A stretch of DNA of 64,000 nucleotides from Cenococcum geophilum 1.58 (taxonomy: Eukaryota; Ascomycota; Dothideomycetes; Gloniales; Gloniaceae), in NCBI GenBank assembly GCA_001692895.1, contig KV748211.1, positions 682,001 through 746,000 of the forward strand, written 5' to 3'. Below the pieces are notes generated by a model. It worked only from the letters and a program-made list of their open reading frames with translations, did no database searches and was not told the origin of the DNA. The first letter of the stretch is position 1. The number at the start of each line of letters is the position of its first letter. Shown here one piece after another: positions 1-64,000 of the stretch. The position numbers and the translations under genes were made by a program.

Positions 1-1060
1 TACCCTTACTAGTATATCGCAATAAAGCTAATTGCCGCTCTAAATTGGCAACCGCGATATATTAAGAATATGGCGTTCTAAGGCGACCCTCTGCTAGAGC
101 ACCTGGAAGCTCTTACTAGGATCCGGCTATTAGTTCTCCGCCTCCTTAATATTATTAAGAACCTTCCTACTAAAGAAATGGGCGAGCTTACTAGTAAATT
201 TAAAGACTTTAAGGTGGCTTAAATAGCTATTTTAAGTAAACAGGTAGAGCTTCGATCGCTACCTAAGGGCGCTCTATTTAAGGTTCCTTCAAAGGCTCAC
301 TAGCAGCCACCACCTAAAAAGAAGCACAGTAAGGCTAACCAGCGGGGTAAAACAAGCGCTAAGATTGCTAAACGCGCTGCTGACGTCACTGTATAAGAGC
401 TCTAAAAGGAAAGGTAGGAGGAGGCCTAGAAATAAAAGGAGCAGGTACTAAGTGGCGGCGTAAATCTTAGCTAATTTCTAATCCAAAATAAAGAGCTAGC
501 TGACGAAGTAGATATAAATATTAAGGAGGATAAGCAGCAACCGTTTAACGAGCCGTCGGTACTATATAACGAAGTTTTAAGGGGGTTAAAGGACAAGGTG
601 GTTATTTTAGAAGCGGGGAAGGACGATAACTTATGGCTTAATAACGCGGAAGTACTCCAAGGTACTATATTAGACGACCCTTACCAAAATATTAGTAAGA
701 AGGAGCCTATTAAGAACCATTTGGCACCTGCCAATTATTAAGAGCCGCCACCTCTCCTACTCCATTAATCTGGCAGAGCGGCGCGTACTAAAGCTCGAAG
801 GACCTATACTTAATTAGCTCGTGGTAATTTTATATTAATTATAAGTGATACTAACAAGGGTCCTAGTGATCCTAAGCCAAAAGAGGTTAGTATTCTGTTG
901 AAATTAAAGCGATCGCGACAGGGAGCTTCTATAGACGTGCATAAGGCCTATAAAGCTAGCGCACTTGCTATTAGGTCCCCTAAGGCCAAGCGCACGCGTA
1001 GTAGTAAAAAGGGAAAGGATCCTGTTAAAATAGACGGCCGAATATTGGAGTATTACATAT
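1..1060 (+). pseudogene. Decayed coding-like repeat tract, family not recognised
   Basis: Plus-strand frame 1 keeps a coding-like texture over about 1 kb, rich in Lys, Arg, Glu and Pro. It is broken by many stops of the kind RIP makes, and it runs in from beyond the left edge. The lysine-rich middle and late part resembles the basic tail of a transposase or a structural protein, but no family hallmark is visible. It could be the 3' part of a DNA transposon or of another mobile element. It ends shortly before the less AT-rich DNA upstream of the P450. I treat it as a dead relic. Confidence 0.4.
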
Positions 1061-1273
1061 GTAAATAGTGCTTTGTTATTTAAATTTAATTTGGCGCTGG
1101 CGATAGTGGCCCGTGCGAGCTTACTAATTGCTAAGTAATCTGGTTCTGTGGGATGGTTCTGCCCGGAGACGCTCCGAGAGGACATCGTATAGGGCCTGCA
1201 GCTGCTGCAGTAATACTGTCGTCGGTAAGGGCGGTGACGGTGGGGGCATGGTGGGCAATCGGACGGGCGCACG

Positions 1274-1508
1274 AGCAGAGCTCCAGATTCGACTTGACGA
1301 TTGATCTGGAGAAAAAAGCTCCAGATTGATCTGACGCCAAGAGCTCAAGTTCAACTACTATATACGGTAAAGCGTGTGAATTTGACACGGTTGCCGATCT
1401 GGAGGAGCTCCAGGTCAGAATGTCGCCAGATTGACCGAACAGACACCTCCAGATCAGATTGAGGCTCCAGATCAACTCGCTTCTGAAGCCTCCAGATTCA
1501 ATCTGGAG
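1274..1508. repeat. Cluster of CTCCAGAT / ATCTGGAG inverted words
   Basis: At least eight copies of an eight-base word and its reverse complement lie within about 235 bp. Two form hairpins: a 19-bp palindrome CTCCAGATTCAATCTGGAG at 1490-1508, and ATCTGGAG/CTCCAGAT around a seven-base loop near 1301-1326. It may be a decayed MITE-like or regulatory array. The function is unknown. Confidence 0.6.
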
Positions 1509-1805
1509 CTGCAACCGAACGCGCCCTTTAGATAAAATTTAATTGAATATAACCGACTATCTATATCTAATATGTTATATAATATAGCTACGACGTTGTT
1601 ATTTAATGCAATAGATAGAGAAGCTAAAGAGCTCCTACCTTGTAATGTTTTTATAATAATTAGACGTTGTAAAATGGTTAAGATACGGCAGTGAAATGGG
1701 TGATTTTTGGTGTATTTTGACGCTCGGTTATCACCAAAGCTGCGCCCATAAGCTCTCAGACTCTCGGTGGAGAATTCGTTGGTGATAAGGAGCAGTATGC
1801 CCACC

Positions 1806-1823
1806 AGTGCACGTAGTGCACGT
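1806..1823. repeat. Tandem AGTGCACGT x2 upstream of the P450
   Basis: Two perfect copies of a nine-base unit, each containing the palindrome GTGCAC, lie about 210 bp before the P450 start. An inverted pair TTATCACCAA/TTGGTGATAA lies just upstream. The position fits a promoter element, but no factor can be named from sequence alone. Confidence 0.4.
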
Positions 1824-2033
1824 ACCAACGGTCCACCGAGGGGGGTCTAATTTATGAGATAAGTGACAGCCAACCCCGTACTGCTGAGGTGCACTGTACA
1901 ACTTTTACATACTAGTACTGTCAACACAGAGGACACGCAGTACTAGGGCAACAAAGCTCATCACCTGCTCAGTTGAAAGAACTCACTTCATTACCAAATC
2001 GTCTTTTCACTCAGTCCAGCACCGCCAATTACC

Positions 2034-3835
2034 ATGATTTTAGAAATTCTTAGTAGTCTGGCGTTAAGCTGCCTTGCGTGGAGTCTGCTGACTATGGAAA
2101 TCAACTATCGTCGCGCTTCATCGATGGGAATTCCCCTCGTTCGCCTTATAATTGATCCCCAAAATCTCCTTTGGATGGTACTCGAATCGCACCTCTGGCC
2201 GTACCTTGACCGTCTTCCTATCAATTTGGGCAACTTTGGTCGCTACGCCCGGAGAGGATGGCACTTTGGCGATAAAGCAGACTCTCATTTACGATATGGA
2301 CCAGTTTGGGCGCTAGTTACTCCTGTTGACGTCTATGTCCACGTCGCCGACGCCGACAGTATCCATGATATCTTTGATCGGCGGACAGACTTCCTTCGTC
2401 CAAGCAAGATGTACAGTAAGTGGGCAATTTAGATTTAATCTTAATGTAAGCAATGTTTAACGCTATTTAGAGCTGCTTGAAGTCTACGGGCCTTGCATCT
2501 CTACTGCGAGTTGGACGGATTGGCCACGCCACAGAAAAGTCCTTGCAACGCCTTTCAATGAAAATATTATGACATTTGTCTGGGACGAGACTATTCAGCA
2601 AACTGGCCAAATGTTGGAATCGTGGACAGGCCCAGCTGTACAGCATATTCGGAGTTTTGCCAAAGATACGCGCACTCTTTCATTGAACATACTTGCCGCA
2701 ACGGGTTTCCGTCGGTCCTACAAGTTCCGCAGCGCCAACGAGCCAGCGGCAGATGCTGACCAGGTGGGAAGCTATCGAGATGCTTTGCAGACGGTCCTGG
2801 ACAACATCATCATGCTTATGATTTTATCACCCAAGCTGCTCTCTCTCTCTTTCGCACCAGAGTCTTGGCATCGCATCGCACGAGCCGCGGCAGATTTCAA
2901 AGAGTTCATGATTCACATGCTAGATGAGGAAACAATCGCTTTGAAAGAAGGAAAATCTGGCTCAGGAGGTCTCATGACTTCGTTTGTCCGCGCATTAGAC
3001 ATGAAGCAGAAAGAGGACACAAAGGGCAGTGCCAACTCAGCACCCCTTAAGGGTCTAACGGTGGATGAGATCTTTGGAAACATCTTTGTAATTAACTTCG
3101 CAGGTCATGACACCACCGCCAATACTTTGGCTTTCAGCATGCTACTTCTTGCAGCGCATCCCGATGTACAAGATTGGGTCGCAGAAGAGCTTCAGGAGCT
3201 TACACCAGCGAACGAGAAATGGGAGTATAGTTTCCTGTTCCCAAAGCTCAATCGGTGTAAAGCTGTATTGGTAAAGTTATTCTATGCTTACTCAAGTTGC
3301 CTCGCGCTCATTTAGACAGCTTGAGACACTCCGACTATATCCCCCGATCATGTCCCTTCCGAAATGGACCAACGATGTCCCACAAAGACTGAAAGTCGGA
3401 GATCAAATCATTGTGATTCCCCCTAATACAGGCGTCATGCCTAGTCTACTTTCCGTCCAAACTCACCCTAGGTATTGGAAAGACCCTCTTGTTTGGAAAC
3501 CGTCACGCTGGATCTCTAGCCCCGCGGCGCCAACTTCTGAATTTGCTGCTGGATTCCAACGAGAAGTGGTCCTTACACCCGCAAAATGTACTTATTTTCC
3601 CTGGTCAGACGGCCCCCAGAACTGCCCCGGTGCAAAGTTCTCTCAGGTCGAATTCGTTGCTGTTCTGGCGTGTTTACTGCGGGATCATCGAGTCAATGCT
3701 GTTCAGAATCCGGGTGAGAGTTTTGGGCAAGCCCGGATGCGAATTCTGGCTACGGCGGAAGACGTTGATATGGAGATGTTGTTGAGGATGAAGGACGCTG
3801 ATAGAGTATCATTGGTGTGCAAACGCGTTTCGTAA
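2034..3835 (+). CDS. Cytochrome P450 monooxygenase, three exons
   Basis: Haem-thiolate monooxygenase, predicted to be anchored in the ER membrane. Exons are 2034-2415, 2471-3270 and 3320-3835, with introns of 55 and 49 bp. The joined frame encodes 565 residues, within the normal fungal range. A hydrophobic N-terminal anchor covers about residues 1-22. The C-helix WxxxR is at W145-R149, the I-helix oxygen-binding motif AGHDTT at 338-343, the ExxR pair at E396/R399 and the haem-ligand motif FPWSDGPQNCPG at 487-498, with C496 as ligand. The second intron's acceptor is the CAG at 3317-3319, not the earlier TAG, because only that joins into LETLRLYPP. The start has the context CCAATTACCATG. All hallmark residues are present and no stop interrupts the joined frame. 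Substrate is unknown, and no partner biosynthetic gene is nearby. It stands alone between decayed repeats and has escaped RIP. Confidence 0.93.
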
Positions 3836-4311
3836 ACAAAGACAATGAGTATTAAAAGATGTTTGGGCGGCAATGCTTCTATAAAATAGTCTATCGTCAT
3901 AGGTTACTGCGAAGTATCGACATCAGCGGTAGTGACTGCGGCTGTTTGCCAGGACCCGAAATTGGACCAGTGATGGAATTGGGCTGGGTTAATTCAGGAG
4001 CTCCATGGTGGAGGCGTATTTTGACTGGACTGGATCCTGTCGATTTAATTGGTTGGATAGAGTGGATTTAAAGCTGCGGAGCTCTTGGAGCTCTAATTCT
4101 CTAACCCAATTCGGCAGGCGTAACAAAAGGATAGAGCCAATTAGTAACGTCAACAACAAAATCCAATTTTAGAATTAGGTGTACGAGCCATATAATCTGG
4201 TAACTCTAGTGTATATATATGTCGTTCGGGCTCCATGAAATCGGCCTCTGCACCTCCACGCGGTGGAGCCCGGGAACCTAGCAGTACTATCAGCGTTCCG
4301 TCAGGATTGTG
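3836..4311. other. Gene-free stretch between the P450 and the hAT element
   Basis: 3' flank of the P450. Short open frames occur (3859-4071 plus, 4150-4419 minus), but none has a recognisable domain or start context. I see no RNA gene. The segment from 4190 to 4311 is not strongly AT-biased and continues, across the hAT insertion, into 7719-7980. Confidence 0.5.
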
Positions 4312-4319
4312 CTGACAGA
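4312..4319. repeat. 8-bp target site duplication, left of the hAT element
   Basis: CTGACAGA here and CTAACAGA at 7711-7718 flank the inverted ends. The two copies differ by one G-to-A transition, the change that RIP makes. Eight base pairs is the standard hAT duplication. Confidence 0.85.
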
Positions 4320-4637
4320 CAGACTTGCTGATAAACAAACCCCGTTTGCTAGTTTGTTTGTTTGTTTGCTTTATAATCAAACAACCAATCAAACCCAGAG
4401 GCCCGATTTTAGCAGTCAATCAAGCCCTATATCGTCTCGTTTGATTGAGTTGGTTTGCTCGTTTAATACATAAGATATAGGGGTTCTTGGTGGTTGATTT
4501 TGGGCAGTTCTATAATATACTACGATTGTGATATAATATACGCGCCGAAAATAAACATCCAAACGCGTCTTTTTGACTTAAGCCTACCAAAATCTCCTCT
4601 TTTACCTACCAATTCCTATCGCTATACTGCCTATATT

Positions 4638-6989
4638 ATGTCTTCCCATCTTTCTAAAGCTGGCCCTATTAATTCAGCAGAGAATACGTCTGTAATTGCG
4701 CCTAGCGAAGCCTACGAAGGTTCTAATACCTTATTAGAATTAACCCCCCTTAAGGACGAATACGAAGGCCTTAATTGGGACCGTGTAGAGAGATATTAAC
4801 GGCCTTATTAAGACCTCCTTAGAACTCTAAGCTTTATATAGGACCATAGCTGGCAGCTCTAGTAAAGATTTAGTAAGAAAATAACCGTTTTCTTATATAA
4901 ATATTGCCATCTATATAAGATTAAGGTAACTCTATATAAGACTAGTAGAGCCACTACTTCTGCGGTAGGACACCTTGCTAAGGATATAGATGGCCATTAG
5001 GTTAATTTTTATGGTCCTATTAATTATACAGTGTCTTAGAAGTGGAAGGCTTTAACTATTCTAGAGTAGATTTAACGAACCCACTATATATTATAAGCAG
5101 TTGCTAATGAGCTTATTAAGTCCTATAACTCCAATATCTTTAAACAGGCGGTTATACTATGGATTGCCGCTAGAAACCACCCTCTACGAGAAGTTGAGCG
5201 ACCTAAATTTTAAGCCCTAATTGCGGCCGTAAATAAAGACGCCGAGCCTAATCTATACTAAAACTATAAGGCAATTTATAATTAAGTTCTCGCTAAATAT
5301 AATAGCAATAAAGGTATAGTAACGGAAGAACTGGCGCGATTAATGACGAGATTTTATATATTATTTGATGGCTGGACAACGCGCGATAAGAAGAAAGCTC
5401 TTACTAGTATCTATATTTATTACTTAGACAATTAAGGCTAGATTTAAGACTTTATGCTTACTATACTAGAGCAGCTTAGCCTATATAGCGGCTATAACTA
5501 CTATAACGTTATTAGTAATATTATTACTAAGTATAATCTTAGTAGTTAAATTGGCTGGTTCGTTATAGATAACGCCTATATTAACTTCCTTGCAGTAGAG
5601 CTTAGATTTAATAAATAGCAATATTAGGTGCGGTGTGCTACCTATATATTTAATTTAGTGGCTTAATTAAGTCTATTTGGAACTAATAAAGATATATTTA
5701 AGAACGGTGATAAGAACTTAACGGTAGGCGTTTTCTTACTATTAATTTAATTAAAACTAAGACTTCTATAGGAAGAGCAGTAGTTCCTAGAGGAGTGGCG
5801 AAAAGAAGGCCCGCTTGGAACTCTTATTAATTTTATTTATTTAATCTACTTACCACAAAAGTATAAATAGTTCTATACCTTTTAGTAAGAGGAGAACGCT
5901 ATACTACCGCGCGCCAATTTTAAAGTCCTTAAGCTCGTTAAGCCCGTTAAGACTAGGTGGAATAGTTATTTAATAATATTTAAACGAGCTATTGAGCTTT
6001 AAGGCCCTATTTCCTTAATAATATAGCACGATATTAATAAATGGAATAGGAAGCTCGCAACGATTAAGTCTAATTAATAACGTAGAAAGAATTTAAACCT
6101 ATATTAGAAGCCTTTTAATCGCCCTCTCTACGTATAAGTTAGCGGCCTTGCTTCCTATAATTAAGACGTTATTAAGCAATATATTTAGCTTCTTAAGCTG
6201 CTTTAGTAAGCTATACTTAAGCTTAAAGGAAGAGGCAAGGCTAGGCGCAATAGTGTAATATAGGAAGTTATCCCTTATATAGAGTTTCTAATAAGGCACT
6301 ACGAAGAAGCTAAAGCTTAATTAACTAAGGCGATAACGGAGGATTATCCTAATTAAGAGGCAATTGAGGATTACTACGAAATTAATGTTAATTGCGGGTA
6401 GGCAAAGCTTTAAAAATACTACGTGGCGCTTAATTAGACGCCTATCTACTATATAGCTTGCCTACTACACCCTAACCTTAAGCGATTCTACTAAAACAAC
6501 TAGAAAGAGAGGCCTAATTAGATAACTAGCTATAACGCTTCCTTTTAGGAGCTCTGGCTTAAGTATAAAGAAAAGAAGCTATGGTTAGTAGAGCAAGCCT
6601 CTAAAAAGAATTAGCCTTTATAATCTAATATTAATAACTTTATTAGAAGCTTTATAGGTACTGCCTTTACTATAGCACCTTCCTTATCTAATGATTAAGA
6701 AGATGAGTATAAGCAGTAGAAGAAACTTAATCTACTAGTAGAAGATTATCTATTGGCTCGTGATCCATTTTTATACTAGAGGATAATAGTAATAGAGTTT
6801 CCTAACCTTAGTTAAATAGCGCTTAATATACTAAGTATACTACTATTAAGCTGCGATTATAAACGATTGTTTAGTGAGCTTGGTAATATGCTTAAGCCTT
6901 ATTACTTATAAATACGGCCTAATATTATTATAGCCTTACAGTATACGCGAAGCTAGAACCGTAACGACTTTATTAAATATAAAAAATAA
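4638..6989 (+). pseudogene. hAT transposase, decayed by RIP
   Basis: An ATG at 4638 and a terminal TAA at 6987-6989 are in the same frame, 783 codons apart. Checkpoints at 5364, 5562 and 6822 are in that frame too, so there is no net frameshift. The first 53 codons are open. After that, in-frame TAA and TAG codons are frequent, mostly where Gln would fit, as expected from C-to-T change in CpA. Visible hAT hallmarks are FDGWT at 5364-5378, VIDNA at 5562-5576 (the second catalytic Asp region), and the C-terminal dimerisation segment containing KRLFSELGN near 6855-6881. About 780 residues is normal for fungal hAT transposases. The BED-type zinc finger expected near the N-terminus was not made out. 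Confidence 0.85.
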
Positions 6990-7031
6990 CCTTTCCTAAT
7001 AAGGAAATCGTATACTGGTTTAGACTTAACC

Positions 7032-7140
7032 GGAGATCGCGCCATTTAATTTGGTTTGCTGACTTTTAAATAGTACAACGTCCTACCCAAATTTTCAATT
7101 CTGGCCTCTAACTTTGGCGCTATTAAGAGGCGCGATCTCC
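7032..7140. repeat. 109-bp unit bounded by perfect 12-bp inverted repeats
   Basis: GGAGATCGCGCC at 7032-7043 is mirrored exactly by GGCGCGATCTCC at 7129-7140, inside the non-coding 3' part of the hAT element. No target duplication is visible, so it may be a structural or regulatory hairpin rather than a separate insertion. Confidence 0.5.
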
Positions 7141-7689
7141 CACTTTAGGAGCTGTTTTGTATACATATAATAATATATAGGGAGGATTGGCTATATAGCC
7201 AGGTCGATATTACTGCTGTTATAGTAGGCGATTAATTTTTTAGGCATCTTTTATATAGGAAAACTCTGCATTAAATTTTAAGTTATGTGACCTTCCTTAG
7301 GAACCGCCAGAGCGACAATAAGGTTTAATCTATACTATAGTAAGCTATTCTTATATAATATTTAGATATTATTATAGTAACTAATATTAATAGATTTGCC
7401 GCTTTAGATTAATATAATTAGACCTTACTGTTATTAATACTAGGGGTGATTAATTTTATTCCCTCTTGACTTTTAAGCTTAGCGCGAGCATTATAATACT
7501 AAACGCCTATTACCAGATTGTAGCGTAGAGCTCCTAGATCCTCTTACCGTCGCGTAAAAATGTATATAAATCTATCCAAACAGTTAAATCTATTTAAACC
7601 GTTTACTAGTTTAATTAACTAAACGAAATAAATAAGCTTAAAGCTTTAAAATATCCAATTAACCAAACCAAAGATCCGTGATTTGAATT

Positions 7690-7718
7690 GTTTGTTTATT
7701 AGCAAGTCTGCTAACAGA
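7690..7718. repeat. Right terminal inverted repeat and target duplication of the hAT element
   Basis: 7690-7710 mirrors 4320-4340 with a single mismatch. 7711-7718 (CTAACAGA) matches the left duplication with one transition. Confidence 0.88.
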
Positions 7719-8343
7719 CTACTAGAACAAACGCAGGGACGTACGTACGGCTGCGCAGCGCCGGCGTTGCGACGTGGTAGTGGTGCGAAGAGTTTTCTTG
7801 CTGGGAGGGTGAGCCCCAGCGGAGGCCTACGAACACGACACCACGTCTTTACGTACACGTCTAGTACACTCGAACCACGGCACCCACCTACGGCAGCGAC
7901 CCCCTTCTTCTTATGCGGTAAAGCGATATACCGTACGGCACCTACACGAATCGTATACACCTTGCAGCAGTGCTTTTATTAATATTCGATATTAGGATTT
8001 AGCTATAGTAAAATCTCCTTAATACGATATAGGGTATATAACGATATATACCCCTTAATTAAGCCTTTTTTGGTGTAATATTACGATAATCTAACTTTTG
8101 CCGATATTGTTAAGCACCTACTACTAATATTGGTATAAGCAGATTTTGATTCATTAGATTTGACCTTTGCTTACCATAAGTTTAGCCATTAAATATATTA
8201 TATAACGATTAAAATCCATTAAAATTACCCTTAAATCTTACTCTCTATACTTAATTCTATTTTATTTACTATAGTAAGACATTAAAATTCTACGAGGTAG
8301 CGCTGTTACGGCTTTACTAATTATAAGCGCCAGAAAATACGCG
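7719..8343. other. Gene-free stretch between the hAT element and the retrotransposon nest
   Basis: 7719-7980 is GC-balanced with overlapping open frames on both strands (7683-7982 plus, 7646-7960 minus), but no domain is recognisable. 7981-8343 is AT-rich, decayed sequence leading to the insertion point of element A. It is the left flank of the ancestral locus that resumes at 32432. Confidence 0.5.
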
Positions 8344-8348
8344 CCTAC

Positions 8349-8573
8349 TGTTAGCGACTTAGTTAATTAAGGCATGAGCACAGTATAAGGGACGTGTAAG
8401 CCTATATAATTAGATTATCTATAAACGAGAATCTAAAGCTAGAGAAAGGAAAGAAGAAGAAGAGCAGCGCCAGTTAAAGTAGGGTTCTTTTATATGGTCC
8501 TCTAGTCACATAACCGCAAAGTTCTACTAAGTTCTGCCACTAAGTTCTACCATTTTCTGCCAGTGCTGTAATA
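8349..8573 (-). repeat. Left (3') LTR of element A
   Basis: 225 bp, same length as its partner at 32202-32426. Preceded by CCTAC and followed by the complement of a purine tract. Confidence 0.88.
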
Positions 8574-8582
8574 TTACCCCCC

Positions 8583-8788
8583 TGTTACGGCCCTGATGCG
8601 TAACTTAGATAGGGGGCTTAGTCAGGGTTCGGCTAAAGGCTTGGCTCCCCCTTGTATATAGACGTGTCCTCACCGCCATCTTCTTCTTCTCCTTATCTTG
8701 ATATCCGGGTCTATAAACATTCCAATTGTACAGGCTTGCATACGTTCTAAACGGCGCTCGTGCCTCAATTAACTGAGTCGCTGTGATA
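8583..8788 (+). repeat. 5' LTR of element C
   Basis: 206 bp, starts TGTTACGGCC. Roughly 96 percent identical to the partner at 10075-10280, with transitions only. Confidence 0.88.
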
Positions 8789-10074
8789 TTATATTAAGAT
8801 CCCTCAACCGATCGCAGGCTGTTGTATCCCAGGTTAAAGAAGCCCTGTGGCCTAGGGTAGTTAATAGGTGATGGAGCCCTATATACTAGCAGGCAAAGGA
8901 AGGAAGGAGAGCCTAACTCCTATAACAAAGAAGGTAGAAGAGCATACTCTAAGATAAAGCAAGACTCGTGCGAAGTCCTATGGTGGCTAGGTATGGAATC
9001 CCTACACCGTGCAGGCACCCCTTATGCTCATTGTTACCGTGGACCTATAGTGGCTGGGTATAGAATCCCTACACTTATAGGTACCCTCCCTTATATTCTC
9101 TTCTTTTTTTCTTTTCTCTCTACTAAACGGCCGCCTATGCTATGGGGAAGCACGTGCTGAACGGTAACCTCTTTCCGACCGTACGATCTCGTCGACCGAC
9201 CGAGCAACGCGTACACCTACTGACCAATCGATCGATCGAACGACGACCCTTCAAACGACCACCGTACGTCTCTATCGGACGCTTGCACTGTACTGCTACC
9301 TAAATAGTCCTTTTTAACAGACACTAAGCCACGTATACTGTGAGGAACGAAATCGGTTGATACTAAGACTAGTGCTATGCACTAGCTGCGATAAACGACC
9401 CTAACTAATACTGAGTAATACGAGCTTTGAGGAACGAAATCACTAGGACTATCAACGCTGGCATTACTCTACTATTGACTACCGATCGTGCCGATATGCA
9501 TACGATCTCTATACTAGACAACAGTAGCGCTAATACGCCTGCTACTACGACCTAACAACAACTGTGCTGGTACGCCTACAGTCCTACCGACCGTACGATC
9601 GTGCCGTTACGCCTGCGATCCACGACTTCCGCTTGCATCGTACTGCTATAATAAACGACTATACTACCCTGCCACAGTTGACGAGACAATAATCGTGCCT
9701 CTACGCCTACGATCACTCGACCAATTAATAGCCCGACCTTTACGTTTAACCTGCTATCATAAGATAACCGATAGATGAGCTCTGTGCTCAACCACTATTA
9801 TTACCACCGCTAGTACCGTACTACTACCCGAACACAGCTGCTCCTGCCTGCAGCTAAACCTTATTTTGACTACTACTGCTCCTGCCTGCAGTACCATAAT
9901 TGACTTCTGCTGCTACGCCCGTAGCACTATGATTGACCCTTGCTGCTCTGCCTGCAGCATCTTATCGACTACTGCTGCCCCACCTGCAGCAAATAACTAC
10001 AACTGTATAAGAGGTAGAAGATAAGCACCTAAGGATAAAGCTTGAGGGCAAGCTTTTTTTAAAGGGGGGGGTGA

Positions 10075-10280
10075 TGTTACGGCCCTGATGCGTAACTTGG
10101 ATAGGGGGCTTAGTTAGGGTTTGGCTAAAGGCTTGGCTCCCCCTTATATATAGACGTGTCCTCACCGCCATCTTCTTCTTCTCCTTATCTTGATATCCGG
10201 GTCTATAGACATTCCAATTGTATAGGCTTGCATACGTTCTAAACGGCGCTCGTGCCTCGATTGACTGAGTCGCTGTGACA
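10075..10280 (+). repeat. 3' LTR of element C
   Basis: 206 bp, TG...CA ends, preceded by a purine tract and followed by the CCCCC duplication. Confidence 0.88.
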
Positions 10281-11384
10281 CCCCCCTCTATAAAAGCCTG
10301 CCCTTAGGCTTTATATATCCGTATTATACCTATAGGGCGTTTTTATCTTTATATTCTTTTAGTAGCCTATTATCTTTACTATACTAGCACTTTATCTACT
10401 CGTTTAGGTACTTTAAGGATCCTAGTTTACTAGGGTAACAGCTATAAAATTCTTAAAGCTTATAGGGATTACTAATAAAGTTTTATACGGGGTACTAAGT
10501 AGGATCTAGGTTATAGCCTTTCTAACTAATACGGTACTTTAACATTTTCCATACTAGTTTATAGGTTAATATTTCTTTAATTTCCCATTTATTATCGCTA
10601 CTAACTTAAATTAGTAGGGGAGGTTCGTTCTTTTATCTAGGTAATAGGTTATTTATAGCCTTCTATAGCTTATCTGGTAAGAAAATAGGGTAAACCTTAA
10701 TTAAATCTAGGAGCTTTACTTTATATAAGTTGCCTATTTTTTTAAGAATTATATATAGCCCTGCTATCTAATAGTCTAGCTTATAGCTAGGCCGTTCCGT
10801 CTTTTAGTTCTTTATTATAACCTAAACCATATTACCTACGGTAAAGTTAGGCTCTCGCCTATGCTTATTTGCCTACTATTATATTAATTTTTAGGCCTTT
10901 TCTAAGTTTATATAGGCTACTATCTAGGCTTCTTCTAAGCGCTTAGCGTACCGCTAGGCTTCCTTATAAGATAGTTTCTTACGTACGGTCTATAGTCCTT
11001 CTAGCCTATTCTAGTTAAAGCTTATTTAGGGTAAATACCCCATTTCTAGTTAGATAGGTGTAAATCCTATAAAGTTATAGGGTAGGGTCGCCTAGGCGTA
11101 GTTTATAAGGGGTAGTAGTTTACCCTAGTTGTCTTAAAAGTAGTTAATAAAGGGCTAAAGTCTCTAGTCTAAGTATTAATTTATAATCTCCATCTGGCTA
11201 TTTGTCTAGGGGTAGTACGCTATAAAAAGCTTTAGCCTAATTCTTAGGATCTAGGTAAACTTATTCTAGAAAGCTAATATAAACTACGGTCCGCAGTCCG
11301 ATATAATAGTATCTAGTAGTTTATAAATTTAGTAGATATAATAGATGTATAGTTAGGCCACCTCTTTAGTATTAATATTCTTAT

Positions 11385-11687
11385 TATAAGGGCGCGAAGA
11401 GACTTTGGGGAAGATTTAAAGGAATAATATAAATTCTATCTAAATCTAAGGGTATATAGCTCTCGCTAAGAACAAGACGTTGCGTAAAGAAGAGAAAGAA
11501 ATAACAAGAGAATTATATAATTAAATAGTTAGGGGCTTAGTGGTCGATGCGTGCGCACGTGCGCACGCGGTCTTCGACGGACTTCGGTAATTCGATTAAT
11601 CTAGCAGATTTTGGTTAAAGCGTCGGAATTTATCTATTAAGTATTTCACTAAGACATTCCTACTATAACTGGGCTAGTCCCGTTATA
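11385..11687 (-). repeat. Left (3') LTR of element B
   Basis: 303 bp, exactly the length of its partner. Preceded by CTTAT. Confidence 0.9.
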
Positions 11688-14600
11688 GTACCCACCCTTT
11701 TAGCCGAAGGTCTAAATAATTTAATTTAAGTTAAGACTTATAACTTATCGCGTATTGTGTTTTTACGTTAGGTGGCAGTATAGGGTTTTACTAATTCTAT
11801 TATTAAATGGACTAATTAGGATTTTCTATCCCCGGGATAGAAAATTGCTATTGGCTTAGTTAAGGCGGTAAGCAGAACTAATATCTTTATAGTAGGTCTT
11901 AGCAAGGTAGATCTAACTAATTAGATAACTTTAACCGGCGGTTAAAGTTCCTTAATATCTTGCGTATTATATAATTGTATTATAAACGTTATAACGTATT
12001 TTAAGTCTTTTTTAATTTTAAGCTTCCTGCTATTATGTTTTATATATTTATGTTAGGTAGCAATTATTTACTTTTATATTATATCCATCTAGCCAAAATA
12101 GGCCGCGAAGGATAGTCCTTATAAAATTCTTTTACTAGGGAAGGCGTATTAGTCTTAATTTGGTTATAGGTTTCCTAAGTTTATATTTTATATCCTTCCT
12201 ATTTAATAAGAAGTTTAAATTATTTAGATTATATCTTCTATTATATATCGTTAATTAAGTTAATAAAGTAAGAACCGTTACCGTTGTTAACAATTATAGA
12301 AGGTAGCGGTGGTACTTCGCAAGTTATAGGTTTACCCTTTAAGGGTTATAGCAAGTTTACATAAAACGTTAGATATATTTTTATTTTAGTTAGTAGTTTA
12401 AGTTTATAAGTATATAGGCTTAGTTTCTTTTTAACTTAGTATAGGCCCATAAACTTCTAGTCTAGTTTCTTTAAGGGTCGTTAAGTCTTTAGGTTTCATA
12501 TATTTAGGTAAACTATATTATCTTCCTTAAAGTCCTACGCGGAAGCTTGTTCTTTGTTCATATACTATTTCTATACTATTTAAGCGTATGCTAATTTACT
12601 TTATAATAGTTCCGTTAACTACTTTATTTAATTAGCGAAGTTATATACGTTAATTAGTTAAATCCTCTTAATTATGGGTCCTATTGTATTAATTTTAGGT
12701 TATAGTTTAAATCTAAATTAAGGGTTTTGTCCGTAGGTTGCGTAGAACGGCGTTACGCCTATTAATTCGTTTCTCGTATTATTTGCAGTAAACTTAGCTA
12801 ACGGTAGCTATTTTTCCCAGTCGTCTTGTAGGTAGGAGCAGTATATTTATAGGTATTATTCTATAATCGCGTTTGCAATTTCAGTTTAACTATCTATCTC
12901 CAAATAAAATGTAGTTAAGAGTTGTATTTATATGCTTAATTATTTATATAGGGCTTGCTAGAAGTCTAAAACGAACTAGCTTCCGTAGTTAGATATTATT
13001 AAATTAGAAAGTCTGTATAGCTTAAAGACGTACTTAATAAAATATTTAGCTACTAATATTACATTAATTAAGTCTATAGGAATTATATATTATATTTTCG
13101 TAAGACGGTTAATAACTACTATAACATTTATAAACCTATTACTGTTAGGTAGGTTAACTACGAAGTTAATTAAAATATCTTGCCATCTTTATATTGGAAT
13201 TGGCAACGGTTGAAGTACTCCTTACTTCTTTATATAAGAGGTCTTCCTATATACATATATTCTATATACTTAAACATATTTTCATATATAGTTGTGTATT
13301 ATAGGCTAGCAATATGCTTATTAAATAATCTTATAGGTCTTTATACGGCTAGGATGCCCTACTATAGGGGAATTATATACAAATTCGAGTATCTTAAATT
13401 ATAAAGGTTTAGAATTTAGGACTACTATCTTCTATTAATAGTACAACCGGTTATTACGGATTTCGCATTTAGCGAGTATAATATCCTTATATTACCGTTT
13501 CCCTATTTAAATCGCTTTTATTATATCTGCTATTTAGGGGTTGTTCTTATATTTATGCTCTATTAATTTATTAATTTCTATGTCCCACTTATTAATTTCC
13601 AATTTATTCCTATTAAGCTCCGCGTCTAGGAATATAGGGCGTAGTTTCTTAAAGCATTTAGGGGGTAGTAGAATTTATAATTAATTTATAATCCGTTTAT
13701 TAGAGGCGTTTATAAGTAAGTCTTATAATTATTATATTAATAAGTTAGGCTTTTAATTAAGTTTGCTAGGTTAGTACGTAATCTTAAAGTTAAATTATAA
13801 AAGGTATTCGGCCCAACGAATTTGGTGCTGCGTTAATTGCTTTATAGTTATAAAGTACTATAGGTTTTTATGGTCCGTTAATATGTATATTAGGAATAAT
13901 AATCCTTTAAGTTCTAGGCGCCATTGTTTAAAGTATCTAATAATTATAAGTAGTTCCTTATTATATATCTTATAGTTTAGTTTAGTAAGGGTAAGTTTCT
14001 AGGAGAGGAAGGCTACTGGGCGCAGCTCGCCGTTCTTATTATATTGCGATAATACTCCTCCTAGTATATGGTTAGACGAGTCTATTTTAACGATATATTT
14101 AAGGTCTAGATTAAAGTAGGTGAGAATTAAAGTAGTTATAAAACGATATTTTAGGTTGTTAAAAGCTTGTTTATATTTAGTAATCTATTTAAATCTTATA
14201 TTCTTTCTTATTAAGTTTACTAATAGCTAAATAATTTTTAAGAAGTAATTAATAAATCGATGGTAGAAATTTGCGAATTTTAGAAATCCTTAAATGTCTT
14301 ATACACTATTAGGACTTTCCTAGTTTATAATCGCAGCGATTTTTTTAGGGTCTATTTTAATTCCGTTGTAGGATATAATTAGGCCTAAGTACGTGACTTT
14401 AAACGTATAGAACTTGTATTTTTTAATATCGTATTATAAGCCCGCGTCTTATAGGCGTTTAAGGACCATTTGGACGTGCTTTTAATGCTTAGAAAGTAAA
14501 GACAAATAAATTAAAATATTATTAATATACGCAGTAATAAATACATTAAGGAATTCGCAAAGTATATTGTTAATATATTATTAAAACGTACTAGGACCGT

Positions 14601-16590
14601 TCTTTACACTAAATAGCATTACTAGGTATTTAAAAAGTCCCTATTATATACGGAAAGCCGTATACTTTTTATCTCCTTTATAAATACGGATTTAATTAAA
14701 GGCGGCGACTACGTTAAGCTTTATAAAGTATTATGCTTTTACTAAGCGGTTAAGCGTTTCTTAAAGTAGAGGAATTGGATATTGGTTTTAAATTATAATT
14801 ACATTTAGGGCTTAATAATTAACATAGAATTTTAAGCCTCCTCTAGGTTTCTTAATAAATAGTATAAATAAGGTAAATAGTAATTAACTAGGGCGAATAA
14901 ATCCTTTCTTTAGGTACTCTTTAAGGTATTATTATATTATAAGCAGTTCTTCTTGTAATATACTATATAACGGGCCAAACTTTAGTATTATACTAGGTTT
15001 AAGTTCTATCTTAAAATCGTGCTTATCTTAATATGGGGGTAATTAGTTTACGAATTGTTTCTTAAACGTATTAATTAGATTATGATATTTTTTAGGTATA
15101 AGAGGTTAGGGGTTAATATATTGCTTTAGTTCTAACGCCCTTTTAATATCTTTTAGTGTTATAGAAAAGATCTTATAGTCTCATTTTCTTACTAATAAAT
15201 AAAAGGGTGCGGCTTATACTATATGAATTTTAAAGGGTTTTAATATATTATTTTCGCATTCTTTACCGCGATTAGCAGTTATAACTTTATTATATTAGTT
15301 TAAGGTTTATAGTAAGGGTAATTTATATTATATTAAATTCGAATAGTTATATGCATATTTATAGGGTAGGTAGTATTTTAAGCAATAACTTTGGTAGTAG
15401 GTTGTACGGAATTTTAGTATTTCTTTAACCCAGCTAATTAAAGGGTTATATTATTTTAGTTATCTATATCTAAGTATTACTTTATAATGCTTTAAGGGTA
15501 TTATAAATAGGGAAACGTATTTAAGGTGTTTGCCTATTCGCATCTTTATAAGAGCATAGTATATTAATTTACTGTGTATTAAAGGCTTACTATTAAAGCC
15601 TTATAGGCCTTAGGGCTTATTAAGTTTCCTTAAATTTAAGCGTTAAGTTTTTGCGTAGTTTGTATTAATAAAGCCTATATTAATAGCTCCGCTATTTATA
15701 AGGATTTATACTTCTTTCTATTTTCTAAGTATTTAAATTTCGCTAAGTATATTAAGGGAGTTGTGTTATATATTAGCGCTAGAAGAGCTTAGACACTTAT
15801 ACTCTTCCACTTTTTATCTTAAGGCGTAACTTAGCCCTAGGATAATTCGTTTTCTAAGTTAACTAAAGGCAAGATGCTTTATAGCAACTAAGTATAATTT
15901 ATAAAATAAGTGCGACTTAAGGACTAAGAGGAGCTACGGCGGACCTTTTTAAAAGGGTAAGTTTGGTAATCCCTTTAAATATATCCCTTCTTTCTATATC
16001 CGAAATATTCTTTATTTACGGCTTATATTCTTTATTTATTAGTTCCTAAGGGTATATAGGATTAAGTGGCGTTAAGGTCCATAGGGTTATACATAAGGCT
16101 TTTAGGTCTTAAAGATAGGTCGCGCTTTAAAATATATATTAGTTTTATAGAGTTTTAGGCGCGAGATATAGTTAGCTTTAGAGAACGAGTCTACTTATTA
16201 TATTAGAGGTCTTTATTAATTCGTTAATATATTATAGTAAATTTGGGTAAGTTTTTTGGTATATTGGTAAAATATAGTACCCTACCAATGGCCTCAATGG
16301 TTAGTGGTTGACGCAATTGGCGCGTAGTTAAGGGCATTTGGTAACTTGACCGACTAGCCTATGTCGTGTTTTTTTGATATATAGCCTGCGCGTAGTTTGC
16401 GCGCAACCTATATGCAACCTGCGCGAAACCTGCCAGTAATCTACGCATTTGGCAACTATAATTATATTTACCTCTTTTATACTAATAGCATATTTTAAAT
16501 AAATAAAAGCTACTTTAAGGCTATTTATAAGGCTAGCAAAATAAATATTATTTTAGATAATTTAATATAATATAGTAATGGTTCTCTTCT

Positions 16591-17003
16591 ACTTATCTAC
16601 CTATTAACTTACCTACCTACCTATTTACCTACCTACCTACATCGCCTACCTGTTTATATTGCCTACTTGTTTATATCACCTACCTATCTACATTGCCTAC
16701 CTATCTATATCGCCTACCTGTCTGCATCGCCTACCTATTTATATCGCCTATTTGTTTACATTGCCTACCTATCTACATCGCCTACCTATCTGCATTGCCT
16801 ACCTGTCTGCATCGCCTACTTGTCTGCATTGCCTACCTATTTATATCTACCTACCTATCTATATCTGCCTACCTGTTAGCATTTACTTACCTGTCTACAT
16901 CTGCTTGCCTATTTGTATCTAATTACTAGTCTATATCTACCTACCTATCAGCATCTGCCTACCCGTTAGTATCTCCCTGTTTGTGCCTACCTGTCTATGC
17001 TGC
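16591..17003. repeat. Minisatellite 1: 17-bp unit
   Basis: Tandem units of the form CCTACCTATCTACATCG, with C/T and A/G variants. They are preceded by CCTA-rich sequence and trail off into longer variants after about 16850. Because 17 is not a multiple of three, all three plus frames stay open and read as similar repeats. These are not genes. Pyrimidine-rich on the plus strand. Confidence 0.9.
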
Positions 17004-17048
17004 CTTGATTTAATCGATCGATTGAATCGTTTATAGTGTTCGCTGGCT

Positions 17049-17400
17049 AGTCGTTGTCGTCTAGCTCTGGCGACGGTCGTCTGGTTCTAGCAACGGTCGT
17101 CTAGTTCTAGTAATGGTTGTCTGGTTTTAGCGACGATCGTCTAGTTCTGGCGACGGTCGTCTAGCTCTGGCGACGGTCGTCTGGCGACGGTCGTGTGGTT
17201 CTAGTAACGNTCGTCTGGCGACGGCGACGGTTGTCTGGTTCTGGTAACGGTTGTCTAGTTCTAGCGATAGTTATCTGGTTCTGGCGACGGTCGTCTTATT
17301 CTGGCGACGGTCGTCTGGTTCTAGTAACGGTGTTCTAGTTCTAGCGACGGCGACGGTCGTCTGGTTCTAGTAACGGTTGTCTAGTTCTGGCGACGGTCCT
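17049..17400. repeat. Minisatellite 2: 21-bp unit
   Basis: Tandem units around TCGTCTAGYTCTGGCGACGG, with some copies shortened to a repeated GGCGACGG. One ambiguous base sits at 17210. It is richer in GC than the surrounding element. Confidence 0.9.
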
Positions 17401-17518
17401 CTACTAGCTACCATTTTAGTGCCTCCCTAGGTAGGGAGGATATAAGGAAGGATAGATGGATAAAAAAAATAAGGTAGCTATATAGGAGAGGCTATTAGGA
17501 ATATAGCGGGGACCCGAT

Positions 17519-17967
17519 GTAGAGCTTTGTGTAGAGCCTCTGTACGCAGAGCTTCGCGTAGAGCCTTGTGTAGAGCTTCGTGCAGAGCCTCGTGCAGAGC
17601 CTCCGTACGCAGAGCTTCGCGCAGAGCCTCTGTACGTAGAGCTTCGGGCAGAGCCTCTGTACGCAGAGCTTCGTGTAGAGCCTCTGTACATAGAGCTTCG
17701 TGTAGAGCCTCGTGTAGAGCCTTATGCAAAGCTTTGTGTAGAGCTTCGTGCAGAACTTCGTGCAGAGCTTTGTGTAGAGCTTCGTGTAGAGCTTTGTGTA
17801 GAGCTTTGTGCAGAGCTTCGTGCAGAGCTTTATGCAGAGCTTCGTGCAGAGCTTTGTGCAGAGCTTCGTGTAGAGCTTTGTGCAGAGCTTTGTGCAGAGC
17901 TTCGTGCAGAGCCTCTATACGCAGAGCTTCGTGTAGAGCTTTGTGTAAAGCCTTGTGCAGAGCCTTT
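17519..17967. repeat. Minisatellite 3: 12-bp unit with 15-bp variants
   Basis: Tandem units YAGAGCTTYGTG, with longer variants containing CTCTGTACG in the first part of the array. Both strands stay open: the plus strand reads a four-residue CRAS-like repeat over 148 codons and the minus strand an EALH-like repeat. Both are products of the repeat, not recognisable proteins. Many CpA dinucleotides are intact, so the array is not RIP-mutated. Confidence 0.9.
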
Positions 17968-18060
17968 AAGTAATAAAACTGTATAAAAATTCATTTGCGT
18001 AATTAGCATATAACTTTACCTTAATTGCATATTAAGGAATATATAGTTAGCTTTTAAAGT

Positions 18061-18462
18061 TATTAAGTAGGTTAACTGCGTATTATTTAACTTTTAAATA
18101 TGTTAAGTAGGTTAACTGCGTATTAAGTTAATTAAATTATATATTAAGTAGGTTAACTGCGTATTAAGTTAGTTAAATTGCATATTAAGTAGGTCAACTA
18201 CGTATTAAGTTAGTTAAATTACATATTAAGTAGATCAACTGCGTATTAAGTTAGTTAAATTATATATTAAGTAGGTTAACTATATATTAAGTTAGTTAAA
18301 TTGCATGTTAAGTAGGTTAACTGCGTATTAAGTTAGTTAAATTGTATATTAAGTAGGTTAACTACGTGTTAAGTTGGTTAAATTATATATTAAGTTGGTC
18401 AATTGCGTATTAAGTTGGTTAATTGCGTGTTGAGTTGGTTAAATTGCATGTCAATTACGCGA
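18061..18462. repeat. Minisatellite 4: about 41-bp unit made of two half units
   Basis: Each unit combines a 20-base half (TTAAGTAGGTTAACTGCGTA) and a related 21-base half (beginning TTAAGTTAGTTAAATTG). AT-rich, unlike arrays 2 and 3. Confidence 0.9.
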
Positions 18463-19295
18463 AACGCGAATACTAAAGTCAACTTGAATCTCATCCTGCG
18501 AATATTTTCCCGATGTAGTTCTCTACCTACTAACTATACTCTAATTTTATCTAAAATAGCTTAACGGAGAGCAGTAACTCTAGCGGCTTTATTTTAATCT
18601 AGTTTACTAATAAGGCCTAAAAATTCTGAAAAAAAGCTAGTAAAGTATCGGTTCCGTTATTATAGGTTTTTAAGTTTAATAATAGCTATATATTCGCGGC
18701 TGGCGTTATTATATATTTGTTCTAATAGAGAGATAAAGATTTTAAAATTAATAAAGGTGCTGTTATAAAAGAATAGGTCTATAGTTCGTATAGCGTTTTT
18801 GCTTAAATAAGATATTCTATAGCTAATCTTGCTAGCTTTAGTAGGGTATTAGTTATAGTTTATTAAAAGTTTAAAATAGAGCTTAGTTATAAAGGGATAT
18901 AGGTTATTTTAATATCTATTAAACATTAGAGGGTTAGGGAGCTTTTTAAATTTTATAGTAGGTACTAGGTTTATTATAGGTATGGGTTAAGCTACTATTA
19001 CTAGTTTAGGGTTTGTATTTAATAGGTTGGGTTCGCATATAGTTATTTTAATTTTATTTATAGGTATTATTATTAGGGTTTCTAACGCAAATACTTTAGC
19101 GTCGTGAAGTTCTTTATATATTGCTTTAATTAATTACTAATACTAAGCTTTTAGTATAGTTTGTTACTAGGCCAAGGCATCTATAAAGGACTGTTATATT
19201 ATAGTCATTTATTCCCTAACTAGGGCCATAATAGTTAACGTGGCGGATTTAAGTTCGTTTGCTATTTTAAGGGTATTAGTATTAACGCAACGTAA

Positions 19296-19598
19296 TATAA
19301 AGGCGCGAAGAGACTTTAGGGAAGATTTAAAGGAATGATATAAATTCTATCTAAATTTAAGGGTATATAGCTCTCGCTAAGAATAAGACGTTGCGTAAAG
19401 AAGAGAAAGGAATAACAAGAGAATTATATAATTAAATAGTTAGGGGCTTAGTGGTCGATGCGTGCGCATATATACACGCGGTCTTTAACGGACTTCGGTA
19501 ATTCGATTAATCTAGTAGATTTTGGTTAAAGCGTTAGAATTTATCTGTCGAGTGTTTTACCGAGACATTCCTACTATAACTGGGCTAGTCCCGTTACA
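19296..19598 (-). repeat. Right (5') LTR of element B
   Basis: 303 bp. Read on the minus strand it starts TGTAACGGGAC. Followed by CTTAT. Confidence 0.9.
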
Positions 19599-22500
19599 CT
19601 TATAATAGGGAATTAAAAAAGGGCGTTTGCTAAAACGGTTAACTAAGATTATAACTAAGATTATAACCGTTACGGTTTACTAGTAGTTTATAAAAGTCTA
19701 TAGAGATATACTATTAGGGGCGCTCTAATATCGGGAGTGGCTTTAATAGTCCTAGGGTTTTATCTTGTAGGATTATCCCTTATAACGCTGCTTCGCGTCT
19801 AACGGTTATTGATAAGGATTAGCTAATTAAATCGTTAGGATAAATAAGTCGTGATAAGATATTTAAAGCTTTTAATATGTATATAAAATGCTATATAAGC
19901 TTGATTTTTGGTAGAGAGTTATGTAATATATAAGCCCTAGCACTCGTCCTTTCTGCAGAATGGAATTCTACAGGCGCGATTAGAAGGCATAGTGGTTAAT
20001 TATATTTCTATATAATTGTATAGACGCGTTTACAGACATTTGAAAATGGTGTTTACGCATAGACTAACTCTTATTAGACGCTAGCGTTGCAAGGGATAAA
20101 CCTACGGTAGTTATTATAGTTCTATATATAACGGTTAATATCTATAACTATTCCGGGCTAGTAGTAACGGTTACTAATAATTTTATAGGTCTTATTTTTT
20201 TTAGGGTAAGCCGTAGAGACCTAGGTATATGCTTTAGTAATAAGCCAGGTTTATAAGTTCTATTCTTTTACTACTACTAGCCGTTTCTAGTACTTAAGCA
20301 GTCTATTTTTAAGGGACTATAGGCTAGTAATATCCTTTACCTTTTTACAGTACTCCTATAGAGAAGGGTCCGTATAGTTTGCTTATAGTAGTTTATTAAT
20401 AAGGTTAAAATTTATAGGGTTAATAGGATATATCTCGGCGCTTAAAGATTTAGTACTTAGTTCTTCCCGTATTTAAGGGTTAAGATACTCTAGTTATAGT
20501 AGCGTTTAAATCCGTAATAAGATCTTTACAGCTATCTAGTTATTTAAGTCCTATTTACGCCTTATAAAAGCGTCCGCATAGTTAATAGCGCCGGGCCTAT
20601 ATATAATTAGGAAGTTAAACTAAGATAGAATATCTGCCTAGCGCGCCTACCAGGCCGTAAGGGCTTTTATTATTATAAAATATTCTAAGGCCTTATAATC
20701 TAAAACCACTTAAATAGGTTTAGGGGTCCCTTTTAGCTATACTCGCTAGTTCTAAAAGCTATAAATAATAGCCAATATTTCTTTATTATAAATTGGGTAG
20801 TTTAGCTTAGTATCTATTATAGTCTTTAAGTAGTAAGTAATAGGGTGCTATTCCCCATCTATCTGCTTTTGGGAATAAATACTAGCAATAATACTATCTA
20901 AGGCATCCGTTTTTAGTATTAAGGGCTATTTTAGGTTAAAGTAGGCGAGTAAAGGAGCGAAGACTAGCTATTTCTTAAGTTTATTAAAAGCCTGCCTATA
21001 TACAGTATTAAAGTAAAAGGGCCGGTCCTTTATTATAAGGCGGCTAAGGGGCTAAGTAATTCTACTGTAGTTCTTAATAAAGCATTAGTAAAAGTTATAG
21101 AAGCCTAGGAATAACTATATCCCTTTTACGGTCTATAGTAGTTCCTATTAATTAATTACGGCTGTCTTTTCTAGGTTTACCTTAATTCTATTTATACTAA
21201 TAATAAACCCTAGGTACTTTATTTACTTTATATTAAACTTTAACTTTTTAATATTAGCCTAGAGGCTAGCCTTATAGAGCCGTTATAGAACTTTATAGAC
21301 GTGCTCCTTATATTCTAACTTATTTTTAGAGTAAATTATAATATTATCTAGGTAGGCTGTATAGAAGTTATTAAGGTAGTTAAAGAGTATATTATTTATA
21401 TATTGTTAGTATATAATAGGTTCGTTAGTTAGTCTAAAGGGGAGTACTTTATATTTATATAATCCGTATTAAGTCCGAAATATAATAAGGTCTATAAATT
21501 TAGGGTTTATTTTAATTTGGTAAAAGGCCTAGCGGATATTAAGCTTTATAAATACCTTAGCTCTATTTATTTAGGCCAACGTCTTATCTAGTAAAGGTAG
21601 TAGATAACGGTCTTTACGGGTTATATTGTTAAGCTTATAGTAGTTAATATAGAAATAAAGTCCTCTATTTAGCTTTTTTATAAAGAAAATAGGGAAGGTA
21701 AATAGGGCCTAACTAGGCTTAATAAACCCCTTTACTAGGTTATCTATAATATACTACTTAGTAGCCTATAATTCGGCAATAGATTATTTATAAAGGGGGG
21801 TATAGCTAAAGACGTTTTCCTTATCTAGTTTAATCTCGATCTTATAGTCATATAGTTAGTAGGGTAGGAGTATATTAGATACTACCTTAGAGAATATATT
21901 TTTAAACTCTTAGTACTAATAGGGTAGTTTCCGTTCTACTAGCTCCTTATTTATAAGCTTATCCTCCTCTTAGACTAGGGTCTCTTTTTCTTTAATTATT
22001 TAATTAATTTTATATAAGCTAGTTATAAAGGTAATGGTATTTAGCTAAACTAAGTTCTAGTAGAATCCTATAGCATTAATATAGCAGATATTAACTGGTA
22101 GGAGGTCCGTAGGTTTCTTTACGGATATTTATTAGGCCGTATTTTGCGGTATAAGGTTTATAGTCTTTCTTAGCTCGCATTCTATTTTCTATAAGTTATC
22201 CTTTTAATTTATTAGTTTAGTATACCGTCTAATATTCCTAGCCTTCTATTATAGCTATATAGGGCTTAGGTTCTCTACTAGGGACTTAGGTAAGTCACTA
22301 TTAACTTCCTAAGTCTATAGTGCGGGTAGCGTAATATAGGTAGTCTAGGGGCGGCGTAGTATATAGATCCGTTGCAGGTTAAGCTATATATCCTTCTTAA
22401 AGGCCTAGTCTTTACATATAGCATCGGCTTAGTAAATAGTATTAATCTAGGGTTATACTAGGTTTTCTATTATAATGCTAATTTTTTTTTATAAAAGAAG

Positions 22501-24232
22501 GGGTTAGGGGTAAGGTTTTAGGCTAGATAAGCCGTCTACTTTATATATTAAGCTATAAGCCTAAATAGGCTAGCTATTTCCTTCCTAAGATTATATTATA
22601 GCTTCTAAGGTCCGTAATTAAGAAGGGGATATTATACTACCTTCGCCTATTAACGCGGAGGTATATTCGCAAAATACTTATAATAGGTTGCCTTACCCGT
22701 CCATTATACCCGCAAATAAGAATTAGTTTAGGTAGGTCTTCTATAGGTATATTAAGAAAGTTAGCTAGCTTTATAGCATACTAGGTATTAATTAGGGTAA
22801 AGGTATTTACTTTAGAGTTAGCTAAGGTAAAAGTTAAAACTTAATATCTATTACGGAATAAAGTATAAGGGATAGTGCAGCTTCTTCTACTAACTAGCCA
22901 ACCTAGATTAATATATAATATATTAATCCCTTTTAACCCTAAAGAAGAGTCTTTCTCTAGGGTTCCTCTTTTTTTAACTCTATACTATCCTCCTAGATTA
23001 ATAAAACCTTATCCGCTTTTACCTTTATTAGGCAGTTCCTTATAGGGTGGCCTTTTTAACTATATAAAAAGTAAGCCCCTTAATCGCTAAGGGCCTATAT
23101 ATAGGGGTTGCTATAGGTAGGCTAAGTAAGTACTTAGCCAGCGGTAGGGCTAGCTATATGGCTAGTTACTAGGTTAGTAGCTAGTATAGTAGGCATTATA
23201 GGTTAAACTAGGGTATTATAGGCCGTTCTTATATTACTTATAGCTTAATTTAGGGGATTCCTAGCCTTTATCTAATTAGCTTATACCTTAATTTAATAAA
23301 GGCCTTAGTTAATAGCTAGGCAGTAGTCTATAAGTTCTTTTAACGTCTATATAGTAGTAAAAGCTAGTAATACGGCCCGCTATAGGTTTAGGGTAAGCTT
23401 ATTAAAGAGATCTGGAAGTAGGTCTTTTTAAAAAAATCTAGGCTTATCTAGCTAGGTATAAAAAGCGGGTTTAAAAGGCCGAAAAGGTCTTCGTTATTTT
23501 TATGTTTAGACTTTTATAGCTAAGGCGGGCGTTTTATACCCTAAAAGGGTCCTTATAGATAGAAGATAGGTAGTTAATTATTTCTTCTTTAGAGAGGAAG
23601 GGTTTTGCTAAGTCTTAGGCGTATCGCGGACGTAAATATGTCTATACGTCTTTACTAGTACGGCTAAAAACGTAGGCCATTTTAGCTTAAGTAATAGGGA
23701 AGTGGTCCGCATTAACTTTAAGCTTATCCTATAATTAAAGCTTCTAATTATTAAATATAGGGTCGGCTCCGTCTATAAGTAATAGGGGGTTTATAACCTT
23801 TGCGGACTATAATAATTCTAATACTATATATTAGGCTAGGGCCTTAAAGACTATAGTAAGTCTATTTAATGGGTCCTTACTAGATATAGGGGTGCTTTTA
23901 GTTTTAAGCAGTTTTTATAGCCGTTTAATTTTAGTATTAGCTACTACAAGCTCCGCCTAAGGGGTTAAGATATTAATTATTTCTTTATCTAAGGCGTTTA
24001 TAGGTCCTATAGCTGCTTTACCTACTACTATGTTTTATAGCATAGTGCTAGGGTATTAGGTAATTCTAAGTAATTTCTTTAAGGGTTCTAGTCTATGCGT
24101 ATCTTATAGGTCCTTTCCTTAGGGTTCTATTTTTTTTCTTTAGGTTCTGTTCTTATGGTCCTATTAATGTCCTTAAGGTCCTATAAATATATTTAAATTC
24201 CTTCTTAGGAAGAAAGGGTGGTTTAAGCTTTA

Positions 24233-24658
24233 TGTAATGAAACCTTGTAGCAAGAACTACGGTGGGTCCTATTATTAGGCTAGGTGTATAGGAAATGCAA
24301 TTACAAAAGTCAATAACGTAATAATAACTAGTGGAGTGGTTGCCTAATAGATTAACTTTAATTATATTCTAAGAATCACTACAAGGAAGGAACTATCTAG
24401 GTAGGGACTAAGGGTCCTTAAATACACAACCGTACTCTTATAAAATCCTTCTTATACGTAATATACGTCTTATATATAAGGTATATAAGTTCCTCTCGTT
24501 CCTCTCGTTTAATATATAGTATATTATATAACCTTAGTTACCATTCCTCGTTATATAGCTTTATCGGCTTTATCTTAGACCGTACTTAAATTAACTAACT
24601 AGCTTCTTCTAACTCTTCCCTAAGTAGTTATAATATTGTACTTAAAGCGTCCATAACA
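24233..24658 (-). repeat. Left (3') LTR of element F
   Basis: Starts TGTAATGAAACC on the plus strand and ends ATAACA. Collinear with 31765-32191. Confidence 0.85.
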
Positions 24659-27600
24659 CTATCTCCCTCCTNTTTATCTTNGTCCTTAAAGATNCNNANT
24701 ATCTNTAAGTTNTTTANTAGAGGTGTAATATCCGTCTAATTAATTTAGTTAATATTATTGCTTATTATACCTAAAGCAATTTCTTCCTTATACGCCCAAT
24801 GTCGTGCTCGCACTATTACTGCAATATTATCTCTTGGTAAAATTATACTAACTCTATATTTTTGTTATTTAAAAGAGGGGCTAGTTTATATTACGTTAGC
24901 GAACCCATCTTCGTAATAACTATCCTCTTATTTAAAGTGCACTAAAGCAAATATTTATTCGTCCTATGACGTTTGCTCTACCTCTAATGCTAAATATATA
25001 CAACCTATTACTCTTAATAGTCGTCTAGTTCCTTAATTAATTTGTCTTAAGGTCTTATATTTAATCTACTACTGCGCGGCTAGATAGTAAACTATCTTAC
25101 GCCCTAGCTAAGCTAGAATGTTCTTATAATGCGGAATAAAAGGCCTTAGATACTTAGATCGCGGCGTTTACTCGCTTACTTTGTCTTAAGAAAGTTCGTA
25201 AAAAGGTCTATTTTAAGGAGTAGAAACTTATAGAATAAGGTTTATAGGAACTTAGTAATAAAAGAACGGATTCTCTTTTAATAGAGAAGGAAATAGATCT
25301 AAGTAATTCGGTAACTACTCTTCTTAGGTCCCCCTTAGGTAACTTATTCTTTAGTAATCCTTCTTTATTAATGCTACCTAACCTAATTTCTTCTAATACT
25401 CCTGTACCTTTCTTATAGCATTCTTTAAATTTTCTAGTAGTTTTTAGGTAGTCTTATTATAGCCTGTCTACTTAACCTCGTACTATATTTTGTCGTTAAT
25501 ATCCTTATAGTTAACGATCTTTAAAACTTGCTATTTGTCTTCTTCCTATCCTCTATATATATCTGCCTTATAAACTAATGGCTTAATATTCCCGTGTGCT
25601 GGTTCTAGCATTATAATATACTATATAGGGTAGATCTTTATTTTAGCTAGTAGGTTTAATTTAAACGTAACCAGTGAAATCCTTTATGTAATTTTAAAAG
25701 ATTTTAGTCTAACATAGTCCAACTTCTTACTTAGTTATCAACTCTTAAAAATTTTGTATAGTAGCCATACTTTATCTCCCTCCTTAAGATCTAGTCCCTT
25801 AGATCTCTTAGCATCATAGTACCTTTTTATTCTCTCTTATACTCTTTTTACTAATTCTATAAGGTCTGCATAAAGATTTATTAATGTCTTTATTCTTTCT
25901 TTAGCTGTACTACTTATTTTCTTTACTTACTGTAGTAATAACGATGTTCTTAGCTTATACCCGTAATTTGCCTTAAATAGTAATATACCTATTCCTTTTT
26001 AAGGTGCTGTATTATATGCAAACTATATAACTAGTAATAGCGATACCTAATTATTTTATGTATAATTAATATAATGTTTTAGATACTACTCTAGTATCTA
26101 ATTTAGTCTTTTTATTTAACCGTCTATCTGCGGATAATATGCGGTAGAAGTTACTGCTTAAACTCCTTACTCTACTAAGAACACTTCCCAGAATACTGCT
26201 ATAAATCTTAGATCTTTATCTAATATAATCTTACTTAGTACTCTATATCTTATAAGCACTTCTTTAATATAGATTCTAGCGACATCTTCTACTAAGATTT
26301 CTTCTATACATGCTATAAAGTATCCCTACTTTGTAAGCTTATCTACTATTACTAAAATCGTATTATAATCTTATCCGGTAATAGGATCTCTTAACTTTAG
26401 TAACTTAATAATAAAGTCCTATAATATAACCTCCTATGGTCTCTTTAGTATTTTAATAGGTTATAGCCCTCTATATGGCTTATACCTCGTTAGTTTATTC
26501 CTTTAGCAATTTAGATACTCCTTTATTACTTTTCTTATAATATTCTAGATTCTATTAATAATATACTCTTCCTAGAGTCTTGACACTAAGCTTATAACTC
26601 TATTATATCCTTAAGTTAATCCCTTATAGAACTCTTCCATAAATTACTCTACTATGCTTCTTAGGATATACCTTACTTCTTAGTTTTTATATATATCCGT
26701 TTATAGATCTTCTAGTTATACTTTTAGAATTCTTTATACCTAAAAGCTTTCTAGTATCTTATAGACTTTCTCTAGTTCGTTACTCTCTTAAGTTGCTATA
26801 ATTTTTAGATAATTAAATCTAATTAATCCGTCTGTATCTTTTCGCAGTAAAGCCCTTAATGGCTTTTTATCATTTTGTAGTTTAGCTTTATAGCTCAGAG
26901 CGTCTGCCCGCATATTATCTATACCCTTAGTATACTAAATCTCAAAATAGTATTCTATAAGTATCTCTGCCTATCTAACCTGTCTTTAGTTAAGCTCCTT
27001 TATTATTAGGAATTCCGTTAGGTTTTTATAATCCGTTTTAACTATAAATGGTTTCTTTATACCTTATAAGAATGCTCTCTATTTCTTTAGTGCTGTAACT
27101 ATACCTAGCAACTCCTTATTATAGATATTATAGTTTAACTCTAGTAGTGTTATCTTTTAACTATAATATGCCACTAGGTGCTATTTATTTTAATATTTCT
27201 ATATAAAGTACGCCTTTAGTATATAGTCTAATATATCTATCTCTATAACCGTCTTTAGTCCTAGTTAATAGATCTTAAGAACTGGCTCCTAGGTAAATAA
27301 CTCTTTAATTTTCTTAAATAGTTCTTACTACTCCTTTCCCTATACCTATAGTTCTTCTTTCTTTATTAATCGTGTAAATAGTTTAATATCCTTTAACTAC
27401 TACGCTATAAACCTTCTACAGTAATTGCAAAGCCCTAAGAATAATCTTAACTATATAACGTTCTCTAGTTTTTACTAATTTACTATAGCCTTAATCTTCT
27501 TTAGATCTATGCTAAGTTAGCCTAGTTTAATAATAAATCTAACAAAAACGGTCTTCCTAGTAAAGAACTCGCATTTCTTAATTGCTATTAGTATCTGTTC

Positions 27601-30600
27601 TTTTTATAGTCTCCTTAAGACCCATTTAACGTATTCCCCGTATTCTTCCTTAGTTATTAAGTAGATAATAATATCGTTGAGGTATACTATAACAAATTTA
27701 TCTAAGTATTCTCCTAATATATTATTAATACACTTCTAGAATATTGCTAGTGCGTTTATAAGCCCAAATTATATAACTAATAGTTTATATAGTCCTTCCT
27801 TTAACCTAAAGGCTGCTTTTTATTTATTGCCTTCCTTAATCCTAATCTAATAGTACGCCTATCTTAGATTTATCTTTATAAAGATTTACGCATTACCTAT
27901 CCTATCTTAGATTTTACTAATTAAGGGTAAAGGATACCTATCCTTTCTAGTAATGCTGTTTAACTATCTATAGTCGACATACAGCCTTAGTTTGCTATTC
28001 TTCTTTATTATAAATAGTACTAGATAACCCGCTAATAACTGCGATGGTCTAATATATCCCTTTTATAAATTTTCTTAGATAAACTCTTTTAGTACTCTAC
28101 CTTCCTCTTTAGTAAGCTTATAGATTGGAAAGAACTTTAGACTTATTCTTAGTTCTAACTCTATCTTATAGTCCTATACTGTATATTCTAACACTTTCTC
28201 ACTTTTAGGTAACTATAGTTTCTTACCGTACTTATAGTATCTCTTTAGTACGTAACTTAATCCCTTATCTATTTCTTTATAGGTCGCTCCTACTTAGTAC
28301 TATACTAACTTAGCTTATTATTATATCTTACGGCGTTAAGTATCTCTAATATCGACTTAACCTGTAATCTAATTGATCCTTAGATTATATTCCTATAACT
28401 AAGGTATTTCTAATACTACCTTATCCTATCCTAATAGTAGGATATTAAAAGATATCTTAATTTGCCTTCCTTTAATAGTTAGCTAAATAGGTCCTGTTTT
28501 AAGATTAATAATCCCTCCTCTATAGGCTATTAGATCTCCTAAAATCGTAACTAATAGGTAAGGTTACTCCTTCTGTCTATAAGGTAGTCCTATTCTTTTA
28601 ACTACTGTTAGTAAGATATAGTTTCGCGTGGCTCCACTATTTATTAGCGCTTTAAACTGCTAATCTTACCATTTAATTCTTAAATTTAGGTGTTGTCTTT
28701 AAATTCCTTTAAGGGTCTAAGGCTCTATTACTGGCTCCCTTTAGTCCTATAGGCCTCTACTTTTCCTAAATATTAGCTACTTAATCCTGCTATACTTGGC
28801 TTACTCTTTAGCTAATATCTAGTTCGCTTTTTATCTTTAATATACTATAGATACGTATTCTTTAGGCAATCCTACTACTGTTATCCGTTTAAGCATTCTT
28901 CCGTAAGGAATCTTCCTAGTTAAAGTATTAAATCTCCTTCCTTTTAGACTTCTGCTGGATGCTATCTATGCATATATTTAGCATTTCTGTACTATTACTC
29001 GTCTATTATCTAGTATATCCTTATAGGGTATTTCCAATTCTTTTCTTTTAGATTTTTGTGTATCTCGCATATATTATCTATGTATGCAATCCATAATAGC
29101 GTGTAATATGCTAGATGCTTTAGGTTAACTCTTAACTTATCTTTATCTTTAAGTTTAAACCTTTATCGTGCTAATCTAAATGTTATAACTTTATTTATAG
29201 GTACTAAGATGCGTCTCTTGCTTCTTTAGTTCTCTAATGGTTTCTCTAGATCTTTTAACGTCATAATTAAGGCTCCTTTAATATAATTTATAGCCTTTTC
29301 CGTAATTGGGTGGTCTTGGATAACTTTCTTATCTAACTATATATAGAAATCTTCCTATTTATCGTTGTGCCTCTGCCTATACTACTTTTAATATAGTTGC
29401 TAGAGTATATACGGCTTATCTATAAGAAAGTATCTTCTTATTATTGCGTTATAACAGCCCTTTATATGTTGTTCTTTAAACCTAGTAGGAATTCCTAAAT
29501 CCTCTTTATTTTCCAGTTTAGTAAGCCACTTAGCTCTTAGTGTGCCTATTCTTAGCCTATTAGTAATTCTTTATACTAGCGCTCTGTCCTTTATATGTCC
29601 CACTATGCTAGATTTCTTATCTAGTTTCTATTCTTGCTATGCGATAATTCTTTGTCTAAATTCTTCTATGGTTTCTTTAGGTTTACGTCTCGCGCTTTAA
29701 TCCTTAAAGTTCTCTTACTTCTTAATCTTAGTATTAACTTTTTGATTTTTAGTCTAAACACTATATTCTACTAATAAGTCCTTTAGGTTTATGTGTCTGT
29801 CTCCTAGTCTGGTTACTATTTATACTATAGATTCTCTAATCTATAAAGAAGCTCTTTGCCTCTTATCTGTAGGTGTCCTAATTTGTTCTCTAAATTCTTA
29901 GTCCCTTAGATTCTTTAATCCTAAGCTTACTTCTAACTTAAGCTTAGCTCTAGCCTTAGTCTAACTAGGCTTACTTAGTATTCTTATCTCGTCTTAAGAG
30001 TCTTAAATCTTACTTATCTTATCTTAAGAGTCTTGTGCCTGTAGGAAACTTTGTCCTAAGCTTATTTGTATATCTTTAAACTAAGCTACTACTTTGCTCT
30101 ATTGGTTATTGTTTATTATAAGTCCTTAAGCTTACCTTATCTTATTTTAAGAATCTTAGTTATCTCTTATCTTATCTTAAGAATCTTAAGCTTTTAGCCT
30201 TTTGCCTTTATTAAGTGCTAAAGTAGTTTACTATCCTACTTTTCTTATATCTTATAAAGCGATAGACATTATGTCTAGTAGGGTTTCGATCTCTACTAAT
30301 ATTCCCTATTCTATAGTAGAATTATCCTCTGCTTTTAGTATAATATCTCTAATAGCTATATGTTCCTAGTAAACCGCTCTTATTACCTTATTGTTATAAA
30401 ATATTTCGCCTATATTAAATTTATCGTCTTTAATATCTAATCTGCGAACTAGTTTATTAATTTCTCTATATCCTATAGGTATTAGCTCTTATAGCTAGTA
30501 GCTTACGCCGTACTTAGCGTCCTTATAAATTTAGTATGCGTTATTATAATAAAACGCAAAACTTTTAATTAAATACTCTTTTGTTCCTTGCAGTATATTA

Positions 30601-31764
30601 TTATCCCTCTATATATATATGTTATCTACTATTAGTCTAGTTCCCTTTATTATATAGTATCTCTAACTATTTTTATAATCCCTTATAAATTAACCTTATT
30701 TTCCGTAATTTATATAAGCTCCTTCTCTAAACTATTACTTTTACTATAGAGTCTGCCTAAACGTCTTCTGCTACTAAGATCCCTGGTTTAGCCTCTGCTC
30801 CTTAGACCTTTAATTACTTAATTCTTATTAGCTAGATTTCTACGGTTTCTTACTTTATCTCTTATAGGCTTCTTTAGTACTACTTAGGTCTATTAGCTCT
30901 ACACTATACTATAGTTTTTAACTTAGCTTTAGTTGTTATATACTTTACGCCTTATATAACTATAGAACTCTATCCTAGCCCTTCTTAGCCTATTCCCTTT
31001 AGTAGATCTAATTATTAATCTTAATTGCTTAATCTATTAGTTCCCTTAGGGTATCCGCATCTTCTATTAGGATAATTATATCCTAGACTTTAGCCTTAAA
31101 TCCTTACTTATACTATGCTATAAGCGCCCTATTATTTTACTTAACTTATATTGCTAACGTTTAGAACTACGTTATATACTTAATTACTAAGGTTTATTGC
31201 GTAATATCTTAGAGTTTTCTTTCCGCTATAGTTACTGCCTCTAGGTCTCCAAATATTTGTATAAGTCGCTCTATAAATCCATTCTAGCTTAAGAATATAA
31301 ACCGTACCTCTTAGTTTATAGTTATTATTCCGTTTACCTAGATTTCTATAAGGTAAGGCTTAAATTATTTAAGTGCTTTTCCTGTTAAGAATAATCCTAT
31401 ATATGCTATTTAATCTATAGGTATTGCCAGCTTAGCTCCCTCTTACGCGACCTTAAAGTGCATTTGCGTAAGAAATCCTTTAAGCTTTAATCTCTCTCCT
31501 AAGTATCTTTTAATCGATAGTAACTTAACCTTTACTGCGCCTATCCCGTTAATCCTATTTTTTAACGTTATATTATTTTCTATTAACTAGTTAACTATCT
31601 CTTATAACTATCTAACCGTTATAGGTTACTATAAGTTAGTGTCTGCTATACTAGTGTCGTTACCTAACCTTAATATAGTTGCCGCCATTAATGGCGTTAT
31701 AGTGGCTGCTTTTAGTGGCATGTTATTTAACTTATTATTATTAATACCGTAACTAGGTAGTAAT

Positions 31765-32191
31765 TGTATAACGGAACCTTGTAGCAAGAACTACGGTAGG
31801 TCCTATTATTAGGCTAGGTGTGTAGGAAATATAATTATAAAGTTAATAACATAATAATAACTGGTGGAGTAGTTGCCTAATAGATTAACTCTAATTATAT
31901 TCTAAGAATTACTATAAGGAAGGAACTATCTAGGTAGGGACTAAGGGTCCTTAAATACACAACCGTACTCTTATAAAATCCTTCTTATACGTAATATANN
32001 TCTTATACNTNAGGTANNTAANTTCCTCTTATTCCTCTCGTTTAATACGTAGCATGTTATGTAACCTTAGTTACCATTCCTCATCACATAGCTCTATCGG
32101 CTCTATCCTAGACCGTGCTTAAATTAACCAACTAGCTTCTTCCGACTCTTCCCCAAGTAGTTATAACATCGTACTTAAAGCGTTTGTAACA
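31765..32191 (-). repeat. Right (5') LTR of element F
   Basis: Collinear with 24233-24658. Contains several ambiguous bases near 31999-32021. Followed by CTTTA. Confidence 0.85.
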
Positions 32192-32201
32192 CTTTAGATA
32201 A

Positions 32202-32426
32202 TATTAGCGACTTAGTTAATTAAGGTATAAGTATAGTATAAGGGACATGCAAGCCTATATAATTAGATTATCTATAAACAAAAATCTAAAGCTAGAGAAA
32301 GGAAAGGAGAAGAAGAGCAGCGCCGGTTAAAATACGGTTCTTTTATATAGTCCTCTAGTTATATAACCATAAAGTTCTACTAAGTTCTATTACTAAGTTC
32401 TGCCGTTTTCTACCAGTGCCGTAATA
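32202..32426 (-). repeat. Right (5') LTR of element A
   Basis: 225 bp, matching 8349-8573. Followed by the CCTAC duplication. Confidence 0.88.
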
Positions 32427-32431
32427 CCTAC

Positions 32432-33179
32432 TACTAAAAATACCCCGGTCTACTATAATTAGAGGTTACTTGCTAGGTAAGTAACCCCCTCTATTATAAT
32501 ATTAATTAATCTTTAATATTAGAAATATTAAGCGATAAATTCTAACAGCTTAATTAAGCTAAATTATAACGTAGGCAAAGTATATAAGAGTAAAAGAGAG
32601 CTGCCGAATATCCTCTTTTAGAGGAGGCTCTCTTTAAGTGGCACTAACGCCTATAGAATTTTTGCATTTCTATTACTAGCGACCTTATACGTGCTGCAGC
32701 CACTTAATTATAGTAATAAATACCTATATTAGCGATAAGAACTAAGCTAAAGTGGTTGCTTAGCTAGTTAAAAGGCTTTAAATCTTATAACGGTATTTAT
32801 AAGAGAAAGTAGTATGGTAAGGCTGCCTTAGCTAATATAGATGGAGTAGAAGATTGTATAGTAAAGCTTTAAGTAATTATTAAGCCTTATTTACTAAAGG
32901 ATATTTACAATATAGACGAGATAGGGCTATTTTAGAAAGCTATACTAGATACTATATTAGCTATTAAGGCTCTATTAGGAATAAAGAAGTAAAAGGCATA
33001 AATCTCTCTAGGCAATTACTCTAATATAAATGGCTTAGATAAGCTTTCTTTCCTTATAATTAGCTTATTACTAAAGCTATATTGCTTCTTATATAATTAT
33101 ATTAATATAGCCTTAATAAATATTATATGGAGGCATAATAAGAAGGCCTAGATAATAACAGTAATTATACTTAAGTAAC
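32432..33179 (+). pseudogene. pogo/Tigger-like DNA transposon relic, 5' part
   Basis: Plus-strand remains of a CENP-B-type transposase. A Tc5-type DNA-binding region lies around 32600-32760. The first catalytic motif reads NIDEIG, with its Asp codon at 32915-32917, and a RHNKK segment follows. In-frame TAA/TAG codons are frequent, as RIP makes. A short hairpin, GGTTACTT/AAGTAACC (32464-32471, 32479-32486), lies in the 5' non-coding part. The frame continues exactly at 45722 once element G and one copy of its 5-bp duplication are removed. The left end of the transposon is not identified. Element A sits immediately to the left. Confidence 0.75.
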
Positions 33180-33372
33180 TGTTACGGAACCCCACCGCAG
33201 GGGCCTCTATAGGAGAGCCCCGTGCTCTCGCGTACACCTCGCGTATAGCTTATGTCAGCTACGCGTAGGTATATCACCTCCTTACGCCCTCGACCCTTAC
33301 GATCGATCGCGTAACGTCTTATAGACTCCTTGAATACATACGCTTTATAGCCACTGCCCCCGTCCCATAATA
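33180..33372 (+). repeat. 5' LTR of element G
   Basis: 193 bp, starts TGTTACGGAACCCC. Preceded by GTAAC. Confidence 0.88.
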
Positions 33373-36300
33373 TTACGTTACGCCTTTTTTACTACTAACG
33401 TTTAGCCTACGACTAATTCTACGTCTTTATAATACTGTAGGCGCTGCTAAAAGCAGCGTATTTATAAATTACCTTACTTTATACTTCTAAGGAACCTATA
33501 ATAGTAAGACAATATCCCTTATTAGCTACTATATTAAACCTAAAGAATAATCTAATACCTATACTTAACCTACAACACTAATTAATCCTAAGAGAATTTA
33601 ATTTATTAGCCTTAGCCTTAACCCCTAAGGAGACGGACACCGATAATATCTTATTGTTTATTAACTATATAACTACAGATAAGCAAATAGAAGGGCTACT
33701 ACCTATTAAAATTAAAATATAAGACGCCAAGATATTTGTAAAAATGGTAGTATAAGACCCTAATAAATACTACCGCCTTCTATAGAACTACTACCTAAAG
33801 CTTATATAAGCTGAGATGCGTACTACCTAAGATTGCGATATTATTTAGGACCTATAAGCTTATAAGGCGCTTACTAACAATATATATTAAGAAACTAAAG
33901 ACAGCCTTTGTATATCTAAACGCGACATTTAATAGTTAAAGAAGGCTAAGATTATACTAATTGCTATAGTTACTAAAAGAGAAGGTATAATTAAATACCT
34001 ATAATCTTAGCTTAATAAGTATATTTATAACAACGCTAGACACCTCTTTACTATATATAACACCACTTAAGTCTCTACGCCCCTAGTAACTTTACCTACT
34101 TAACGCTTAACGGGGGGCTAATGCTAAGCAGCTTTACCTAATAGGAACCCCTACTAAAGTAGCAATAATAAAAGCCATAATAATTAGACCTAAACTGCTA
34201 CTATAGGGTCTAATATACGCTACCTTAATCCCCTAGTCTTTTAGGGAGACTATAAAAAATATAGCTACTAGAAGATGCAAATCTATAAAAAAAAACTAAC
34301 TTAGAGCGCCTGCCTTTTTTCTATAGAAGATATTAAAATTGGCTATATTATCGGGCGAATAAAGGGTATACTATTTAATAGACTCTTCGCCTAATAGGAG
34401 ACTAGTAGCCCCTAGAAGTGGCAGTCCTACTAAGAAGTCCTTAATAATCTTAACCTAATATACTACGACTATAACCTACTAGCCACTAACCAAACTAAAC
34501 TACGTGCCCTAAAGATAAGCCCTATTAAATTATTTAATAAATTCTATATTAAATTCTAGGAATACACCAGAGTTTTTACCTAAGATAATACTAAAGACTA
34601 AGAGGACCTTCTTAAAAAAGTTACTTATTGCCTTAGTTACGCAGCCGCTAGCCATAACTATAATAATATTTATAATATAGTAGTAGCTTTACAAAAGATC
34701 GAACGACAACTAAATTAGATTACTACTACTAACTCTTACCTAAATACCTCTCTATAAAAGCCCTTTGGGCCTACTAAACCTATATATACTAAGCCACTAA
34801 TACCTACTACCTTAAGTACTACCGGAACTAATATTAATTTCTTTATACTAACCTTCCTATAAAAACTTCTAGATAGAGAATATAAGCTACTCTAAAAACT
34901 AGGACGCTGCTATAGATACCATTAAAAAGGCTATTATTATAATAACCTAAACTGCCTAATAGCTAGGTTTAGTAGCTACCGCTTAATATCTAACCTAATA
35001 CCCTAAATACTAAATACGTTACTATATACCACTACCGTTTAAGATAAAGATATAGTAATAGCGGTAAAGTTAAATACAGAAACGGAAAACGCTAAGTCCT
35101 AGCCCTAAGTCGTAGGTTAGGATACCCTAATAACGGAGGGATCTATATATCGGCTTACTTAATAGATAACTCTATAAAGATAAACGGACGAAAATAGATA
35201 GTTTTACCTATAATAGGAACTACTACCAAAAAATAATATAAAAGCCGTTCTATAATTAATTGTGGAGCTACTAATAAATTTATAAATACCTAATTTGTAT
35301 GTACTTATAACCTACCTACCTTACCCNTTACTAAAGCCCGCGCCCTATAACTTGCTAATAGTAATTATACTATATAAAAGATTACCTATATAGCATAACT
35401 CTACCTAGATATAAATAGGCACTAGGAAGAACTCTGGGCCTATATTATTCCACTTACTAACTACCCTATTATCTTTAGAATAAACTAGCTTAAATAATAT
35501 AACCCCGCCATTAACTAGAAGAAGAAAAAAGTAATCTTTAACTCTAAATACTATAGAGAGACTTACCTAGGGCATAGCCTAGCTACCTCTATTTACTCCC
35601 TAGGATATTAACCTAAGGAACCTCTTATTATCCTACCTATAACTAATTACTACTATATAAGTGCCCTAGCCTTCTACCGTATAGCATATAAGAAAGGCTA
35701 AACCATTACTATAGCCTTTTAATTACAACTATATAAGCTTAATAAAGAATAGGACTATGTCCTTTATAGTAATAGAATAGACATAGTTAACCTTCTAGAA
35801 GACGACGCCCCTACGGAACTCTACGGACTTTTACCTTTAAACTTTAAGAAGTTTATAAAGCTTAAAAAAGGACTTACTAATAAAGAACTCTATAAGCTCC
35901 TCCTTAAGAGGTACTATAATTTTACTAATATGTGCTTATAAAAGAGCGTAGATATACTCCCCCTATATTGACCTAATAACTATACTATTAATATTAAATA
36001 AGGAAAAATGCCACCTTATAAGAGACCCTACTTAATATTAAAAGATAAACTTCTAGTTATAAAAAAGTATATTAATAAGCACTTTAATAAAGGATTTATT
36101 TATCCTAGTATATTACTAGCAGCTACCCTTATCCTTCTTACTAAGAAGCTAGGAGAAGGTATTTAATTCTACGTTAACTATAAAGGACTTAACGCTATTA
36201 CGATTAAAAACTAATACCTAGTACTGCTTATATATAAGATCCTTAAGCGGCTTAGTTAAGCCAAAATCTATATTAAGCTTAATATTATTGCTGCCTTTAA

Positions 36301-37403
36301 CTGGCTCTAAATATAGGAAGATAGTAAATAGAAAACCGCATTCGTATTATACTTTAGCTAATTTAAATATACTATTATGCCCTTTAGCGTATATAACGGC
36401 CTAGGCACCTTTTAAAGCTATATTAATAACGCCTTACGGGACTACCTTAATAACTTCTACTCTGCGTACCTAGACGACATACTTATTTATAGTAATAACC
36501 TCTTTAAGTATACTAAACATATTTGAAAGGTCCTATAGCGCCTTAGGGACGTAAGACTTTATATTAATTTAAAGAAATGCGAAACCCTAATTATAGAAGT
36601 AAAATACCTTAGACTAATTGTTATTACTAAGGGTATCTATATAGACTCTAAGAAGGTACGTATAATTACTAAATAGTAAGCCCTTAACTGCATTAAGGAT
36701 ATATAAGCCTTCCTTAGTTTCACTAACTTCTATTCAAATTTATATACAACTTCTTAGGCGTAGTAGTACTATTTAGAGCAATAATGCGAATAAAGGGCCT
36801 TTCTATAAAAGGAAGAAAAACGTACTTACGCTTTACCTAGATGCCTAAATGCAAGAAGGCGTTCTAAGACCTTAAAAATGCCTTTACTAAAGCACCTATC
36901 CTAGCTTACTTTACACTAAGATAACAACTCTACCTTAAAACCGACTCCTTAGACCACGTTAATGTAGGCGTTCTCTTTTAGATAGGTAATAACAGTCTTC
37001 TTTACTTAATCGTATTCTACTTATCTAAGTTTATATTATAAAAGTATAACTATAAAATCTATAATAAAGAACTCCTTATAATTATATAAGCGTTTAAAGA
37101 ATTTTAACTAGAACTCTTTTTAGTAGAGCTTAATTAGCTAACTAAAGTCCTTACGGACCATTATAACCTTAAGTACTTTATAACTATAAAGCAGCTAAAC
37201 TAACGCTAAGTATATTAGAACGAGTTCCTCTCTAGTTTTAACTTTAAAATTATATATAGACTAGAAGTATAAGGTACTAAACTTAATAGCCTAATACGCC
37301 GCTTATAAGACCTTCCTTAGTCTAAAGATAACCCTTATAATTAGTTTTAATAATAGATAATCCTAAAAGTACGAAATTTGGCCCTAGGTATACTACCTAT
37401 AAT

Positions 37404-37615
37404 TATTACGGCTTAAACAAATACCTCTAAACCGAAGCTTAAACGAATACTATATTACAAAGATACTAAGCTAAAGAGAAGGAAAAGGGGTCGCTAGGAC
37501 CGATATAAACAAATATATAGGGTGAGCCGCTAAGGCGCTAGCTTTGGGCGGGCCAAATTATAGGTTAGCAGAATATGGCAGAATTTAGCAGGTAACGTGC
37601 GATAGCGCTATTACA
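37404..37615 (-). repeat. Left (3') LTR of element D
   Basis: 212 bp, very similar to 43360-43570 (one base longer). Preceded by ATAAT. Confidence 0.9.
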
Positions 37616-40600
37616 TCACCCCCCTCTTTAAAAGAAAAGCCTACCCTTAGGCTTAGTTAGAAATAGGGTAGGATTATAAAATATAAAATAAGGAGATAAA
37701 GGGGGTATAAGTATATCTAGACTAAGTATAAAGGGCAATTATAGGCTAAGTAGAAGCACTAGGCTAGAAAGAGTAGCTACTAAAAGTCTTAGCACGGATC
37801 TAACTAATTAGATAACTTTAACCGGCGGTTAAAGTTCCTTAATATCTGAAATTTTACGGTACTAGCAGAAAACGGCAAAATATGGCAGAATTTGGTAGAT
37901 AGCTATATTAGGGCTTTGGGGCGTTTTTGTCCCTATATTCTTCCGGTAACTTATTATCTTTATTATATTAGCATTCTATTTATTTATCTAGGTACTTTAG
38001 GGGTCTAGGTATATTAGGGTATTAGTTATAGAATTCCTTAAGCTTTTAGGGGTAGCCTATAAAGTTCTATATAGGGTACTAGGTTAGGTTAAAATTGTAG
38101 CCCTTCCATTAAATATAGTATTTTAGCGTTCCCCGTACTATCTTATAGGCCAGTATTTTATTAACCTCCTATTTATTATCACCGTTTACTTAAACTAGTA
38201 GGNNAGGCTTNTTCTTTTNTNTAGGTAATAGGTTNTTTATAGCTTTCCGTAACTTATCTNGTAAAAAGATAGGGTAAACCCTAATTAAATCTAGGAGCTT
38301 TATCTTATATAAGTTGCCTATCTTCTTAAGAACTTTATATAGTCCTACTATCTAATAGTCCAGCTTATAGCTAGGTTATTCGGTCTTCTAATTCCTTATT
38401 ATAACTTATACTATATCGCCAGGGGCAAAATCGGGCTCTTAACGGTGTTTGTTCGCCTACTATTCTATTAACCTCTAAGCTTTTTCTAGGTTCTCGTGGG
38501 CTACTATCTAGGCTTCCTCTAATCGTTTAGCGTACTATTAGGCCTTAGTATAGGATAGCTTTTTTTGTATAGTCTAGGGTTCTTCTAGCCTTTTCTAGTT
38601 AAAGCTTATATGGGGTAAGTATCCCATTTCTAGCTAAATTAGGGTAAACCCTGTAGAGTTATAGGGTAAGGTTGCTTGCGCGTAGTCTATTAAGGGTAGT
38701 AGTTTAGACCAGTTATCCTAAAAATAGTTAATAAAGGGCCTAAGCCTTTAGTCTAGGTACTAATTTATAATCTCTATCTAACCGTCTATCTAGGGGTAAT
38801 AAGCCGTAGAAAGCTTTAGCTTAATACCTAGGATTTAGGTAAACTTATTCCAGAAGGCCGATATAAACTATAGCCTATAATTAGATATAATAGTATCTAG
38901 TAGTCTGTAGATTTAGTAGACGTAATAAATATATAGCCGGGCTACCTCTTTAGTATTAATATTCTTATAACAGGGAATTAAGAATAGGCGTTTACTAAAG
39001 CGGTTAACTATAACTATAACTATATTATATCTGTTATGGTCCCTAGGTAGTTTATAAAAGTCTATAAAGATATACTACTAAGGGCGCTCTAGTATTAAGA
39101 GTGGCTTAAGTAGTCCTAGGGTCTTATCCTATAGGATTATAGCTCTCTAGCAGTCTTTACAGTTCTATATATATCGATTAATATCCACAACTATTCTTGG
39201 CTAGTAGTAGCAGTAGTTAATAATTTTACGGGTCTTATTCTTGCTAGGGTATACCATAGAGACTTAGTAATAAGCTTCGCGGATTAGTTTAGTCCATAGA
39301 TTATTAACGTTAGGGACTATAAGCCGCTCCTAGTATAGAAGTAATCCTTCCTCCATCTTAAAATTAGGGTCTTCTTTTACAGCTTATTTACAGAGGGCCC
39401 TTAAGGCATTAGCTATACGGTTTATAGTTAGGAGGCAGTTAATTAGCCCTATTAGCTTATCTAAGGACTTCTTTATTAGTGCTAGCTTATTTTACTAGGA
39501 GTCTAGCTCCTTAAGGATCTATAGGTTAAGCTATTCTAGATAAAGGAGGGCACGCGTCCGATATTAGGTCTTTAGCTTATCCTAGGGTCCTATATCTTAT
39601 TCTCTTTAGGTTAAGATATTAGCCTTAAAGTTTTACTTACCAGAACGATATATAATCGTAAAGAAGAATTAGGAGAGTATTTCGGCCTATTAGGCTTATT
39701 ATTTAGTAAGCTACTTTATAGTTATAAAGTACTCTAGGGCTTTATGATTTATATATATCTTAATCCAGAAGTTTATACCTTTAAGCTCTACGCGCTATTA
39801 GGAGAGTAATTAAATAATAGCTAGTATTTCTTTATTGTGTACTTTATAGTTACACTTAGCCAGATTTATTATCTTTAAGAAGAAAGCTATAAAGTACTAT
39901 TCGCCGTCTAGATATAACTATAATAGGATTCCCGCTATAACTCTATTAGAGGCGTCCGTTTCTAGCATTAATTTAAGGTTTAGATTATAGTAACGAAGGA
40001 TTAAGGAAGCGATAAGCCGATCCTTTATCTCTTTAAAGGCTTCTATATAGCTATTATTAAAGATAAAAGGCGTATCCTTCCTAATTAGTCGTATAAGAGG
40101 TTTTACTATAATTCCGTAGTTATAGATAAACTATTAGTAGAAGTTATAAAAGCTAAGGAAGAATTAGATTTCTTTTATTATATAAAGGGGCTTTTAGTTA
40201 CGGATTACCTCTACCTTCTTAGGGTTAACCTTAATTTCTTCTATAGTTACGATAAACCTAAAGTATTTTATACGTTTTACCCTAAACTCGCATTTCTTAA
40301 TATTAACTTATAAGCCCGCGTTCCGTAGTCTCTCTAGGACCTTCTTAATATAAACTTAATACTTAAGTTTATTATCTAAGTATATAAGGATATCGTCTAG
40401 GTATGCCGTGCAGAATTTGTTAAGGTAATTAAAAAGAACGTTATTTATATACCTTTAGTACGTAGCCAGTTCATTTATTAGTCTAAAAGGAAGAACTTTA
40501 TATTTATAGGAACTATAATAGGTACGGAACGTTGTTAAATCTTTAGATATAGGGTTTATCCTAATTCGGTAGAAAGCTTAGCAGATATTAAGTTTGGTAA

Positions 40601-43359
40601 AGATCTTTGCCTAGCTTAGATATATAAGGGTTTTATTAATTAAAGGAATAGGATACCGGTCCTTTTAAGTAATAGCGTTTAGCTTTTAATAGTCAATATA
40701 AAAATAAAGGCCTCTATTAGGCTTTTTTATAAATAGAATAGGGGAAGTAAAAGGGGCTTAACTTAGCTCGATAAACCCTTTATCTAGGTTATTAATTAAG
40801 TACTACTTTATTACTTTTAGCTTATCCATTAATTAATAGTAGAGGGGGCTATAGCCTAGCAAGTTATTAGCTTCTAATTAAATCTTATAATTATATATCT
40901 AGTAAGGGGATAACTTATCTAAGGCCGCCTTTAAGAATGCATCCTTATAGTCTATATAAATGGTAAAAAGGAGGCGTTTAACTAGTTCCTCGTCGGTTTC
41001 CTTAGTTAGCCTTTCCTCTCTATTATTAATAATTCGGTTAATTTTATATAGGCTTATTATAAAGACCTTATTATCCTTCTGGTATATATTAAAGTAAAAC
41101 ACTATAGCGCTAATTGCGGCAATGTCTACGGTAGGGGGGTTACCTAATAATAGGGGCGTACGTAACTTTAGAGACTTTTAAAGTACTAGCGTTATTATTA
41201 CTCCTTTTAGCTCCTATTACATCTTTTAAAGGTTATCCCTTATATCCTATTAATACGTTCTTTTCTATACTAGTTAGATCTATACAATTAGGACATCGTC
41301 TATATTACTATCTATCCCACTTTTATACGTAAAGTCCTCTTTAAATATAGCGCTTTAGGAGAGTATCTTTATTAGTATAGAGTTCTTTCTAGCTTTATAG
41401 CGGGCGTCTTCTTAGGTAAAGGCTAGGTTACGGGCCCAGACATCCTACTAGTAGGTAGGGTTAGCCCTTGCGGCTAGTGTCTTATAATTAGTTTAGATCT
41501 CCCTAATAAAGGAGGGCAACCTTAGTCTATCCTTCGGCTAGATAAACCGTCTTTATTATATATTTAGCCAAATATTAAAATAGGATATCTATTTTTATCT
41601 AAGGATTATATTATAGGACCCTAGGTCTAAGATATAAAAGGGGATACTATATTAGCGTTGTCCGTTAAAAGCGATATATAACTTTAAGACGTAGGTAACG
41701 GGCTAACCGGCTTAGCCGTTATAGCCTTTTACCTAAACAGGCTTCTCTAGTTAGATAGCTTCTATATTTAGAAACTTAGTAATATTATTTATATAGGCAG
41801 TATTTATAAAGGCAAAGCTATTTACTTTAGTGTTAATAAGGGCTGTTATATTAACTCTATATCCATTTTAAGATACTATATATAGAACTATAAAATACTT
41901 TCTACCTATTAACTAACTAAAATTAATCTCTTTAAGATCAATAGAGTACCCTAGGGGGGAGTCTTTCCCTAGGGTTCTTCTTTTCCCGACTTATCGGACG
42001 TTTCTCCTTCCTCTATCTCCTTAATATCGCCTATATCCTTTAGCTCCGGGCAGGACGAGGTAAAGTAGCCCTACTTATTATAGTTAAAGCACGTAGCCGA
42101 GGTAGGGTTAATTAGAGTATTGCGGCGAATACTAGTTAATAGTATAGTATATAACTAGTCGGGCAAGGCTTGCTAGTACGTAGTTATAACCATCTTTAGT
42201 ATAAGAGTAGTCGTAACTTATCTTCCTACTTTAGCTCCTATAGGCGTAGCTAGTGAGTTCTAATTATTATAGAGTTACTTTTACTAATTAGGGTAGGCGT
42301 TAATCCGCCTTAGTTCTAAGTCTAATAATAGGCAATAAGTTATAAGTCTTTTATAGGTTGGTAGGTTATCTAAGGTTATAGCGATCTTTTCTTATAGCTA
42401 GATTGTTAGCTTATTATATAGGTCTAATTAGTAGTTCTTAAGGGGAACCTAGCCTTCTCCTATAAGGTATAGGAATTAAGTCTAGAATTTAGTAAAGGGT
42501 TAGTTTAGTTTTATTATTAGGCGATTATAGTTATAACGGGCATCTTATACTTTATTTAGGTTAACATAAATAGCTGCTAGGTGCTATATTATCTTATTAA
42601 TAAATATAAATCGGACAGGGAAGTCGTCCTTAAACTTGGCTTAAAGGTGCCGTTAGGCGTCCCTAGTGGTTTAACTAAAGATATAGAGCATTTTAGCTTC
42701 TTTAGAAAGGAAATAGTTATAGTTAACGCAGAGCTTTCCTTATACTTAAATCCTCTAATTCTTAAAGGTAGGGTCTATTCTGTTAGACAGTAATAGGGGG
42801 TTAGGGAGCTTAACGGACTTTAATTACTTTGTTATTATATCCGTACTCCTTAGTATATTATATTTAGTAGAGTGAACAGGTCGGCTAGGGCTTTAAAAAG
42901 GGGAAGCTAGGCTATTTTATAGGGCCGTAAGGCTTTCTAGGATCTCTTATAGGGTCTCTTATATATTTCTTACTTTAAGACAATTGGCTTCCTAGCTAGC
43001 TATAAGGGCATAAATCTACTCGCGTATGTCTATAACGTTATTATTATCTTTAATTTCTGATCCTAATTAGATCTTAGGTTCCTCTTAGGTAAAGGCAGCT
43101 CTCTTAAATAAGCTTACTTTAGGTGCTATTGTTAGCTTTCTAAAGTTTGTTGGTATTATACGCTTTAGTTTTAATTCTAGGGGTATAGGTCCAGTCCTAT
43201 TTGGCTTATAAGGTAGGATATTATCTAGGCCTTCTTAGGCAATATAGAGTTGTTTTAGTGTCTAAGTATAGCGCGTTAGTGCGTCGTTATAGACGAAGTT
43301 TCTTTAGGGTGGGATATTATTAAGGCCTTCCTAGGCAAGATAGAGAGAGCTTAGTATAA

Positions 43360-43570
43360 TGTTACGGCTTAAATAAATGCCTCTAAACCGAAGCTTAAAC
43401 GAATACTGTATTACGAAGATACTAAGCTAAAGAGAAGGAAAAGGGGTCGCTAGGACCGATATAAACAAATATATAGGGTGAGCCGCTAAGGCGCTAGCTT
43501 TGGGCGGGCCAATTATAGGTCAGCAGAATATGGCAGAATTTGGCAGGTAACGTGCAATAGCGCCGTTACA
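43360..43570 (-). repeat. Right (5') LTR of element D
   Basis: 211 bp, starts TGTTACGGCTTAAA on the plus strand and ends GCCGTTACA. Followed by ATAAT. Confidence 0.9.
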
Positions 43571-45523
43571 ATAATAGAGCTAACTATACCCTAGCTTTAT
43601 ACTATAGAACTAGAGTTACCTCCTAAAATTAATAAGCTTATTATTACGGTATATAACACCTCTGTTAACCTATTATTGCATTAACTTATTACCATAAAGA
43701 CCGCTAGCGCCTATATACTACCTACTAACCTCTAAAGTTTAGGTTAGATTAATATAGTAGCTTTAGAAGTAAAAGAAAATAGGCTCTATTATAGAGGCCG
43801 CCTATTTATCCTTAACTTAGAAAATTTATAACGGCAACTAATCTAAATAGCCTACGACCTCTAATTAAGCGGCTACTTAGGTAGAGGAGGAACCTATAAG
43901 CTTTTTAGCCGATACTACTTTTAGCTAAAAATAATAGACTTAGTTAAACACTTTATAGGCGCCTACTACGGTTATAAGCGCGCTAAGGCCTTTAATACAA
44001 AGTACTAAGGACTACTATACCCTCTACTAGTACCTATATAACAATAGGCAGATATCGCTATAGATTTCATTATTAACCTACTACCCTATAAATGATACGG
44101 CCGTACCTATAAGAATATCCTTATAATAATATGCTAACTTATAAAAGAGCGCCACTATATCCTAACTAAAGGCGTAGCCGTTAGTAATATTACTAACACC
44201 TTCTTCTATAAAGTATACTAACTATATAGGTTACCTAACTTAATTACGTCTAACTAAGGTATATAATTTAACTTTAATATATAGAGATAAATCTACTAAC
44301 GCCTTAGTATCTCTATTAAAATATCTATATCCTTTTACTATAAAACTACTAGGTAACTAGAAAACGCTAATACTAGTATAAAAGCGTACCTATAATAGGC
44401 AGTTGCCCATAGTTAAGATAACTAGGTAGATTACCTCCTACTAGGTAAATTTATAGTAAATAATTACGTTTTAACTACTATAGGACTTATCCCATTCTTT
44501 GTAAATAAAGGTTATTACCCCTAATTTAGTATAAAGCTACTAAAACCTATTAATAAGAAACTACTATATAGAAAATACCTTAAGATACTACTTACCGACT
44601 AGTATACAAACCGTATAAAAAATCTACTTAACTACTATAAGGGAGAAATGGCCTAGGCTTAAGTAAAGTAGGCCTACTTTACTAACTATTATAAAACGCC
44701 ACCACCAGAGATGCGTATTGGCGACTAGGTATAACTAGATATATATAATATCTCTATATAGAGGCCTATAAAGTCACTTAATTATAAAAACCTTGGCCCC
44801 TATTTAATTAAATAAGTTATTAATAGGGGAGCCGTATATAAGCTAGAACTCCTATCTACCCTAGCTACCTACGGGATATAGCCCATATTTTACCTATAGC
44901 TACTATACCTCTATTAGCCTAACCCCTTACTAAAGTAGATATAGCCTAAACCCCTATTAGTACTAATCTAAGATAAGAACAAAGATAAAAGCTATAAGGA
45001 GTAGACCGTTAAATAAATTATTAACTCTAAATACTTTAGTAAAGGTAAAGGACGACGGCTCTACTATAGAGCTATATATATAGGATTTAATATAAATTAG
45101 CCAGAATGGCAACTATAGAAAGACTTTAAAAATGCAAAGGATTTACTTAGTAACTTTTACTACGCGAACCTATAGAAACTAGGCCTAAGTAGAGACTTTA
45201 TACCTAATCCTCTATAGGAGCCCTTATAGAGTTAAATCGTTATATATTACTATATAAGGGTAAATTACTATTAGATTGCCATTAGATTACGGTAAAGTGT
45301 AATTATATAACTAAAATATCGTTAAAATGTCTAGGAACTTTAACCAGTGGTTAAAGTTATCTAATTAGTTAGATTCTTAGATGCTAAGCCCTATTATATA
45401 ACATTGTTTTAAGCCTTTAGTAATACCCCCCTTTTCTTCTTTTTTATACCTTAAGTGTCCCTTTTATATATATATAGTAACCACAGCGTCGCTAGAGCTC
45501 CGCCTCTATAAGAGGGGGGGTAG

Positions 45524-45716
45524 TATTATAAAACCCTACTATAGGGGCCTCTATAAGAGAGCCCCGTACTCTTATATACACCTTACGTATAGCTTATATT
45601 AGCTACACGTAGGTATATTACCTCCTTACACCCTTAACCCTTATGATCGATTACGTAACGTTTTATAGACTTCTTAAATACATACGCTTTATAGCTACTA
45701 CCCCCGTCCCGTAATA
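45524..45716 (+). repeat. 3' LTR of element G
   Basis: 193 bp, more AT-shifted than its partner at 33180-33372. Followed by GTAAC. Confidence 0.88.
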
Positions 45717-45721
45717 GTAAC

Positions 45722-46366
45722 TTACCTAGTTTAATAAAAGAATACACAGTAAAAAGATACTGCTTTTAATTAATGGCTTTAGCGTCTATAAAGCAGCTAT
45801 TTAAATACTTATTAAGAATGGCTCTCTTAAGAATATACGCGTAGAGTTCCTTCCTCCTAATTATACCTTAGTATATTAGCCTCTTAATTAAGGGATAATT
45901 ATAAACTTTAAGCTGCTCTACTAGCGATACTAGCTACGATTTATAGTAGAGGTCTCGCTTTAAAATAAGAATCTAATTAAGCAGATATACGTTTTATAGG
46001 TAATTTAATAGTTAGTTAAAGCTTAGAAGGAAGTTATACTATAGATAATTAAGAATTACTTTATTAAATCTATATTATTTAGCTCTTATATAGGCCTACA
46101 GCCTTACCCTTAAGATTATTTAGATCCTCCTATGGTTAATAAAATATAGTAAATAGTAGAACAGCTACTTATAGCAGGAAGGATTTACGCCATAATAAAT
46201 ATTTAGAAATTTATTAAGCTACTAGGTAAGGAAGTAGAAGATTTTTCTAAGGATCTTATTAAGCATATAGTAGAGCTCTATATAGGGCCTAATCGCGATA
46301 TAAAGACGGATAAGGAAGCTATTAAGTAACCTTAAATTAAACTTAATAAGGCGCTTATGGCCTTAT
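45722..46366 (+). pseudogene. pogo/Tigger-like DNA transposon relic, 3' part
   Basis: Continues the transposase frame from 33179. The second catalytic motif reads LLINGFS, with AAT (45772-45774) where the family has an Asp codon, a G-to-A change that removes a catalytic residue. Further on, the conserved stretch around FLPPN and QPLNQGI (about 45850-45910) is clear. That stretch is typical of CENP-B/Tigger/pogo transposases. The relic reaches the left LTR of element E at 46367. No inverted terminal repeat matching the other end was found, so the right end may lie beyond E or be lost. Confidence 0.75.
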
Positions 46367-46613
46367 TATTACGGCACTAGTAAAACTTAGCAAAACTTAG
46401 CAGAACTTCGCACCGGCAAGTTGCCACAGATTGCCACAGATTGCCGTATATTGTAATTACGTAACGTAAAGATCTTATAAAACACCGAACGGCGCTACTC
46501 TTCTTCTCCTTTCCTTTCCCTAGCTTTAGATTCTCGTTTATAGACAATCCAATCATACAGGCTTACGCGACCCTTTTGCCGTGCTTATGTCTCGATTGAC
46601 TAAGTCGCTAATA
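46367..46613 (+). repeat. 5' LTR of element E
   Basis: 247 bp, equal in length to the partner at 52387-52633. Followed by TTATCTAAAG, which also adjoins the 5' LTR of element A. Confidence 0.88.
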
Positions 46614-49600
46614 TTATCTAAAGCTTACTCTACTCTTTCTTCCTAAGAAGGAACTTAAATATATCTACTAAAACATAGAATAGGACCATAACGATAGGAC
46701 CTAAAAGAAAAAAACAGAACCCTAAGAAAAGGACCTACAAAATACGCATAGACTAGAACCCCTAAAGAAATTACCCAGAATTACCTAATACCCCTACTAC
46801 CATGCCACAAACCATAGCAGTAGGTAAAGCAGCTGTAGGACCCTTAAATACTTCAGACGAAGAAACAATTAACGTTTTAACCCCCTAGGCGGAGCTTACG
46901 GCTGCTAATACCGAAATTAAACGACTGCGAGAGCTGCTTAAAGCTAGAGATACCCCTATATCTAATAATAAGTCATTATTAGACAACTAAAGACTTACTA
47001 TAGTCCTTTAGGCTCTATCCTAGCGCCTTAATGGACCTACTAAGGCCTATATAGCACCGAAGCGGTCGGCAAAGGTCGCGGATCCCCTACTACTTATAGA
47101 CGGAACCGACCCTATATTTGATAATTGGAAGCTTTAATTATAGAATAAGCTTAAAGTTAATGCAGACCACTTCCCTAATGCCTAAGCTAAAATGGCCTAC
47201 GTTTTCGGCCGTATTAGCGGAGACGCCTAGACGCATTTACGCCCGTAATACACTAAAGACTTAGCAGACCCCTTTATCTCTAAAGAAGAAATAATTAAAT
47301 ACTTATCTTCTATTTATAAAGACCCTTTTAAAGTATAAAACACCCGCCTTAGCTATAAAAGCCTAAATATAAAAATAATGGAGACCTTTTTAGCCTTTTA
47401 AACCCGCTTTCTATACCTGGTAGGACAGGCCTAGATCCCCTAAAAAGACCTACTACTAGACCTCTTTAATAAGCTTACCCTAGACCTATAACGGGCCGTA
47501 TTACTAGCTTATACTATAGTATAGACGTTAAAGGAACTTATGGACTATTACCTAGCTATTAACTAAGGCCTCTATTAAATTAAGGCACGCGCTGACTAGC
47601 TAAAAACTAGAAACCTTATAAACTAGGCCGCAAGTACTATAAGTACGGCCCGTAGTGCCCCGGTATAATTAGCAACTCCTATAGTTAACCTAGCAGCTAG
47701 CTACGCAGCTACCCCTACTATAGGCCTAGTGTATACCCGGCCTATATATAGCAACCCCTATATATAGGCCCTTAGTGATTAAAAAGCTTACTTCTTATAT
47801 AGTTAAATAGGCCACCCTATAAGGAACTGCCTAATAAAGGCAAAGACAAATAAGGTTTTGTTAATTTAGGAGGATAGTACGGAGCCGGAAAAAAAGGAAC
47901 CCTAGAGGAAGACTCCTCTTTAGGGTTAAAAGGGATCGATATATTATATATCAATCTAGGTCGGCTAGTTAGTGAAAGAAGCTACACTATCCCTTGTACT
48001 TTATTTCGCAATAAATATTAAGTTTTAACCTCTGCTTTAGCTAACTTAGGAGCAAATGCCTTTACCTTAATTGATATAAAGTGCGCTATAAAACTAGCTG
48101 ACTTTTTAAATATACCCCTTAAAGAACTGCCTAAACTAGTCCCTATTTACGGTTATAACGGATAGATAGGACTACCTATTATAACTATCTTATAAATCTA
48201 CCTCCGCGTTGACGGATAAAGGTAGTATAACGTCCCCTTTCTAATTACGGACCTTAGAAGCCATAATATAATCTTAGGGAGAAAATAGCTAGCCTATTTA
48301 GGCTTATAGCTTAATATACGGCATAGGCAGCTTATCTAGCCCAAAACTATACCCCTAACGCCTTCCTTTATAAAAGAGATTAGTATTACAATAGAAAACC
48401 TTATACAGCCGTAGATAAACACTATTTATTAGGCTAATGCGACGCGTAGGGACTAGGCTTTTAAGAAGGATGTATAGCTTAATCTATAACAGATCCGTAT
48501 ACTATACCGCCCCCAGACTGCCTATATTATACCACCCGCACTAAAGACTTAAGAAGTCGATAGTAGCCTAGCTAAGTCCCTAATAGAGAACTTAGGCCCT
48601 ACGCAGCTATAAAGAAAGGCCAGGGACATTGGACAATATACCAAACTAATAAACCGGAAAGATAACTTACGGAAAATAGAACGTAAGCTAAGGAAGACCA
48701 TAAACCTTATACCGCAAAATACGGCCTAATAAATATCTATAAAGAAACCTATAGACCTCCCACCAGTTAATATCTGCTATATTAGCGCTATAGGATTTTA
48801 CTAAAACCTAGTTTAGCCTAATACCGTTACCTTTATAACTAGCTTATACGAAATTAATTAAATAATTAAAGAGAAAGAAGCCCTAGCCTAAGAGAAAGGC
48901 GAGCTTATAGATAAGGAGCTAGTAGAACAAAAACTACCCCGTTAATACTAGAAATTTAAAAATACCTTCTCCAAAGCAGCGTTTAATATACTCCCGCCTC
49001 ACCGACCGTACAACTATAAGATTAAAATTGAGCCGGACAAGGTGGTTACCCTTAGCTATAGCCCCCTCTAATAGCAATCTACTGCCAAATTATAGGCCAT
49101 AAAGCAGTATCTTATTAATAACCTAGATAAGGGCTTTATTAAGCCTAGTTAAGCCCCTTTTAACTTACCTATTCTCTTTGCCAAAAAGCTAAATAGAGGA
49201 CTTTGTTTCTATATCGACTACTATAAGCTTAATAATTTAACCCTTAAAGACCGCTACTTACTACCTTTACTTAATAAAACTTTGGCCTAAATAAGTAAAG
49301 CTAAGATCTTTATAAAAGCTTAATATCCGCTAGGCTTTTTACCGGATTAGGATAGACCCTAAATTAGAAGACCTTACTATGTTTTAGACCTATTACGGAA
49401 CGTATAAATATAAAGTACTGCCTTTTAGACTAACTAACGGACTAGCTACATACCAACAATATATAAATGACGTACTACTTAACTACCTTAACGACTTCTA
49501 TATAGCAACCTAGATAATATTATAATCTACTCTAAAAACGAACTGGAATATAAAGAGCATATCTATAAAGTCCTATAACAGCTTTAGGAAGCTAGCCTCC

Positions 49601-50511
49601 AAGCCAATATTAAGAAGTTAGAATTTAGTGTTAAGCATATAAAGTACTTAGGGTTTATTATTAGTATAAACGGGATCGAGGCAAACCTAGAAAAGACGGC
49701 TATAATTAACTAATAGGTACCCCTAAGGACCGTAAAGGGGGTACAGTTATTTTTAGGGTTCTATAACTTCTACTAACACTTTATTAAGAACTATAGCAGA
49801 ATTACCTGGCTATTAAGCCTACTTACCTATAAGGACCGGCCCTTTTACTTTAACACTATATATAGGCAGGCCTTTGACGAGCTTAAGAAACGACTGGTCT
49901 CTACTCCCTTACTCGCCCACTTTGACCTAAAATGGCCCTTAATGCTAGAAACCGATGCCTTAGATAGTATTATAGCTGGCGTTTATTCCTAAAAGTAGAT
50001 AAACGGAGAATAGCACCCTATTGCTTACTATTTAAAGACTATAGTAAATGCTGAGCTAAACTACCTAATTTACGACAAAGAAATGCTGGCTATTATCTCT
50101 AGCTTTTAGCACTGGCGAGCCTAACTAGAAGGCACCCCTAAGTCTATCTAGGTAGTTTCCGATCATAAGGCCTTAAAATATTTTATAATAATAAAGGCCC
50201 TTATAGCTTAATAGGCGCGCTAAGCGAACACCCTATCTTAGTTTAACTTCCTAATTATATATAGGCCAGACGCCACTAACCGTGTAGACGCTCTTATAAG
50301 GCGTAAACAGGATATAAATAACTAGATAGCCGTAAAGATCTTATTACAGACCTAAGCGCTACTACGACTAGAGCACCTTGACTTATAAATACAGGCAGAA
50401 CTAAATACAAACTCTTTAGATGCTAAGATATGCCCTATTGACTCCATAGAACTAAACCTTATTAATAAACTGCTGTAGGTAAACCGTACGGCCCCTTCTC
50501 TATAGGAGTAC

Positions 50512-50769
50512 CTGTAAGGGTACTTTTGGTCCCTTACTCGGCTACATCCCGGGAGCTCTCAGGGGCTGCCAAGGCTAGCCTTCGGCTAGGCCTTGGCCAC
50601 CCCTTATAAGCTCCTCGGGCTTGCAGCCTCCTTCCTCCCCCATCGGTTCGTCTCCGTACGAGGCTATTGCCTACTCTTTACCATATCGTCCTCTTCCATC
50701 GACTCCCTATGTGACTCATGCTCGGCTTGCCTGCTCCCTACCGTACACCCTGGCAATACTGCCTTACAG
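50512..50769. mobile_element. 258-bp GC-rich MITE-like insertion in element E
   Basis: Ends CTGTAAGG (50512-50519) and CCTTACAG (50762-50769) are perfect inverted repeats. The flanks carry a 3-bp duplication TAC (50509-50511, 50770-50772). Element A keeps the related uninterrupted sequence, with a single TAC, near 20350 on the plus strand. The insert is GC-rich and not RIP-mutated, unlike its host. It has a strong internal hairpin built on CCAAGGCTAGCC/GGCTAGGCCTTGG (about 50569-50597). A B-box-like GGTTCGTCTCC lies near 50645, so a SINE origin was considered, but the inverted ends favour a non-autonomous DNA element. Its open frames have no recognisable content. Confidence 0.75.
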
Positions 50770-52386
50770 TACCGTAATAAGGCAAAGAACGTCTCTAGCC
50801 CATAGTCCCTTAAAAGTGGACTACTTAAGCACCGCAAACAGCTAGTAGTAGTAGAGGAACAGAACTTACGGACTTAGCTTATTGCCGAAGCACATACCTA
50901 GGTCTCTACGGCCTACCCTAAAAAAAATAAGACCTATAGGATTATTAGCGACCGCTACTACTAGCCCGGAATAATTATAGATATTGACCGCTATATACGG
51001 AACTGCAATAACTACTATAGGTTTATAATTCCACGAGATAAAACCCTAGGACTATTAAAACCCCTCCTAATACCTAACTGCCCCTAGTAATATATCTCTA
51101 TAGACTTTTATAAGCTACCTCTAGACCATAACAGATATAATATAGTTATAATCCTAGTTAACCGCTTCGGCAAGCGCCTGTTCTTAATTCCCTGTTATAA
51201 GAATATTAATACTAAAGAGGCAGCCTGGCTGTATATCTACTATATTTACCGAATTTACGGACTATTAGACACTATTATATCCGACCGCGGGCCGTAGTTT
51301 ATATCAGCCTTTTGGAATAAGTTTACCCAGATCTTAGGCATTAAGCTAAAGCTTTCTATAGTATATTACCCCTAAACAAATAGCCAAACGGAGATTATAA
51401 ATTAATACTTAGACTAGAGACTCCGGCCTTTTATTAACTACTTTTAGGATAACTGGGCTAAACTGTTGCCCTTAATAGACTACGCCTAAGCGACCCTACC
51501 CTACGACTCTACCGGATTTGCCCCTATTTAACTAGAAATGGGTTACCTACCCTATATAAGCTTTGACTAGGAAAGACTAAAAGGGCCCTAAACTATATAT
51601 GAAAAACTATCTTATAAGGAAGCCTAGTAGTACGCTAAGCGCTTAGAAGAAGCCTAGAAAGTAGCCTATATAAACCTAAAAAAGGCCCAGAAATTAATAA
51701 AATAGTAGGCGAATAAGTATAGGCGCGAGCCTAACTTTACTATAGGTGATATAGTCTAGGTTATAATAAAGAACTAGAAAATAAAACAGCCTAGCCGTAA
51801 GCTAGACTATAAGATAGCAGGACTATATAAGATCCTTAATAAAGTAGGCAACTCGTATAAGGTTAAGCTCCCAGACTTAATTAAAGTTTACCCTATCTTC
51901 TTACTAGATAAGCTATAAAAAGCTATAAATAACCTACTACCCAGACAAAAGAATAAACCTCCCCTACTAATTTAAGTTAATAGCGATAATAAATAGGAAA
52001 TTAAAGAANTNCTGGCCTATAANCTTATAANGGGAACGTTAAANTATNNTATTANTTAGAAAGGNTANAACCTAAACCCTACTTAGTACCCTATATAGAA
52101 CTTTATAGGTAGTTCCCATAAGCTCTAAGAGTTTTATAGCTATTACCCTAGTAAACCCAGACCGCTAAAGTACCTAGACAAGTAGATAGAATGCTAGTAT
52201 AATAAAGATAATAAGTTACTAGAAGAATATAAGGACAAGAACACCCCAGAAATTTCTTAGTTATATAAGGTGTTGAGATATCTAGGAACTTCAACCGGCG
52301 GTTAAAGTTGTCTAATTGGTCAGATTCTTCTGCCAAGACTTTTAGCGACAAAGCCTGAGGGCAGGCTTTTTTGGAGGGGGGGGTAA

Positions 52387-52633
52387 TGTTACGGCACTGG
52401 CAGAACTTAGCAGAACTTGGCAGAACTTCGCACCGGCAAGTTGCCACAGATTGCCACAGATTGCCGCATATTGCAATTACGTAACGCGAAGATCTTATAA
52501 AACACCGAACGGCGCTGCTCTTCTTCTTCTTTCCTTTCCCTAGCTTTAGATTCTCGTTTATAGACAATCCAATCGTACAGGCTTGCGCGACCCTTTTGCC
52601 GTGCTTATGTCTCGATTGACTGAGTCGCTAACA
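52387..52633 (+). repeat. 3' LTR of element E
   Basis: 247 bp with TG...CA ends. Less AT-shifted than the 5' LTR. Confidence 0.88.
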
Positions 52634-52706
52634 TTATCCCATGCAACGTTGGTGTCCTACTACAGGTGGTCCGTGCGGAACACCAGAATTAGAAAGATTA
52701 ATTTAA

Positions 52707-52868
52707 TCAACCACCGTGCCTTCTAATTGTGCCTTTTTTGATTCTAATATCGTCCAACCTACCAAATGCGTCGTTCCTCCAACTCGTAGCAAAAGAACTG
52801 TCTCCGGAGCTTTGGCGGCTGCCTTCGAGCCCTTTGCCAGAGCTTCATATTCCTCATCACAGCTCTAA
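52707..52868 (+). pseudogene. Short coding-like fragment, unknown
   Basis: A 53-codon open stretch ending in TAA at 52866-52868, without its own start. It sits in non-RIP sequence just right of element E. The translation has a basic PTRSKR stretch followed by an Ala/Phe-rich and then Ser-rich tail. It could be the last piece of a truncated gene or transposase, or chance. No family was recognised. Confidence 0.25.
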
Positions 52869-55140
52869 GATCCTAACGATTTAATTGGCTGGAGCTTATC
52901 GATAAGAATAGGACTCAAATCAACGTTGCAAGAGATAAAAGCTTCGTCTTTATAAGGAGTAGCAAAGCAATTCTAATAGAGACATAATTACGACTCTATT
53001 AAGGCATGAGCGTTAAATTTAAGGCCGACGACCTTAAAACACCAAGCAGCAATTAATCGCGACGTATTTTAGTGTAGCCGATCGCTTAATTACGAGTTTA
53101 CGCACGTAGATACATAATATTATTACCTAATTTTAATCTTGGGTGCATTTTATATACAAGTATGCAATATAACGATACCCTTAGTATTATAATACGCTCG
53201 GCCGAATAAACCATATCGTATTAAAGAGATTTTACTGTACAAAAATTGTTAAAATTAATAATATTATGCACAATGACTTATAAGATCTAATTTAATGCTT
53301 GGTAATTTTTACTTTCTATAGGTTTACTTAATAAATTTTAAATGCGCACGTATCGTGAGCAGGCCTGAGAGTTATTTACTAATACATCTTGCCTTATTTT
53401 TACCACCTTAACTCTAAAAATCTTTAATATTTAATATCTTTCAGTATTGAACATATTATATTGATATTGACATTGACGTTCAATATTCAATATTGAAAAT
53501 TCAGTAATCAATATTCGATATTGATAAGAGCACTGCCTCGCAGGCGGAAGGCCTACGACGAGCCTCTTATCCAAACCGCCCTCTACCCCCTCTATACCTT
53601 AATCCACCCAGCGGATTCTAATACGTAGTGCAGCGCGGGTACTTGGCTATAGGGACTTGGTGCACCCCTACAGCCAGTACTAGGTTGAGCGCGCTATTGG
53701 ATGCAGGGAGATAGGGGATAGGGTACCTATTGTAAGCTTTTGCAATGTGGGAATTGAACGAGCGACTTAATTGTGAATGTAGCTCTAAAGTCTATATATA
53801 TACGAGGTGGTAGCAAGAAGATGACGACGATGATCCACAATCGCCACTGTAGACAACGCCACTCAGTCGGTGATAGGTAATAGAAATAGGTAATGGAGAT
53901 AAGTAGTGAGATATGCGATGGCAAGAAATAGGGTGGCGAGTTATAAGGTAGTGCAAGCTTTAGTACCGGTAGTCGGTTACACACACCCCCAGATTTAATG
54001 GTGTAGTTAAAGCTATAGAAAACAAAAACAAAGGTAGAGACTATATTAAATAGGAAATTTAGATGCAATTTAGGAGTGGTAAGACAAGTAGGTCTCACAT
54101 GTGTGCTTACACATTCGTGTCACACCGCCAGAAGAGACCCTCCCGGCGCAGTAGGCGCAGAGTAGTTCGTCCATAAGCAGCATCCTGCCTGGCCCACAAC
54201 CCTATGAATCAAACACCAGCAAAGCTTGGCGATCAAACTTTTATTAAGGCACGTTTGTTCTTAAGAATGGTAACATTTTCAGAAAAAAAGACGCAGCAAA
54301 ACCGACGGCGACTTTGCCATCGAAACAAGAGAAACTAGACCAACCAATTCTCAAGATATACTATGACGAGATGACGAAAGGTAACAAGCCGGGTACAGAA
54401 AATGCGAGGTTTCTTAATTCACAAATAATGATGGGACTTCTGAGGGCCGCCGACTTTGATTGCGACCCTTTGACAAGGACGTCTTGAATTCTATTCGGCA
54501 TTTACAGCAGCAACGTCGTCTTCTGGGCCTAAGAGTAGAAGCAGGCGGCTGAGAATCATTCGGAGCAAGCCTCTTGGAGGTTAGGAATGAGGCTTACGAG
54601 ACTATTGGATTAGAAGGAGTATGATACGCGGAATGCAAAAGGCTTGTACGAATGGCTTGTTTAAACTTTTATTATATTTGTACAAGAGATCACTTGACTC
54701 AAAGGTCAAACTAACCTGTAATTAGACCGTCCCCTAGCGGGACACATACATAGCTATATCTTTTGAGCTAACTTTAATGCTCTCCATCTTCCTTCTCACT
54801 GCAATCCACAGAATACCTCAAAACCCATCCGCTACGTCCGTGTAAGTCGTCTGGAGAACCCGGTCCGAGAATCCGCTAAGGGATGTCGCGACACGTCACC
54901 AGGTAACTAGCGGGGGTGCAAGCAGGGAAAACCAGACGCTCGCTGCTAGCGAAGTTAAAGCTGACGAGTAGATCGTTGTGTATCCTTTTTGGAGCTTCGG
55001 ATAAAATAATGCTGAGCGTTGGCATGCTCATAAATATCTCAATTGTGAAGTTTGGATATGCCTGCACGCCGGATCGACGTGGGTATCACAAATATCAAAA
55101 CTTTAGTGGAAAAGACAACTTGCCCAGCGTCTTGCAGCCT
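52869..55140. other. Gene-free transition between the repeat nest and the gene-bearing DNA
   Basis: 52870-53520 is AT-rich and decayed. Words related to CAATATT/TTGATATT cluster at about 53445-53530. From about 53530 the composition becomes mixed, and from 54100 it resembles the gene-bearing side. Open frames such as 53727-54098 (minus) and 54876-55067 (minus) lack domains. No tRNA or other RNA gene was found by eye. The last part is the 3' flank of the glycosyltransferase. Confidence 0.5.
53445..53530. repeat. Cluster of CAATATT / TTGATATT words
   Basis: Low-complexity stretch with repeated TTGATATTGA, CAATATTCAATATTGA and related words in both orientations. Able to form short hairpins. Confidence 0.5.
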
Positions 55141-56339
55141 TCATACGATCTCGTTCTTCGTTTGCTCCTGCACAATCTGCTTGTGGTGATCCAGGAACAT
55201 CTTCTGCAGTGGCGCGGTGATGGCCTGCATAGTTGAGTTCGAGAAATCGTTGGCTACGCGGTGCTTGCCGTACCAGTAATGGCGGACAAATACCCCCTTG
55301 CACAGCGTACCAGGGTAGCCGTTCGCCTCGGTGCACGGAATTTCCTTCAGATAGTCCTCGTAGTCATAGCGCACGAACTCGCCGAACGCACTCTGCTCGT
55401 GGAACAGCGGGTCCTTCCACTGCGAGCAGTTATCATACCGCACGTCGTCCGGGCACTCATGCCAGGCGCGGAGAATCTCCTGTGTTCGGTCGCTCTGCTG
55501 CGCCACGATGAAACCCGTGTTGCTAAGCGTGCGATTGAATCGGTCATCGTTGGTCCCGGGAGGTCCAGCTGGGTCGAGTGCCATGGCGAGGGAGATGTCG
55601 GGTGTGATTTGCCAGTAGTTCAGCAGCCATTCAATAGGGATGTGCATTTGGTGGAAGGCGGCGTCGGCGTCGAGAAAGATGACAAATTTATATTCTTTGA
55701 GCACATTCGCGATTGAGCTGGGCTTGATCCAGGTGTTGTGGCGATCTTTGAATGAGGCGGCTCTGATAAATTTGTAGTCATAGCCATGTATCATCGCTAA
55801 AGAGAATCAAGAGAATCAGTCGCTGTATTGAAGCCTAGGTTGGCGAGATCCGTACCATAGGTGTAGTGGTTCAGTACTCCACCAGAGAGATAGTCAAGAT
55901 CCTTCCAGCTATAATCGCCATCGTGCATGAGTTGATCCTTCTTGTCTAATGGGCGAGTCTCTAGATCTAGTATGCAGACTTTCTTCCCGAGCTTTGTGTC
56001 GTAGACCTGATTCTCCGGAAGTCTGTACACTTTCCCGTCATCGTCGGTGAAAGCTGGGGTGTTCGGAGAGAACTTGAGGGGAGCGTAAAGTAGTCGGAGT
56101 ATTTCCTGGATCGAGATAGGCGCCTTGTGGGTGCTGGGTATAGATCTAGGCGAGGTTAGACAATGACAGAAATTCCGTAAATCAAGTAATGCATACTCCT
56201 CAAAGTGTGTGCCAGGAAAGACAGGGATTCGAGAGGGCAACTGGTATGCGAAGAGTAAAGTTAGCAGTATGAGGGTGACGGACACAGCGAGGAAGCCTGT
56301 CATCCATGGAGCTGATCTTGGTCCCCTCAAAGATACCAT
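55141..56339 (-). CDS. GT34-like glycosyltransferase (GMA12/MNN10 type), three exons
   Basis: Probable Golgi type II membrane glycosyltransferase using a nucleotide sugar. Exons on the minus strand are 56339-56197, 56145-55856 and 55796-55141, with introns of 51 and 59 bp. The joined frame encodes 362 residues. A hydrophobic anchor covers about residues 14-32. The motif YAMIHGYDYKF (144-154) is created exactly by the second splice and matches the YAxxHGY box of the GT34 family. The metal-binding DxD is LDADAAF (D187, D189). The first intron (GTATGC, branch CTAAC, acceptor CCTAG) is 51 bp with no stop, so it could also be read through. Its splice signals are strong and I favour splicing. Without the second intron the frame stops, which would wrongly suggest two genes. 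Substrate is not determined; relatives add galactose or mannose. Confidence 0.82.
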
Positions 56340-58678
56340 GGCAATGTTGGCAAGTCACAGTAGACAAAAGGAATTGTGCAAGAACACAGGGTCACTAAGG
56401 ACCGGGAGTGAGGGGAGGATGCAGGACCATAGGGTTTAAGGGTCTAGAGATGTATAAGTAGTTGTATAGGGGGCGCAAGGCCTGATAGCGCTGTTGGACA
56501 CCATCGTGGGATACGATGTGGCTTGGCAAATGGAGCGAATAAGCCAAGAGATCCTGCGGGAAGGGTTTTACGAACAGGACGGCTTTGCCGACCGTGCTGT
56601 CATCGTAAGAAGAGATGAGGTGGAAGATTGATTGGTTCGGTCACAGTTGGTCCACCCTTGGCCTAGCTTGGCACGGGGGCAGGCTCTGGATGCGCTGCTC
56701 TCCAGGTCTCCAGCCTTTCCACCACCGCTCGGCGGAATATAACCCGCAGGAAATCTAACAAAACTGAAACGTGTTTAATCCTTTCAAGCCTTCTGTCTCA
56801 TCTACGCCGCCTGCGCCGCACACGCCGCATACGCCGCTCTGGAAGACTTCCGTTCCTCATGCGCTCCTTTTATAAAGAAAGCGCCGTTTGAGAAACGAGA
56901 AGCTGTTATGGCCTGGGCCTTCATAGCCGCTTGCTAGTCTAATACTCTGTATTAAGTTCAGTCTTTTGTTAAGAGTATCAGCTAAGAGCATAGGCTTGGC
57001 AAAGTACTGAAAAGTACTGAAAGCATCGCGTATGACCAAGGCGAAAATGCCCCTGCAATGATCTGCCCAATAGGCTATTCGTTTAAAGGTCCAAGCGTCC
57101 GCTGCCGTGAAGATCCATAGCGTAAATTTCGCTACTTAGTTCCTGCACGGACTTCTCATTACGGATCCCATCGGATTGGTTGATGCTGCGAAGAAATTCA
57201 AACTTCGATGATTGCAGCAACTTAGCTGAGCAACTGCTCAACCCAGCATGGCTTTCGTAACACGCTAATTTGCTCTGCCTTTTTCTGCGGAGGCAACAAT
57301 ATTGTTGGATGTAAATCTAATGGTGGAAGATGTTTTCAGCGCTAGCCAAGAAACCTCCAAGCCTTGCCAAGCGCCGTATTGAAAAAGACTGCAGGCTCTT
57401 CAACGATGTTGCCTGCACCCGTCCCAGTGGAATCGCCGCCAGGTGCCAACACTATTTGGACATCGAAATGTAATACGTTGCGCTGCTAGTTATATACAGT
57501 TTTCCCGCGAGCACATAATGCGAATATTTCACCTCATCATGCTCGGAGTCCATGCAAGGAAGGTGACATAGTCAAGATGCTGAGGCACGCGTTCCTTGGT
57601 TGGGGTTATAGTTCGGTTACATTGCTCAGAAAGCCACATCGAATCTGAAGGAACTCTGATACTCCCGTATATAGCCTTGAGCGGTGACTGCAGAGTTCGG
57701 CAGATACAAATTCTCCTTGACAGGCCCCAGGCTCCTATTCTCCAATAGCATATTCATGCTAGAATTGGTTGCAGGGCTTCGGCACAATTATCGGCTACTT
57801 TCGCAGCACAACAAACACTGAGTTTTGTGTCAATCTTAACATTGACATTCGACGTCCAGAAGACGAACAGTGGTCTGGACCTCGGAGAGTGGCTATTTCA
57901 GCTAACTCTGATGACACTCTTCGCCTCGGGCTCGGTATCGTGTCTTCAAAAGTCCGAAGTTTAGGTGAGATCAACATTATGCCGCAGGATTAGTAACGTT
58001 GGGCCGGGGACTTATTCTTCTATTGACTGAAAGTACACAAGACCAGCAATTGTCAGCAGCAGTCAGCGGTAAGGTCTTCAAGAGTTCGTCAACCTCACAG
58101 CAACGTTGGAATTGTCCCAACTAAACAGCTGTTTGGGGAGGTTGAAACGAGCGGGAGGAGATTTCGGCAAAACCTGCAGAACCATTGAACAAGCATTCGC
58201 TTAAGCAGAGAATGACAAGCTTTTTACCTACCGATGACGTTCCCCGACAGCAGTTTTGATAGGAAAAAAAAACTCCAGCCTTGCGACTAAGCAGTCTAGT
58301 ACGTCTATCCGCCAGTCTTTCGCCATCCCTTCGGCCGCTTGGTCATCGTGACCCCTTCACCATGGTGGCTACCTCTGTCTTCATTCATAATGCCCCGAGT
58401 TACTCAGCCTTCTTGGCTCATCCTCACTGGCCAGAACCCTTTATATTTATGTATTCACCTCTGCGCTCCTGTACACTACCTAGGTACATGCGGCGATAAT
58501 TCCTTATTTCCGCGAGACTCAAGGTTTGAAAAACATCAGTTTCGCCACGCAGAATTGCTTTACTCTCTTCTTGTATCATTATATATATATACCGACCGTC
58601 GCTAGAAGTGCGTTAGCAAAGGCATTGAACATTTTTGGCGCTCTTGCCTTAGATACAGGTTCGGTATCACTTTCCCCA
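56340..58678. other. Divergent intergenic region between the glycosyltransferase and the transporter
   Basis: About 2.3 kb that should hold both promoters. A run of ACGCCGC/GCGCCGC words lies at 56808-56840. Short open frames (56857-57039 minus, 57769-57993 plus, 58281-58605 plus) show no domain and overlap each other on both strands, so I do not call them genes. Pyrimidine-rich sequence before 58679 fits the transporter's leader. Confidence 0.5.
56808..56840. repeat. Four spaced CGCCGC words
   Basis: ACGCCGC, GCGCCGC, ACGCCGC and ACGCCGC at 8-9 bp spacing, about 480 bp upstream of the glycosyltransferase start. Could be a minisatellite or a GC-box-like site. Confidence 0.4.
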
Positions 58679-61268
58679 ATGGCTGAGTCATCGAGGTCGA
58701 GCACGAGTAGTAGTCCTGGGGTAGCACGAGCGGGGGGTCGGTCAGTAGACTTTGAGAAAGAGAACCCAATCATTGCAGATGTTGGCGACGAAGAAGATAA
58801 ATCAGGATACAATGGCACACAAGAAGAAGAAGAATCAAAAGATTATGGGCCGATTAAAGCAGAAAAGGAATCATCGAGACCAGTCACATTACATCCGAAT
58901 GCTCTACAACAGGTCTATTCACACCGCTCATATGCCGCCGGCGATGGTTATACCTGCTTCAGCGAGGACGAAGAACGACCGAACATCCCCAGCGGTGACA
59001 CTGCTGCGGATGCAGAGAAGCAATTCGAGGTGACGTGGGATGGCGATGATGATCCGATGAATCCACGGAGCATGCCAAAATTACGGCGATGGCTCATAGT
59101 GTTGGTTGTATCGGCCAGCTCAGTTTGCGTGTAAGTGTCATGCTGGCTGTTCTCAAGCGTCATTAAAGTGTTGAGATAAATGAAGCGGAGTTGCAGAACT
59201 AATAAGCTGTATGGCAGGACATGTGCTTCGTCACTATACACTACCACGTATGGTCAGCTGATTACGGAATTCCACACCTCACGGGAGATAGCTACCCTGG
59301 GGCTTTCGCTGTTCGTTGTCGGCTTAGGCATAGGCCCTATGGTGCTTAGCCCCTTATCAGAAGTAGGTGTCATAAATACGTCGTTTGAGACGGCAAGTCC
59401 CTGCGTTCAATAACTGACTGCAGATCCTGATCCACAGTTCTACGGGCGCCGGCCCATCTACATTTACTCGTATCTCTTTTTCCTTATCTGGCTTATCCCA
59501 TGTGCTGTGGCACCAAATATCGCAACCATGCTTGTGTGTCGATTCCTTGATGGTCTGTCCGGCTCAGCTTTCTTGTCTGTTGCCGGCGGTACCGTCGGGG
59601 ATATGTTTACGAGATCTGAACTCTCGGCACCAATGATGGTATATACTGCAGCGCCGTTTATTGGGTAAGTTCAACGTTGATCTGCCTTGCATTCATGGCG
59701 ATTACATATTCAGAGAGCTTCCGCGGGGATTAAGGGCTTTCAGATTGTCTGATAAGATGTCGTGGAAGTTCTCCCTGCTTCGGCATAACTGTTAACTGGG
59801 CTTGGGCAACACGAAATTTGGATGCATGAGCTAATTTGGCTTGTTTAGACCGGAACTAGGCCCTCTTCTTGGAGGCTTCATCAACCAGTATACTACATGG
59901 AGATGGTCGTTTTACGTCCTGTTGATTTGGGCGGGAGTACAGCTTAGCCTAATCATCTTATTCGTCCCCGAAACATACCACCCGGTCCTCCTACGTCTGA
60001 AGGCCCAAAGATTACGAAAAGAAACTGGAAATGAGGCGTGGAAGGCGCCCATTGAGAGGCTCTCGCGATCAATTCCTAAAACGGTGCTGTGGTCCTGTAT
60101 TCGACCCTTCCAGCTACTTATTTTTGAGCCAATGGTGCGTAAGCAAACATTCTGAAACGAATGTGAGCGAAAAAAAAGATCTGACCTGTCATCAGTGTTT
60201 AAACCTCTGCATACTGTCTGCGATACTCCTTGGAATCCTGTATCTCTTCTTCGGTGCGTTCCCGCTAGTGTTCGAGAAAAATCACGGCTTCACCATCTCA
60301 CAGACGGGTTTAACCTTTTTGGGGTTGTTTGTGGGTATGGTCCTTGGTATATCGAGTGATCCGTTATGGCGGAGGAACTATGCACGGCTCGTGCGCCGGC
60401 GGGAGGCGCAGGGAGGCGAGCCTGGGGGGTCTGAACCAGAATTTCGGCTCCCTCCAACAATATACGGCGCTTTTCTAGTTCCTATTGGACTGTTCGGTAG
60501 GCTAGGGATGGCCTCCTGACGTTGAATATGCTGCTAACCCTGATTCGCGCAGGTTTTGGTTGGACCACATATCCATGGGTGAGTCGATGATGATCTGACA
60601 TGCTGGCTTCGGAGCTACTGCTAACCTTGCCCTATAGGTGCACTGGATAGGTACAGAAGCATGCCACGCATTTCGAAATAATAAAAAGCTGATCACCTGC
60701 AGTTCCAATAATATTCTCGGCCATCTTTAGTATTGGGTAAGGCACTACTGATGTCCATTCCGTGGAAATGCAGCCGCCGGCAATAAATGAGAGCACTGCT
60801 GACCAGTGTCCCGTGACGTAGTGTCATCTGGGTCTACTCTGGCGTCTTCACCTTCCTCGTAGACTGTGTAAGCCCTCCGAAGTCGGACCACGGGCCAATT
60901 ACTAACACGTTCGTCGCAGTACCCTCTGTACGCGGCTTCAGCGCTGGCCGCGAACAGCTTTGCGCGATCCAGCTTCGGGGCGGCTTTTCCCTTGTTCGGC
61001 GTGCAAATGTACAACAGTGAGTTTGAGACAGCATTGACGGGCAACAATTGCGAAAAGGCGGTCACTGACGAAGGAGTGCAGACTTGGGGTATCAATGGGC
61101 GACCTCGCTGCTCGCCTTCCTGGCATTGGCTATGGCGCCGTAAGAATGACCGTCCCAGCTGAAAGGTCGTGGACTCGCTAACGACTCTGCGCTACCCATA
61201 GATTTCCTTTCCTCTTCTATCGGTATGGGAAGAGGCTCAGGGGCAACAGTCGATTCGCGTCGGGGTAG
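58679..61268 (+). CDS. MFS drug/polyamine:H+ antiporter, DHA1 type, 12 exons
   Basis: Plasma-membrane exporter of the 12-spanner drug:proton antiporter family, related to fungal fluconazole and polyamine transporters. Exons: 58679-59130, 59218-59362, 59438-59664, 59849-60134, 60196-60496, 60553-60578, 60638-60650, 60703-60736, 60822-60867, 60920-61016, 61082-61139 and 61202-61268. They join in frame into 583 residues. All 11 introns are GT-AG, 52-184 bp. A long acidic, Ser-rich cytoplasmic N-terminus (about 1-135) precedes the first membrane span. A motif-A-like loop, LSEFYGRRPIY, surrounds residue 200. The antiporter motif GPELGPLLGG is at 275-284, and WRWSFYVLLIW and PETYHP follow. A long central loop (about 330-385) separates the two halves. 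The 13-nt exon 7 supplies VHWI plus one base. No stop or missing segment. The substrate cannot be told from sequence. Confidence 0.9.
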
Positions 61269-61380
61269 TCTGAAACGGGGTGGGGAGCAGGTGATGGGGG
61301 AGACGAGTGGATGAGACTATGTATGGGGAGTTGCACGGCAGGATAGTCCGTGGCCTTTCGTTGTAATCCGGCTTTCTTGA

Positions 61381-61414
61381 GCTGCTATTGCTGCTGCTGC
61401 TGCTGCTACTACTG
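61381..61414. repeat. CTG/GCT microsatellite
   Basis: Imperfect trinucleotide run, mostly CTG with interrupted copies. Confidence 0.8.
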
Positions 61415-62073
61415 TTGGCCACGTGACACAACCTGAAGCCTGCCTGTGGATCCTTCTGTGTGACGAGTAGCAACGCCACGAGGAAAGCCACGCCAGCGCG
61501 CGGAATACAGGACGGGACGGTGCGATTGGGGAGGTGTGAGATCCCCGGAGCGAGGGAACGTGGCCAGCCGGATACACGGCGAGATAGAGCAGTGCAGGGG
61601 CGTGGAGGGTGCAACGGAGTGGGAGTTTGATGATGGTAGTTGATGTTGAAGTGATGTATGGTGTTTTTGCTTTTGGGTGGCGGACGGTGTGAGGTGGAGT
61701 AATGTTTTGCCCAGGAAGGCGTTGGTGGAGGTTGATAGGAGGAGCCAAGGCAGGCAGGCAAACAACATCGCTCGGGCGTTCGGTAACTACTCGGCCTAGG
61801 GCAGCGGGAGGGCCAGCCCGCACGAAGCAAATCACCGCAAGATCCTCGAGTCTAGCGAGGCCCGCGCTTCTTCTTCTCTCTCAACTCCAACCTCCTCAAC
61901 CACCAGACAATTGCGGGGCGACCGATCAAGCTGTCTAACGCATCCTGTACGTATTGCGCCCTTAGAACCCTCTTGAACTTGCCACTGCTATTCCCGACGA
62001 CTCCCCAATCAGTTCTCCCAATTCGTCCACAATTCGCTCCCTCACCTCCTCGGCAAAGAGACGTGCTTCAGCT

Positions 62074-62091
62074 CACACACACACACACACA
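62074..62091. repeat. CA dinucleotide microsatellite
   Basis: Nine uninterrupted CA units in the presumed acuK leader. Confidence 0.85.
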
Positions 62092-62717
62092 ACTAACCAC
62101 CGGGTGTCCCACAGCATCAAAAGGCTGTGTCGGCTCCCTCCTCAGCGCCCTCCACCCTCTCCCTTTCACTCTGCGTCTTGCGTGCGTGCCTTGCGTGCGG
62201 CCCAGCTTCCCTTCAGCGCGCGCGCGCCTCATCTTGCGCATCGCCTTCCACTCTAGAGCTTTTGCGTTTCCGGCAGCATGGGCAGCGCCAAGTTGACTTC
62301 ATCATAATGAGCGCGCGACTTGGAATGCTCCCTCGATTGCATGGACCCCGGGCTTGTACAACGACCGCATTGTTCCATTCCTACGTGCCGGATTAGAAGG
62401 CCGTGCCGACGCCACCATCCATTGGGCAGCAAGCCAGCCGCCTCCACCATTGGCCTCGTCCCGCAGCTGGGATTGTGGCACCGCAGTTCACGTTTGCGAA
62501 CCTGCGCACGCGTGATCGCATTTCTCAAAACACCTAACTGGGGCGCTGCTAGCCCGCACCCTCTGCGCACATTGGCTGAGCCGTTGCGCCGGGAAAAAGG
62601 GCCATCCGAGGCAACATTGACGGGCGCACGCAGAATAAACGTGCGTCTACAAGCAGCGGTAGCTTGCAACAGGATCTTTGCCTTGGTGCGGAGCGTGTGT
62701 TCCTTGGGCAAGATATT

Positions 62718-64000
62718 ATGACCACCTCAGACGCCGAAGATGCATCTCCCTCACCGGATTACAGTGGAGATCAGGACGGGAACGACATGGCCGAACAGAA
62801 GGGCCAGCGTGCTTCCGGCGATGCTTCGCCTGCGCAACAGACGGGCAATGGCCAGAAGCTAGCTTCCAATGCAAAGGACCCGTTGAGACCGAGGAGGAAG
62901 AAAGCGAGGAGAGCATGCTATGCGTGTCAGAGGGCGCATCTTACCTGCGGTACGTTAGTTTTTCAATTCCTTCGTGGTTTGGGCCCTGAAAAGGAGAGCC
63001 TATCCAAGAGACCTATTCCTTCGTTATTGGATAACTTCCCATGCGATACTGTTGATTTAACTGTGAATATCTATCAGGCGACGAACGGCCATGCCACAGG
63101 TGTATCAAGCGTGGTCTCCAGGATGCTTGCATGGACGGCGTAAGAAAGAAAGCCAAGTATCTTCATGACGCCCCAAATGAAGCTCTCATGCCTGGCATCG
63201 GCAGTAATTATCATCATTTAAACGGGAGCCAACCACCAGCCATGCCCGGACAAATATCTGTTCCCAACTCAGGAACACCACTCAGCCAACAATCGAACTT
63301 CTACCAACAGCCTCAGCCGGGCAATTTCAATATGTATCCGCAGAGTTCTTCACAGGGACCATTACCCCCTCCAATGCAGGAGAGCGCAGTGATGAACTCG
63401 TTTAGCAACCAGCAAACTCCCATTTCACCTCCTTACAGCTCGAATCCTAATCAACGGACGCCTCCTATTCAACAAAATGCTCCCAGCTCGATGCCTCAAG
63501 CGTCTCAGGCAGATGCTACCCCAATGCATCATTTCGGCGGACCGCTCTTTGACCCCAGTGATCCTGCGTTGTTCAACTTCGATATCGCAAGCTTGAATTT
63601 TGGCAATCACTACGGTGCTCTAGAGTTTGGAATGCTTGGGCATATGTCTTCAGGTGCAGCTGACACACCACCCAGCGACAACAGCATGATGAATCCTCTC
63701 AACCAAGCAGCAAACATGTTCAACCCGCAAATGGCAACTTCAACAGGTTTTGCTGAGAACCAGGGAGGTATGACTGCTGGGTTAGCATTTGGGCCGGACG
63801 GTCTTCCTGCCACGGAGTGGCAGAACACACAATCCAGACAGGGGAGTGTTACTCAAGTACAAACACCGCACAACACCCCTATCGCAAATATTGACGCTCC
63901 TCGCAACGATGGGCTCAACGGTCCTCACGCATATGCCATTGGAGCAGGTCCAAGTAGCCTGTCAAGTGCCAGTCCTCAATCGGCAGGTGCAGATCTCGGG
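62718..64000 (+). CDS. acuK: Zn2Cys6 transcription activator of gluconeogenesis, AcuK/Ert1 type (5' part)
   Basis: Nuclear regulator of gluconeogenic and alternative-carbon genes. Exon 1 is 62718-62949, the intron 62950-63077 (128 bp), and exon 2 runs from 63078 off the window end, giving 385 residues so far. Full-length relatives are usually over 600, so the PAS-like C-terminal half is missing only because the window stops. The binuclear zinc cluster reads CYAC...C (C67, C70, C77) before the splice and CHRC...C (C83, C86, C95) after it, spaced CX2CX6CX5CX2CX8C. The splice interrupts the cluster between the third and fourth Cys. A basic stretch (RPRRKKARR) precedes it, and [19 protein letters not shown] follows (about 98-116), a signature of this family. 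A long Gln/Pro/Ser/Asn-rich, probably disordered region comes next. Without splicing, exon 1 reads into a stop at 63143. Confidence 0.92.

Follow-up and report, generated by a model that had tools for sequence, protein, structure and literature searches.

In plants, satellites are known to arise from tandem repeats within LTR elements. In the plant Ogre and Retand elements of the Tat lineage, the excerpted text of the reports describes hypervariable regions of tandem repeats lying between pol and the 3′ LTR (PMC7004042, PMC11963269). Element B, an LTR-bounded element in the window (the whole 64-kb stretch of DNA analysed here), resembles these elements as the excerpts present them, in that short tandem arrays, whose units differ in sequence and length, add to the size of a Ty3-type LTR element. 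It differs in the position of the arrays, which lie between pol and the 3′ LTR in the plant elements but seemingly inside gag in B, and in that the host of B shows RIP and the arrays of B are mutated. Since the B arrays lie on the 5′-LTR side of RNase H, that is, on the other side of pol, element B is not a member of the Tat-type elements, although by analogy it would work like them. Among the matches listed in the open-licence literature, in the portions of text available there, we found no fungal LTR element with stacked minisatellites, which is no proof of absence.

The units of ribosomal DNA are kilobases long. In Stagonospora nodorum, the terminal unit of the rDNA is described, in the part of the source available, as RIP-mutated tandem repeats with CpA changed to TpA, and the preference for CpA is given there as the usual mark of RIP in most fungi (PMC2621366). 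The likeness to element B, as far as that excerpt goes, is that tandemly repeated DNA has undergone change from CpA to TpA; the difference is one of scale, kilobase units in the rDNA as against units of 12–41 bp in the B arrays. For Neurospora, the excerpted text of PMC4858203 states that 155 bp of perfect homology suffices for RIP and that triplets spaced 11–12 bp apart are detected. Short interspersed homologies can thus trigger RIP, and the unit of one of the B arrays, array 3, is 12 bp; however, the Neurospora work used engineered repeat constructs, and self-recognition of a minisatellite is not among what that excerpt describes. By analogy, it is conceivable that arrays such as those of B are recognised by RIP on their own.

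Structure of element B

Element B (11385–19598, 8214 bp) has the paired LTRs and the target-site duplication of an LTR retrotransposon, the two LTRs being 303 bp each. Two adjacent stop-free pieces match the RNase H domain of Ty3-type pol (Pfam RT_RNaseH_2, E = 1.2e-14; RT_RNaseH, E = 2.3e-06), so that the Ty3-type RT/RNase H assignment comes through RNase H, the reverse transcriptase having been recognised by eye only. Because the RNase H matches are on the minus strand, B reads on that strand, and judged from its sequence it is a Ty3-type LTR retrotransposon, now dead. The features, in order along the window, are as follows.

11380–11384, target-site duplication CTTAT, left copy, flanking element B
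11385–11687, minus strand, 3′ LTR of element B, 303 bp, LTR pair by self-BLAST
13861–14184, minus strand, RNase H of Ty3-type pol, in a pair of neighbouring stop-free pieces (Pfam)
15460–15600, minus strand, protease-like piece, by eye
15960–16010, minus strand, zinc-knuckle-like piece of gag, motif by eye, anchor at 16007
18480–19200, minus strand, capsid-like part of gag, RIP-mutated, from the frame with fewest stops and resemblance to Ty3 gag by eye
19296–19598, minus strand, 5′ LTR of element B, 303 bp, LTR pair by self-BLAST
19599–19603, target-site duplication CTTAT, right copy, flanking element B

By eye, the order along the minus strand is capsid-like gag (∼19.2–18.5 kb), the arrays, the zinc-knuckle-like piece (∼16.0 kb), the protease-like piece (∼15.5 kb) and RT/RNase H. 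The capsid-like frame has 14 stops in 240 codons, against 32 in 239 and 33 in 240 for the other two frames, and it shares its phase with the zinc-knuckle-like piece. Of seven pieces of B compared with Pfam, the RNase H pair matched and the other five did not; nothing was returned for the 62-aa and 48-aa gag pieces, for the protease-like piece or for the 46-aa piece at 13537–13674, the one piece searched from the region after RNase H where an integrase would be expected. The gag, zinc-knuckle and protease labels come from motifs recognised by eye, with no database match behind them, and are used here as our presumed assignments. A search of viral contigs with the RNase H piece of B found no relative.

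Element B sits inside another element, whose halves match 37.9–39.1 kb and 51.0–52.2 kb in self-BLAST. Elsewhere in the window, nested LTR elements occupy 33188–45725, where an outer pair at 33188/45532 encloses an inner element at 37398–43570. At 8583–10278, a pair of 204-bp direct repeats (96% identical) surrounds a 1.7-kb insert, and this looks like a small non-autonomous LTR element. Judged by its repeat pair it is less RIP-altered than B (estimate 0.13), though its dinucleotide index is still RIP-like. Its interior contains several short repeat families, for example 28-bp copies ∼33 bp apart at 9899–9991, so that stacked short repeats occur in another LTR-type element besides B. Clusters of scattered N occur in or beside repeats (24672–24717, 31999–32022, 38203–38260 and 52009–52068), suggesting unresolved assembly of repeats.

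Four tandem arrays in element B

Tandem Repeats Finder (TRF) located four tandem arrays within the element, and by inspection their units are mutually unrelated, which bears out the principal observation of the first-pass annotation, that four different minisatellites are stacked inside one LTR retrotransposon. The unit lengths of 17, 12 and 41 bp given there were recovered, while the second unit is 20 bp rather than 21 bp. Nor do the arrays lie strictly back to back, as had been described, since spacers of 57, 114 and 94 bp separate them.

16240–16590, presumed non-array remainder of the extra block, the boundary at 16240 being a guess
16591–16998, array 1 (A1), 17-bp unit, ∼22 copies, with a degenerate TACC-rich edge
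16999–17055, spacer between arrays 1 and 2, 57 bp
17056–17403, array 2 (A2), 20-bp unit, ∼17 copies, with 40- and 60-bp higher-order periods
17404–17517, spacer between arrays 2 and 3, 114 bp, CpA-poor and TpA-rich
17518–17966, array 3 (A3), 12-bp unit, ∼35 copies, with interspersed 15-bp variants
17967–18060, spacer between arrays 3 and 4, 94 bp
18061–18445, array 4 (A4), 41-bp unit, ∼9 copies, the unit itself a 20 + 21 bp dimer

The four arrays take up most of 16591–18445. Their TRF scores of 245–507 are the highest for tandem repeats in the window, compared with best scores of 45–90 in each of 20 block-wise dinucleotide shuffles of the window. Periods of 34, 40 and 36 bp in A1, A2 and A3, respectively, outscore the single units. 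Array 2 contains one N in the assembly, at 17210. Hairpin folding of six stretches was compared with shuffles, and was somewhat better for array 2 (z = −2.38), the spacer 17404–17517 (z = −2.13) and 16300–16440 (z = −1.75); arrays 1, 3 and 4 fold no better than their shuffles (z = 1.28, 1.62 and 1.88). These folding results carried no weight in the argument.

An extra block, apparently within gag

Element B had been described as about 2 kb longer than its relatives, almost exactly the span of the arrays. This holds only roughly, the arrays accounting for most of the extra length. Against the 8214 bp of B, the corresponding spans are 6270 and 6173 bp for two of the other LTR pairs, ∼6365 bp for a third without its nested element, ∼7959 bp for a fourth, which has no large array, and ∼1.7 kb for a fifth, small one. 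Since the LTR pair at 24.2/31.8 kb thus spans ∼7.96 kb without large arrays, element length is a poor guide, and the gag interval is the better measure. Inspected by eye, that span (24235–32193) seems to carry its surplus between the zinc-knuckle-like part and the protease-like one.

With anchors picked by eye in B and in five comparators, the interval from the capsid-like to the zinc-knuckle-like part is 2568 bp in B, as against 330, 333, 339, 300 and 384 bp in the other elements of the window. The interval is short in all five comparators, two of which, being 80% alike, represent one family. As the comparators seem to belong to families other than that of B, the native gag interval of B may be longer than theirs. 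The arrays apparently interrupt gag, with the capsid-like part on one side and the zinc-knuckle-like part on the other, and B has there ∼2.2 kb of extra DNA (∼16240–18445; the left edge is a guess from the gag frame, set so that the remainder equals the interval of the comparators). When the entire 16591–18445 is discounted, the B interval is still ∼713 bp, compared with 300–384 bp. Because this remainder exceeds any comparator, the arrays together with their spacers look added, rather than grown from a native gag linker, and a captured segment, one of the origins suggested in the first-pass annotation, is therefore favoured over expansion of native gag sequence. Three tests for direct or inverted similarity at the edges of the block gave a lowest p of 0.10. 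A possible resemblance of 16240–16470 to arrays 1, 2 and 4 was rejected after six tests (lowest p = 0.048).

Within the window the block is unique at the level of self-BLAST: 16200–18700 has no match elsewhere (word 11, E = 1e-8), and only 10 exact 14-mers of 16240–18470, scattered, recur outside it. Exact-pattern scans of viral contigs gave two 18-bp matches for array 2, with no array seen in the 120 bases around the L001 match, and no matches for either array 3 or array 4; in genome contigs, the array 3 pattern gave one exact 22-bp match, in Mesorhizobium.

The non-array sequences offer a further view of copy number. The CpA/TpG index of the spacer 17404–17517 is 0.08 (its dinucleotides include 1 CA, 2 TG and 18 TA), like the 0.07–0.10 of the gag and pol parts, and that of 16471–16590 is 0.06. 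The index is intermediate in 17967–18060 (0.14), and the RIP signatures are weak in 16240–16470 (0.34), where CpA/TpG is better preserved than in the gag and pol parts of the element, and in 16999–17055 (0.38); the value for the gene region at 54.5–60.5 kb is 0.56. The evidence that the block was formerly multi-copy is thus mixed.

Expansion and RIP

Across all aligned units, 182 of the 209 non-majority bases are transitions and 27 are transversions. By array, the transitions and transversions number 60 and 8 in A1, 42 and 7 in A2, 53 and 1 in A3 and 27 and 11 in A4, transversions being more frequent in the last (11 of 38). Where a C or G was deemed original if at least a quarter of copies retain it, C-to-T-type change was found at 64/155 CpA, 43/174 CpG, 12/184 CpT and 4/70 CpC sites. 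All four arrays show C:G to T:A change, and the array block overall has the CpA-preferred C to T change and few transversions that characterise RIP.

In the full-length units selected for this comparison, the purine/pyrimidine pattern found most often is shared by 14 of 14 in A1, 10 of 13 in A2, 28 of 29 in A3 and 7 of 7 in A4, and the same units comprise 12, 12, 15 and 7 distinct sequences, respectively. The C/T and G/A states of neighbouring units showed no positive correlation at p < 0.05 (lowest p = 0.067) in two columns of A3 tested at lags 1–6 and in four columns of A1 and two of A2 tested at lags 1–3; these tests cover A1–A3 and have little power with so few units. The length variants of A3 (12 and 15 bp), by contrast, do correlate positively at one lag of the six, lag 2 (p = 0.011). 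The shared purine/pyrimidine pattern, the predominance of transitions, the CpA preference and the lack of significant positive correlation between neighbours suggest that the arrays were near-uniform when RIP struck. Expansion probably came first, with RIP afterwards.

One CpG column of A1, however, alternates between units, with a concordance of 0.23 at lag 1 and 0.75 at lag 2 (p = 0.067). Given this alternating column and the higher-order periods, part of the C/T variation in the arrays may be older than the expansion. Pairwise estimates of CpA conversion are 0.46 for A1, 0.51 for A2, 0.19 for A3 and 0.71 for A4, and 0.29 for the LTR pair of B, the last from 8 discordant and 10 conserved sites. 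The GC skew is mainly positive over 11–24 kb (except at 16–17 kb) and mainly negative over 24–37 kb, and CA is scarcer than TG in most parts of B, a hint of strand bias in the C to T change.

Array 3 had been singled out as GC-rich and as keeping its CpA. It is GC-rich, and the richest part of B in CpA/TpG, but its CpA is not intact, TpA standing at the plus-strand CpA site in 15 of 35 units. This change, together with the absence of significant correlation between neighbours, speaks against the earlier proposal that the array is younger than the RIP event, and against full resistance to it. In 29 full 12-mers, CpA and CpG on the plus strand are each lost from 13, so that CpA is not favoured over CpG within this array alone, and on the minus strand CpA is lost from none and CpG from two. 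Since array 3 has the lowest conversion of the four and its change is almost wholly on one strand, weaker or partial RIP is possible there. Array 3 is less affected, not untouched, and it is here that the RIP reading is weakest.

Coding capacity of the block

After the stop at 18536, the next one met in the gag frame is a TGA at 18401, within array 4. Plus-strand TCA (minus-strand TGA) occurs in this array at 18194, 18235 and 18399, one in each frame. Because RIP at CpA converts TGA to TAA and does not create TGA, array 4 probably closed the gag frame before RIP, an argument drawn from three codons. Over the whole block the three frames hold similar numbers of stops (50, 52 and 50). Against early closure stand the common phase of the two gag parts and array 3, which stays open over 170 aa in the gag frame, its other two frames holding only 1 and 2 stops. 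As the sequence now reads, the cassette ends the gag frame early, and this copy of B could probably not make full Gag-Pol even before RIP.

Origin of the block

The reading we favour, with a probability of roughly 55%, is that the block is a captured or hypervariable, probably non-coding minisatellite cassette of ∼2.2 kb within the gag of B, in which expansion was followed by RIP. The cassette would have come to element B either as captured DNA or as a region that is hypervariable in its lineage. Abnormal strand transfer in reverse transcription, or replication slippage, would then have enlarged the arrays to a state in which the units were almost uniform, and RIP would subsequently have mutated the arrays and the element together. 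Probably unable to make full Gag-Pol, B would either have moved with help provided in trans or have received the cassette after its insertion.

It is possible, though we consider it doubtful, that the cassette instead belongs to the normal structure of the B family, being carried by all its copies as in the plant Retand and Ogre elements and dispersed by transposition. The strong CpA loss in the non-tandem spacer 17404–17517 is what would be expected of a multi-copy cassette under RIP, and such regions do exist in plant elements, according to the excerpts of PMC7004042 and PMC11963269. However, the window holds no second copy of the block, the RIP signatures of 16999–17055 and 16240–16470 are weak and that of 17967–18060 only intermediate, and all five comparators are without the cassette, though these seem to be other families. 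The absence of another copy in the window would suit growth of the arrays in place, by replication slippage in a single copy after B had inserted and died, as would the interruption of the gag frame by the arrays. We nevertheless judge this distinctly unlikely: with each array collapsed to one unit the gag interval would still be ∼1070 bp, against 300–384 bp, leaving other extra DNA to be explained, and the units were apparently almost uniform by the time of RIP, whereas RIP would be expected to strike new copies early.

Two further alternatives concern single properties of the block. That array 3 postdates the RIP event, or is immune to RIP, would account for its having the highest CpA/TpG content in B, the lowest conversion estimate (0.19), and a nearly one-stranded change in which CpG equals CpA (13 of 29 each) and minus-strand CpA is unaltered (0 of 29). 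It is very unlikely when plus-strand CpA is gone from 15 of 35 units without significant correlation between neighbours, and when 53 of the 54 non-majority bases are transitions. A repetitive Gag linker, formerly encoded in frame by the arrays, is one way to view the common frame phase on either side of the block, which is expected of an originally in-frame insert but has a 1 in 3 chance of arising anyway, and the 170 aa over which array 3 is open in the gag frame, even if its other frames are almost as free of stops. Since three of the unit lengths (17, 20 and 41 bp) are not divisible by three, TGA is present in all frames of array 4 and stops are equally common in the three frames across the block, a coding origin seems highly improbable.

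Implications

Beyond the favoured reading of a captured or hypervariable cassette, a bolder and rather unlikely extension is that B represents a fungal Ty3 lineage carrying a hypervariable minisatellite cassette in gag and spreading with the aid of a helper, and that the internally homologous arrays helped to provoke RIP. If this were true, the near-uniform purine/pyrimidine pattern with its scattered transitions would be a record of a burst first and RIP second. More generally, the locus probably shows a familiar kind of feature at an unusual site, apparently a fungal gag, with the order of events reversed from that first proposed. The C-to-T scars on every array make the order of expansion and mutation readable from one sequence, and the locus could serve as a natural test case for the recognition of short-unit arrays by RIP in their own right.
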